DNA of 64,000 bases from Canna indica. Its lineage: Eukaryota; Streptophyta; Magnoliopsida; Zingiberales; Cannaceae. The notes under the pieces were generated by a model. That model did not search any database. It was not told the origin of the DNA and worked only from the letters and a program-made list of their open reading frames with translations. Of this stretch, positions 1-64,000 are shown in pieces. The DNA lies in the NCBI GenBank assembly GCA_034359265.1, contig CP136896.1, positions 65,111,501-65,175,500 on the forward strand, given 5' to 3'. The stretch's first letter is position 1, and the number at the start of each line of letters is the position of its first letter. The translations under genes and the position numbers were made by a program.

Positions 1-41
1 TAAGATCCATATTTATTTAAATTTTATTTTGCAGAATAAAG

Positions 42-449
42 ATGATTTTAGACGAGCTCAAAGGATTGGCAGCCAGCAACCTTACTATGACAAGGGCAAA
101 GAAAGATATCACAACTGCTCAATATTGGGCAGTACTCAGCACAGCGACAGGCCTTGAAGAACTAGAGCGCCTCACGGGGAAAGACATGTTTAAATTTCCA
201 AGATCAATGGACAAAGATCATAAATGGGCAAAGAAAATTTATGACATCCATCACGCCCAGACATTGAAGACAATAGATGAAGTGGGAAAGCTGTTGACCA
301 TGGCTTATCTCCAGAAAGCCAGGCTAGAGCAAGCTGCAACAAAGGACAACTGGGCATCGGATGCCCTAGGACCAGTCGAGCACCACATCAGTAACCTGGT
401 CCAGTGCCACAAGATGATCTGTAGCACCAGGAGCAGCAATATCCACTAA
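42..449 (+). pseudogene. Small viral ORF, plus-strand arm
   Basis: A 135-residue open frame starting with ATG just inside the left arm of the inverted repeat. It is rich in charged and helical residues, with no catalytic motif. Its first 70 or so residues are also encoded on the opposite strand in the other arm, so it belongs to the pararetrovirus. It may correspond to one of the small accessory ORFs (ORF1/ORF2 class) of badna-like viruses or to an ORF downstream of the polyprotein. I could not decide between these. A pyrimidine-rich tract ending in TTTTGCAG lies directly upstream and resembles a splice acceptor, which is notable because tungroviruses express one ORF from a spliced RNA. Confidence 0.5.
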
Positions 450-733
450 CTAAGGATAAGATCGAATCTCTGATGTGGTGCCCAGACATTGAAGACAATG
501 CATTTCTGATGGATGTCATAAATTTTCTTTGCCCATTTATGATCTTTGTCCATTGATCTTGGAAATTTAAACATGTCTTTCCCCGTGAGGCGCTCTAGTT
601 CTTCAAGGCCTGTCGCTGTGCTGTGAGTACTGCCCAATATTGAGCAGTTGTGATATCTTTCTTTGCCGTTGTCATAGTAAGGTTGCTGGCCGCCAATCCT
701 TTGAGCTCGTCTAAAATCATCTTTATTCTGCAA
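446..733 (-). pseudogene. Small viral ORF, minus-strand arm, frameshifted
   Basis: The second copy of the same viral frame, in the orientation of the main polyprotein. The intended ATG lies near 717. A single-base difference near the middle (about 620-630) shifts the frame, so the first third is read in a different phase from its twin while the later part agrees. The copy ends soon after the arm boundary. It shows that the inverted duplicate has drifted independently since it formed. Confidence 0.5.
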
Positions 734-799
734 AATAAAATTTAAATAAATGTGGATCTTATTCTAGGGGTTATCCACTTCCCCTGTCAATGACTGTGA

Positions 800-1300
800 T
801 TAGTCTCTGGCTGGATATTTTCCTTTTCTAAGGGTCTCATAATCCAGCTGTTTGAATGATTGTTCTTCCGGTTCTTCAGGTTGAGCATAATAGTCCTCAT
901 ATGCCCATAACTTTCTTAATTCTTCATGTTCATCTTGCTCTAGTCTTCTGGCATTCGAACTTTCTGGCTGTTCCTGCCTGTTGAAGTAGAAGTTGTCCTT
1001 GGTTTCAACATCGTCTTTTTCTTTTGGAGTCTTTTCTGTGTTTTGTTCTACCAGACTTTCATATTCTGTGTTTCGCTCCATTAGGTTCTCATATCTAGCT
1101 ACCCTTATCAGTATGTCCTCGATCTCTTCGTATTCATCCCAGTATGGGATTTCATCCCATCTTATAGGTGGATTAGGGTCCAGTTCGCACCTAATGATTA
1201 GTCATTCTTCAAGAATATCTCCTATTACAGTCTCGTTGGCATCTATGATTTCTTGTACTTCGTCGTCCCATGAGGTGATTGCCATTAGGGCTAGATCCCC
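800..1300 (-). pseudogene. Viral frame downstream of the polyprotein
   Basis: Open sequence following the RNase H end of the polyprotein. From 1081 to 800 it encodes 93 residues rich in Glu, Asp, Lys and Gln; the related upstream part, to about 1310, is interrupted by an in-frame stop near 1200. It is acidic and low in complexity, with no recognised domain. It could be a separate small ORF or a frameshifted polyprotein tail. It sits directly behind the polyprotein in the same orientation, hence the viral assignment. Confidence 0.4.
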
Positions 1301-1311
1301 TTGATCTTCTG

Positions 1312-4300
1312 TTAATTCCTTATCATTACACAAATTGTCGTGTGTAATTGTTTGATCACTTCCTGGGGGGCCTGTTCCGCTTCCTTCAATGCTCCTTCAA
1401 GGTCTTTTAAGTGATCAGAAATGCAACTAGGATCTTGGGTCAAGACTAAGTTAGCCGTTAGTCTTGATAAAACATCTGCTAATGTATTCAGTTTTCCGTC
1501 TATATGCTCAAAGCATATTTGAACCCCAGTTCCTGTGATAAAATCCACGAAGTTCAACCATCTTACCCGAGACGATTTATTCTGTGCCATTTTGTTGTAG
1601 AAGCTTATAATGGCCTGGCAATCTGTTCGGAGTGTAATCTCACTTTGATCCAGGTAATGGATCTTCAGTGCTGAAAGAGTCTCCATGCAGGCATGAATTT
1701 CTGCATCAATGGTAGATTTAACAGTTGGAAACTTTCCACTCGCATAAGCACATACCTTTTCTGTCCTTCTTGGATCATTCTTTTTGTTTTTCCTCTTGCA
1801 CACCCCGCCCCATCCTTCCATGGATCCATCAGTCTCAAGAATTATATAGGCATTAGTTGGGGGTAACTCCAGGTCAGGGAGTTCTTGGACCAGCTCTTTG
1901 ATCTTCGCAATCAATTGTTGATCTGACGACTTGATTCTTTTATCGCCATGCGGGCTGGTCTTTGAGTATAACGGTCCCAGTAATGTTCCCAGATTTGGGA
2001 TGTAAGATCTTGCATAGTTTAGTATTCCCAGCCATGATCTCAGTCCTGCTTTAGTCTTCAGTTCTTCTTCTTTGAATGAGATAATCTTCTTAATGATGTG
2101 CGGCTGGAGTCTGATTTTGCTGTCTCCAATTACAGCACCTAAAAACTCGATTTCTTTTGTAGCAATTTTCATTTTGGTTGGGGATAGGACCAGGCCCCAT
2201 TTCTCGCAGATCTTTAACATTGTCTCCAAATGTTTTGCGTGCTGTCTCTCATCTTCTGAAAATACCAGGATATCATCTATATAGACAGCGATGAATTCTT
2301 CTGTGCCTTTAAAGCATTGGTCCATTTTTCTTTGAAATACAGCTGGTGCATTTTTCAGTCCAAATGGCATTACAAGCCATTCATAGAGTCCTCCTGGTAC
2401 TGTGAAGGCCGTCCAGGGGATAGATTTTGGGTCCATTGCTACTTGGTGGAACCCACTTTTTAAGTCAAACTTGGAAAAGATTCGGCTGTTCCCGATCCTT
2501 TTGAGAATGGTATTTATACCCGGTAGACTGTACTGGTCTTTGTGGGTATTATCATTTAGGATCCTATAGTTGAAGACCATTCTTTCTTTTCCTTTACTTT
2601 CTTTTCCTGTGATTGGATCTATTGTTGTGCCTGAGTTAACCATCATGGCCAATGTCCTATGTCGACTTGTGCTTGGTCTTATGGCACCTATCTGGAGAAG
2701 TACCTTAATGTGTCTTTCGAACTGGTCTTTCATCATGGGCGGAACATGCTTCAGTGGTTTATCCTGAATAGTGATATCTGGGTTAATTATATCTAACTCA
2801 CATGTTACCTGATTTTTTGCCCAGTGCTGGACCAGATTTTCTCCTATAAATCCTTGCTCCTTTAACCTCTGCAGTAATGGGCTGAATTTCCTTCTGAAAC
2901 TTTCAGATTCTTTAAAATTATCGTAAGTAACTGCAGTCTTTACCTCCAGGTATTCTTCCTCAGATAAATCCAGTTCATCAATAGAGGCTTTAGTTAAGGC
3001 CTCCGTATCGATGCTTGTTGTAATCGTTGTAACTTTCTTATAGAAGGTTAACGTTCGTCCTTCTATGCGGACGCCACCTTGCATGGCTCTAATAAAGTTG
3101 CATCCAATTAGCATCTGGATGTCATCCCTTTTTCCCATTGGGAATGCATATGTGAAGGGAATTTTGAACCTATTTTCTTCAATTGACATCTGTCCGTTCT
3201 TTAACTTCAACCTTGTTGTTTGTTGTGAATTTACCCCATTAATCAGAATAGGGTAAGCGCTAGGCTCTAATGCTTCTGCTAGGATTGAATCCTGATCTAT
3301 GCAGCAGACAGTTGCTCCTGTGTCTAGTATGGCTTGAACTCTGAAGCTCTTTATTCCTGAGATTTCCATAATTATCTCCATATTATAGAGCCTATTTAGG
3401 ATTCTCCTGCCTCTTTTTGGAAATAGAGGTATCTCTTCTTCTGCTAACGAAAGTATGTTAGCCATTTCTTTAAACATGATTCCCGTTTGCCTGGTTGTGG
3501 GAGCTTCTTCTTCTATAGGGTATTTTCCTTTCTCCTTTCTCCTTTCAGCTTCCTGATCAAGCTTCAAGTTGCCGAACTCTTCCTCCAAATTTGCTATATC
3601 CTTACTTGTTCTTAGCTCACTTAATTCTCCTTTCAGCCTATCATTCTCGTTTAGAAGGAAAACTGTATATTCCAACAGTTCTCTAATCAATGCGTCCTTA
3701 TCATCATAAGGCAAGGGGTTTGCTTTCTTTATTGTCAGTTTTCTTCCCAGGTTGAATCTTGAGCACATAGGGTAGACTGTCAGCAAGCAGTTTCTGCAAT
3801 GCGATCTCATTCTCGGATTTGTGATTTCCTTACAGCATGTGCATCTTTCACAACCTTTTGTGACTTCAGAATTGTTATCTTCCCACCTGTGAACACACTG
3901 GTTCATAGCTTCTGGGAGAGTTACCCTTGTCCTCCAAGAGTTTTCAGCCTCAGTCTTCTCATTTGTTATTATGACAAAGACTGATTCATATGGCATATCT
4001 CTTAAGTCAGCTGTTATTGTGTTCGCTGTGCCGACTTCTCCTTCGAAAAACGAGCATATTGCATCACTATCTGGCTCGTCTTGTTCTACCGAAATGATAT
4101 CCCAATTATCTGATAGCTCCAAGTTCTCGATGATTGCCGCTCTGGCTATGTTTCCCTGTTTTCTTGTGCATTCTCTTGCGAAGTGTCCTTTTTCCCCGCA
4201 TATAAAGCACTTGCAGCGCCTTAATTTGTCAGAATGCTTCTTCTTGAATATTCGTACGTGTGTATCATGTGGCTTTCCTTTGTACGTTTTGGCCTTTCTG

Positions 4301-5115
4301 AGGCCGTATTTCTTCTCTCTTTTATAGTACCCTGGAATGCATATCTTTTTGCAAATAGTAAGGTCCTTTAGACTCCTCTGAAATGCTGCTTTCTTGCACT
4401 GTTCTTCTAGATACTGATATGTGAAATGTATTCGAGGGAATACGCCTAATGTATTCCCTGGATGCTTTTGTGCAAATGCCATCTCCAGTTCCTTCCCTAT
4501 TATTGGTGGCATTTTTTTGAAGAATTTTTCAGACAATTCTGGGGATACATACATTCTCCCAGATCTTGCTGTCAAGACTTTGTAGTCATTAATATACTCA
4601 AATAAGTCTTTTACGTTATGGCATGAGAGTCTCTCTAAATCTTCGTAGGCTCTATTTTGTTCTTCAGTAGACCCCGTAGTTGGGTCTTCTAGCAGGAACA
4701 TTCTTCGTATTTGGGATAGCACATTCTGCGGATCGTCCGCTATATTTGTCAATTCATCATATTCATTTGGGAATGTCATCCTCCATTGCATCCAAGTCTT
4801 CTTTTCTGTCTCTCCTAATAAATTCTCAATGTAGCAAATTTTTGATTTGTTATCTGACCAGTTCTTCTCATTGATCAGATTAAGTGTGATTGATTCCCAC
4901 CTTGAAATAACATCACTGTATTGTCCTAAATTTTCCGGAAGGACTAACATCACGCCTGTATTGGCTTGTGCTGATGGGAGATTATACTTCTCATTATGCT
5001 GCTTCGAGTACCCTCCTCTTAGGTTATTTACCCTTGAGTGTATTGTAGGAACATTCCCAAAAGGAACTTGTGCTGTTGGGTTTGCATTACCTGGTGGGTA
5101 CATTGCTGGTCCCAT
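1312..5115 (-). pseudogene. Pararetroviral polyprotein: capsid, protease, RT, RNase H
   Basis: An uninterrupted 1267-codon frame. Visible landmarks: a CCHC zinc knuckle at residues 303-316 (ending the capsid), a second cysteine-rich cluster near residue 430 of the kind found in badnaviruses, a pepsin-like protease site DTGA near 597, the reverse transcriptase catalytic box YIDD near 943, and RNase H signatures starting with ETDGS near 1092. In a live virus this polyprotein is cleaved to give capsid and replication enzymes. The frame continues in phase with the open stretch at 5179-5874 but is separated from it by a stop codon at 5179-5181, and there is no complete movement protein ahead of it. 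I therefore treat it as a defective endogenous copy. The long open frame argues for a fairly recent integration or low decay. Confidence 0.9.
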
Positions 5116-5178
5116 AATAGGTTCTCTGGGTAGCCTTGTTATATTTGATGATGATTCAGCGGTTGATGTTAATACAGT

Positions 5179-6035
5179 TTATACTTTCGCCTTTGCCGTT
5201 TTCTTGGAGAGCCGTTTGATCGAAGGATAATCCATCTCAGCTGCGGCATAGACAATTTCAGTTTCATAGTCATCTTCATCTTCACTGTCCTCCTTATTAT
5301 CGTTGCGATAATAGATCTTATCACAAAAATCATCGTCGTATTTTTCTAGGTCTTCTTCTTCATCACCCCCTTCCTCCTCTGGAAAAGAAAATAGGTTCAA
5401 CCTATTTTCATTCTCGTCTTCGTAGGATTCCTCAGATGTGTCCCACTTGGGAAGTTCATCAAATTCATCGTTGTCTTCCATCTGAAGTGACATGAGATGT
5501 CGTAACACCTCTAAGTCTTCATCCCAATCAGTTTGGTCTTCCTCATTGTCAGATTCATCCCAGTCACAGGTCATCATCATTGCCAATTCATGGTTTAATT
5601 CATCATCTTCTGGGTTATCTGATTTAGACCTATCTGTGGTAAGGGTATAGCCTGAGAATTGAACGGTTAAGGATCCATCCGTTCTTGTTCTAATACTGGA
5701 GGTCTGTGGGTTCTGTGTATTCTGTAAGACTGTGGGTCTTATAACCCATCTTCTTCCTTGCAGACTCGATGTTGTTCTTGCTTGTCCGGGGATCGCCCTG
5801 ATCCCTCTGCTGGCTAAGTGGTCTGCTACATGCTGAACATTATATCTGAAATTGGTATTGCTACTATTAGACAATCTTCCAATTAAAGATCTCGATAGCA
5901 GGAGGTTGCTTTCTCCTCATTGCCAACCTTGATATCTATGAGTTTGGATTACTAACTGGATGTGTTCCCGGAAATCATGTATACTCAAGGTAATATCAGG
6001 TGCCGTGTATGCCAGTTGTGTACCTGTAGTGAGGT
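5179..6035 (-). pseudogene. Viral movement-protein end and acidic capsid leader, broken
   Basis: This is the part of the viral polyprotein ahead of the capsid. From about 6032 to 5920 it matches the C-terminal end of a caulimovirid movement protein. An in-frame TGA near 5917-5919 interrupts it. The frame then stays open to a TAA at 5179-5181; the tandem second copy has CAA there, so that stop looks like a simple C-to-T change. The later part is very rich in Asp and Glu. The three features needed for function (complete movement protein, no TGA, no TAA) are all absent. Confidence 0.75.
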
Positions 6036-6480
6036 TGCAGTTTGTACTTTCGCCTTTGCCGTTTTCTTGGAGAGCCGATCAATCGAAGGATAATCCATCT
6101 CAGCTGCGGCATAGACAATTTCAGTTTCATAGTCATCTTCATCTTCACTATCCTCCTTATTATCGTTGCGATAATAGATCTTATCACAAAAATCATCGTC
6201 GTATTTTTCTAGGTCTTCTTCTTCATCACCCCCTTCCTCCTCTGGAAAAGAAAATAGGTTCAACCTATTTTCATTCTCGTCTTCGTAGGATTCCTCAAAT
6301 GTGTCCCACTTGGGAAGTTCATCAAATTCATCGTTGTCTTCCATCTGAAGTGACATGAGATGTCGTAACACCTCTAAGTCTTCATCTCAATCAGTCTGGT
6401 CTTCCTCATTGTCAGATTCATCCCAGTCACAGGTCATCATCATTGTCAATTCATGATTTAATTCATCATCTTCTGGGTTG
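6036..6480 (-). repeat. Tandem second copy of the viral acidic region
   Basis: This stretch repeats the acidic capsid-leader region of 5183-5620 in the same orientation with a handful of substitutions (minus-strand frame 6371-5985). The copy is joined at about 6035 to the movement-protein fragment, so the order is not that of any viral genome. Similarity stops abruptly at about 6478, which I take as the right edge of the viral DNA. Confidence 0.8.
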
Positions 6481-7580
6481 ACTTGTCCTACTCGAGAAGA
6501 TGCATGCCTTCGTGTCTCTTGGTCCGGTGCTGCTCCGGTGGGGGGGCCTTCAAAGACATTCCAATGCCCAAGTAAGAAGGAACCCTAGATGATATGGATG
6601 AAATTAGAATCAAGAGTATACTTGAAGTGTGTCGTGTTCGTTTATAGTGCAAGTCAGAGATATCTTAAGCAATGATGTCTCATTGAATCTCGCGGGGATA
6701 TGCTTGAAATGTGTCAAAATTTATCTCGAAGATGTCAAACTCGATCATTACTATTGAATTTTTGATAATTAATGAAGGATGTTGATGTCATTGTATGATC
6801 GGATGGAGTCCCGGGCTAACGTGTAATTGACTTGATTTGAGTATAGCTCACGTGCATAATCGATCTTGATCCCTCCTGTCCCAAATGCTATTTCAGTCAT
6901 ATAATTAAAGATTCTATGCATCCCTTTTTTTTCACTCAAAAATTCCTATGAAAGTCGTAAGCGACGGAATTAGTGAAACTAACTGAAGTTTGTGATTGAA
7001 TATTTAAGTTAGTGGCACAGTATTTAACCACTAAGTATTTCAGTTGTGTGAGATATACACATTTGACCAACAATTGCAAGTCAACTCCATTGGTGGCAAA
7101 CAATCAAATTGGATTTTTTTTTTTTGAAATGAGAAAAGTATGTTGTAGAAGGAATAAAACGTACGTCAATGAGTTGTCATTTCATAGAAATTTGATACTG
7201 TAAATGAATATATATGAGCTAAGTAGTGAATTAATTAATGTGAATACATAAAAGAGTATATTAACATAAATATCGATTGAGTTATGTTACTTCATTCCTT
7301 GTCATTTTAATTCACTTCCTATTCATGTTAATCCAGTTGATCACTCCATAAAAATTCCCTAGAATGGTCTCTCCATGAAAAAAAATTATTTGTCCTAAAA
7401 GTAGCTCTAAATTTTGATTTGAGAGGATTCAACCCAATCGTATATTTACTTTATTAAAAAAAAATTAAATTCATGTATTTGATACGACAAAATTTCACAT
7501 TGATTTCAATTTCTGGATGTTGACTAGCATAGACTGCATAGTAGCATTGCATAATAATTAATATATAATTAAAATAAAAT
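6481..7580. other. Intergenic stretch with unclassified repeat remnant
   Basis: From 6481 to about 6700 the sequence has the look of a retrotransposon LTR remnant (a CCGGTG-rich patch with a run of Gs, then an AT-rich part), but I could not find its ends. From 6700 to 7580 it is AT-rich with no convincing frame. No leucine-rich-repeat coding sequence is present here, which matters for the kinase gene that follows. Confidence 0.4.
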
Positions 7581-7707
7581 TCTATATATTATTAAACAAC
7601 TCATAAATCCAAATTGCAGAAAAAAAACTCGACCAATTCAACTCAAATCGTTAGCTTTCGTCCAAGACTCTCTCCCTCCCTCCTCCATCTTCCACTTCCT
7701 CTTCCAA
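7581..7707 (+). promoter_or_regulatory. Putative core promoter and leader of the kinase gene
   Basis: A TATATATT box lies at about 7583-7590, and a pyrimidine-rich CT leader of the kind common in plant 5' UTRs runs from about 7655 to the ATG at 7708. The spacing fits transcription starting shortly after 7610. This supports the short kinase being transcribed from here instead of from a lost upstream exon. Confidence 0.45.
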
Positions 7708-8877
7708 ATGGAGCCAAACAATTCAGCTGCAGGGCCTCCATCAGCTTCGGACAAGGTCAATTTTCGTGTTCTACCTCTCTGGGTCGCTGTAGGCTTCCTC
7801 ATCCCTACAGTTCTTGCTCTCTTCTGCTGGTTAGCCATCAAATTACGCAGAAGAGTCCACCCCGAGGAGCCGAAGGACGCTAGCAGCTCGGCCGCCGGCT
7901 TGACCGTCTTCAGCCCCATGCTCAGGCTCGCCGAGCAGCTGAGCAAGTTATTCGACAAGCTCGAAGCCGCCGGCCACCATTGGCCGCTGGCCGTCGTCGG
8001 CCGCGGCGGCTGCGGCGAGGTCTACAAAGCCAACCTGCTCGTCGGTGACGCCGTGATCGCCGTCGCGATCAAAAGGATCACGCAGCCGAACGCCCCCGAC
8101 GCGGCGCGGCTCTGCGCGGAGGAATCGGCGCTCCTCGGCTGCAAAATGCGGCAGGTGCGGTCGGAGATCCTCACCGTCGGCCGCGTGCGCCACCCCAACC
8201 TCCTCCCTCTCCTGGCCCACATGGCGCGGCCGAGCTGCCACTACCTCGTCTACGAGTTCATGCGGAACGGGTCGCTGCACGACGCCGTCAGGGGGGCCGC
8301 GGCGGGGCGGCGGGAGCTGGACTGGCCGGCGCGGTATCACATCGCGCTCGGCGTGGCCACCGGCCTCGAGTACCTCCACGCGGTGCACCGCCCGCGGGTG
8401 GTCCACCGGGACCTGAAGCCGGCGAACATACTGCTGGACGAGGACCTGAACCCGCGGATATCCGACTTCGGGCTCGCGAAGGTGGTGACGGAGTCGATGA
8501 CGATGAGCGGGGAGATGATGACGAAGGTGGCGGGGACGGTGGGGTACATCGCACCGGAGTACCACCGGACGCTGCTGTTCACGGACAGGTGCGACGTGTA
8601 CAGCTTCGGGGTGATACTGGCGGTGCTGGTGACGGGGAAGTTCCCGACGGACGAGTTCTTCCGGGCGACGGAGGAGATGGGGATGGTGAATTGGATTCGG
8701 AAGGAGCTGGGGTCGGCGGAGCCGCGGGCGGTGATAGACCCGACGATGGCGGGGAATGGTTTCGAGAAGCAGATGCTGCTGGTGCTGAAGATTGCGTGCT
8801 TCTGCACGTACGACGATCCCAAATCGAGGCCTAATAGCAGGGAGGTGAGATTGATGCTCTCCCAGATTAAGCATTAA
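7708..8877 (+). CDS. SOBIR1-like receptor kinase lacking an LRR ectodomain
   Basis: A 389-residue protein. A short N-terminus is followed by a hydrophobic transmembrane stretch (about 25-45) and a basic stop-transfer run, then a juxtamembrane part and a full Ser/Thr kinase domain. The kinase has a glycine loop GRGGCGEVYKA (98-108), a catalytic Lys at about 122, HRDLKPAN (233-240), DFG (253-255) and an APE motif (282-284). The glycine loop, the wording around the activation segment and the C-terminal LMLSQIKH are those of SOBIR1 (EVERSHED), the adaptor kinase that pairs with LRR receptor-like proteins in immunity and cell death. Usual SOBIR1 is roughly 640 residues with a signal peptide and a few LRRs; here these are absent and the frame begins just before the membrane segment. 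The GxxxG packing motif typical of the SOBIR1 transmembrane helix is not evident. No intron is needed. All catalytic residues are present, so an active membrane kinase without ligand or partner ectodomain is possible. A truncated pseudogene is the alternative. Confidence 0.85.
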   Translation: MEPNNSAAGPPSASDKVNFRVLPLWVAVGFLIPTVLALFCWLAIKLRRRVHPEEPKDASSSAAGLTVFSPMLRLAEQLSKLFDKLEAAGHHWPLAVVGRGGCGEVYKANLLVGDAVIAVAIKRITQPNAPDAARLCAEESALLGCKMRQVRSEILTVGRVRHPNLLPLLAHMARPSCHYLVYEFMRNGSLHDAVRGAAAGRRELDWPARYHIALGVATGLEYLHAVHRPRVVHRDLKPANILLDEDLNPRISDFGLAKVVTESMTMSGEMMTKVAGTVGYIAPEYHRTLLFTDRCDVYSFGVILAVLVTGKFPTDEFFRATEEMGMVNWIRKELGSAEPRAVIDPTMAGNGFEKQMLLVLKIACFCTYDDPKSRPNSREVRLMLSQIKH

Positions 8878-9307
8878 TTAATTAATTACTTTGATCAATT
8901 GCCCTGTAAAGTTATACACTACTTAATTATAGACTAATTCATAATACATTACTTAATTAATTACTTCAAAGCATTGATTGCAAGAAGAGGATATGTAGGT
9001 TCAGTTCTAAATCTTTGGATTATTTTTGTGCTAGTAAAATTTGAAGCTGAATGCACTGAGAAAACTATGAGAAGAAAATTACTCTTTTTCTTATGAGGAT
9101 TATTTAACCTGAGAATTAAGTGATGGTATAAGACTTAATTTTTGTGAGGCAAATATATTGAAAACAGCATCAAGCTTACCTTCCAACCTAAAGACGAGAA
9201 TAGAATTAAATATACAAACACACTATATCATTTATAGTTTGAAATAATACAATTATGATGAGATACTATATATACTTACTTGTGTAAGGAAACAAAAAGA
9301 TGTATTT
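8878..9307. other. Short convergent intergenic region
   Basis: About 430 bases of AT-rich DNA between the 3' ends of two convergently transcribed genes. It presumably contains both polyadenylation regions. Nothing else is recognisable. Confidence 0.6.
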
Positions 9308-12300
9308 TCATTGGACTTCTTCATATACTGGCTTGAAATTTCTATATGCAATCACAGCATAGAAAGGGTCTGTGCCAGATGATGCTCCTATCGAACTCAT
9401 GATTCCACCAAGAAGAGAATTGTCGAATTGTTTGGGTAATTTCTTGATGATCTCGGGCTGTGTAAATCCATCGACAGACTGAAAATATTGCACAACCAAT
9501 TGAATTCGGCTGTAATCACTCCCATCTCTCCATGCACTGATTGCTTTCTCGTAAAATAGTCGATTGCTGAAGCTTACAATAAAAACCCCTCCTGGTTTGA
9601 GAATTCTGAATACCTCAGAAAATACCTGAAATGAATAATTGACATGAGAGGTGTACAATATATAGACCATTCAAAATAGAAGTATACAACTAAAATTTCA
9701 AAGAACACAGCAATCCTAAACAATGCAGGTCTTTCACAAAATCAATTTTATCATATGGAAGTTTTTACGTCTGAGAGTTCTGGAACAAAACATCATAAGC
9801 TTATAAGGAAAATGTTGATGCCACCAAGGATAAACAACACTGTGAGGCAGGAATTTTAAACAAAAAGAAGAAACATAACAAATCACTATCCTAGTCTCAG
9901 TCTGAAAGACTGAAACAGATCAAGTCATATAACATTCCAAGATTGCAAGAGAGTACCTATTATAAATGTGAATAGTGATTTCTGAAAAGGACAGATAAGC
10001 CACCGAATTATCTGTTGCAGTGAAGGCAAGAAACCTCACATGAAGATGACAGACTCAGCTAGAGGCAGTTACATTGATCACTCTCAGCTTAGCTTATATA
10101 AGAAACAAGAGCAATCTATAGAAGATGGATCCCATCAGGCTATCAAAACTACATGGCTATGCAGTAGAGGATCTTACAGTGGTGGAAAATGTCACAGCAG
10201 TGAGGTGATCATGATGATGGAGCTGCTAAAGATGGAGTGGAGCTCACTAGGTGCTCACTTGATTGGATCAGTCAGCCAAGGAAGGAGCTAACGGTGTGTA
10301 GATCAGTTGTAAAGCAAACTGGGGATTGGTGGCAAGCAAAAGACCACGAAAATAAGATGTGAAAATCCTAGTTTACCCAGAGTAATAAGGCTTTTAATAT
10401 GGGCAATGAGATCCTGACATTTGCTCAAAGGTCAATGAGTACCGATTTCCTAAGCTTGGTTGGATCGTCTGGATTTCCCTACAAATTTGATAAAAACTTT
10501 GGGAATGCCATATTTGTAGGAAGCATTGGTAAATAAATCATGGGGAACCACAGTTTTTCTGTAGTGTTTTCAAATTTTGTAAAGATTAAAAAGAAAGTTC
10601 CAATAGTTAATTCTTGAATGATTTGAGGTCAAAAATGGGATATCTAATTGGACTGACATAATTTTGCCCCATGATATGTAACTTACTTTTCCTCACTATG
10701 AATTCATATCCATAGAACCAAGAGAAGAGAAGTATATCAGAATAATTATAGCTTATTTTAGGATGTGTATTGTCCATTTGCCCTACAATATGCATATTCT
10801 ACTGATGAATGTAAATATGTAATTATCCTAAGTGAGAAAGTGGTGACCCCTCTCTTACCTAGAAAAAATAGAATCTAGAAAAATAGGTTTCTCAGGAAGG
10901 AACATACAGCATTATTGAATTCACTGTGTTGTCATGTATTCAGAATCTTGTGTGACATGGAATTGTCATTATACAACCAAATAGTCAATGTTAAATACTC
11001 AGCATAAAATCTTTATGAAATCGCATGGCGAACACTAGAAACCATAAATGTGAATATGAACGGCAAGCCAAAGAAGCTAATAGGATGTGATATACTAAAG
11101 TTAGTCAACTATTGTTCTTGTAGATGAGTATCTTCTTGCAAGTGAACTTGAAGTGCCAATGGAACCAATAGATTAGTCAAGCTTATAACTAACCATAGCG
11201 TCCCCGGCAGTAGGGGTTGCAACATGTGCATGTCATAGTGCTACGAACTAGATGCTGAAGACTGAAATATCTTAAATATATAGCAAATTTGAATTCCTTT
11301 ATGTTATGGTATCTTGTGTTTAGTCAATGCTCAGCCTCACAGCAGGAAAGTGGAGTCTTAATTATTTTTGGTCAAACGATATGTATCATCCTGTATACAA
11401 CTCATGGATGAACAATTGCATGCTTGTACTATACACATAAACTCAGAGCAAAGACATAAATACCAGGTAAAGGCATCCATTTAATTTGGCCTTCTGTTTC
11501 GTGCTTGGGTTTTTCAAGAAACTCTATTAGTAGGGGTACACCATTCTTTGTATCTATTATTCATCTTAATAAGATCTGTTTGGTAATGTTTCCTGTGTAT
11601 ATATGCTTTGTTGGGGAAAATATGTGTGACTGTCTCTCTCTGAATTGTTGCAAGTATTTTAAGTAAACTAGTCTAAGGAGCAGTCGAGACAAAAGGATTT
11701 CTCAAACAAACGGCAATTCATCTCCAAGGGACAGTCAACAACTGATTATGGATCATTGATGCACAAACAGATCAAGCTCTGTTAAAGATGCTGAGAAGTA
11801 ATTATTAGTTATAAGGCCACAGCAGTAGTAACATCACTCATCTTCTGGCATAATTCTTAATTGAGGAATGCAGTTCAGCATTGATGGAATCAAAATTCTA
11901 GACATTAGGCACCATGATTCCAACTATTAAGAGTCGTTATTCCTACTAAGATATCGGATTAATTCCTAAATTTGGTTCTTTAGGGATTGATACTTCCTGC
12001 TGAGGTGCTTCTATGAGCAATCTTCTTTCCCCACATTTTGGAACTTATTTTCCCTACTTTTTTGTACCACACAGGTTTCCATGAGGGAAGGCTAAAAAAT
12101 TATTGAAGACCCATACCGGGCATCCAACTCAACCACTAATGAGGGATTCAAACATCAATTCAACCCCCAACATCACTGCTGATTTAATCAAGAAGCGTAT
12201 ATATAGAACTGAGCTCTAACAGTTCCAGAGAGGACTAATTGTAGCTAGATTCCCCACATTAAAATTGCTATTTTGCAGGAAAGAAATGAATGAATCTAGC

Positions 12301-12915
12301 AAGACACTTTTCAGAGTGTCAGTCATCCGGGCATGAGATGACTCACAAATTAATTCAACCAGAGATTAGGAATAGCAGACAACGGCAGCATACCTTCTCC
12401 GGCCACTGCAGGTACTGGACGCTGACCGCGCACACTACCGCATCAAAGCTGCAACTCGCGAACTGAAGCTCCTGCTCCCGATTCAAATCCTTGACAAAGA
12501 AATAGTCCAGCCTTGGGTTCCTGGCCAGTTCTTGGGCGTTGAGCCCGTGGCCGATCACCCACTTGTACGTCACCTCCGGCGGCAGGTGGCTAACCCAGGA
12601 GCTCATAAGGTCCAGCACCTCCGACCCGGCCTTCAGCCGCTCCCGGTAGAGGTCGGTCAGCGCGGAGATGAAGCCGTCGTCAACGTGGGTTACGAATCGG
12701 GGGAAGTCGTAGAAGTCTCGATCGGGGGTGGGGTTGAGCTTGGTCCGGCCCTCGTTGGTGAGGACGAGGCGCCTGATCTTGCCCGCGGAGGACGACGACG
12801 CGTCCGCCGCCGGACTTGGGGGATTCGAGTCGGAGGACGACGTGGCCGAGATTTTGGGAAGGCGAGCCATCGGCGGCGGCGGCCGTGCTTGCAGTGGCGC
12901 ACCGATGGAGAGCAT
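9308..12915 (-). CDS. Plastid-type SAM-dependent methyltransferase, two exons
   Basis: Exon 1 is the complement of 12394-12915 and exon 2 the complement of 9308-9625; the 2768-base intron has a GTATGC donor and a TTTCAG acceptor and joins in phase 0. The product is about 280 residues of the methyltransferase type 11 superfamily. It has a Ser/Pro-rich N-terminus suggesting a plastid transit peptide, a motif-I-like segment EVLDLMSSWVSHLP, an acidic/aspartate motif around FDAVVCAVSVQYL, and LKPGGVFIVSFSNR just after the exon junction. The substrate is unknown. The start is uncertain: in-frame ATGs occur at 12870, at 12915 and further upstream near 12987. A short peptide pattern (LPKIS) occurs twice, around 12870 and 12960, hinting at a small internal duplication. 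A Mutator-like element lies about 160 bases upstream of the chosen ATG. Confidence 0.8.
9626..12393 (-). other. Intron of the methyltransferase gene
   Basis: A 2.8-kb intron. It contains short chance frames only (for example 10040-10291 on the plus strand), with no recognised transposon ends or coding similarity. The exon junction on either side reads straight through a conserved methyltransferase segment, so no extra exon is needed here. Confidence 0.6.
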
Positions 12916-13073
12916 GGAGACGTCGTCGGGGAAGAACGTGACCGAGATTTTGGGAAGAGGAGTTGGAAACCCTGTCCGGGTCGTCATATTTTTGACACGT
13001 CGTCGGATGTCTCGGAATCGGAAAAAAATGTTATATGTGGTCGTCATAGTTATGAATTTACATGTGCGGTGTC

Positions 13074-13846
13074 GAGTGGGACTTATATGGGTAGGCTGCC
13101 CATATAAGTCCTTATGGGCGGGATGATAAGATCGTGACACGTCATCCCGCCCGAATCTCAAAGCATATCAACACCCTACATCCTTCGCGTCTTCCTTCGC
13201 TCCGTCTCCGCCTCCGCCTCCGCCGCCCCCACCCTTCCGTCGCAGCCTCGTGGCGCACCGTCCGCCTCTACACCGACCAGACCGGCTTCAATGTCTCCGC
13301 CACCGTCCTCCTCAGCGCCGCGCACTCCGACCGCCGCTACTCCCGCGGGGGTGCCCTCACCCGCCTCGACATCCAGCTCCGTGCGTTGTCGCCACCCGCT
13401 CCCTCAGCTCCCTCCAGGTGTGCCCCATCCAGTCCGTGCACGGCGACATCAGCGGAGGTGAGGACGAGGTAGAGGCCGCCGCGGGGGTTGACGGGGATGG
13501 GGCGGCGCCGTGCGTTGACGGCGTCGTGGATGACGAACTGGATGTCGAGGCGGGTGAGGGCACGGCCGCGGGAGTAGCGGCGGTCGGAGTGCTCGGCGCC
13601 GAGGAGGACGGTGGCGGAGACATTGCCGCCCGAGCGGCGGTCGGAGTGCGGAGGTCGACGGCATGGTCAGCGTGGCGGCGACGGAAGGGTGGGGAGCGGC
13701 GGAGACGGAGCGAAGGAAGACACGGAGGATGTAGGGTGTTGATATGCTTTGAGATTCGGGCAGGATGATGTGTCGCGATCTCATCATGACACGTCATCCC
13801 GCCCATAGGGACTTATATGGGCAGCCTGCCCATATAAGTCCTACTC
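13074..13846. mobile_element. Non-autonomous Mutator-like element (Pack-MULE type)
   Basis: The 773-base element starts GAGTGGGACTTATATGGG and ends with the inverted counterpart CCCATATAAGTCCTACTC. Terminal inverted repeats of about 150 bases can be followed on both sides, and each tip is itself a small palindrome. It is flanked by an exact 9-base target duplication TGCGGTGTC at 13065-13073 and 13847-13855, the length made by Mutator transposases. The GC-rich centre holds gene-derived sequence in two inverted copies and no transposase, so mobility would depend on an enzyme encoded elsewhere. It sits in the promoter or 5' UTR region of the methyltransferase gene. Confidence 0.92.
13247..13690. 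pseudogene. Captured gene fragment in inverted duplicate, EXORDIUM-like
   Basis: Inside the Mutator-like element the same gene piece occurs twice in opposite orientation: plus strand from about 13247 to 13385, and minus strand from about 13690 back to 13410. Both encode the segment SATVLL..HSDRRYSRG.ALTRLDIQ. The minus-strand copy extends further through a segment reading GGLYLVLTSADVAVHG. This wording resembles the PHI-1/EXORDIUM family of secreted growth and phosphate-response proteins; the assignment is from memory of the family and is moderate. The minus-strand copy has no stop over this stretch, which suggests a recent capture. As an inverted pair it would give double-stranded RNA if transcribed. 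Confidence 0.55.
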
Positions 13847-13855
13847 TGCGGTGTC

Positions 13856-15043
13856 TGCCTTGTCTCGAGGACGTGATCTCGGAACCTCATGGCTCGTCCT
13901 TCTCACTTTATCCACTTGTATATATCTGAATTTATTTGTGTATATAATTTTGTACTCTCCAGATTGTCTCACACATCTGTGACTCTGTGTGGCACGATGA
14001 TAACATATTATATATTGCTTAAGAAATTTAAAATTTGAATTCTAATATAATTATTTATTGTGATTTTTTATTTTATTAAAAAAATTAATTTTAAATGATG
14101 TGAAATTTTAGCTTGAAAAAATTGTGCCCATTATATATCATTATATAAATATATCATTAAAAAAAATTAGTTTGAAAAAAAATAATTTTATATTTTAATA
14201 TATCATTATATATAAATAGAATAGTCTATCGAAAAAAATTCAGTATTTCGTATTCCGTAATATAATTTTAATTTTAAAATTATATAAATTTAAATTTAAA
14301 CTTTTTTTATAATTTTTTAAAAATTAATTATTTTAAACTTCAACTTTAATCGAGAATATTTTTTTAAAAAATAAATTTAAATAAAAAATTACATTTTATA
14401 GTTTTTAAAAATAACAAACGTTCTAAAAATCTTATTGATCCAAAATAATTATTTTTAATAAATTTAAATCTTATTTACCCTAAATTTTGTTTGATGTGAT
14501 TAGATTAAGGATCTAAGTGCTTTTGTTTTGAAAAATGATGCATATTTGGATTGGGAGAGCGAAAGAGTACAAGTGGACGATAGACAAATTTAGGCAGACT
14601 TGAAAATATGGTGATTAGATTAGGAATTTAAGAGGTGGGTAGAGATAAAAAATAAAATTTTAAAAGCAAGGGGTTTAAGTGGAAGATCAAAGAGTAAAAA
14701 TTATGGGAGAAAAAAAAATTGGGCGGAGAAAATTTAGGCGAAATTGATATGTTGCTTCCTTTTATCTACATAGATTAGTATTGGTTTGTTTACTTTACTG
14801 GATAAAATATGATAAGATAGGATGATAAATGGAGTATTGGGTAAAACTTTTTAAACTCGTGTACATCAGATATAATATTATTTTTATCATATTTTCTTCT
14901 AATTCATGCACTAAACAAACAATGAATATATTAGATAGATTGGTTTATACAATAGTCTTTTGTTAAAGTAAAGATAATCACAATTTTTTGTTTCTCTTAA
15001 CTTTTTTTTTCTACGATACATATGAAAAATATGAAACTAGAAT
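13856..15043. other. AT-rich intergenic DNA
   Basis: Apart from about 100 bases of ordinary composition next to the Mutator-like element, this is A/T-rich sequence with many homopolymer runs. No frame, tRNA or clear element end was found. Confidence 0.6.
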
Positions 15044-17090
15044 ATGCTATGTTTGGTGGAGTGGACTAGAACTATCCCGATCAAATTAGACTCAACGGCG
15101 CCCCATAACCCAACTCAAGCCAGACCAAACGGCTCCACCCAGGGGCTTCACCTCATCGAATTCCTGAATTTGACTCGAGCCAGACCAGACGACTTTGCCT
15201 GTAGGCTTCACCCGACCAAACAAGCACATCCATGTCTTTCCTTATCACAAGAGATACGTCATTACGAGCTCGCCATCTCCGTGATTAGCCACGACCCATT
15301 GTTAGCACTATCCTCACGAGATTACTGGCAGTGACATCACCTACACCTAACCAAGAGGGGCATGAACATTTGGTGCCCACCATGGGGTCGAGTAAAGCTT
15401 ACATCCCCTACAATGGTTGGAACTCGAAACCAAGCGACCTAATCCACAGGCCAACGGCAACGATCCAACGACGACGATCATCCGCAACCTAGTAATGCTA
15501 AAACAACGAGGAGCGACGCTCCGACACCAGTCCTGCCTCCCCTAGAAGAACCCAGCGTCGGATAAACGACTTGGAGGCGAAGAACCAACAATTAGCAGTC
15601 CGGGTCGAGATGTTGACACGATCCCGTGGATAGCTCCCGATCGACCAAGAACGCCTCCGCTTAGAGCAGAAAGAAAGCAATCACTCAAAAATGAGGAGAC
15701 CGATTCCTGTCCTTCTCGTCAGGAAAAGGAGAAGGATCCCAAAACTAGGGAGGTCGTGACTACCCTTCCTATCGACATATGACCTTTCACCGAGTGCATC
15801 ATGGCAACACGCCTCCCATTGAAGAGCAAGTTACCTACAACTCTGACGCTTTACAATGGTACGAGCAATCCTACAATACACCTGACAACGTTCAGGACCA
15901 TGATGCTCTATCACGGAGCAATCAACCCCGCACTTTGCAGGGCCTTTCCAACTTTCATGGGAAAAACCGCTTTGCTATAGCTTATCTCCCTCCCATCGAG
16001 ATCTATCCACTCCTTCGAGGACCTCTCTTGCATCTTCCTCAACTAGTTCACCATATCGCGGGTCTATCACAAAATGGAGGACGGCCTCCACTACATCAGG
16101 GCAATATGAGCCGTTAAGGGAATACATATGCAGGTTTCAGACTGAAGCGGCCGAAATTCCCAACCTCGACCCACGAGTCGAATTCTCCTCCATTAAATTC
16201 GGGCTGAAGCCCGAACACTTTGCCGACCATATTGCCCTAACAAAGCTCAAGGATATGGCCAAGTTCCAAGAGAAAGCTGCAAACTTCATAGAGATGGAAA
16301 AACTCTAAGAAACTAAAAAGACCAATAGGTGGAACCTCAAGGCCGCTCTCGAAGATAGAAAATCCAAAAGGATGGATAGAAAAAAATGAAGATCGCAACC
16401 ACAACGAATAAGAGAATAGTAGAGGGCCAATGACATCACCTCGCCCGCTTGCCCGATATGAAAGGTACACACCTCTCAGCACTAAGAGGGAGACCATTCT
16501 ACAAGAAGTTTACCACATAAAAGCTATTTAGATCCCCTAACATCCCTAGAAGGTTAAAACCTCCATTCAAATGCGATAAAAGCAAGAGGTGTGAATTTCA
16601 TCGAAGAATGTGTACGTAGTCCTTTGCGACCAGATTGAGCGCTTAATCAGGGAAGGTCACCTTGATCATTACATCCAACATGTTCGATGTCGCAGTAGAA
16701 GCCGATGGAATCACCGACAATATCGAAATCCGAGTAAGACAACACCACCTCACGATGCAAGTAACCGCGATGACTCTGGGACTAAGCAACCTTATCCCAA
16801 CATCTGGGGAGTCATCGCTTACATAACAAGAGGATTTGCCGAAGAAGACAGTACCAAAACGCAACTATCCCAGACCATCATGATTGTCAATGAGGCGACT
16901 CAACTAGGGGTGAGCAAAAAAAATCGGTTTTCCGATTAACCGGAAAACCGGTCCGAAATCGAATCGGTTTTTCCGGTTAACCGAACCGGTTTTTTCGGTT
17001 TCAGTTTTTTTTTTGGAAAAATCGGTTTTCGGTTTCGGTCCGAGAGGTAAAAAGTCCACCGGTTTCGGTTAATCGACCGATTGGATATAA

Positions 17091-17135
<45 letters not shown>

Positions 17136-17137
17136 AT

Positions 17138-17179
<42 letters not shown>

Positions 17180-17794
17180 TTATAAATTATAAAAAAATTA
17201 TAGAAAATTACATTAAATTAAAAAAAAAATTTAAAAATTTAAAAAATAAAAAAAATAAAAAATTATTAAAATTATTAAAAAAAATTCAATGAAATATTTA
17301 AAATATTTAAAAAAATAAAAAATAAAAAATAAAAATAAAAATAAAAATATTAGTTTTTGTAGAACATTATCTTGGTTTAATGGTTTCACTTTTTTTTTTC
17401 TTTTTTCTCAATGAGAATTCGCTATTTATTTAGATTTTTCTCCATGATTTGCATAATATTATTATGTTTGTAGGTTAAAAAAATTTATTGGTTAACCGAA
17501 AATTATCGATTAACCGAACCGAAAAAACCGAAACCGAAATAGCGGTTAACCGAAGTTAATGGACCGATTTTTTTTTTTTGCTAATGGATCGGGTTTTTTT
17601 TTGTGCTAATGGACCGGTTAACCAGTCCATGCTCACCCCTAGACTCAACCACAGAGGCTACGCACGTCCGCCCCGATAATATCTTTAGATGATACAAACT
17701 TTCAAGGAATTGGCAAGAATTTATATGATCTCGTTGTCATTTCTGTAATCATCGCTGGTTTCAGAAAAGTCCTAGTAGATGTTCATGTATGGCT
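15044..17794 (+). mobile_element. Decayed Ty3/gypsy retrotransposon, LTR end to protease
   Basis: An LTR-end-like stretch (15044-15368) is followed by TTTGGTGCCCACCATGGGG, the hallmark leader of a large group of plant gypsy elements. A gag region with many stops and frameshifts follows; fragments near 15850-16100 and 16560-16680 match the gag of the better preserved element at 33846-35700, including the FH(R/x)...CDQIE(R/H)LIREG segment. The protease region is barely begun when similarity ends near 17790. It is interrupted by an hAT element at 16905-17641. No reverse transcriptase remains. Confidence 0.75.
16905..17641. mobile_element. Non-autonomous hAT element with GGTTAACCG-rich ends
   Basis: The terminal inverted repeat is TAGGGGTGAGCA at the left and TGCTCACCCCTA at the right, flanked by the exact 8-base duplication GACTCAAC at 16897-16904 and 17642-17649. 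Eight-base duplications and a TA-G start are typical of hAT elements. Subterminal sequence is packed with variants of CGGTTAACCG and TCGGTTTTCGGTT. The centre is AT-rich with a TA microsatellite (about 17097-17133) and AAT repeats. No coding capacity. Confidence 0.93.
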
Positions 17795-17940
17795 AGGTGG
17801 GATCCTCGGGTGGAGCCGTTTGGTCTGATTTGAGTGTTGTCCAATAGTGTGGTTGGGTGGAGCCCCTGGACGGAGCCATTTCGTGCGGCTCAAGGTAAGT
17901 TGTCTAATTCGACCAGGCCCAATAATTTTAGTTCAGTCCA
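17795..17940 (-). repeat. Inverted gypsy LTR piece
   Basis: A GGTGGAGCC...TTTGGTCTG pattern here is the reverse complement of the LTR-end-like sequence near 15080-15230. It therefore looks like a second, oppositely oriented LTR scrap abutting the gypsy remnant. Confidence 0.5.
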
Positions 17941-18229
17941 AAAATAAATATAGATTTTTTTTTCCTTTCCCATCTCATTTTTCTTTCAAGTAAATAAAAA
18001 ATGAATCATTTTTTATTTTCTTTAATATTGGTCTTTGATTTATTTCTCCGATGTTTCCTTTCAAGTATATATAGCATAAAAAGAAATTTGTCCTTATCCA
18101 AACATTTCAAAGTGTCATCCCACCTTATTCTGAGTTCAATAATGAAAGATGAGGAAGCTTTTGAAATTCTATCAAATATATATATATCATTGTTTTCATT
18201 GTTTGAGATATGACTTATCTTCTTTGAAC

Positions 18230-18770
18230 GGCATAGTTTTTTTTGTAAAAAAAAAATTGTATTTATCGAGAGTAATAAAAAATATAAATTAGGGTAGAGA
18301 GAAAGAAAAAAAAATACAAAATAGGGCGTAAGCCCATAGAGGTAACAACAACTAAGGGGGTCGAGGAGCATCCAAAGTGCCACCCCTTCAATCGCCCACT
18401 CGATGTAAGAGCGCGTGGTGTTACCAAAATAGCACATGTTCAATTTATATCGGATTTCCCATCTCCAAATCATAAGGACCCTAAACTTGGTCTTATTCGC
18501 CTTGAAATTCTTGTGATCTAGGACCCATGGCATATAGGTCCACGAACAAACTCCACCCAAGCTGAGTGAATATGCATAGCCAACAGATATGGGTGTGGGA
18601 TTCGTTGTGGCAGCCACATATGAGACAGACGTTGATCCACCTTAACTTGCCATGTTGTCAATCTATCATTGGTAGGTAGTCTGCTTCTTTTGACCAACCA
18701 GATAGTTATAAGGAGACAACAGTTGGACAAGAGCGTTGCCAAATGAAGCTGGCTTTAGGGTCTTTGACAT
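18230..18770 (-). pseudogene. LINE 3' remnant, copy A
   Basis: The minus strand reads as broken pieces of the zinc-binding domain that follows the reverse transcriptase in plant L1-type LINEs (a C..C...H...C pattern near 18560-18620), with many stops. It continues beyond the LTR/CACTA insertion at 25954-26400, where the phrase EVKFWHDS marks the end of the LINE reverse transcriptase region. Copy B carries the same remnant without the insertion. Confidence 0.55.
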
Positions 18771-20025
18771 TATTAGGGGTTGACTCAAATTACGTCCGAA
18801 TTGAATTCAACGAATTCGATCGGACCCAAATCAAAGTTCATTTGATCAAAGATATATTTGAACAAATTTGTTGAATGATACCACGCAGAATTGTGTTTGA
18901 ACCTGCTCATTGAACTTGGTGGACTCAATTTGGCAGGTGGGCCAAGCCCGCATACAAAGCATTGCTACTGTTCATTAGGCTCGACCCGACCCAGACGGGC
19001 CGAGCAATTGAGCCAAGCCAAGTCCTTCCCAATAGAACCATGTGCGCTGGTGCTGGCCCAGCGCTGCCTCAATTGCTCACGCAATTGGAGGCAGCAACAA
19101 CATTAAATGATATTTAAAATATCGCGTTGACCGGTCAAAGAGAAAGGTGATGAAGATGCATGCACCAAATTAGAGGCCTTCAAATTGATAAATACTTTGA
19201 CTGGTCAAAGTTAATAGAATTAAATACAGCGCCTAGTTTTTTGAGACACATCCAATTTGATAAAAAAAAATTGAAGATATTTTGTTTTTGCCTATTTATT
19301 TGGTCAACAATTTAATCATTGTCGTACATATTCTTGGACGGTTTAGATTTGGCTCGATCCTAATTTCTCTCTCCGGACCGACTCATCCTTCTAGTATAAA
19401 TACATGTCATCTCTTAGAGGAATATTACACCGACCAAAAGAAAATCCTCCCATATGAAAGTTTTAGAGATCTAAAAAATTAAAAGTGTCGTTACGATTCT
19501 TTTTCTGAGGAGTGCCCTTTCTTAGTTTCTAACATACAACAGTAGGAGTTTAATTTTAAGACAGATCTTGCAGAGACATTGCTTCTATTCCGTACCAATT
19601 TCAGGATCAGTTAATTTAAGACAATTTGTTGTATTCTGAAGGTGATTTAGATTATTGCACTATTATTGTAAAAGTTCTTTTCTGAATTTAATAAAACGGT
19701 CTCCTCTTCTCACTACTAGAAAAATGGGCATCAGCAACGGCTGATGCCGTTGCTGAGCTGTTGCTGAAGAGCATCAGCAACGGCCGAAGCCGTTGCAATG
19801 GAACCGTGGCAGAAACTCGCGTTGCTGATAACTTAGCAACGGATCCGCAACGGCCGCTCGGGGCCGTTGCTAAAAATATTATCAGCAATGGTTTTTCCAC
19901 GGACCCGGAGCCGTTGCAGATAACATTAATAGCAACGGCCGCTGAGTCCGTAGCAACGCCGTTAGTAAAATCCCGTCGCTAAGCCATTGCTGTAGGTCAT
20001 TAGCAACGGCTTTCGATAAACTTTT

Positions 20026-20067
20026 AGCAACGGCTTTCCCACGGACGGCCGTGGGAAAGCCGTTGCT
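20026..20067. repeat. 42-base hairpin in CACTA 1 subterminal zone
   Basis: A near-perfect palindrome with AGCAACGGCTTTCCCACGG as its left half. The same palindrome is found at equivalent positions in the other two related CACTA elements (about 33492-33533 and 47698-47739). Confidence 0.85.
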
Positions 20068-20340
20068 GATGATGTGAACCTGGTAACGAAAAAATTTAAA
20101 ATTTCCATTGATACATTGATACATTATCTGATACATAACTCACACACTCATATACTCATACACACATTCATTCACACATCACAAATACACCAAGATATAC
20201 ATCAAAACAATTATATTTATATTGATAATTATTCACAATAGTATAAAAACTATTCAAATACAAAATTGAAGTATCAATATCCAAACAAAATAAATTAAAC
20301 AAGTCCAATATCTCAGTAATAAAGTCAATATAAAAAAATC

Positions 20341-21178
20341 TCACGATGACGATGGAGGATGGTCTGGATCATATGGCGGGGTCTGGAGTGCTTGAGTGTA
20401 CACCGGCGTTGACTGACTCGAGGATGATGGATTAGATGATGCCAAAGAGATGCCTGCTTTGGGATGACTTGACATGTTGCGTAGCATAGCATGCATCTCC
20501 GCCATCATTCGACTCTGACGTGCGACCGTCTCCTATAGAGTCCTTATTCTGCTACTATGATCATAACTGGATCTAGAGGTGGACGGTCGCTCACCAGCGA
20601 CCGGAGGGGTCGGTGCCCCAAGTAGCCCTAGTACGGCTCGCGCATGACCACTATCTGCAAAGCCATATACGCGGCCATGGTCCCAGCCACCTGCGGCCTC
20701 GACCCACGTTGCTGCGTCAAAGTCCTCGGGGGTGCCCCCGCGCTGCACCACCGTCTGGCTGTAGGTCTCCTACTCGAGTTTGATTTTTTGTTTAATATTT
20801 ATCATAAAACTTAAATTATAAATATATAATGAATAATTTAAACAAATATATAGTTACCATAATGTATGCAGCGCGGTTGTCGATGTACTCCCCCGTCCCA
20901 TGTGCTCGACGGTGAGTCCGCTCAAACACCGCCATCGGGGAGGGTCGCTGGACAGTCCCGTCATCCGACACCGTCGTCTACATTTACAAAACAAATACAT
21001 TAATTAGTACACATAGTAACAAATAAAATATATAATTAAAATGTATACTTACCATACGGTTCGCGTGCACTGCAAATGCAACAGAGCCGCCGGTGTGACG
21101 CGCTGCTTCCCCCGACATGCGATTTCTAGCCGCATTCCGAGAAACCTCCTGCCATCGATCCGTCGACCATTTCTAGCC
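20341..21178 (-). pseudogene. CACTA 1 accessory gene remnant
   Basis: The minus strand carries the last exons of the second CACTA gene. The C-terminal exon lies around 20780-20341, including a VVQRGGTPEDFDAATWVEAAGGW-like segment split by later changes, with two upstream exon pieces near 20870-20980 and 21050-21178. Exons 1, 2 and most of 3 are gone: the sequence jumps from the start codon region straight into late exon 3. It cannot make the full protein. Confidence 0.75.
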
Positions 21179-21257
21179 ACATATCTGTCGAATAGACATA
21201 TAATCAGATTATTGTATAAATAGTAGAGATATATTTAATAAAATATATACTTTACAA

Positions 21258-24200
21258 TTATTCCTCATCATCTGAATAATAGTCTTCGAATTCTTCCTCT
21301 TCTTCATCTTCTTCATCTCCAGCTTCCTCAATTTCATGATCGTCATCATCAACATATTCAGCTTCTAATTGAATTGACGTTATGTCTGCATCCTCGAGTA
21401 TTCGAATAATACGATCTACAGCATGAGGATCATCTTCTTGATAGAAACCATATGTCATATCAGGTATCAGCTCATTTTCTCCTACTATCGGATCAATTTT
21501 TCCTCTACCTTTTGTCTTACAGACTACACGCCAATCTGCTCTATCTTTATTTCGAGCCGGATACTTCGCGTAATATACTTGTTCGGCTTGTGATGCTAAT
21601 ATAAAAGGCTCATTTGCTGCCAATTTCGATTTGTAATTAACCTCAACAAGTTTGTATTTTGGGTGAACTTTCATGCCCCTTTCTGTTGTATCGAACCAAT
21701 GACATCTAAATAGGATCACTGATTTTAAGCCGAAGTAGTGCAACTCTATCACTTCTTCCACCAGTCCATAAAAATTCATATCACATTCAACATAGGTTAT
21801 CCCTTTCACGCAGACCCCAGCATTCATCGTCTTCTTTGTAAATGCATATTCAACCGTGTAAAATTTATACCCATTAACAAAATATCCGCTATAGCACGAC
21901 ACAAGTCGCGACGGTCCACTAACAAACTCAAATATTCTTTCATCTATTTCAGCTCTGTGATCTTTGCTGTAAGTCTGAATCCAAGTAGGGAAATCACGAT
22001 TCCGTAATCTCTCCAATTCTTGATCGTTGTGAATAGAGTATTTTTGCACCATCCCAATGTCAAATATTTCAATGAATTGTTCAATCTCTGGACAATTGAG
22101 TAATACATACAAGTGTGCCAAATGATACTCTTCATCGCTTAAGTGTCGAGATGGACAAGAACCAAAAGCACGACCAGAGTGACAAAATATATTTAAACGT
22201 ACATCTGAATGTCGAACACCCCCGTCGTCGTTACGTGGAAGACGATCAAATCTTGTCTGTACTGTCGATTCAAAGTAAAATGAGCAGAATGTTGAAATTT
22301 CTTGGATGATATACGATTCAGATATTGATCCTTCAGCAGCTGCGATGTTCTTTACTTTTTTCTTCAGACGATTCATATATCTTTCAAATAAGTACATACA
22401 CCGATATTGAACGGGGCCACCAACTCGTGCCTCGTATGCCAAGTGTATCGGTAGATGCTCCATCGAGTCAAAAAATGCAGGAGGGAAAAACTGCTCCAGC
22501 TTGCATATGATTTCAACAATATTATTTTCAAGTGTTGACATATCTTCGACTCGAAGGACATTTGCACATATGTTTCTAAAAAACATACTTAATTCAGTCA
22601 ACGGACCCCAAATATTATCAGGTAGAAGATCTCAAAATGCGATCAGAAGTAATCTCTGCATGAATACATGACAATCATGGCTCTTCAATTCATCCCTGAT
22701 ATTTTGCAATCATCGACGTTCACACATCGAGATAAGTTTGAAGCATATCCATCGGGTAATCTGAGTTCTTTTACCCATCGACAAACATCTTTGATCTGTT
22801 GTTTATTTAACACTTATAGGGCCTTCGGTTTCAGATATCGTCTGTTGACCTCTTGTAACTCCAACTCTGGTCTTTTACAAAGTATTTTCAGATCATGTCG
22901 GGCTTTGACATTATCTTTAGTTTTTCCGGAAATATCCATCAAAGTGTTGATAATATTATCAAACACATTTTTTTCAATGTGCATGACATCTAAATTATGT
23001 CGAATCACTAATGAACTCCAATAGGGCAATTACCAAAAGATACTTTTTTTCACCCAGTTATGTGTTTGGCCATCAAAGAATCAATGATGACAATCAAAGA
23101 ATGAGATTTTTCGTCCATTCTGAAGACTGATTGATTTAGAGTGTTCCATACAATACGGACAAGAGAGTCGATCGTGAGTGTTCTAACCAGACAACATGTC
23201 GTACGCCGGGAAATCATTGATTGTCCACAAGACCGCGGCCTTTAAATTGAAGTTTTGCTTTCGATGACAATCATAAGTGACAGCTCCCTCTGTCCACAAT
23301 GTTTTTAATTCATCTATCAAGGGTTTGAGAAATATGTCAATTTCTTTTCGCGGACCCTTAGGACCCGGAATAATCATCGAAAGATAAATAAATTCATCTT
23401 TCATGCACATTGACGGTGGCAAATTATAAACTGTCAGCAGCACTGGCCAAACTGAATAAGGAGTTGCAGAATGTCCAAACGGATTAAAACCATCTGTGCA
23501 CAATCCCAATATGATATTTCTAGTATCCCTAGCAAATGAAGGATAACATGTATCCAAATGTTTTCATGCTTCATTGTCAGATGGATGAGTCATTACTGTA
23601 TCATCACGACTTCTTGCATGCCAACTCATGTAGGGGGCTGTCTTTTCCGACATGAATAATCTTTGAAGCCTCAGTGTTAGTGGAAAATATCGAAGCACCT
23701 TAAACATGATATTTTTCTATCGGATCGATTTCTTCTCCTTGTAACGAGGATGTTGACATACAAGACATTTATCCAACTGCACATTTTCTTTAAAATATAA
23801 AATGCAGTTATTTTGGCACTCGTGTATTTTTTCGTACCCAAGCCCCAATTTTCTCATTAGCTTTTTAGTCTTATAAAAAGTTGGCTCAAACTTGTTATCA
23901 GTAGGCAGCATTCCATTAATCAATCCAGCAATCCGATCATACGCAACTCCGCTGATATTACAATCGGCCTTGATGTTTAAGAGCTGTGTCATTGCTGAAA
24001 ACCTAGTGTATTTAGGACAATTCTCATACAAAGGTTCATCGGCAGCTTTCAACATCTCGTAAAATTCTGCAGCTTCTTTATTCGGTAATTCAATCTCTAC
24101 CGCAGTTTGTACTTCTGTGATATCAATCATTGTAGTATCTGGTGGGACTGATGTCTGAAAAACTGGCCGATCAACATTATCATTCAGGTGGAATTGACCC

Positions 24201-24574
24201 CCAAGACTATCAAGTATCATAGTTCTATAGGGATTACATTGACTGGATGAAGAAGCACCAGCAGAGGAAGATTCACCATATGTCTGAACGAAAGGATTGC
24301 TCGACGTCCCGACTTCGCGTGACTCCCCGTGACAAGTCCATAGAAAATATCTTGGTGCAAATCCTTTGGTATATAGATGCAGAGTGACAGTCTCCCGATC
24401 CAAAAATCGTTCATTCGAACAAATGCGGCACGGACATCGGATTTGATCACCGATGCTAACGAAATTCTGATTCGAATAGGCGAAATTTAGGAAGTACGTT
24501 ACGTCTAATCGAAACTCATTCATTAAAGCTCCACGATCAAGACGTCGGTACATCCAACTTCGATCAGCCGACAT
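21258..24574 (-). pseudogene. CACTA 1 TNP2-type transposase, decayed
   Basis: It aligns along its whole length with the intact transposase at 42295-45774. Open pieces are 24574-23717 (N-terminal domain), 23557-23183, 23029-22814 and 22601-21258 (C-terminal domains and acidic tail). A TAG stop near 23717 corresponds to a Gln codon in the intact copy; further frameshifts lie between the pieces. No functional transposase is expected. Confidence 0.88.
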
Positions 24575-25569
24575 GATTCTGTCAATCAATGACAATTTCT
24601 TTGGTTAATGTCTTTAGGTGAGATTGTCTTATTCCATTTGGGATTTATGTTATTTATATTGCACTAAGTACTTATTTTAATCGCTAACTTTATTCTAAAT
24701 TTCGACAGCATCTCCCTACAGTTCTCCGAATACGCATATCATCTGGGCACGTATCGGAGAACAAGAGAGATGTTGCCGAAATTTAGAATAATTAGTTAAC
24801 AGTTAAAATAAGAACGTAAGTGCAGTACAAATAACTATATTCTCAAATTGTCCAATCAGTGATAATTCAAGAATTGTACGTCGTATAAAAGATCATCTAC
24901 TTATTTTACACGGACATACAATCCCCGAACGGATCTAAGGTTTTGCTAAATCATATCCGACTCGTCGATGCGTACGTGAAACATATCAACTCGTCGGATG
25001 GATGATTATTTTCTAAATATTTCGAGACAGTTCGAGTCCATATTGGACAATTTCGACACGAGTCTAAATTCGACGATTTCGGCAAGAGTCCGAAGTGGAC
25101 GATTCCGGCGCGCGTCCGAAGTGGACGATTCCGAAATTAATCTAAACCCTAATAATTAATCTAACAAATTAAACAATTAATCTAAATAATTAATTAACAT
25201 ATATAAAAAAAATTAAAAAAATTAAAAAAAATATAAATATGCAATTTCCGGCGCCGGAGTCCGATAGACTCCGGCGCCGGCGTACAGTGTCCGGACAGAG
25301 TGTCCGAACACTGTAAAAGCTCCGGCGGCGGCCATCGGCCGATCGTCGCCGGCCGAAACCCTAAAAATAGGGTTTCGGTCGAATTTCCCGCCGACCGCAA
25401 TGGGGAGAGACGGCCGGACGGCGATGATTACCTGAAATCGGTGGTCGAGGACGGACGGTAGCGTCGGCAGCGGCAGCTCGGCGTCGTCGGCGTCGGCAGC
25501 GGCGGCGAGAGGCGGGAGGAGGAGGCGGCGGCGGCAGCAGCGGGAGGAAGAAGGGTCGGACGCGATCTG

Positions 25570-25785
25570 CGACCTATATAAACTTATCAGCAACGGCTCA
25601 CTCGCCGTTAGAAAGCCGTTGCTAATAAGTTATCATCAACAACGGCTCGCGTGTCCGTTAGAAAGCCATTGCAGATATAGCATATCTGCAACGGCTTGAG
25701 CGGCCGTAAGAATGCCGTTGCAAATAGCAACGGCTTGAGCGGCCGTTGCTGATAGCCGTTGCTGAAGACTCAATTTCTAGTAGTA
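25570..25785. repeat. CACTA 1 transposase-side subterminal repeats
   Basis: Direct and inverted copies of CAGCAACGGC and its complement are spaced every 15-40 bases. In En/Spm-type elements such motifs are the binding sites of the accessory protein that brings the ends together. Confidence 0.75.
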
Positions 25786-25953
25786 TCTCCCTGTGGACGT
25801 AGGATCGGCACCCTGCCGAGTCTGAACCACGTTAACCCCTATGTGTGTTTTTTTTATTTTTCTGCATTATTATTATCGGATTTGGTTTTTCGCTTTTCTC
25901 GCCGAATTTAGATTTTGTAGATTCTTCAGAAAATTACTCTAAATTTCTTAACA

Positions 25954-26800
25954 TATATTGCGGAAATTGAGGAGGTGATAGAGGGAACTTGTGTTCAACT
26001 GCCCATCGGAGGTCCATTTACATGAAATCTTGTCAATACTAAAACGAAGCAGATAGTGTTGGAGATCAATAGCTGGGAGGTGCAACAGATCTCTTGGCAC
26101 AAAGTTTCAAATCAACTGAATATTGCTGTCATTGAAGGAAGCATATATAAGGGTTAGCGGCCAAGGCATATAACGCTTGGTACTTGTCCTTCAATTTGAT
26201 GCTGTTGTACTAGGAAATAGGAATCATGCCAGAACTTAACCTCCATACTGAAGCCCACATGAAAGGTGGTTGAGGCATTTAATAGATTGGGGTAGAGAGA
26301 TCTAATGATTGCGGAGTTTGGGGAAGAGGGATCTAATGATCGCCATCCAAATTGTCCCTCCATGATTCCATAGCCTCTAAAGCCAAATGCCCAATCTTGT
26401 TTTGCTTCGGACTACATGGTTTCAGAGGCCACTATAAATTAGCTTTCTAATCATGGAATCAAACGTGCGATCAACAAAACATGTTTCTTTTGCCAATACT
26501 ATTCGATAGATCACTTTTTTGATATAAAGCAAGCTCTTTTAATAGAAATGATGATGACTAGATTGTTAGTGAGAGTTAGGCAAGTAATCGTTCAAATTAC
26601 CAAACACTACTTTAGTTAAGTAAATTGTACAATTTATTATTATATAATATTTGATATCTTCATTATTATTTTGGACAAAGAAATAATAATGTCATATCAA
26701 GCAGCAAATTCTTGTAGGTAAACATATTGGATATGATACATATATGCGGGCAATATATATATAGATATACATTGTAGAGTTTATCAAATTATCACATATG
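25954..26800. other. LINE remnant continuation and P450 3' flank, copy A
   Basis: From 25954 to about 26400 the minus strand continues the LINE reverse-transcriptase tail (EVKFWHDS-like segment near 26240). From 26400 to 26800 it is AT-rich 3' flank of the P450 gene. Both parts are matched in order by 50460-51385. Confidence 0.6.
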
Positions 26801-26804
26801 ATAA

Positions 26805-28934
26805 TTAATTATGAGATTTTGCTACCAAACAAAGCGGTATTTTCTTATGCATCGTTATGCCAATGCTCTCTTCAAGATCCAACTCATCCCTTTTCATTCC
26901 TGGTGGCAATTCCCAGTCAAAGCAGTATAACAGATTAGCCAAAATGAGTTGCACCGCAGCCACTCCAAAGTTAATCCCCGGGCATATCCTTCTTCCAACT
27001 CCAAAAGGGACGAAGTCAAAATAGCTTCCTGTGAAGTCGATCTCCTTGCCGAAGAACCTCTCCGGCGAGAACTCTGCTGCATCGTTCCCCCACTTGAGGG
27101 GGTCCCTCCCAATTGCTTTTGCATTGATGAATACTCTTGTTCTCGCAGGGATTTCGTAGTCGCCAATGACGCACGTCTCAGCGGTCTCATGAGGCACCAA
27201 CAATGGCACAGGCGCATGCAATCTGAAGGTCTCATTGATTACCATCTTTAGGTAGTGGAGGTTTTGGAGGTCGGACACTTCAACCTTTCCTTTTTCTCCG
27301 ATGAGGTACCTTATCTCTCTTTGCACTTGATTCATGACTCTAGGATTTCTCATGAGTTCAGTCATTGCCCATATAGTAGTAGCTGCAGATGTGTCAGTTC
27401 CTGCGATAAATATATCCTACAAATACAAAAGCCCAATTAATTCTTGTAGTTGTTATATATATGTAGGATAAGATCTAGGTAGATATATTATGACATTGTT
27501 TAAGTAACTTTTCCTAGAAAATTGTATTTTCTATGAATTGAATTTGCACAGCAAATAGAAATGAATTTGCACAGCATGTTTTGTTGATTTGAGTATTTTC
27601 CATAAAATATACATCAAATGACCGATATTCTCTTCATTTTTAAAATTAAAATTTATTTTTTCTTCAAAATTAATTGATAAAATTTATATTTTGATATATA
27701 TAGATAATATATAATCTTTCATATATTATAATTAAACTGAAATAGAATTGCTACGTTTTTGGTGTAAATGACAAATGATTGTCCCCCACGGCCCCACGTC
27801 CTTTGACATTTCAACCCATCTTTTGAATACTTAATAATATATCCTTTGGCTTACATATAATTATCTACCACAATTAGAGATCTTCTCTAGATTCTGATCA
27901 ATCTGGTGCAGAGTAAAATAAAGAAAAAAATATGTAAGCTGGTGCTAGATCTTGAAATATATATAATATAGCTAACTAATTAAATTGATATATCATTGAA
28001 TCAAATTCTGCTAATTAAATATACTTACCGTCAACAGACCCTTGATATGATCCATACTACTGAACGTCTTCCTGTGCGTTGGATCCTCGAGCAGCCGAAG
28101 CAACACGTGCACCATGTCCACGTGCTCCGAGGATGGCTCTTTCTTCAGGTGCTCTTCAATCACCTGGTTGTAGAAACCATCCAACTCCTTGAACACCTTC
28201 TCCACCCTCGCCTGCAGCCCGTCCAGGCCGTGAATCCACCTCATCCAGGGAAAGAAATCGCCCACGCAGAAACCCCCCAACACGTCCTGTGCCTCCGCCA
28301 GAACCCGGTGGATTTCGACGCCTCCGCCTCCGCCGCCGCCACCTCCATGCTTTTCGCCGAACGCCGCGCGGCACACGATGCTGTTCGCCATGGAGAGCAC
28401 CATCTTGCTCAAATCGATCGTCGACGACAACGACGACGAAGAAGAAGAGTGCTCCCGGATGGAGTCCACGACGCGAGCTACTTCCTCCTCTCTAACCTTC
28501 CGGAAGGACTCCACCCGCTTCGCGCTCAGCAGCTCCACCATCATGACCTTGCGCGCCATCCGCCAGTACCCTCCGGGCGGCGCGAAGACCACGCCCAAGA
28601 GCCCGTAGGAGAGCTTCTTGGCGGCGAACAGGGCCGGGCGGCCGGAGAAAGCGAGGTCGTGGTGCCTGATGACCTCGCGGGCGGCGTCGCTGGAGGAGAT
28701 GACGAGGGTCGGAATGGAGCCGAGGCGAAGGAACATGAGAGGCCCGTGCTCGGCGGCCATCTCGGTGAGGGTGACCAGAGGGGCTGCCCCGAGTTGGTGG
28801 AGGTTCCCGATGATGGGGAGCTGCGGCGGCCCCGGCGGAAGTTTTCTGCTCCTTCTCCTTCTGCCATGACCGAGGAGGAAGAGAATTAGAGGAAATGAGA
28901 AGAGGAGGCAGAAGATAACAGTGTGCGGTGCCAT
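26805..28934 (-). CDS. Cytochrome P450, CYP71-like, two exons
   Basis: Exon 1 is the complement of 28029-28934 and exon 2 the complement of 26805-27416, with a 612-base phase-0 intron (donor GGTAAGTAT, acceptor TTTGTAG). The predicted length is 505 residues, normal for the family. Order: an N-terminal membrane anchor, a basic halt, the proline hinge KLPPGPPQLPIIGN, the C-helix WRMAR, the I-helix AGTDTSAATT (just after the exon junction), the K-helix ETFR, FSPERF and the heme-cysteine loop FVPFGVGRRICPG. It would be an endoplasmic-reticulum mono-oxygenase of specialised metabolism; the substrate cannot be told. A glycine run in exon 1 is unusual but in frame. A gypsy element begins only about 68 bases upstream of the ATG, so most of the ancestral promoter has been replaced. 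Confidence 0.93.
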
Positions 28935-28967
28935 GAAGAAGTCGCAAGTACGGTGGAATCATTGGAA

Positions 28968-28980
28968 AAAACTTATATGG
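28968..28980 (-). promoter_or_regulatory. Putative TATA box of the P450 gene
   Basis: The minus strand reads CCATATAAGTTTT about 38-46 bases upstream of the ATG. The motif is kept in the two other copies of this 5' flank (near 52275 and 59348). The spacing to the ATG is short, giving a very short leader if used. Confidence 0.4.
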
Positions 28981-29959
28981 GAAAAAAGGATATGAATTCA
29001 TGGTCCCCAGGAGATCCCCAACGCCGAATAAACGATTTGGAGGATGAAAGCCAACGGCTAACAATCTGAATCGAGACGTTGACATGGTCCCGTGAATAAT
29101 TCCTAGCTGGCCATGAGCGCCACCGCTCGGAGCATGGAGATCGAAAGCAATCACTATAGGAAGAGAAGATCAGTTCCCGTCCCTCACGACGAGGTCTCCA
29201 ACACCCCGTCCTAAAAAACACTACTAGAAACTTGGTCTTCAGCAACGGCCGCTCAAGCCGTTGCTATTTGCAACGGCATTCTTACGGCCGCCCGAGCCGT
29301 TGCAGATATTTGTATCTGCAACGGCGTTCTAACGGAAACCCGAGCCATTCCGGATTATTTTAATTATCAGCAACGGCTTTCTGACGGAAAGTCGAGCCGT
29401 TGCTGATAGTTTAATTATCAGCAACGGCTTGCTAACGGATAAGTGAGCCGTTGCTGATGATAACTTATCAGCAACGGCTTTCTAACGGGCGAGTGAGCCG
29501 TTGCTGATAAGTTTATATAGGGCACTCTCTCGTGTCCGACCCTTCTTCCTCCCGCTGCTGCCGCCGCCGCTCCTGCCGACTCCTCTCGTTGCCACTGCCG
29601 CTGCTGCCGACGACGCCTCCCGCTGCTGCCGACGCTGTCAGGTATGTGCCCTACGACTGCCGTCTCTTCCCGTTGCCCTCCGACACATTCCGGTAGAAAT
29701 TTCGACCGAAACCCTAAAAATAGGGTTTCGGCCGGCGGCGGTCGGCCGATGGCCGCCGCCGGACCTTGTACATTGGCCGGACAGTGTGTCCGGCCAGTGT
29801 ACGCCGGCGCCGGAGTCCACCTGACTCCGGCGCCGGAATTTGTAGTTTAATATTATTTTATTATTGTTTTTAATAGTTTTTAATTGTGAATTAATTATTT
29901 AGATTAATTAATTAATTTCTTAGAATAATTTTTAGGGTTTAGATTAATTTCGGAATTAT

Positions 29960-30118
29960 CCACTTCGGACGCGCGCCGGAATCGTCCAATTCGGACTCGC
30001 GCCGGAATCGTCCACTTCGGACGCGCGCCAGAATCGTCCAATTCGGACTCAGGCCGGAATCGTCCACTTCGGACGCGCGCCGGAATCCTCCAATTCGAAC
30101 TCGCGCCGGAATCGTCCC
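29960..30118. repeat. 26-base tandem repeat array, CACTA 2
   Basis: About six copies of a 26-base unit built around GGAATCGTCCACTTCGGAC followed by a CGCGCGCC-like spacer. Alternate copies have AATTCGGACT. The array ends exactly at the internal deletion junction. Confidence 0.85.
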
Positions 30119-31603
30119 GATGGATATGCTTCAAACTTATCTCGATGTGTGAACGTCGATGATTGCAAAATATCAGGGATGAAGAGCCATGATTGTCATG
30201 TATTCATGCAGAGATTACTTCTGATCGCATTTCGAGATCTTCTACCTGATAATATTTAGGGTCCGTTGACTGAATTAAGTATGTTTTTTAGAAGCATCTG
30301 TGCAAATGTCCTTCGAGTCGAAGATATGTCAACACTTAAAAATAATATTGTTGAAATCATATGCAAGCTGGAGCAGTTTTTCCCTTCTGCATTTTTTGAC
30401 TCGATGGAGCATCTACCGATACACTTGGCATACGAGGCACGAGTTGGTGGCCCCGTTCAATATCGTTGGATGTACTTATTTGAAAGATACATGAATCGTC
30501 TGAAGAAAAAAGTAAAGAACACCACAGTTGTTGAATGATCAATATCTGAATCGTATATCATCCAAGAAATTTCAATATTCTGCTCATTTTACTTTGAATC
30601 GACAGTACAGACAAGATTTGATCGTCTTCCACGTAATGACGACGGGGGTGTTCGACATTCAGATAGACGTTTAAATATATTTTGTCACTCTGGTCGTGCT
30701 TTTGGTTCTCGTCCATCTCGACACTTAAGCGATGAAGAGTATCATTTGGCACACTTGTATGTATTACTCAATTGTCCAGAGTTTGAACAATTCATTGAAA
30801 TATTTGACATTGAGATGGTGCAAAAATACTCTATTCACAACGATCAAGAATTGGAGAGATTACGGAATCGTGATTTCCCTACTTGGATTCAGACTTACAG
30901 CAAAGATCACAGAGCTGAAATAGATGATAGAATATTTGAGTTTGTTAGTGGACCGTCGCGACTTGTGTCGTGCCATAGCGGATATTTTGTTAACGGGTAT
31001 AAATTTCACACGGTTGAATATTCATTTGCAAAGAAGACGATGAATGCTGGGGTCTGCGTGAAAGGGACAACCTATGTTGAATGTGATATGGATTTTTATG
31101 GACTGGTCGAAGAAGTGATAGAGTTGCACTACTTCGGCTTGAAATCAGTGATCCTATTTAGATGTCATTGGTTCGATACAACAGAAAGGGGCATGAAAGT
31201 TCATCCAAAATACAAACTTGTTGTGGTTAATTACAAATCGAAATTGGCAGCAAATGAGCCTTTTATATTGGCATCACAAGCCGAACAAGTATATTACGCG
31301 AAGTATCCGGCTCGAAATAAAGATAGAGCGGATTGGCGTGTAGTCTGTAAGACAAAAGGTAGAGGAAAAATTGATCCGATAGTAGGAGAAAATGATCCTC
31401 CTGGTTTTTATCAAGAAGATGATCTTCCTGCTGTGGATCGTATTATTCCAATACTCGAGGATGCAGACACAACGTCAATTCAATTAGAAGTTGAATATGC
31501 TGATGATGACGATCATGAAATTGAGGAAGCTGGAGATGAAGAAGATGAAGAAGAGGAAGAAGAAGAAGAATTCGAAGACTATTATTCAGATGATGAGGAA
31601 TAA
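30119..31603 (+). pseudogene. CACTA 2 truncated TNP2-type transposase
   Basis: Only the C-terminal 500 or so residues of the transposase remain. A TAG replaces a Trp codon near 30258, and a TGA occurs near 30536. From 30746 to 31603 the frame is open to the acidic tail. The N-terminal zinc-binding and catalytic regions are missing, so no active enzyme is possible. Confidence 0.9.
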
Positions 31604-31678
31604 TTATAAAGTATATATTTTATTAAATATATCTCTACTATTTATACAATAATCTGATTATATGTATGTTCGACAGAT

Positions 31679-33192
31679 ATGTTTGGTCGTGGTTATCGAC
31701 GCAGGAGAGCTTCGGAGTCTCCGATCGGTGAGACTCTAGCACTTACTCATGCTGCTGATCCTCTTGTTGCTGATCCTCATGAGGATGATACTATCGAGGC
31801 TAGTACATCCAGACGCAGGCGGCCACGCGGGCCGAACAGGTGGCAGCCTCCACCAGCCACAGAGTCACGTAGATTGATTAGCGTGATTGGGGAGCGGTAA
31901 TATATCATGAATTATGAATCATTACAAATTCATTATATCATAATATAATATTAAAATTTATTTTTGTTGTGCAGGTTCGAGCAAGAAGAAGTGCCGAGGA
32001 GCATTTCTTCTACTATCCGACGATACATGCATGGGGCATGGCTTACGTGGTCTCACGTGCCTAGCGAGCACGTCGACATGTTATGGCGCGAGTTTGAGGC
32101 ACGTATTATTATTTTTTTTTACATGCATGATGATATATTAATATTGGTACTGATATTATTATTTTGCAGGCTCGCTATACATAGGCCGAGGACCAGAGGC
32201 CCTTCATTTACGCTGCCTGGGAGGCTATTTCCCGGGCAAGGTACAACGGGCACCTGGGGCAGGCTCGGTCCCAAGCGATGGCCCGAGCTGGGACCACTAA
32301 CATCGCGGAGACTCGGGGATACGGCCCCGGTTGGATTACTCCGGATATATGGGACCAGCTCGTGGGGATATGGTGGACGGATCGATGGCAGGAGGTTTCT
32401 TGGAATGCGGCTAGAAATCGCATGTCGGGGGGAGCAGCGCGTCACACCGGCGGCTCTGTTGCATTTGCAGTGCACGCAAACCGTATGGTAAGTATATCGT
32501 TTAATTATATATTTTATTTGTTATTATGTGTACTAATAAATGTATTTGTTTTGTAAATGTAGACGACGGTGTCGGATGACGGGAGTGTCCAGCGACCCTC
32601 CCCGATGGCGGTGTTTGAGCGGACTCACCGTCGAGCACATGGGACGGGGGAGTACATCCACAACCGCGCTGCATACATTATGTTAATTATATATTTGTTT
32701 AAGTTATTCATTATATATTTATAATTTAAGTTTTATGATAAATATTAAACAAAAAATCAAACTCGAGTAGGAGACCTACAGCCAGACGGTGGTGCAGCGC
32801 GGGGTACCCCCGAGGACTTTGACGCAGCATCGTGGGTCGAGGCCGCAGGTGGCTGGGACCATGGCCGCGTATATGGCTTCGCAGATAGTGGTCATGCGCG
32901 AGCCTTGCTAGGGCCACTTGGGGCACCGACCCCTCCGGTCGCTGGTGAGCGGCCGTCCACCTCTAGATCCAATTATGATCATAGTAGCAGAATAAGGACT
33001 CTAGAGGAGACGGTCGCGCGTCAGAGTCAGATGATGGAGGAGATGCATGCTATGCTACGCAACATGTCAGGTCATCCCGCAGCAGACATCTCTTCGGCAT
33101 CATCTAATCCATCGTCCTCGACTCAGTCCACGCCGGTGTACACTCAAGCACTCCAGACCCCGCCATATGATCCAGACCATCCTCCATCGTGA
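31679..33192 (+). pseudogene. CACTA 2 accessory gene with nonsense and frameshift
   Basis: The five-exon layout of the intact element is recognisable: 31679-31896, 31975-32098, 32170-32487, from 32563, and 32771-33192. In exon 3 a TAG (about 32182) stands where the intact copy has a Trp codon. One G is lost at the exon 4 donor, and one G is lost in exon 5 near 32801. The exon sizes otherwise match exactly, which supports the gene model of the intact element. Confidence 0.8.
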
Positions 33193-33845
33193 TCGTGAGA
33201 TTTTTTATTTGGATATTGAACTTGTTACTGAGATATTGAACTTGTTTAACTTATTTTGTTTGGATATTGATACTTCAATTTTGCATTTGAATTATTTTTA
33301 TACTATCGTGGACAATTATCAATATAAATATAATTGTTTTGATGTATATCTTGGTGTGTTTGTGATGTGTGAATGAATGTGTGTATGAGGGTATGGGTGT
33401 GTGAGTTATGTATCAGATAATGTATCAATGTATCAATGTATCAATGGAAATTAGAAATTGTAAATTTTTCTGCTTGCAGGTGAACATCATCTGCAACGGC
33501 TTTCCCACGGCCGTCCGTGGGAAAGCCGTTGCTAAAAGTGTATCGAAAGTCGTTGCTGATGACCTACAGCCACGGCTTAGCGACGGGGTTTTACTAACGG
33601 CGTTGCTACGGACTCGTGGCCGTTGCTATTAATTTTATCAGCAACGGCTGCGGGTCTGTGGCAAAACCGTCGCTGATAATATTTTGAGCGACGGCCCGAG
33701 CGGCCGTTGCTGATCTGTTGCTAAGTCATCAGCAACGCGACTTTCTGTCACGGCACTATTGCAACGGCTAGGCCGTTGCTGATGCACTTCAGCAACGGCT
33801 CAGCAACGGCATCAGCCGTTGCTGATGGCCATTTTTCTAGTAGTG

Positions 33846-35040
33846 AAAGAAGAAGATCCCATAGCCAAAAATACCGAGAGTGCCCTCCCTCTCGACGCAA
33901 GACCCTTCGCCGAACACATAATGACGATACGCCCCTCGTCAAAAAGTAAGTTGCCCAATACCGTGATATCCTACGACGGTACAGGCAACCCTATACTAAA
34001 CATGACGGTGTTCAGGACCATGATGCTCTACCATGGAGCAGTTGATCCTGCACTCTGCAGAGCCTTCCCAACTTTCCTGGGAAAGATCGCTTTGTTGTGG
34101 TTTTCCGTCCTCCCATCAGGATCTATTCATTCATTCGAGGACCTCTCCCATGTCTTCCTCAATCGTTTCACCACATCGTGAGTCTATCACAAGATGGAGG
34201 ATGCCCTCCATTGTGTCAGACAGGGGCAACATGAGCCCCTGAGAGAATACATGAGCAAGTTCCAAGCCATAGCAGTCGAAATCCCCAATCTTGACCCACA
34301 AGTCGAATTCTACTCCATCAAACTCGGGCTAAAGCTAGACTCTTTGCTAACTAGATTGCCCTGATAGAGCCTAAATACGTGGTCGAGTTTCAAGAGAAAG
34401 TCGTCATCTTCATAAAAATAGAAGAACTCCGAGAAGCTAAAAAGATTGACATGCAGAATCTCAAGGCCGTTGTCGAAAATAAAAATCCAAAAGGATGGAC
34501 AAAAAAACGAAGATCGCAGTCGCCACGAGCAAAACAACGGCCTAGCGCTGAGGTCATCACCTCGTCCGAGTGTTCGATTCAAAAGGTATACACCTCTCAA
34601 CACCCCGAGGAAAACCATCATACGAGAGGTATACTACATACATCTACTTGAACCCCCCCCCCCCCCCCCCCCCTAGTAGCCCCGAAAGGGCAAGACCTTC
34701 ATTTAAGGGAGATAGAAGCAAAATGTGCGAGTTCCATCGAACTTACGGACACACCACCGAGGAATGTGTGATCCTCTGTGACCAGATTGAACACTTAATC
34801 AGAGAAGGTCGCCTCGACCACTACATCTAACATGATCGGAGTCGCAACTAGAGCCGACGACACCGAAGTCCCATCAACACACTGACATTTGGCGACACCG
34901 ACAATCGTGATGACTCTGATGGTGGACAATCCCACCCTGGTGTCCAGGGAGTCATCGACTACATAACAGGAAGATTCGCCAGAGAAAGCAATTCTGAAAC
35001 GCAATCATTCCGAACTATCATGACAATCAACAAACCAGCT
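33846..35040 (+). pseudogene. Gypsy 2 gag remnant
   Basis: The Retrotrans_gag-type core is open at 33819-34181 (FRTMMLYHGAVDPALCRAF, then LWFSVLPSGSIHSFEDLS). After a stop it continues in shifted frames through 34379-34830, ending with a CDQIEHLIREGRLDHYI segment typical of this gypsy gag. At least two frame changes and one stop disable it. Confidence 0.75.
34653..34673 (+). repeat. Run of 21 cytosines
   Basis: An uninterrupted C tract inside the gypsy 2 gag region, just ahead of the gag zinc-region segment. It would be prone to slippage and may be inaccurate in the assembly. Confidence 0.9.
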
Positions 35041-35143
35041 CGACGATAAAGGCTGCGCATGCCTACCCCGGTAATATCCTTCTACGATACTGATTTTCAA
35101 TGAGTTGACAGGAATTTACGTGATCCTGTCGTTATTTATGTGA

Positions 35144-35719
35144 TTGTTGTTGGGTTTTCTTATCAGGAATATCTTGGTGGACCAGGGGAGTTCCATCGAT
35201 ATCCTCTTCTACCATACACTCGAAAAAATGAGCATCAACGAAGATTCGCTACACCCCTACCATGAAGAACTTGTTAGTTTTTCAGGAGACCACATAGACG
35301 TGAAAGACTATTTATGGATGATCACAACATTCGGCTCCACCCCAGGAACAAAAACGATATACATACAGTTCCTTGTCGTCCTGTGCACAAGTCCCTACTA
35401 CATGATTTTGGGCCGACCCTCCTTGAACCACCTAAGAGCCATCGTATCGACCCCTCATCTCGTCATCAAATTCTCCATCTCGGAGATAGAGGTAGAAGTA
35501 ATCCATGCATATCAGAAGGAGACACGCACATGCTACAACGAATGCCTAAAACTTAGACCAGCTAAACGCCAACCAAGAATATCAGACCTAAATCCTAGGG
35601 GAGACATCCAAGAGCAATCCCAGCCCACTGACGACTTGGAATCCATGCAAATCGGGACACTCTCCGAACAGGTAACCTATGTGGAAATTAATTTGTATAT
35701 ATTTAGAGCAATTTTTTGA
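35144..35719 (+). pseudogene. Gypsy 2 aspartic protease fragment
   Basis: An open stretch with ILVDQGSSIDILFY, the active-site region of a gypsy retropepsin, and a later ILGRPSLN segment, both standard for plant Ty3/gypsy protease domains. The usual active-site context is DxGSS. It reads on towards the start of the polymerase region but runs out in unrelated AT-rich DNA. Confidence 0.75.
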
Positions 35720-36890
35720 ATAAAAGAATTAGAATACTAATAAATTTTTGAATAAAAAAATGTCAAAACTATTTCAAAGAAAATAATACTATATAAAAAT
35801 AAAATTGAAAAATATTAATATTTCTAAAAGTAAACATAAAATATAACATAAATATAAAGTAAATTATACCAATTAAAATTGCATAAATATAGAAAACTAG
35901 TTCCAAAATAAGAAAGATTTAAATTATATCATTTCATTAAAAAGGGGAAAAGTGATATTCAAAAGTACAAACCTAATATTAAAATATATTTTCAATAATT
36001 ATTTCGTAAACCTATAAATTCTACTAAAAAAATATAGGTTTAAATAATATATAAAATAGTGTAAAATTTATAATATCAAAGAGTAAAATATTAATAAAAT
36101 ATAAATTTAGAATCAACACTAATATTTGAAAGGGAAAAAATTGACTTTACTACATAAATAAATCTTCATAAGTAAGTTTTAATAAAATTTAATGTGAAAT
36201 TTAATATGAAATTTAATGTGAAATTTAGTTATAAAGTGTAATTAATATTTAATATGAAATTTAATGATATAAATTAATTAATCATAAAAGAGTAAAATAT
36301 TATTAAAATATAAATCTAGAATCAACACTAATATTTTCAAGGAAATTTTTTTGACTTCATTACATAAATAATTATTCATAAGTTTTTTTAAAAATTAATA
36401 TAAAAATTAATATGAAATTTAATACGAAATTTAATTATAAAGTGTAATTAAAATGTAATATGAAATTTAATGATACAAATCAATGAAATGAAATTAATTG
36501 ACTCCATGATGTGGCAATAATTGATGAAATTGAATATTTTTTCTACAATAGAGAAGAAAATGCTAGAAAATATAAATAATAAGCATTAGTTGACATAAAA
36601 TAATAATATTCAATGAGAATGAAGTCTAAAATATATGTAATAATAATTGATCAAATAAATATATGGAATGAAAAGATTATAAACTAAATTAAATATTAAA
36701 AAATCTATTATTCATCTAATTGATCAAATCTAGTAATCCAATTTAATTAAAAAAATTAATTAATTTAATTAGCACAATTTTTTTAAAAAGCAAACTACCA
36801 TAGACAAGGTCACCACCTACTCAATTTTCGGGTAAAAGGAGCATTAGGCCATAGCCGTGCTTCCATTGCCGGTCCTCGAAGTAGATGTAT
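35720..36890. other. AT-rich DNA without recognisable content
   Basis: Very AT-rich sequence with two loosely repeated blocks (about 36060-36260 and 36290-36480, sharing AGAGTAAAATATTA and AATCAACACTAATATTT). No frame or element ends could be supported. Confidence 0.55.
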
Positions 36891-36899
36891 TTCCCTCGC

Positions 36900-37560
36900 T
36901 TGGTATCATTTTATTCAAATACTCAAGAGTTGATTACAAGAATACTCAACATCCCCAATTTTATCAAAAAAGCCTCTCCTACTACTCCAACTATCTGAAA
37001 TGTTATTATAGAGACTCAGTCTAGTTGCTGAATGAACTATACTGTTGACATTGCTACTCACATGAACCCATTCGCAAACTCCTGCTTCACTTCCCAGATT
37101 AAGAATGCTCTCAACCAGGTTCCTCAATTTCCATCGACAGTCAACTTCTTTGTTCAGAATTTTGATAGCATTAATTTAAGCAATCAGAACATACTCTATC
37201 AATCACAAAAACTTTCTTCATCACATTATCCAATTCATACCAGATTGCACTTAGTTCAGCCTTGAGTGAATTTGTAGCAGTGAGAGTATTAGCCCCAATC
37301 AGCTTCCATTTGTTCTGATCAGTAATCACAAAACCTATACCAGCCATGTTGCCTTCATTCCAACTAGCATCACAAAAAAGAGTTCTGTATACATAGTTAC
37401 TCTGTAATAAGTCTTCTCTTTCACTAGCAGCTATATCAATTTCACTTCTCTTCAAGGCCATCCTCCTTTTCTTGGCATTGCTATACTCCATAGTATCATT
37501 GAAAAACTTAACAAATAGGCTGTTCAAACCTTCCTTCTTACCAGTATGCTTAGCTTCACA
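36900..37560 (-). pseudogene. LINE RNase H domain fragment
   Basis: The minus-strand frames 37527-37171 and 37127-36915 encode an RNase H-like fold of the type at the C-terminus of plant L1-type LINEs: FCDASWNEGNMAGIGFVI, then LKAELSAIWYEL, then VHVSSNVNSIVHSATR. A frameshift near 37150 separates the pieces. No reverse transcriptase adjoins, so this is a broken 3' end. Confidence 0.75.
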
Positions 37561-38018
37561 TCTATTTTTCTATAAAAGTCATAAGGAAATAGCAATGAAG
37601 TCACCCAATTTCCCATCAGTTACCTTTTTATATTTCACTACTTCCCTTCTCCACCCTCCAATGACCCAGTCTTCATTAGAATAAAAAATAACCCCTAATC
37701 TTTTTGTATAGTTTATATAAAAATTTAATCTTAATCAATTAATTCAGTAAATTAGATTTTAAAATCCCTTGTTATTAGCCAAACCTAAGGAGGAGCACAC
37801 GTTAACAAACCATAGTTGAGGCAAAATCTTAATGTGTGCATTGTTAGAAATTTTGCAAAGTAATCCAAAATACTATACAAACAAATGATATTTATCTCAT
37901 ATATTAGTTGTGTCGCAAAATAATCATTGATGATGAACTCTCGCATACTTTTCGCGTCACACCCAATCTTGTCCAATTTCAAATTTCTCATTCTCTTTTA
38001 TATACCTTCAATCCCCTT

Positions 38019-39210
38019 TGTTAGGAAATTACTCGAATTTTCTGTCCAAATCGACAAATTAAAACCAAAACGAAAAGCAAAATCGAAAAATATATAACTC
38101 AATCAACACAAAACGTTAACGTGGTTCGAGACGACGATGAGTCGTTCCTACATCCATGTGGAGAATGTGGAGAGATGTTTTGTTGTAGTACCAATACAAA
38201 ATAAACAATCTAATATTTCAGTACAACAGTAAAAAATCTATCATCGTAAAACAAAAAAAGAATTGCAATGCTTTCTCTCAAAGTTCTCTTCTCTCAATAG
38301 TAAAGAATCTATCATAATAAAGAATGCTTTGATTTGTCAGTCATGGAATTGAAGAGTGAAGATGGAGTTTGTTCTGCCAACATGACGATAGAAGCCCAAG
38401 AAGGTGGATGTTGTTGGGATTCTGAATTGGTTGAGATCTGAGGTGCATTTGATGCGGCTCATGGAGAGAAGCACCTTGTATTGCGTGAAGAAGGCGATTG
38501 AAATTTTAGAGGAGAATTTTATTGTGGTTAATCTATCAAAATTTGAAATTGATAGGTCTATTTGATCCAACTCGAGGAGGAGAAGATAGTGATGAAGACA
38601 TTCAAAATCGGTGATAAAACGAGGGAGATATCGTTGATTGAAGATTGAATATTGATAAATATAAGAGCACTCATCAAAGTCCCTAAACCCAAACGGAAGT
38701 CAAATTAATGAACTAGTTGGATTCTTAGGGGTAGTTTGGATAAATATTGTAAATTCACTTGTGCTTAAGTGACAGTAACATTTGGGTTTATTGCTGGTAG
38801 ATTTTGGATTTGATTTTTCGTTCTAGCATTTTATTCGCCTCTTTCGACGTTTGTGTACATCTTATAATGCGCCTTGTGCGTATATGTTTTGTAATGACTA
38901 TGTTATAAAGTCAATTTTTTTTAAAAAAAAAGTTTAGATAAAAATATATTTTAAAAAAATTATAGTTATACTAAAACTCAATCTTATTTATAGTTTTATC
39001 AATTTGTCTTAAAGTATTTGATTGATTTGCCATAATATCTAAACATTTGAAATGTACATTTATTTGGTATTTTTATTTTTTTAAATTTTAATCTTATAAA
39101 ATGTAGTGTAGCTATATGTAATATTATGAAAATAATCAAATCAAATTTTGAAAATCAAATTAAGAGATTTTTTGACTAAACAAGTATGATATTTGATATA
39201 TTTCCTAACA
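38019..39210 (-). repeat. Solo LTR, copia-like
   Basis: The plus strand begins TGTTAGGAAAT and ends TTTCCTAACA, the matching inverted tips of an LTR. The minus strand contains a GGATGTAGGAACGACTC..CGAACCACGTTAACG stretch, of the same design as the other solo LTRs in the window. Length 1192 bases. No exact five-base flanking duplication is visible (CCCTT and ACTTG). Confidence 0.65.
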
Positions 39211-40839
39211 ACTTGGATTTAGATCAGGACTGAATGGAAAAAAAAGAAGATTAAAGACTTGATCGAGTTTACTCCTATTTTTACTCGAACTAGTTAACTT
39301 CAATGGTGTTGTTGCATATATAAAATTCCATAGGCAAATTAATATTTTTTTTGAAAAGACATTATTGCCAATTTAAAATATATCTAAAATTGAGAATATA
39401 TGTCATGTAAAGCCAATGACTTCTCTGTGATAAGGATGGAGTGAATTGGAGTGAATTTTTGTTGATGTGCATCTTTTCGAGCGTTGGGTAGAACAGGACG
39501 TCGACTGAGCTCCCCCGGTCTACCAGAACTTTCCTAACAAGAAAAGCACCAGCGATTACGAAAATAACAATTGGGTCATGCATGTTCCTGTCAATTTGTT
39601 GAAAGTCAGATTCATAAAAAGATATTACGGGGGCATGATAGCTTGGAGTGATTTCTCTATGGCCGAGCTTGTCTCGCCTTCGCCGGCGAATCTGCCTGCA
39701 ATGTAATCGATGACTCCATGGATTTCAGAGTTGGGCTGCTCGGCTCTACAACCATTGTGATTGCTTGTCGTGTTGCGAGGTGGCGGTGTCCTGCTCGTAC
39801 TTTGGCGCCGATGGTCGTGGTTGCGCCAATCTCGGTTGCGGCTTTGTTTGTGACGAACATAGTAGTCGAGGCGGCCTTCTCTGACCAAGCGCTCAATTTG
39901 ATCTCGAGCATCACACACTCCTCGGTCGCGTGCCAATAGGTTCGTTGGAACTCGCATCTTTTGCTCTTGTCGACATTGGTGGATAGATTTGGCCTCTATG
40001 GGTCGCGAGGAGGCCTAACCAGCTGCAGATGGTAGACATCCTATAGAATGGTCTCTCGTCTAGTGTTGAGGGGAGTGTACTCGTCGAACTAGGGAATAGG
40101 CCTGGAGGACGTCCTCCCTCTCCTATTGTGATCCTTGTCGCGATGGTCACTGTCTTCACCCTTTCTATTGGGCCTCTTGCCCTTTTTGTCCTCGGTGGCA
40201 TCTTTAGCATTCTACCTGGCATCTTTGGCGTCCTCGGTGCCCTTTCTATCAGGTCGACTCGGCCATGTCCTTCAGCTTCGCCAAGGCGATCTGGTTCACA
40301 AAGTGTTCAGGTTTTAAACCATGCTTGATAGAGAACAGCTCGACGTGTGGGGTCGATATTTGGGATCTCCATGGCCATGACTTGAAATCTCTTTATGTAA
40401 TCTCTTAAGGACTCGTGTTACCCTTGCTTGATGTAGTGGAGGACGTCTTTAGTATCCTGGACGAGGAGAATTGGCTGGTGAAGGCGCGAGGGAGTTCCTC
40501 GAAGGTGTGCATGGATCTTGCTGGGAGGGAAGATTACCATAGTAGCGCGGCTTTCTCCAAAAAGGTTGGAAAGGCTCGGTAGAGGATGACGTTGGTTGCT
40601 CTGTTGAGAAGCATCATGGACCTGAACATCATCAGGTATGTGGTCGGATCGCCCATGTCGTCATAGGGCTTCAGTGTGGTCGGTAGCTTGAATCTAGGCG
40701 GAGGACATACCACCATGATGTGCCCAACGAAGGGTCATGAGTCGACAGGGAGAGGAGGGGTAGCCTCCGTGACCCTGGTGTCCTTCTCTTCTGCCGGGTG
40801 AGGTGTGCGGGACACTACTAGAAACTTGGTCTTCAGCAA

Positions 40840-41125
40840 CGGCTATCAGCAACGGCCGCTCAAGCCGTTGCTATTTGCAACGGCATTCTTACGGCCGCCC
40901 GAGCCGTTGCAGATATATGTATCTGCAACGGCGTTCTAACGGAAAACCGAGCCGTTGCTGATTATTTTAATTATCAGCAACGGCTTTCGGACGGAAAGGC
41001 GAGCCGTTGCTGATTTTTTAATTTTCAGCAACGGCTTGCTAACGGATAAGTGAGCCGTTGCTGATGATAACTTATCAGCAACGGCTTTCTAACGGGCGAG
41101 TGAGCCGTTGCTGATAAGTTTATAT
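40840..41125. repeat. CACTA 3 left subterminal repeat array
   Basis: A dozen or more copies of CAGCAACGGC and its complement GCCGTTGCTG lie in the first 310 bases. In the En/Spm group, motifs like these bind the accessory protein and are essential for transposition and for its regulation by methylation. Confidence 0.85.
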
Positions 41126-41437
41126 AGGGCACGCTCTCGCGCCCGACCCTTCTTCCTCCCGCTGCTGCCGCCGCCGCCTCCTGCCGAGAACTTCGCCGCT
41201 GCTGCCGTTGCTGCCGACGCCGACGCCTCTCGCCGCCGCGCCGCTGCCGCTGCTGCCGGTATGTTGATCGGCCGGCCTATACGGTTTCGGCCGGAGATGT
41301 TAAAATCCGACCGAAACCCTATTTCTAGGGTTTCGGCCGGCGGCGGTCGGCCTATGGCCGCCGCCGGACCTTCTACAGTGGCCGGACAGTGTGTCCGGCC
41401 ACTGTACGCCGGCGCCGGAGGGTGGACTCCGGCGCCG

Positions 41438-41439
<2 letters not shown>

Positions 41440-41491
<52 letters not shown>
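41440..41491. repeat. (TA)n microsatellite
   Basis: About 26 TA units directly after the GC-rich leader of CACTA 3. The equivalent place in CACTA 1 and 2 has ordinary AT-rich sequence, so the expansion is private to this copy. Confidence 0.95.
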
Positions 41492-41495
<4 letters not shown>

Positions 41496-41584
41496 TTTGA
41501 AATTGTTAATTAATTATTTTATAAATGTTAATTAATTGTTTAGATTAATTGTTTAATTTGTTAGATTAATTATTAGGGTTTAGA

Positions 41585-41825
41585 TTAATTTCGGACGCGC
41601 GCCGGAATCGTCCACTTCGGACGCGCGCCGGAATCGTCCAATTCGGACTCGCGCCGGAATCGTCCAATTCGGACTCGCGCCGGAATCGTCCACTTCGGAC
41701 GCGCGCCGGAATCGTCCAATTCGGACTCGCGCCGGAATCGTCCACTTCGGACGCACGCCGGAATCGTCCAATTCGGACTCGCGCCGGAATCGTCCACTTC
41801 GGACGCGCGCCGAAATCGTCCAATA
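41585..41825. repeat. 26-base tandem repeat array, CACTA 3
   Basis: About nine units based on GGAATCGTCCACTTCGGAC plus a CGCGCGCC spacer. The unit contains GTCC...GGAC half-sites in inverted orientation. CACTA 2 has about six units and CACTA 1 about three decayed ones (25050-25130). It lies between the leader and the transposase start. Confidence 0.9.
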
Positions 41826-42030
41826 TGGACTCGAACTGTCTCAAAACATTTAGAAAATAATCATCCATCCGACGAGTTGATATGTTTCACGTACGCATCG
41901 ATCAGTCGGATATGATTTAGCAAAACCTTAGATCCGTTCGGGGATTGTATGTTCGTGTAAAAGAAGTAGATGATCTTTTATACGACGTACAATTCTTGAA
42001 TTGTCCCTGATTGGACAATTTGGGAATATA

Positions 42031-42220
42031 GTTATTTGTACTGCACTTACGTTTTTATTTTAACTGTTAACTAATTATTCTAAATTTCGGCAACATCTCT
42101 CTTGTTCTCCGATACGCGCCCAGATGATATGCGTATTCGGAGAACTGTAGGGAGATGCTGTCGAAATTTAGAATAATTAGTTAACAGTTAAAATAAAAAC
42201 GTAAGTGCAGTACGAATAAC
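42031..42220. repeat. 190-base palindrome upstream of the transposase
   Basis: Two arms of about 88 bases, almost perfect inverted copies (GTTATTTGTACTGCACTTAC at the left tip and its complement at the right), separated by about 14 bases. It ends 74 bases before the transposase ATG. CACTA 1 has the same structure at about 24650-24830. It may be an old MITE domesticated within the element, or part of its promoter or leader. Confidence 0.88.
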
Positions 42221-42294
42221 ATAAATCCCGAATGGAATAGGACCATCTCACCTAAAGACATTAACCAAAGAAATTGTCATTGATTGACAGAATC

Positions 42295-45200
42295 ATGTCG
42301 GCTGATCGAAGTTGGATGTACCGACGTTTTGATCATGGAGCTTTAACGAATGAGTTTCGATTAGGCGTAACGTACTTCCTAAATTTCGCCTATTCGAATC
42401 GGAATTTCGTTAGCATGGGTGATCAAATCCGATGTCCGTGCCGCATTTGTTCGAATGGCCGATTTTTGGATCGGGAGACTGTCACTCTGCATCTATATAC
42501 CAAAGGATTTGCACCAAGATATTTTCTATGGACTTGTCACGGGGAGTCACGCGAAGTCGGGACGTCGAGCAATCCTGTCGTTCAGACATATGGTGAATCT
42601 TCCTCTGCTGGTGCTTCTTCATCCGGTCAATGTAATCCCTATAGAACTATGATACTTGATAGTCTTGGGGGTCAATTCCACCTGAATGATAATGTTGATC
42701 GGCCAGTTCTTCAGACATCAGTCCCACCAGATACTACAGCGGTTGATATCACAGAAGTAGGGGCTGCGGTAGAGATTGAATTACCGAATAAAGAAGCTGC
42801 AGAATTTTACGAGATGTTGAAAGCTGCCGATGAACCTTTGTATGAGAATTGTCCTAAATACACTAGGTTTTCAGCAATGACACAGCTCTTAAACATCAAG
42901 GCCGATTGTAATATCAGCGGAGTTGCGTATGATCGGATTGCTGGATTGATTAATGGAATGCTGCCTACTGATAACAAGTTTGAGCCTACTTTTTATAAGA
43001 CTAAAAAGCTAATGAGAAAATTGGGGCTTGGGTACGAAAAAATACACGCGTGCCAAAATAACTGCATTTTATATTATAAAGAAAATGTGCAGTTGGATAA
43101 ATGCCCTGTATGTCAACACCCTCGTTACAAGGAGAAGAAATCGGTCCGACAGAAAAATATCCCGTTTAAGGTGCTTCGGTATTTTCCACTAACACCGAGG
43201 CTTCAAAGATTATTCATGTCGGAAAAGACAGCCCCCTACATGAGTTGGCATGCAAGAAGTCGTGATGATACAGTAATGACTCATCCATCTGACAGTGAAG
43301 CATGGAAACATTTGGATACATGTTATCCTTCATTTGCTATGGATACTAGAAATATCAGATTGGGATTGTGCACAGATGGTTTTAATCCGTTTGGGCATTC
43401 TGCAACTCCTTATTCAGTTTGGCCAGTGCTGCTGACAGTTTATAATTTGCCACCGTCAATGTGCATGAAAGATGAATTTATTTATCTTTCGATGATTATT
43501 CCGGGTCCTAAGGGTCCGCGAAAAGAAATTGACATATTTCTCAGACCCTTGATAGATGAATTGAAAACATTGTGGACTGAGGGAGCTGTCACTTATGATT
43601 GTCATCGGAAGCAAAACTTCAATTTAAAGGCCGCGGTCTTGTGGACAATCAATGATTTCCCCGCGTACGGCATGTTGTCGGGTTGGAGCACTCACGGCCG
43701 ACTCTCTTGCCCGTATTGTATGGAACACTCTAAATCAATCAGTCTTCAGAACGGACGAAAAATCTCATTCTTTGATTGTCATCGTCGATTCCTACCGGTT
43801 CATCACCAGTATCGAAGGAATCGTAATAAATTTACTAAGGGCAGAGTCGAAAGAGATGGGCCACCACCGATGTTGTCTGGTGAACAAATGTTAGCACGTG
43901 TTTCAGCACTTCCAGATATAGTATTTGGTCGCAATGAAAGAGTGTCAGGTTTTGGCCAAACACACAACTGGGTGAAAAAAAGTATCTTTTGGGAATTGCC
44001 CTATTGGAGTTCATTATTGATTCGACATAATTTAGATGTCATGCACATTGAAAAAAATGTGTTTGATAATATTTTCAACACTGTGATGGATATTTCTGGA
44101 AAAACTAAAGATAATGTCAAAGCCCGACATGATCTGAAAATACTTTGTAAAAGACCAGAGTTGGAGTTACAAGAGGTCAACGGACGATATCTGAAACCGA
44201 AGGCCCTATATGTGTTAAATAAACAACAGATCAAAGATGTTTGTCAATGGGTAAAAGAACTCAGATTACCCGATGGATATGCTTCAAACTTATCTCGATG
44301 TGTGAACGTCGATGATTGCAAAATATCAGGGATGAAGAGCCATGATTGTCATGTATTCATGCAGAGATTACTTCCGATCGCATTTCGAGATCTTCTACCT
44401 GATAATATTTGGGGTCCGTTGACTGAATTAAGTATGTTTTTTAGAAGCATCTGTGCAAATGTCCTTCGAGTCGAAGATATGTCAACACTTGAAAATAATA
44501 TTGTTGAAATCATATGCAAGCTGGAGCAGTTTTTCCCTCCTGCATTTTTTGACTCGATGGAGCATCTACCGATACACTTGGCATACGAGACACGAGTTGG
44601 TGGCCCCGTTCAATATCGTTGGATGTACTTATTTGAAAGATACATGAATCGTCTGAAGAAAAAAGTAAAGAACACCGCAGCTGTTGAAGGATCAATATCT
44701 GAATCGTATATCATCCAAGAAATTTCAACATTCTGCTCATTTTACTTTGAATCGACAGTACAGACAAGATTTGATCGTCTTCCACGTAACGACGACGGGG
44801 GTGTTCGACATTCAGATGGACGTTTAAATATATTTTCTCACTCTGGTCGTGCTTTTGGTTCTCGTCCATCTCGACACTTAAGCGATGAAGAGTATCATTT
44901 GGCACACTTATATGTATTACTCAATTGTCCAGAGATTGAACAATTCATTGAAATATTTGACATTGAGATGGTGCAAAAATACTCTATTCACAACGATCAA
45001 GAATTGGAGACATTACGGAATCGTGATTTCCCTACATGGATTCAGACTTACAGCAAAGATCACAGAGCTGAAATAGATGAAAGAATATTTGAGTTTGTTA
45101 GTGGACCGTCGCGACTTGTGTTGTGCTATAGCGGATATTTTGTTAACGGGTATAAATTTCACACGGTTGAATATGCATTTACAAATAAGACGATGAATGC

Positions 45201-45774
45201 TAGGGTCTGCGTGAAAGGGACAACCTATGCTGAATGTGATATGGATTTTTATGGACTGGTGGAAGAAGTGATAGAGTTGCACTACTTCGGCTTGAAATCG
45301 GTGATCCTATTTAGATGTCATTGGTTCGATACAACAGAAAGGGGCATGAAAGTTCATCCAAAATACAAACTTATTGAGATTAATTACAAATCGAAATTGG
45401 CAGCAAATGAGCCATTTATATTGGCATCACAAGCCGAACAAGTATATTACGCGAAGTATCCGGCTCAAAATAAAGATAGAGCAGATTGGCGTGTAGTCTG
45501 TAAGACAAAAGGTAGAGGAAAAATTGATCCGATAGTAGGAGAAAATGATCCTCCTGGTTTCTATCAAGAAGATGATCTTCCTGCTGTGGATCGTATTATT
45601 CCAATACTCGAGGATGCAGACACAACGTCAATTCAATTAGAAGTTGAATATGCTGATGATGACGATAATGAAATTGAGGAAGCTGGAGATGAAGAAGATG
45701 AAGAAGAGGAAGAAGAGGAAGAAGAGGAAGAAGAAGAAGAATTCGAAGACTATTATTCAGATGATGAAGAATAA
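42295..45774 (+). CDS. TNP2-type CACTA transposase, intact
   Basis: Cuts and moves CACTA (En/Spm) elements by recognising their terminal repeats. It has 1159 residues from the ATG. The N-terminus has the Transpos_assoc zinc-binding pattern (a CRICSNGRFL segment with flanking C and H). A Transposase_21 core follows from about residue 260 to 520, including the SCPYCMEHSKS region. The DVMHIEKNVFDNI segment marks the following conserved part, then come DUF4218-like (about 700-790) and DUF4216-like (about 960-1040) regions and a run of Glu ending FEDYYSDDEE. The frame is open with no stop. It is the same protein that is broken at 21258-24574 and truncated at 30119-31603. The ATG at 42295 matches the start retained in CACTA 1. 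Confidence 0.95.
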   Translation: MSADRSWMYRRFDHGALTNEFRLGVTYFLNFAYSNRNFVSMGDQIRCPCRICSNGRFLDRETVTLHLYTKGFAPRYFLWTCHGESREVGTSSNPVVQTYGESSSAGASSSGQCNPYRTMILDSLGGQFHLNDNVDRPVLQTSVPPDTTAVDITEVGAAVEIELPNKEAAEFYEMLKAADEPLYENCPKYTRFSAMTQLLNIKADCNISGVAYDRIAGLINGMLPTDNKFEPTFYKTKKLMRKLGLGYEKIHACQNNCILYYKENVQLDKCPVCQHPRYKEKKSVRQKNIPFKVLRYFPLTPRLQRLFMSEKTAPYMSWHARSRDDTVMTHPSDSEAWKHLDTCYPSFAMDTRNIRLGLCTDGFNPFGHSATPYSVWPVLLTVYNLPPSMCMKDEFIYLSMIIPGPKGPRKEIDIFLRPLIDELKTLWTEGAVTYDCHRKQNFNLKAAVLWTINDFPAYGMLSGWSTHGRLSCPYCMEHSKSISLQNGRKISFFDCHRRFLPVHHQYRRNRNKFTKGRVERDGPPPMLSGEQMLARVSALPDIVFGRNERVSGFGQTHNWVKKSIFWELPYWSSLLIRHNLDVMHIEKNVFDNIFNTVMDISGKTKDNVKARHDLKILCKRPELELQEVNGRYLKPKALYVLNKQQIKDVCQWVKELRLPDGYASNLSRCVNVDDCKISGMKSHDCHVFMQRLLPIAFRDLLPDNIWGPLTELSMFFRSICANVLRVEDMSTLENNIVEIICKLEQFFPPAFFDSMEHLPIHLAYETRVGGPVQYRWMYLFERYMNRLKKKVKNTAAVEGSISESYIIQEISTFCSFYFESTVQTRFDRLPRNDDGGVRHSDGRLNIFSHSGRAFGSRPSRHLSDEEYHLAHLYVLLNCPEIEQFIEIFDIEMVQKYSIHNDQELETLRNRDFPTWIQTYSKDHRAEIDERIFEFVSGPSRLVLCYSGYFVNGYKFHTVEYAFTNKTMNARVCVKGTTYAECDMDFYGLVEEVIELHYFGLKSVILFRCHWFDTTERGMKVHPKYKLIEINYKSKLAANEPFILASQAEQVYYAKYPAQNKDRADWRVVCKTKGRGKIDPIVGENDPPGFYQEDDLPAVDRIIPILEDADTTSIQLEVEYADDDDNEIEEAGDEEDEEEEEEEEEEEEEEFEDYYSDDEE

Positions 45775-45849
45775 TTGTAAAGTATATATTTTATTAAATA
45801 TATCTCTACTATTTATACAATAATCTGATTATATGTCTGTTCGACAGAT

Positions 45850-47386
45850 ATGTCTGGTCGTGGTTATCGACGCAGGAGAGTTTCGGAGTCTCCGATCGGT
45901 GAGACTCCAGCACTTACTAATGCTGCTGATCCTCCAGTTGCTGATCCTCATGAGGATGATACTGCCGAGGCTAGTACATCCAGATGCAGGCGGCCACGCA
46001 GGCCGAACAGGTGGCAGCCTCCACCGGCCACAGAGTCACGTAGATTTATTAGCGTGATTGGGGAGCGGTAATATATCATGAATTATGAATCATTATAAAT
46101 TCATTATATCATAATATAATATTTTTAAAAAAAATTGTTGTGCAGGTTTGAGCAAGAAGAAGTGCCGAGGAGCATTTCTTCTACTATTCGACGATATATG
46201 CACGGGGCATGGCCTACGTGGTCTCACGTGCCTAGCGAGCACGTCGACATGTTATGGCGCGAGTTTGAGGCAAGTATTATTATTTTTTTTACATGCATGA
46301 TGATTAATATTGGTACTGATATTATTATTTTGCAGGCTCGCTATACATGGGCCGAGGACCAGAGGTCCTTCATTTACGCTGCCTGGGAGTCTATTTCCCG
46401 GGCAAGGTACAACGGGCAGCTGGGGCAGGCTCGGTCCCGAGCGATGGCCCGAGCTGGGACCACTAACATCGCGGAGACTCGGGGATACGGCCCCAGTTGG
46501 ATTACTCCGGATATATGGGACCAGCTCGTGGGGATATGGTCGACGGATCGATGGCAGGAGGTTTCTCAGAATGCGGCTAGAAATCGCAAGTCGGGGGGAG
46601 CAGCGCGTCACACCGGCGGCTCTGTTGCATTTGCAGTGCACGCAAACCGTATGGTAAGTATATCTTTTAATTATATATTTTATTTGTTATTATGTGTACT
46701 AATTAATGTATTTGTTTTGTAAATGTAGACGACGGTGTCGGATGACGGGACTGTCCAGCGACCCTCCCCGATGGCAATGTTTGAGCGGACTCACCGTCGA
46801 GCACATGGGACTGGGGAGTACATCCACAACCGCGCTGCATACATTATGGTAATTATATATTTGTTTAAATTATTCATTATATATTTATAATTTAAGTTTT
46901 ATGATAAATATTAAACAAAAAATCAAACTCGAGTAGGAGACCTACAGCCAGACGGTGGTGCAGCGTGGGGGTACCCCCGAGGACTTTGACGCAGCATCGT
47001 GGGTCGAGGCCGCAGGTGGCTGGGACCATGGCCGCGTATATGGCTTCGCAGATAGTGGTCATGCGCGAGCCGTACTAGGGCCACTTGGGGCACCGACCCC
47101 TCCGGTCGCTGGTGAGCGGCCGTCCACCTCCAGATCTAGTTATGATCATAGTAATAGGATAAGGACACTAGAGGAGACGGTCGCGCGTCAGACTGAGTTG
47201 ATGGAGCGCCAGAGTCAGACGATGGCGAATATAGAAGCTATGCTACGCAACTTGTCGGGTCATCCCGAAGCAGGCATCTCTTCGGCATCATCTAATCCAT
47301 CATCCTCGAGTCAGTCCACGCCGGTGTACACTCAAGCACTCCAGACCCCGCCATATGATCCAGGCCATCCTCCATCGTCATCGTGA
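45850..47386 (+). CDS. CACTA accessory protein (Ptta/En/Spm family), five exons
   Basis: Exons 45850-46067, 46146-46269, 46336-46653, 46729-46848 and 46937-47386 join in frame to 409 residues. Introns 1, 3 and 4 are GT-AG; intron 2 has a GC donor in the strong context GAG|GCAAGT. The protein has an Arg-rich start, a central Transposase_24 (plant Ptta/En/Spm) region around exons 2-4 and a Ser/Pro-rich tail with a heptad-like stretch RTLEETVARQTELMERQSQ that may form a coiled coil. Such proteins act as the DNA-binding partner of the transposase on subterminal repeats. It lies 75 bases after the transposase stop in the same orientation. Confidence 0.85.
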
Positions 47387-47697
47387 GATTTTGTTTATAT
47401 TGACTTTGTTACTCAGATATTGAACTTGTTTAATTTATATTGACTATGTTACTCAGATGTTGATACTTCAATTTTACATTTGAATTGTGTTTATACTATC
47501 GTGGATAATTATGAATATAAGTATAATTGTTTTGATGTATATCTTGGTGTGTTTGTGATGTGTGAATGAATGTGTATGAGATGTTTGTGATGTGTGTATG
47601 AGGGTATGGGTGTGTGAGTTATGTATCAGATAAATGTATCAATGTATCAACGGAAATTAGAAATTTGAAATATTTCTGTTTGCAGGTATGGGTCATC

Positions 47698-47739
47698 AGC
47701 AACGGCTTTCCCACGGCCGTCCGTGGGAAAGCCGTTGCT
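47698..47739. repeat. 42-base hairpin in CACTA 3 right subterminal zone
   Basis: A perfect or near-perfect palindrome with the left arm AGCAACGGCTTTCCCACGG, at the inner border of the right subterminal array. It is conserved in CACTA 1 and 2. Confidence 0.88.
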
Positions 47740-48498
47740 AAAAGTGTATCGACAACCGTTGCTGATGACCTACAGCAACGGCTTAGCGACGGGTTTTTAC
47801 TAACGGCTTGGCTACGGACTCGAGGCCGTTGCTATTAATATTATCAGCAACGGCTCCGGTTCCGTGGTAAAACCGTTGCTGAAAATATTTTTAGCGACGG
47901 CCCAGCGGCCGTTGCTGATAATTTTTAGAGCGACGGCCCGAGCGGCCGTTGCTGATCCGTTGCTAAGTCATCAGCAACGCGACTTTCTGTCACGGCTTTA
48001 TTGCAACGGCTCAGCCGTTGCTGATTCCCTTCAGCAACGGCATCAGCCGTTGCTGATGACCATTTTTCTAGTAGTGGGAGACCTCATCCTGAAGGATGGA
48101 AACCGGTCTCCTCCTCTCCGACTGGTTGTATTCTTCGTGCTCTGAGCCATGGTGCCCGTGTTCAGTTGGGAATTATTCTCGGGACCACGTCAGCATCTTG
48201 ACCTAGGCTTTTAACCATAGGTTCTTCGTCTGAAAGTCGTTTATCAGACGCTGGAATTCTTCTAGTGAGGGTTGGTTTGTGCCAGAGCGTCACTCCTCAC
48301 TATTTCAGCATCACAATGTAGCAGGGGAACAACTCCACCAGAGCGTTGTTGACGTGCAATAGTGATCGTCTGGCTTCGGGTACCAATCATTGTGGGGCAA
48401 ATAAGATTTACTTGACCTCAATTTGAATTAATTAGATTATTTATTTTCATTAAATTTAATTAAGGATGATAAATTTAGCACGTGCGTTTTGGTCAATG

Positions 48499-49240
48499 CA
48501 TGGTTTAAAATATCGCTACCGGTACCGATCTCGGTCGGTGACCGGTACCGGTATATACCGGTACTGTACCTACCAACACACGGTACAGTCCGGTATGAAA
48601 AGGCATACCGGCTATTTTTTTTTGCTAAAAATAACTTCAAAAACACATAATTGATCAAGAAATACTTAAATTTAAGGCGAATCAAGAAATAATTGATCAA
48701 GAAGTAAAAAAGAGTTGTTGTGTACTGTATTAGAGTTTTTCACAAATATAAGAGAATCATCACATTGGAATTAATAAAGGGCGACACATGCCCACAGCCC
48801 AAAGGGTCCAAAATCGTCGTATGTTGGGGACATACGATGTGTGGCAATTGATTTACCCTAATCGTCTTATGTTGCGCTACGCATAGTATTCGACGGTCCC
48901 GCTATTAATCGTTTTTGGTCCTTTTGGGCGGTCGGCATGTGTCGCCCTATATTAATTCCAATGTAATGATTCTCTTGTATCCGTGAAAAATCCTAATACA
49001 ATACCCAACAACTATATAGTACCCAACAGCTCTTTTTAAGAGCCGTTGGGTCATACCGGACGGTATCGCCCAGTATTATAGCAAATACCACCCGGTATTT
49101 GCTAAATACCGGAGCATACCAGACGGTATTTACCGAGATATTCGATATTCTCTCATACCGAGTATCTCGTATATCGGTATATTCAAAAACCGGTAAATAC
49201 TGGGCATACCGCCCGGTATGATAGGATTTTTTGAACCATG
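48499..49240. mobile_element. Non-autonomous hAT element with CCGGTA-rich ends
   Basis: The ends are CATGGTTTAAAA and TTTTTTGAACCATG, flanked by the exact 8-base duplication GGTCAATG (48491-48498 and 49241-49248). Subterminal zones carry many copies of ACCGGTA and TACCGGT. The middle contains a 48830-48930 region with internal inverted similarity. Length 742 bases, no coding capacity. Confidence 0.92.
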
Positions 49241-49248
49241 GGTCAATG

Positions 49249-49555
49249 TCATGTAAGCTAATTGCAATCATTGTCCAACTTAATCAGCTATTCCCCACGT
49301 TTGATGCCGTTACTAATTACTAACATACATAATTTGTAATTTTATCTAAAATAATATTTTATTATGATAATTCTTGGCAAATCTATTTAAATCATACGGT
49401 AAGATCATATAAAGAAAAAAAGAAAAATAGTAAGAAAAAGGAGTTGTTTACTTGTAAAAGGGAATAAATTATAAATAAAAAAGAGAGAATTAATACAATT
49501 GGCTCATTTTGATTTTTTTTCATTTTTTCTTATTTTTGGGTGAAAAATTTAAAAG
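49249..49555. other. AT-rich spacer
   Basis: About 300 bases of AT-rich DNA between the hAT target duplication and the start of duplicated block B. No feature is seen. Confidence 0.5.
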
Positions 49556-49839
49556 AAAATAAATATATATTTTTTTTCCTTTCATTCTTATTTTTCTTTC
49601 ACGTAAATAATGAATCATTTTTTATTTTCTTTAATATTTGTCTTCTTTAGTTTCTTTCTCTAATGTTTCCATTCAAATAAAAGAAATTTATCCTTATCCA
49701 AAAATTTCAAAGTGTCTCATCCGATCTTATCCTGCGTTCAATAATAGAGGATGAAAAGACTTTTGAAATAATTCATATATATATAATTGTTTTCATTGTT
49801 TGAGATGTGACTTATCTTCGTTGGGTAACATGGTTTTTT

Positions 49840-50860
49840 TTGGTAATTTTTTATATATATTTATCAAGAGCAGCACGTGAAAGATACAAGTCAGGAGAGA
49901 AAAAAAAAGAAAAAAAAATTATAAAATAGGGTGCAAGTCTAGGGAGACTACAACAACTAAAGGGGTGGAGGAGCACCCAAATAAAACTTAAATAGAGTCG
50001 GGCTCTATAAAAAATTTTATGGAGCCCCTCCTATGAGTAAATTTAAATTTATTAATATTGAATCTAGTATAATTTATATTGAATTTAAAGTAAGAGTGAA
50101 TTTATGTTACAAACGAGTGAACTAATTTAATATTAATGATGCTAAGTTCAATATTAATATAAACCTAAATTCACTAGAGTAGAGGCTCCGTAGAAATTTT
50201 TTCCAGCACCCAAAGCACCACCCATTTAATGTAAGAGCGCGTTGCGTTACCAAAATAATGCATGTTTTATTCCTGCCAAATTTTTTACAACCAAATCATA
50301 AGGACCCTAAACTTGGTCTTCTTTGACCAACCAGTTAGTTACTTAGTTATAAGGAGACAACAACGGTAAGAGCAATACGTAGTCGGCTTCCTTTGACCAA
50401 CCAATTAGTATAGGGAGACATAAAATGGAGCTGGCCTTAGGGTCTTTGACGTCGCGAAAATTGAGGAGGTGGTAGAGGGAACTCGTGTTGAACTATCCAT
50501 GGGAGGTCCATTTCTGTGAAATCTTGTCAATGCCAGAACGAAGTAGATAAGGTTGCAGGTCAGTGGCAAGGAGGTGCAATAGATCTCTTGGCACAAAGTT
50601 TCAAATCAATTGAATATTCTAGCCCCGGGCTTGCCCGTTGAGGAACTTCTTGCAGTCATAGAAGGAAGCGTAGGGCCGGGTTAGCGGCCATGGCATATAA
50701 ATTTTGATATTTGTCCTTCAATTTGATGTCGTCACACCAAGAATCATGCCAGAACTTAACCTCGATCCATACTGAAGCCCACATGAAAGGTGGTTGATGC
50801 GTTGTACAGATCGATCGAGTAGATTTGTAATGCTTTTCCAAATTGGTGATAGCGCTTTCC
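49840..50860 (-). pseudogene. LINE 3' remnant, copy B
   Basis: The minus strand near 50841-50656 reads IEVKFWHDSWCDDIKLKD, the end of a plant L1-type reverse transcriptase region, followed by traces of the zinc-binding domain downstream with many stops. It is the counterpart of the remnant at 18230-18770 plus 25954-26400. Confidence 0.55.
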
Positions 50861-51389
50861 TGCGAGCCAAAGTAGAGTCAAGGAGTTTGGAGTAGAGGGA
50901 TCTAATTAATGATCGCCATTCAAATTGACCTCCATGATTCTATAGCCTCCAGAGCCAAGTGCCCAATCTTACTTTGCTTCAGACTACATGGTTTGAGAGG
51001 CCACCATAAATTAGCTTTCTAATCATGGAATCAAACATGCGATCAGCAAAACACATTTCTCTTACCAATACTATTCGATAGATCACTTTTTTTGATATAA
51101 ATCAGGTTCTTTTAATAGAAATGGATATTATGATAGCTAGATTGTTAGTGAAAGTTAGGCAAGTAATCGTTCAAATTAATTACTAATCACTATTTTTATT
51201 AAGTAAAATGTACAATTATTATATAATAATATTGATATCTTCATTATTATTCTCTACAAAGACATAATGAAGTCATATCAAGCCGTAAATTCTCGTGGAT
51301 AAACATATAGGATATGATACATACAAGCGGCCGGGCAATATATAGATCGATATACATTGTAGAGTTTATCAAATTATCACATATGATAA
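50861..51389. other. P450 3' flank, copy B
   Basis: Non-coding sequence downstream of the P450 pseudogene, colinear with 26320-26804 of block A. AT-rich, with no separate feature. Confidence 0.6.
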
Positions 51390-52238
51390 TTAATTATAAG
51401 GTTTTGCTACTAAACAAAGCGGTATTTTCTTATGCATTGTTATGCCAAAGCTCTCTTCAAGATCCAACTCATCCCTTTTCATTCCCGGTGGCATTTCCCA
51501 GTCAAAGCAGTATAACAGATTAGCCAAAATGAGTTGCACCGCAGCCACTCCAAAGTTAATCCCCGGGCATATCCTTCTTCCAACTCCAAAAGGGACGAAG
51601 TCAAAATAGCTTCCTGTGAAGTCGATCTCCTTGCCGAAGAACCTCTCCGGCGAGAACTCTGCTGCATCGTTCCCCCACTTGAGGGGGTCCCTCCCAATTG
51701 CATTTGCATTGATCAAATCGATCGTCGACGACAACGACGACGAAGAAGAAGAGTGCTCCCGGATGGAGTCCACGACGCTAGCTACTTCCTCCTCTCTAAC
51801 CTTCCGGAAGAACTGCACCCGCTTCGCGCTCAGCAGCTCCACCATCATGACCTTACGCGCCATCCGCCAGTACCCTCCGGGCGGCGCGAAGGCCACGTCC
51901 AAGAGCTCGTAGGTGAGCTTCTTGGCGGCGAACAGGACCGGGCGGGCGGAGAAAGAAAGGTCGTGGTGCTTGATGACCTCGCGGGCGGCGTCGCTGGAGG
52001 AGATGACGAGGGTCGGAATGGAGCCGAGGCGAAGGAACATGAGAGGCCCGTGCTCGGCGGCCATCTCGGTGAGGGTGACCTGAGGTGCTGCCCCGAGTTG
52101 GTGGAGGTTCCCGATGATGGGGAGCTGCGGCGACCCCGGCGGAAGTTTTCCGCTCCTTCTCCTTCTGCCATGACCGAGGAGGAAGAGGATTAGAGGAACT
52201 GAGAAGAGGAGGCAGAAGATAACAGTGTGCGGTGCCAT
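51390..52238 (-). pseudogene. P450 with internal in-frame deletion
   Basis: A single 282-codon frame made from the first 180 or so residues and the last 100 residues of the CYP71-like gene. The join lies at about 51713-51716, where exon 1 (LSSTIDL) meets exon 2 (INANAIGRDPLKWG). The deleted part corresponds to about 27129-28408 of the intact copy: it includes the intron, the I-helix and the ExxR helix. The heme-cysteine loop and membrane anchor remain. Without the I-helix and ExxR it cannot be a working P450. A few bases of shared GAT sequence at the join fit a microhomology-mediated deletion. The frame is preserved, so a short protein could still be made. Confidence 0.9.
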
Positions 52239-52529
52239 GAAGAAGTCGCACGTACGGTGGAATCAATGGGAAAAAACTTATATAAGGGATAAATGGATAG
52301 ATTCATGTTCATTCATTTTTCATCCAGGTTAATATCCATTCCTATTCAATATAATATTAAAAGAAAATATAAAAGACACGTGTACGGATGATGAAGTAGA
52401 TAGTGCTTGAATCCAAATGATTTATGCAATGCGCAAACGTGAAAATAATCACGTATTGAAAAGGAAAGCTTGCAAAATTAGTGTGAATAACTTCAACGTT
52501 GGGGTAAGCAAAACTCGAACCGACTCTAA

Positions 52530-53193
52530 GGGCCCGTTTGGTTTGCTAAAAAACGGGGGACTGGACTGGACATCCGCCCATGTCCCCCGTTTGGTTTGCA
52601 AAAGAAGCTTCGGGACAAGGACTTCTCCTTGTCCGGGACAGAATTTCCACCCATTTTGGTGTACCGAGAAATTTCTCGGTACACCGAAATCGGGCGGAGG
52701 ACAAGGGCTGCAATTGTCAAAATTACCCCTTCCTTTGATCGTAGAATCGTCGGATCGAGTCGAGGTGAATACCAAAGTTGTAAATTTTCGCGTGATGAAC
52801 GCGATGGTGGTGTCAGATTTCAGATTGGAAATAGTTTGGTATGATTTTTATATTTTTTGGTATTATCCTATTATTATACTTTTAGGTTAATTGAAAATTA
52901 GTTGAACATTTATTAGTTAAACTAAAACTTCTTATTGTATTAAAGTATTTGATACTATATATTAATATTTTTTTACATATTAATTAATTTTAAGATTAAT
53001 TTACAAGGGTATTTTAGTCATTTGTCATATATAATACTTTGTTATAGCGAAACAAACGCAGGACAGAACGAAAAATCGTGTCCTGTTCTTGACGAAACAA
53101 ACACGGTATAGCTATTATTCCAGGACATCTGATGTCCTGTCCTTGTCCCTGTCTGGTGTCCTGTGATGAGCAGTTTGCGAACCAAACGGGCCC
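52530..53193. mobile_element. PIF/Harbinger-like non-autonomous element
   Basis: Ends GGGCCCGTTTGGTTTGC and the inverted GCGAACCAAACGGGCCC, with the 3-base duplication TAA at 52527-52529 and 53194-53196. It interrupts the upstream flank of the P450 pseudogene; the homologous flank at about 59565-59600 is uninterrupted. Internal sequence has no transposase frame and includes a short palindrome around GTACCGAGAAATTTCTCGGTAC. Confidence 0.9.
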
Positions 53194-53443
53194 TAATAGT
53201 TTGAAAAAACCAATTCGAATTGTCCAAACCGATCCGAAGAAGTCGCACGTAGTGTGGAATCAATGCGGGCGACCGCTTTCGGAGTTAAATTGAAACTTTG
53301 GAAGCTAAGCTATATATACAACGTATGCCTATGCACCAAGTGGGCAAGTATGAAACGGCAACATAATTAACTATGGATAGTACGATGGATGGTAACATAT
53401 TATAAGTTGTTTAGAAATTTATAATTCGATTCTTAATATAATT

Positions 53444-54434
53444 TGTTAGTAAATTTGGAGTAATTTCCTGCAGGATCTACAAAACCCGAACCCGACGAGA
53501 AAAGCGGAAAACCAAATCCAATAATAATAATGTAGGAAAAACAAAAGACACAAGGGGGTTAACGTGATTCGGACTCGGCGGGGTGCCGATCCTACGTCCA
53601 CAGGGAGAAGAGAAGATTGTTTTATAAAATCCAGAAAAGAACTTTTACAATAAGAGTGCAATAATCTAAATCCCCTTCAGAATACAGCAAACTATCTTAA
53701 ATTAATTGAACCTGAAACTGGTACGGAGTAGAGGCACTGTCTCTGCAAGATCTGCCTTGAAACTGAACTCCTGCTGCTGTATGTCAGAAACAGAGAAGGG
53801 GCACTCCTTAGGAAAAGGGTCGTAGTGGCACTCTTAATTTTCTGGATCTTTGAAACTCTCATATGAGGAATTTTCTCTTGGTGTGGGATTTCTCTTCGTG
53901 ATCGATTCTCTTAGAACTGCATATTAGGCCCTTATTTATAATAGATGGGGAGAGCCGATTCATGTCTACTTTAGTGGAGAAAAAATTTCCAAGGAATTTG
54001 CTGCTCCGTCTGATTTAATCGGATGACTGAAATACTTCTTTTGACCAAAGAAACTTTCAAAATGCTTGGTGGCTTCACGTGATGTCTCCACCTTTTTCTC
54101 CATTTGACTAGTCAAAAGCAATATTTGATTTTCACATCATCAATTTGAAAACTTCTGAAGTTATTATTAATTTGAAAACTTTTATGTGTGCCGCTGCAAC
54201 ATTGACATGGGTATCTTGAGAAGATGATGGGATGGGCTCCCAGGCCCATGATTATAAAATCATAATTTATTTTGATCAAATCCGGTTCAACATGGTTCAA
54301 TCAAATTGACAAATTGGTTCAAGCATATCTTGATCAAATCAACTCCGATTTGAATCTGATCGAACTCGTTGGATTCGATTCGGACCCAATTTGAATCAAT
54401 CTTTAACATGATCATCTATTGTGACTCTCTAACA
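53444..54434 (-). repeat. Solo LTR, copia-like, sister of the CACTA 1 host LTR
   Basis: The plus strand starts TGTTAG and ends CTAACA. In reverse complement it matches 18773-19710 plus 25786-25953 throughout, including the uninterrupted stretch TCTTCTCCCTGTGGACG near 53600, which is the empty target of CACTA 1. Length 991 bases. A five-base flanking duplication is not evident (TAATT and AAAAA). Confidence 0.85.
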
Positions 54435-54459
54435 AAAAAAAAAAAGAAAAAGAAAAAAA

Positions 54460-54600
54460 AGAAATGACAACATAATAATAATAAAAATGTATAAAATACA
54501 CGTGTACGTACTACGACGGATGAAGCAGATAGTGCTTGTATCCAAATTGAGTTAAAATCATGCTTCAAAAATAAAACCTTGCAAAAATTAGTGACATACG
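54460..54600. repeat. Fourth fragment of the P450 5' flank
   Basis: Contains the same ACGTGTACG..GATGAAGCAGATAGTGCTTG and CTTGCAAAAATTAGTG phrases that follow the P450 start in block B (52380-52490) and at 59445-59545. It is a small detached piece of the duplicated locus. Confidence 0.6.
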
Positions 54601-54716
54601 CAGGAGTATGCCATTTTTTGTAAATTATGGGATTGTGACAAAACTAATTTTAAATTTTTTAATATTAATATCTTTTAACCTAAGCACTAAATAAAAAAAT
54701 AATTAAAATTTATTTA

Positions 54717-54960
54717 GGGTAAATTACACTGATCTCCCATCTATTTGTCCAAATTATAATCACCTCCCCTGAGTAATTTTTTTATGAAAGATTTGTGTAA
54801 TATTTTACAAAACTCATGGGAGATTTGTGTAATCTTATTTCGTTATAGGAAAGATTTGTGTAATCTTTTACAAAACTCAGGGGATTATAAGACAATTACA
54901 AATAGATGAGACATCAATATAATTTCACTAAATCTCAGGAGAGGTCAGTATAATTTATCC
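54717..54960. mobile_element. Mutator-type MITE
   Basis: The 244-base element starts GGGTAAATTACACTGATCTC and ends in the imperfect inverse GAGGTCAGTATAATTTATCC. It is flanked by the exact 9-base duplication ATTTATTTA (54708-54716, 54961-54969). The interior has three repeats of GATTTGTGTAAT. The low-complexity target makes the duplication weaker evidence than usual. Confidence 0.72.
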
Positions 54961-54969
54961 ATTTATTTA

Positions 54970-55445
54970 TTATCCTATCATCTTTTATCTCTGAAAGCAA
55001 TTATGCCCTATGATTTTTGTCCTGAGAATTCTTTTGTTATCACGATATTCGATTTAGCAATATGAAATTTCTATTGCCGATGTAATATTCAAATTCTGAC
55101 ACTTTTTTTAAATTTAATTATATTATATAGTTTATAAAATAAATTATTCTTAATCAATTAATTTAGTAAATTAAATTTTAGAATTCCTTATTATTAACCT
55201 AACCTAACACTACTAGAATAGTCCCTTATTATTATTAATTCAGTAAATTAGATTTAGAATCCCTTATTAATTCAGCAAATATGAATATTGATAGAGACCA
55301 CAATAGTAAATGACATCTTGTGCCCACTTTGGAATGTACATTTATTTGGTACTTTAAATTTTTGGAAAAATCATATTTTTGATCTCATAGCTGGCTAAAA
55401 TTTAGTTTTAGTCATCACAATTTTTAAATTTTAATTGATTTTAGT
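54970..55445. other. AT-rich DNA between elements
   Basis: AT-rich sequence. A tandem partial duplication of TAATTCAGTAAATTAGATTT-like text lies at 55150-55280, and it resembles 37710-37770. No genes. Confidence 0.5.
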
Positions 55446-55453
55446 CTTTTCAC

Positions 55454-56452
55454 CTATGAAGCATCGACACCGACATAGACATAGGACACAACACAGACAC
55501 AGACACGGACACGAGGACACATCAATTTTAAAAATTTACAGAACACGAACACGACATATATACATAAATAATAATTATTATTTTTTAAAAAATATATAAA
55601 ATATATATATATATAGTTCAAGATATTTATAATAATATCATGATATTTTCATTGATATCAAACTTCTAATTTTCAATTTTTCCTAGGCCCCTTTCAAAAT
55701 ATATAAAGCGTTCTAAATAATTTCTTGTGTCAATACTTATTATTTCTTAGCCCATTCCAAAAGCATGGGGCATAATATTTATTGACATCTCTTATTTTTA
55801 AAAAAAAATTAGCATGTCTTAGTAAAACTAGTCATGTACAACCACACATAAATAAAAAGTTAAGTAGAGTCTCACTATCTTCTTCATCAATCATTGTTGT
55901 TATCTTCTTCATTAGAAAATATTTCTCTCTCCAACTATGGTTCATCAAGAGAAAGATTGACAACTTCAAGCTTCAAGGATTCTATTATCTTTATCAATTG
56001 AAAATTCATCTTCTGTAATATTACTAATATCGTCTCACGTTATTGTTTCCCATTTATTGCATTGGGGAGTTTTCCTTGAAATGAAACGAAGATTACTATG
56101 GACAAATACTAAATGTACTCTCCGCACGTTTAGGCTTCATCTTGTTCCTTTTAAGGGAATAGATAAAAGAGCAAGTGCTCCAATTTCTTTCACAACAACA
56201 AGAAGATAAAATACTAAATTCCCTTAATTATTTTATTATTTTTTAAAAAAAGATGTATGGCTGGCTGTGTCCGGGTCGTGTCCGAGCATGTTCGAGTCGT
56301 GTCCAAGCGTTTCGAGCCGTGTTCGGGCAAAAAAAAACTTTGACTGATCAAGACACTCTTGGACACGTGTCGGATGAGTGTCGGTGTCCGCGGCGTATCG
56401 GACACGCGGACACGCGGACACGACAGTTCCACGGAGTGTCCATGCTTCCTAG
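55454..56452. mobile_element. Non-autonomous hAT element with GGACACG-rich ends
   Basis: Ends CTATGAAGCATCGACAC and GTGTCCATGCTTCCTAG form imperfect inverted repeats, flanked by the exact 8-base duplication CTTTTCAC (55446-55453, 56453-56460). The left 100 bases and right 200 bases are rich in GGACACG and its complement. The interior is AT-rich without a transposase. Confidence 0.88.
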
Positions 56453-56559
56453 CTTTTCACACTATATTTCTATTTAGGATTTAATCTATGCCATTACATA
56501 ATGCCTAAACGGAACTGACGTGGATAACATCTGCTGGCTGAACATTGCTAACATGGAGT

Positions 56560-57097
56560 TTACAGGTACCCTATATTTTTTATGATACCCGGACCCTACC
56601 ATGTATAGGATCGATTCCTAAGTTTTGGAACCGGACCCTACCCTGTTGGAACCTGGAAGCAAACCCTACCCGGAACCACAGGTTCCGATTCCGATTTTGG
56701 ATAATCTGTTGGAACCTATTTATATACAGGTTCCATGGTACAGGTTTCGGGTACCCTGTTGGAACCCGTCCTGGAACTTGTAAATGAACAGGTTCCAACA
56801 GGGTACCCTGTTGGAACCTATTCTATAACCTGTAAATGTATAGGGTCCAATAGGGTACCTTGTTCGAACCTGTACCCTAGAACCTGTAAATGAACAGGTT
56901 CTAGAGTACCGGTTCTGAGTTCCAATTCCGGTTTCGGGTACCCGATGTGTTGGACCTGGAACCGAAATCAGTTTTAATTGGTTCCTAAATTTTTCTCCCG
57001 AATCCTATCCGAATTTAATTCGGGTCTACCCGAAACCTACCCAATCAGGTCGGTTCCAACCGATTCCGGATCTACCTGGTACCCATGCACACCCCTA
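56560..57097. mobile_element. Truncated hAT-like element with GGTTCCAA repeats
   Basis: The right end is TGCACACCCCTA, close to the tip of the 16905-17641 hAT element. It is preceded by dense repeats of GGTTCCAACAGGGTACCC and its inverse. No matching left tip was found near 56550, so the left end is lost or decayed. Confidence 0.55.
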
Positions 57098-57501
57098 AAA
57101 AAATATAGTATAAGAATTGAAACCAAAATTTTATAAATTATAAGAATCAAAATCAAAATTTGAGTAAGTTATATGGGACCAAAAGTATAATTTTTCTTAA
57201 AAAATATAAAAATTCAAATGATATATTTTAATTTATTTATAAATAATTATATGATTTAATATTTTATTTAAAATATTACTTTATAATTGAGCAACACCAT
57301 ATTATTTTCCCTTAAAATAATTATTGATTTATTAAATTTTACCATAATTAAAAAAATTAATTAATGCAATATTTTGATTAGTTTTTGTTACATAAACTAG
57401 TTTAGTGAGATAATAAAATTAAAATTCAGATTCCAAACCTCATAAAACTACATGAATATTCAATCAGTGAGAGAATTTAGTTATTACAAGCATTAGTCAA
57501 T

Positions 57502-59170
57502 CACTACAACCGGTTATTAATCAAAGTGATGATTAATTATTTTGATTAATAATCGACGCCTGTGAAAGGCCGTCGGTTATATTATTATTATATGAATAGC
57601 TTCTTAGTTTTTATTTTTTTCCTTTTCGTCGCTGCTTCGCGCGTCCGCCGTCTCTTTTTCCCACTACTTCTCGCGTACGCCGATCTCCTTCCCGTTATTG
57701 TACGCCGATCTTTCTCGAGCAAACCCTTCTTTCTGGGTCATTGTACGCCGCTCTAGGTCGCGCGGCATCCTTTCCTGCTCGATCAAACCCTTCATCTTTC
57801 TCGCATCCAAAAACCCTTTCCACATCTATTCGCGTCCAAAAACCCTTTTCCACATCTATTCACTAGTGATCTCAGTCGGCGACGATGCTAACCTTGACAT
57901 TGAGTGCAGAGAGCAAAGCCGAAGGTGTTCTAAGTCGGCAATCCTCCGACATTGAGTGCAGAGAGCAAAGCCGGGCGCTGATTCACCAGTCGCTGCAAAC
58001 CCTGTTCCGAACAGAGGAAGAAGGAGACGGACCGAAGCTGTCCGTCGGATCCCATCCTAGCTCAATCTGGCGCTAGATCGCGATCAAGCCGCTGTCGCAA
58101 GGTAAGAAGAGAAGTACATCAAAATATAATTTTGGGATCATATTTTGATGCTTTAATCTACTAATTTAGCAAGAGAAAATTCCTTTGTGAGTCGAATATA
58201 TCAATTTTTGTGTAAATTTGTTTTCTCTAATTCCTTTAATCTACTATTTTTTACTTAAGTTTATGTATCAGTTGGTGTAATAGTTGCAATCATCCGTTGA
58301 TGTTTTATGTCTTATTTACTTAAGTTTATGTACTTGTATAATTTTGCTATCAGCAGCTTTTGATGTTTTTATAGATCTGTTAGTGTAGCAACTGCAGTTT
58401 GCAGCTTTATTTTTGTGTTTAGTATTCAATTTTTAGTTAGCAGCTTATTGTGCTCAGTTTTAATTTTTTAGTTGGGAGCTTATTGTAATTCAGTATTGAA
58501 TAGTTTTACTTCAGTTTATGTATCAATCGGTTTAGCAGCTATCTTATTCACTCATCAGCTACCGTCATCATCAATTAATGTTTTCGTGTTCAAATAATTG
58601 GTTTGTGTATTAGTGATTTAACTATGATGTGCATTATTTTGATGTTTTAGTTATTGGTATCAGTATCGTTAGTGATTCTGATGTGCGAATATATAATTTA
58701 GTTATTGGTTTGTTTCAACTTCAAATTTCAAATTGGTATCAACAGATTTTTGATGTTTAGTTATTTTGATGTTCAATTATTACTATGGTATTAGTGTTCA
58801 GTTACTTGATTTGCAATTATTTTGATGTTTCAGCTTTTATACTGCTTTAATAGTTTCAATAGTATTAGCAGTGTTCAGTTATATTGCTTTGATAGGTTAT
58901 AGTTCAATTTTAGTATTAAAACTTTAATACTGCTTTAATAGTTCAACTGCATTATAAGTGTTCAGTTTTAGCTTTAATACTTCATTAATAGCTCAACATT
59001 CTTAGAATTTCAGTTTCAGCTTTAATAGCATCAGTATTAGTGTTCAGTAGCTTTGATGTATTGCTTTGGTTCATACAGTATTTTCAATTTCAATCTATTT
59101 CAGCTTTAATGTCTCAGCTTTTATTGGTATCAGCAGCTTTCATTAGTTTTGGTTATTTTGATGTTTCAGC
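57502..59170. other. Probable truncated CACTA-like or composite element
   Basis: CACTACAACCGG at 57502 has the form of a CACTA tip, followed by GACGCC/GTCGG motifs. A GC-rich stretch (57630-58080) includes a 54-base tandem duplication sharing GACATTGAGTGCAGAGAGCA. From 58100 to 59170 it is T-rich with monotonous TTTCAGCTTTAATAGT-like phrases. No matching right tip was found. The sequence ends abruptly at a P450 fragment. Confidence 0.4.
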
Positions 59171-59345
59171 TTTGACGGGGAGGTTCCCGATGACGGGGAG
59201 CTGCAGCGGCCCCGGCAGAAGTTTTCCGTTCCTTCTCCTTCTGCCATGACCGAGGAGGAAGAGGATGAGAGGAACTGAGAAGAGGAGGCAGAAGATAACA
59301 GTGTGCGGTGCCATGAAGAAGTCGCACGTACGGTGGAATCATTGA
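59171..59345 (-). pseudogene. P450 N-terminal fragment
   Basis: The minus strand from the ATG at about 59315 encodes the first 45 or so residues of the same CYP71-like protein (membrane anchor and start of the proline hinge), then breaks off at 59171 in unrelated sequence. The 5' flank through about 59600 is kept. It represents a third copy of the gene, now reduced to its beginning. Confidence 0.85.
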
Positions 59346-59349
59346 AAAC

Positions 59350-59914
59350 TTATATGGGATAAAAGGATATGAATTGATGTCCGTTCATTTTCTATCCATA
59401 TTTACATGAACATAATAATAATAAAAATATATAAAAAACATGTGGACTGAGGATGAAGCAGATACGGCTTTGAATTCAAATGATTTATGCAACGTGCAAA
59501 CAAAATAATCAGGTTTTGAAAGGAAAGCTTGCAAAATTAGTGAGAATAGCTTCCACGGTAGGTGAGCAAAATCCGAATCGATCCAAATAATTTGAAAAAA
59601 TCAATTCGAATTGCCTTAACCGACTCGAAAATTTAATTCTGGTTGGATTATTTTGACAAAACGGATCGGGTCGGGTTGAAAATTTTAAAATTTCATTAAA
59701 TTTTTTCAAGTCGGATCGGGTGAAAATCTTGATATATCCAACCCGATCCGACCCGAGATGTAAGGTAAATATATATTTATGTATATAATAGTTATAAAAG
59801 TTTAAGTTGGTTGGGTGATTAGAGGGTTGAAAATGATATTTAAGGTGCTGAGTTTGATTCCTATCTATTGGAGTTAATTTTTTTATAGCATTTTTAACTG
59901 GATTAAGCTTCATC
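59350..59914. other. P450 5' flank, copy C, and repeat-rich DNA
   Basis: 59350-59640 is homologous to the P450 upstream flank of block B and lacks the Harbinger-like insertion. From about 59640 to 59914 the sequence is rich in GATCGGGTCGG phrases resembling an old hAT subterminal region; similar phrases resume at 61840-62000 beyond the CACTA 4 insertion. Confidence 0.5.
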
Positions 59915-60539
59915 CACTACAAAAAATTCGTTATATATCGACTTCGTAATTTTGACGTCTAGTGAAGACGTCGAAATGTAAAATTATTAAAAAAATTTAA
60001 TACAAAAAATTCGACGTCTTTAGTAGACGTCGAAATTTTTTCCACATCTGACAAACATTTCGACGCCTGACAATAGGTGTCGAAATATTTCGACGCTTCA
60101 CAACAGGGGTCGAAATATTTCGACGCTTGAAAACAGCTGACAGGCGTTGAAATATTTGTTTCGACGTCGGTTCAGCCGTCAAAAAATAATTAATAAAATA
60201 ATATTTTTAACAAATTTCGACGCCTAGAGACGTCGAAATTTCGACGTCGGCGTCTCAGCAGACGCCAAAAATTTTTTGGCGCCTGCTGGAGGCGTGGGTA
60301 AGTGGGCGAGCGCGCGTGGCACGCGCGCTCGCCCAGCCGGAGGCGGGAGATTTCCCGCCTCCTGCTTTTTTTTAGAATAAATATTTTTTTTTAATATTTA
60401 ATTTTATATATATATTTTTTTAATATTTAATTATATATTTTTTTCATTTCTTTCGCTTCTACTTCTGCTCCTTCTTCTTCACGCATCAGCCCGCCTCCGA
60501 TCGCGATCCCCCGCCTGGCCCCCTCCCCCGCCGCCGCCC

Positions 60540-60814
60540 GAGCCCACGCCGGAGTCGCCCGCCTCCGATCTGCAGGCCCCTGAAGCCGTCGCCAGAGCCC
60601 ACGCCGGAGTCGCCCGCCTCAAATCTGCACGCCCCCGAAGCCGCCGCCAGAGCCCACGCCGGAGTCGCCCGCCTCCAATCTGCACGCCCCCGAAGCCGCC
60701 GCCCGAGCCCACGCCGGAGTCGCCCGCCTCCGATCTGCAGGCCCCCGAAGCCGCCGCCCGAGCCCACGCCGGAGTCGCCCGCCTCCGATCTGCAGGCCCC
60801 CGAAGCCGCCGCCT
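60540..60814. repeat. Five tandem copies of a 55-base GC-rich unit
   Basis: Units start at 60540, 60595, 60650, 60705 and 60760 with GAGCCCACGCCGGAGTCGCC. The period is exactly 55 bases, not a multiple of three, so the array does not encode a regular peptide repeat. It lies inside CACTA 4 just ahead of the captured gene fragment. Confidence 0.92.
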
Positions 60815-60857
60815 CGTCTCCCGTTGTTGGCCCCTCGTCGTCCTCCAAAGAAGACGC

Positions 60858-61312
60858 CATGCTCCTCTGCGCCAACGACTCCCGCCTCCTCCTCCGCACG
60901 CCATCCGGCACGTACCCCGTCGCCACCGTCGACTACGCCGACCCCCACCTCGTCGTCACTAACCCGTCCATGTGGAGCTGCCGCTCCTCCGACGTCGACG
61001 GCGCCGTGCCTCCGCTCCGCCCGGCTAACCCCTTCAGCCTCGACAGTAGCACCCGCTTCTCCCTCTCTTCAACTGCAGCAAGGACGCCGTCATCGTCGAG
61101 CCCAAGCCCGCCTTCTGCTAGCGCTTCCTGGACCGTTGCGACTCCGCCTGCGACAGCGTCGGCTACCTGTGCCGCAACTTGCCGGATTGCCCCGACGTGA
61201 TGGTGGACCGGAGGATGAGCTGCTGCTCGTACTGCCCGAAGGCGTCAGAGTTGCTGCGGCTCATGCTGTAGCACTGCGAGACGCCGCGAGCGTGTACTGG
61301 AGGACGGTGGAG
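60858..61312 (+). pseudogene. Captured extracellular-protein gene fragment in CACTA 4
   Basis: The plus strand encodes MLLCANDSRLLLRTPSGTYP.., a run resembling the galacturonan-binding (GUB_WAK-type) domain of plant wall-associated proteins, up to about 61065. After a frame change it continues as a Cys-rich stretch including LFNCSKDAVIVEP, DSACDSVGYLCRNLPDC and SCCSYCPKASELLRLML. In-frame stops occur near 61117 and 61269. It is an intronless piece of a host gene carried by the transposon, probably not functional. Family assignment is from motif memory and is moderate. Confidence 0.6.
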
Positions 61313-61664
61313 TGGCTCCATTTTGAGCGGCTCCATTTTTTTAAAAATATTTTATTTACATATCGACGTCTTAACGAACGTAAATATGCAAAATTTTTTA
61401 TTCTTTTAAATGTTTCGACGCCTTCTGACGTCTATAAGTCGGCGTCAATATATCGAACATTTCGACGTCCAAATAGACGTCGAAATATTATTTTAGCGCT
61501 TGTTATATTCCACTCGATTTCGTCGTCCAAGCCGACGTCAATATATTATTTTTGACGGTGGCCGACGTCGAAACACCTTTATATTTTGACGTCAAAATAT
61601 ATGAGGTTTGTTGTAGTGATCAACGTACAGAACAAGATCTTCTTCCGATGGCTAATTAACTGGT

Positions 61665-61797
61665 AGCATTCCTTGCATGCTTTGAGGAGCGCAGATCCTG
61701 AGATCCATGAAGAGTTGCCAGAGAGGCTTCTCAGGAAGCAGATTGCTGTGAGGACGATCCAATGGAGCTATGCATTCTACAGGGCAACCTGGGTAAA
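61665..61797 (+). pseudogene. Short unassigned coding remnant
   Basis: One frame reads about 39 residues without a stop (HALRSADPEIHEELPERL, then further charged residues to YAFYRATW), followed by a GT-containing sequence that could be an exon end. It has codon use more like coding DNA than its surroundings. I do not recognise the family. Confidence 0.3.
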
Positions 61798-61799
61798 TT

Positions 61800-63060
61800 T
61801 GAATTATTTTTTTGTACCATTTAATATTATTATTTTCTGATTAATCGGATTAATCGGGTCGGAACTAATTTTATTCGGATTAATCGAGTCGGATTCCGAA
61901 ATCTTATTCGGGGTAGGGTTAGATAGTATAAAAGCTTATTTATTCGGATTCAAATCATTAGGATCGGGTCAATCTTTGATCCAATCGATGTTCACCTCTG
62001 TTCTAGACTTTTTCCATCAGATCTGAAAAATTCAAGTGCAATCATGATATGCTTTTTGCAGCAGTATGCTGTATTTGTACCTTTATTGCCTCAGTCTTTT
62101 GCTCGGATAGGATAAGATAGGTTTAAAAATAATAATAATAATAATAAATGAGAGGAATGATATCATAAAATTTTGAGCAATTATTCAAAAATATAATATT
62201 GACGGGAATTTGTCCATATTCATAAAATAGATTTGAATTTTTTTGGATCCATAACTAAATACCAATACTTCCGAATTTGTCATTAATTTTAAAATATGAT
62301 CTTCTCCTTTTAGTAATTAATAACTTTCCTAAGAATATGTAAGTGACACAAAATAAAATATATTTTTTTATCATAATATATTTTTTAGCAATTCATATCA
62401 ATATTACAATAGATAAAAATTTATTTTAATGACTAATATTATTATTATTTTATTTTTAGACTAAATAAAAATAGTATAAATAAAAAGTAGTATATAATTT
62501 ATAAATAGTATATAATTACTATAAATAAAAATAGCATATAATTTATGCACTTAAAGACTTTTGCAATAAAAAAAATAAAAAATAGTAATTTTGACTACCA
62601 ATAAATTCTTTAGACACTAAAAAATACTACAATGATTGTTAAAAAATTAATTCACATTACATTTTACTTAACAAATGTATAATTTAAGCATTTAATGATT
62701 TTTGTTCCATTTTTTTACAAAGAAATGGTCATTTTCGTACCTTCTTTTTTTTTAAATGGTCATTTTAATTTGTACCATTTTCAATAACCTCAGTGGTATT
62801 TTAGCTCCAAAATAAACGTTAGAGATATTTTAGTACCCATGAGAAAACGTTTTGAGTATTTTAGTACCCGTGAAAAAACGTCTTGATCTGCTTATACGTC
62901 ATGTCAGCTCTGTTATCCCTCCATTTGCGTCGTTTACTTATAGGGTCATTTTTGTACCCAAATTCATAATGTGAGGAGTATTTTTGATCCAAAAAAAATC
63001 TTAGGAGTATTTTATTAATTGTGAGAAAATATTAGCGATATTTTTGTACCTTATCCCCAG
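61800..63060. other. AT-rich DNA with repeat remnants
   Basis: 61840-62000 carries GATTAATCGGGTCGG phrases resembling an hAT subterminal zone, ending GTTCACCTC. 62140-62700 is AT-rich without features. 62720-63060 has repeated phrases of the type GTATTTTAGTACCC suggesting a degenerate small element whose ends I could not define. Confidence 0.45.
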
Positions 63061-63242
63061 AACTTATTAGCAGAACGTCGAATTGTTCTCCACCTCCTCT
63101 CTTTCCTTCGTCATCCCCGATCCCTCATTTTGTTTCATTCTTGCCTTAACGGTTCTCGGCTCGAGTTAGTTGTTGGCCCGGGAGATCTTAGCGTCTTTGA
63201 TTTATCGGCTTTTGTTCGGGGGGAATCGGATCAGGAGGCAGC

Positions 63243-63368
63243 ATGGAGAACTTGATCTCGATAGTGAATAAGCTCTAGAGAGCTTGCACGACTCTAGGCG
63301 ATCATGGAGAGGAGAGCGCTCCCGACACTAGGATTCGCTCTCGGCAATTGTTGTCATCAGTGGACAGT
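63243..63368 (+). pseudogene. Dynamin-related protein 1 first-exon remnant
   Basis: ATG at 63243 opens MENLISIVNKL, a stop (TAG), then RACTTLGDHGEESA, which is the N-terminus of plant DRP1 GTPases. After a small deletion near 63323 the continuing frame still reads DSLSAIVVISGQ, the start of the G1 region, where the first exon of this family normally ends. The TAG replaces what is Gln in the family. No further DRP1 exons follow in the remaining 600 bases, so it is a pseudogene or a captured or duplicated exon. Confidence 0.75.
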
Positions 63369-63660
63369 TAATAATCACCTCACATATCCCGCTTTCCATT
63401 TGGATCTTGTCATGTTACTATACTCATTGCAAATTTAAATGCCCTCCTTTTTGAATTATGGAGTTCCAGTCTTGCCAATGGCGGCCTTTGTTGATGCAGA
63501 GCATAGATTCGAGTTGAAAGATCTAGCTTTTATGCTTGCATGCGCTGATTTAATTAAGGACTATTTAGATCCAACATTTTGATACCATTGAAATTCCTTT
63601 ATTTCATTTTCTTTTTTGGTGCTAATATTTTTTTTTTTTTAAAAAAAATCACATACTCAA
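63369..63660. other. Sequence after the dynamin-like exon
   Basis: A short open stretch ending near 63582 encodes MAAFVDAEHRFELKDLAFML with a few residues on either side, not recognised. The rest is AT-rich, including a T run followed by an A run near 63629-63648. Confidence 0.35.
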
Positions 63661-63999
63661 CTAGGTCACTCCCTTCCCAACCGTGGGTGGAGAGAGCAGT
63701 GAGCCAATGGCTGTGCATCCCTCGCTATCAAATTGAGGAGGAATATATTCCTCGTGAGCATGTATGATTTTATTGAAACTATCATGCCTGAAAGAACTGT
63801 CACAATTACAATTGCTTAAATTTGAAACCAACCTATTGAATACATTGCTTACATTCACGGTGTTTATTTCATTGTGAGGAACTTGTTTCTCTCTATTTTC
63901 CAGAATCACATTCTTGATCAAGCTTCTATCCTGGACATCCGTTGACTCCTTTAGAACCATTAACATACCCAGTTCGTGCGAGAGTATGAGCATGAACAT
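63661..63999 (-). CDS. Unassigned open frame running off the window
   Basis: A 112-codon minus-strand frame reaching the window end. It is rich in Asn, Ser and Val with no motif I recognise. It could be part of a retrotransposon gag/pol or a host exon. The right boundary is set by the window, not by biology. Confidence 0.25.
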   Translation of the reverse strand: MFMLILSHELGMLMVLKESTDVQDRSLIKNVILENREKQVPHNEINTVNVSNVFNRLVSNLSNCNCDSSFRHDSFNKIIHAHEEYIPPQFDSEGCTAIGSLLSPPTVGKGVT

Positions 64000-64000
64000 T

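Follow-up and report, generated by a model that had tools for sequence, protein, structure and literature searches.

The window, i.e. the whole stretch of 64,000 nucleotides of Canna indica DNA analysed here, harbors a complete transposon of the CACTA (En/Spm) type, hereafter element A, together with two relatives, B and C. The coordinates, GGA target-site duplication and termini proposed for A in the first-pass annotation were all recovered exactly, and its statement that both genes are broken in the two relatives holds for B as well as for C.

40813..48076, forward strand: element A (7,264 bp), a complete CACTA transposon of the En/Spm type
40810..40812 and 48077..48079: GGA target-site duplication, 5' and 3' copies
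40813..40844, forward strand: 5' terminal inverted repeat
48045..48076, reverse strand: 3' terminal inverted repeat
40834..41113: 5' subterminal array with 12 motifs of the CAGCAACGG type, some in each orientation
47697..48055: 3' subterminal array with 14 motifs of the CAGCAACGG type, some in each orientation
19711..25785, reverse strand: relative B, target-site duplication TCT, both genes broken, 5' terminal base mutated
29219..33845, forward strand: relative C, target-site duplication AAA, ends intact
53435..53895, reverse strand: empty site paralogous to the B insertion site, with one TCT only; the junction-spanning sequence is 83.6% identical

Assignment of A to the CACTA/En-Spm superfamily is based on inverted termini starting with CACTA, a 3-bp target-site duplication as also found in both relatives, a TnpD-type transposase (Transposase_21, with DDE residues), a TnpA-type partner (Transposase_24), and subterminal repeats at both ends in both orientations, the motifs being counted with at most one mismatch. 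The terminal repeats, previously described as exact, are so for the first 12 bp only (CACTACTAGAAA); across 32 bp they agree at 91%. The mutated terminus of B reads TACTA, and C lacks 2,475 alignment columns, the tnpD start included.

Coding capacity of element A

42295..45774, forward strand: tnpD, transposase, 1,159 aa, single exon (Transpos_assoc, Transposase_21, DUF4218, DUF4216)
44839..45501, forward strand: TnpD residues 849-1069, BAH-like fold in AlphaFold models
45850..46067, forward strand: tnpA-like exon 1
46146..46269, forward strand: tnpA-like exon 2; the intron after it is GC-AG
46336..46653, forward strand: tnpA-like exon 3
46729..46848, forward strand: tnpA-like exon 4
46937..47386, forward strand: tnpA-like exon 5, including the stop; spliced product 409 aa, Transposase_24

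In agreement with the uninterrupted 1159-codon transposase reported initially, tnpD is one frame from ATG to stop, and its catalytic and zinc residues are retained. TnpD displays the RAG1-like catalytic fold (RAG1/Transib-like, CMCT) with D361, D454 and E781 as DDE residues, the latter two chosen from conservation combined with the residue spacings of RAG1. C472/C475 and H757/H761, located between D454 and E781, correspond to the C(2)C and H(3-4)H motif, which by definition is placed between the second D and the last E (PMC12730594). Identity to CMCT transposases and RAG1/Transib is about 10%, and TnpD differs from these in having an additional N-terminal Transpos_assoc region and the predicted BAH-like C-terminal region. 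Searches of solved structures returned no transposase, neither by sequence with TnpD (3 rows, at chance level) nor with TnpD alignment A2, composed of full-length rather than domain-only rows (1 row). Among viral contigs, 18 stretches fit a search pattern and 0 were confirmed as relatives of TnpD; of 49 stretches in genome contigs, 2 are relatives, L007 and L008, both plant-like sequence within bacterial records and probably contamination.

The five exons of the accessory gene join to 1,230 nt, equivalent to the 409 codons originally noted plus the stop, with 0 internal stops; three of the four introns have GT-AG borders, the exception being intron 2 with GC-AG. As only 3 relatives of the protein were found among 7,475 candidates (the best with 26% identity over 53%), homology offers no basis for judging whether it is complete.

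Expression model and comparison with En/Spm

41121..41126, forward strand: TATA-like box shared by all three elements; putative promoter element
41130..41258, forward strand: putative untranslated GC-rich leader exon, donor GT at 41259
41590..41824: 26-bp minisatellite, 9 copies, inside the putative leader intron
42018..42233, forward strand: long hairpin inside the putative leader intron, its two arms of 85 nt each being 89% complementary
42289..42290, forward strand: putative tnpD acceptor AG, 4 bases 5' of the tnpD ATG
45846..45847, forward strand: putative tnpA acceptor AG, 2 bases 5' of the tnpA ATG (45850)

Element A very probably represents a structurally intact plant CACTA (En/Spm-class) cut-and-paste transposon, most likely En/Spm-like in action, and we propose the following scheme. 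A promoter within the 5' subterminal repeats would give rise to a single transcript, the GC-rich leader exon of which (GC of 0.76 in region 41130-41260) may be spliced to the acceptor at 42290, yielding TnpD, or alternatively to that at 45847, skipping tnpD and yielding the TnpA-like protein. The comparison of A, B and C places the putative leader donor in diverged sequence, which weighs against the scheme; the putative tnpD acceptor is identical in A and B and deleted in C, and the putative tnpA acceptor is retained in all three. Binding of the TnpA-like protein to the CAGCAACGG arrays would then pair the two ends, allowing the RAG1-like DDE core of TnpD (D361, D454, E781) to cut at CACTA and to insert the element with a 3-bp duplication.

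This arrangement resembles that of maize En/Spm, with which A shares the CACTA ends, the 3-bp target-site duplication, subterminal repeats in both orientations and the order of the genes, tnpD (Transposase_21) lying 5' of a multi-exon tnpA. En/Spm has a GC-rich untranslated leader, as A putatively does. Maize tnpA comprises 11 exons, whereas the tnpA-like gene of A has 5 coding exons, tnpD being a single exon and the subterminal motif of A being CAGCAACGG. In a lettuce study, tnpD and tnpA candidates were filtered by Transposase_21 and Transposase_24 (PMC8195511), and A, compared with LsC1 from that work, passes both filters. For LsC1 and the soybean elements (PMC2613891) there is genetic or expression evidence, whereas A is known from sequence alone.

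Present state of element A and its relatives

The suggestion that A is complete and maybe autonomous stands as far as sequence can tell, in that the genes are open and the catalytic and zinc residues, ends and subterminal arrays are intact. Thus A, undamaged in both proteins and at both ends, may be able to move. The evidence from selection is suggestive only: under neutrality, the probability of observing no nonsense change lies between 0.02 and 0.10, and the A branch has the same dN/dS across both genes as that of broken B (about 0.48 and 0.48). For tnpD alone the values are 0.62 for A and 0.49 for B; that of C is 0.98, with few changes. Exons of the accessory gene are not conserved above its introns, with A-B differences at 42/676 exon sites (6.2%) and 4/163 intron sites (2.5%), and A-C differences at 56/1,205 (4.6%) and 15/307 (4.9%), respectively. 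Stronger purifying selection as a mark of A being the active copy was therefore rejected.

These same values are compatible with A being intact in structure and yet dead, silenced epigenetically or disabled by missense or promoter mutations that escaped detection, a fossil free of stops by luck, to which we assign roughly even chances. In conjunction, A carries 101 private differences at the 3,713 sites where all three elements align, and is hence not a fresh copy of B or C, and the leader hairpin could supply small-RNA silencing. Conversely, the five departures of TnpD from conserved residues are all common to B and none is private, and they were rejected as disabling changes since B has all five too. 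Private C to T or G to A changes, taken as the type expected from methylation decay, account for 28/101 in A compared with 64/154 in B, which speaks against this reading, yet C resembles A in this respect (29/103). Similarly, the CpG observed/expected ratio of A (1.22) exceeds that of the rest of the window with all three elements removed (0.92), but with B at 1.23 and C at 1.22 the ratio does not single A out.

If A supplies enzyme in trans, as suggested in the first-pass annotation, C with its intact ends would be a possible client, while B, judging from its mutated terminal base, would be a poor one. An intact element beside a broken one with intact ends and another with a damaged end represents a natural test set for trans-mobilisation.

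The predicted BAH-like region and the hairpin of the putative leader intron

The BAH-like fold modelled for the C-terminal region of TnpD, the second half of which is covered by the DUF4216 annotation, lacks a recognisable BAH sequence profile: Pfam BAH gave no match at E up to 10 (HMMER filters can lose weak matches), and hhalign returned a probability of 1.7. We hence use the term BAH-like without assigning the region to the BAH family. W1010, Y986 and F955 are conserved as aromatics and are candidate methyl-lysine cage positions; the key aromatic positions are kept in all relatives that have a residue there (71 to 73 of 73 aligned, the named ones being plants). The PHD finger of RAG2 tethers to a histone mark, and based on the models the C-terminal region might tentatively be seen as a chromatin reader with a similar role, anchoring the transposase at such a mark, although we consider this rather unlikely. 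That plant CACTA transposases in general combine a RAG1-like core with a C-terminal BAH-like methyl-histone reader, so that chromatin is chosen or recognised directly, much as through the PHD finger of RAG2 in the case of RAG1, with a self-encoded small-RNA hairpin as a further layer here, is a doubtful, unlikely extension. A non-exhaustive literature search with little subscription coverage found no link between BAH and CACTA transposases, and 'BAH domain' is absent from the text of two Chenopodium CACTA papers. If real, the fold would provide a testable mechanism relating CACTA elements to chromatin, reaching well beyond A.

The hairpin may be considered as a functional small-RNA precursor, similar to pre-miR820 and targeting host silencing genes or the element itself, which we regard as quite improbable. 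Its stability is pronounced (region 42010-42240, MFE -136.1 kcal/mol, z -22.7, equalled by 0/200 shuffles), and A and B differ at only 1/102 positions of the core (42075-42176, limits picked after inspection of the alignment) compared with 116/703 in the leader 5' of the hairpin (Fisher P 1.3e-6). However, the flanks are about equally conserved, with 6/168 differences just 5' (41850-42017) and 2/61 just 3'. Moreover, of the 97 pairs of A, 82 are unchanged in B, 6 are changed on one side, 1 on both sides, 5 are broken and 3 gapped, and the hairpin of B is weaker (-93.8), its outer 3' arm differing at 10/54 sites. A precedent exists in miR820 of a rice CACTA element, which according to PMC3459959 targets OsDRM2; both elements contain a stem-loop, that of A residing in the putative leader intron and being likened by the stem-loop alone. 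Hairpins are common in such elements, being found in 32.52% of maize CACTA elements by the method of PMC10760457, mostly near the termini. Rfam at gathering thresholds gave 0 matches in the window, the hairpin included; 21-mer matches elsewhere in the window number 6, each with 3 mismatches. A literature search with hairpin sequence strings gave only an unrelated match, and the 18-base core pattern matched 6 viral contigs, by estimate roughly at chance level. Of the inverted repeats found in the distant relative L007, none has long arms like those of A, but one is a perfect hairpin with 31-nt arms at 4583-4647, ~1.3 kb 5' of its tnpD frame (5938-8226).

A complete CACTA element and its broken relatives

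As the first-pass annotation had noted, element A is a complete CACTA transposon flanked by a GGA target duplication, accompanied in the window by two relatives, B and C, which are insertions separate from one another.

CACTA elements in the window
40813-48076, element A, CACTA transposon, 7,264 bp, GGA on both sides
19711-25785, minus strand, relative B, target site duplication TCT
29219-33845, relative C, target site duplication AAA

The terminal repeats, described as exact, are so over 12 bp but not beyond (91% over 32 bp). The transposase gene, tnpD, is indeed one uninterrupted frame (42295-45774, 1,159 amino acids), and its product combines the four plant CACTA transposase domains, i.e. 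Transpos_assoc, Transposase_21, DUF4218 and DUF4216, with an identity of only 49% to the top-ranked match. Downstream lies the tnpA-like accessory gene, the five exons of which join, as claimed, to 409 codons without a stop; three introns are GT-AG and intron 2 is GC-AG, and the product matches Transposase_24 (E 1.2e-18). Judged from sequence, A is a further CACTA family member and a candidate autonomous element. Any novelty would lie in the C-terminal tail of TnpD, modelled by AlphaFold with a BAH-like fold, a trait that would belong to the whole family rather than being peculiar to A.

At aligned sites B and C share 93.9% and 94.1% identity with A, and both genes are broken in each through stops, indels and coding deletions, in agreement with the initial reading. 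In A's register, tnpD of B carries 7 stops, 2 deletions and 2 insertions, one insertion being frameshifting, and its tnpA 2 stops and a coding deletion of 530 bases. In C, a total of 1,974 coding bases are missing from tnpD, start included, with 2 stops in the remainder, and tnpA carries 2 stops and a deletion of a single base. Some of the smaller differences in length lie in two stretches of A: the acidic (GAA/GAG) tail of TnpD at 45687-45741, longer than in B and C, and 21 bases of the accessory gene at about 47189-47209, absent from B and C.

Conservation and constraint

Among 55 TnpD relatives, 211 columns are at least 90% conserved, and A agrees at 206; when each relative was left out in turn, 10 deviated less than A, 2 equally and 43 more. 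All five deviations of A are common to B, the region being absent from C, and are therefore a property of the lineage. The putative catalytic residues D361, D454 and E781 and the putative zinc ligands C472, C475, H757 and H761 are present in A and conserved in 52 to 55 of the 55 relatives. The assignment of D454 and E781 draws on their conservation, on the spacings in RAG1 and on the rule for C(2)C and H(3-4)H motifs given in PMC12730594.

Changes in both genes were polarised with the three copies. The branch of A, over 716 codons, holds 24 nonsynonymous, 14 synonymous and no nonsense changes (dN/dS about 0.48), that of B 31, 18 and 2 (0.48) and that of C 21, 6 and 3 (0.98); for tnpD only, dN/dS is 0.62 in A and 0.49 in B. 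In simulations of neutral substitution, 10.3% of runs with 60 changes were free of nonsense codons, as were 2% of those with 100, and the rate of A scaled to both genes would correspond to about 83 changes; set against these runs, the lack of nonsense codons in A is at most suggestive of constraint. For the accessory gene the comparison argues against constraint, as its exons are more divergent than its introns between A and B (42/676 versus 4/163 differences) and about equally so between A and C (56/1,205 versus 15/307).

Putative leader, hairpin and possible supply in trans

A TATA-like box at 41121, shared by all three elements, lies directly 3' of the 5' subterminal array of A, followed by a GC-rich stretch (GC 0.76) with a candidate donor at 41259. 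One candidate acceptor, ending at 42290, adjoins the tnpD ATG upstream and has the same sequence in A and B; another, ending at 45847, adjoins the tnpA ATG, its AG being kept in A, B and C. This layout resembles that of maize En/Spm, in which alternative splicing yields the tnpA and tnpD transcripts (PMC8195511). A would probably work likewise, the leader donor being joined to 42290 for tnpD or to 45847 for tnpA.

A long inverted repeat occupies the putative leader intron.

Hairpin arms in A (89% complementary)
42018-42102, 5' arm
42149-42233, 3' arm

The fold of 42010-42240 reaches -136.1 kcal/mol (z -22.7), compared to -93.8 for the copy in B. A and B differ at 1/102 sites of the core, with limits set post hoc after alignment, versus 116/703 in the preceding leader; stretches nearer the hairpin are also conserved (6/168 and 2/61). 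In B, both partners are altered in only 1 of A's 97 pairs; 5 pairs are broken and 3 gapped. The outer 3' arm of A (42177-42233) pairs near-perfectly with the 5' arm, and that of B differs from A at 10/54 sites; the arm of A may have been corrected via templated palindrome repair, or B may have decayed. A hairpin is no rarity in a CACTA element: PMC10760457, by its own method, finds one in 32.52% of those of maize. Rice CACTA elements harbor pre-miR820, which targets OsDRM2 (PMC3459959); no comparable link emerges for A's hairpin.

Counted in both orientations with at most one mismatch, CAGCAACGG motifs number 12 in the first 330 bp of A, 14 in the last 420 bp and 5 between, compared to 4 in the 46 kb of the window that belong to none of the three elements. 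This distribution is as expected for TnpA-type sites, to which binding is presumed. C retains intact termini with 10 and 13 motifs and could be a client for A's enzyme. B starts with TACTA and would be a poor client by analogy to ProtoRAG, which depends on the first CAC triplet (PMC8289069).

Insertion sites and other features

The insertion of B is directly shown: at 53435-53895 a paralogous stretch (83.6% identity) has the site without the element and with TCT only once; this empty site comes from duplicated flanks, the stretch matching 19411-26088 on the opposite strand. A and C each lie inside a copy of one retroelement-like repeat family (junctions 40812/48080 and 29218/33849), and a third copy at about 15383-16883 aligns over both junctions at 65-70% identity. 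In the shared alignment the two insertion points are separated, by eye, by about 20 bp, and the elements are oppositely oriented, possibly reflecting target preference or coincidence.

Elsewhere, a SOBIR1-like kinase frame (7573-8877, plus strand) has its nearest relatives in palms and banana; among the best 120 of 580 matches, the top four come from coconut, banana and oil palm, which would point to a monocot host. Open frames at 1312-5916 (minus strand), with zinc knuckle and reverse-transcriptase motifs by eye, resemble an endogenous pararetrovirus; CpG observed/expected is only 0.48. Plant-type CACTA transposase relatives also occur in bacterial records, one at L007:5938-9255, on a contig filed under Candidatus Burkholderia humilis, the other on L008, from a Peptostreptococcaceae MAG; both are probably plant contamination. 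Cytochrome P450 genes are duplicated (26805-28958 and 51390-52262, both minus strand), the second copy having a shortened frame with its first and last parts joined.
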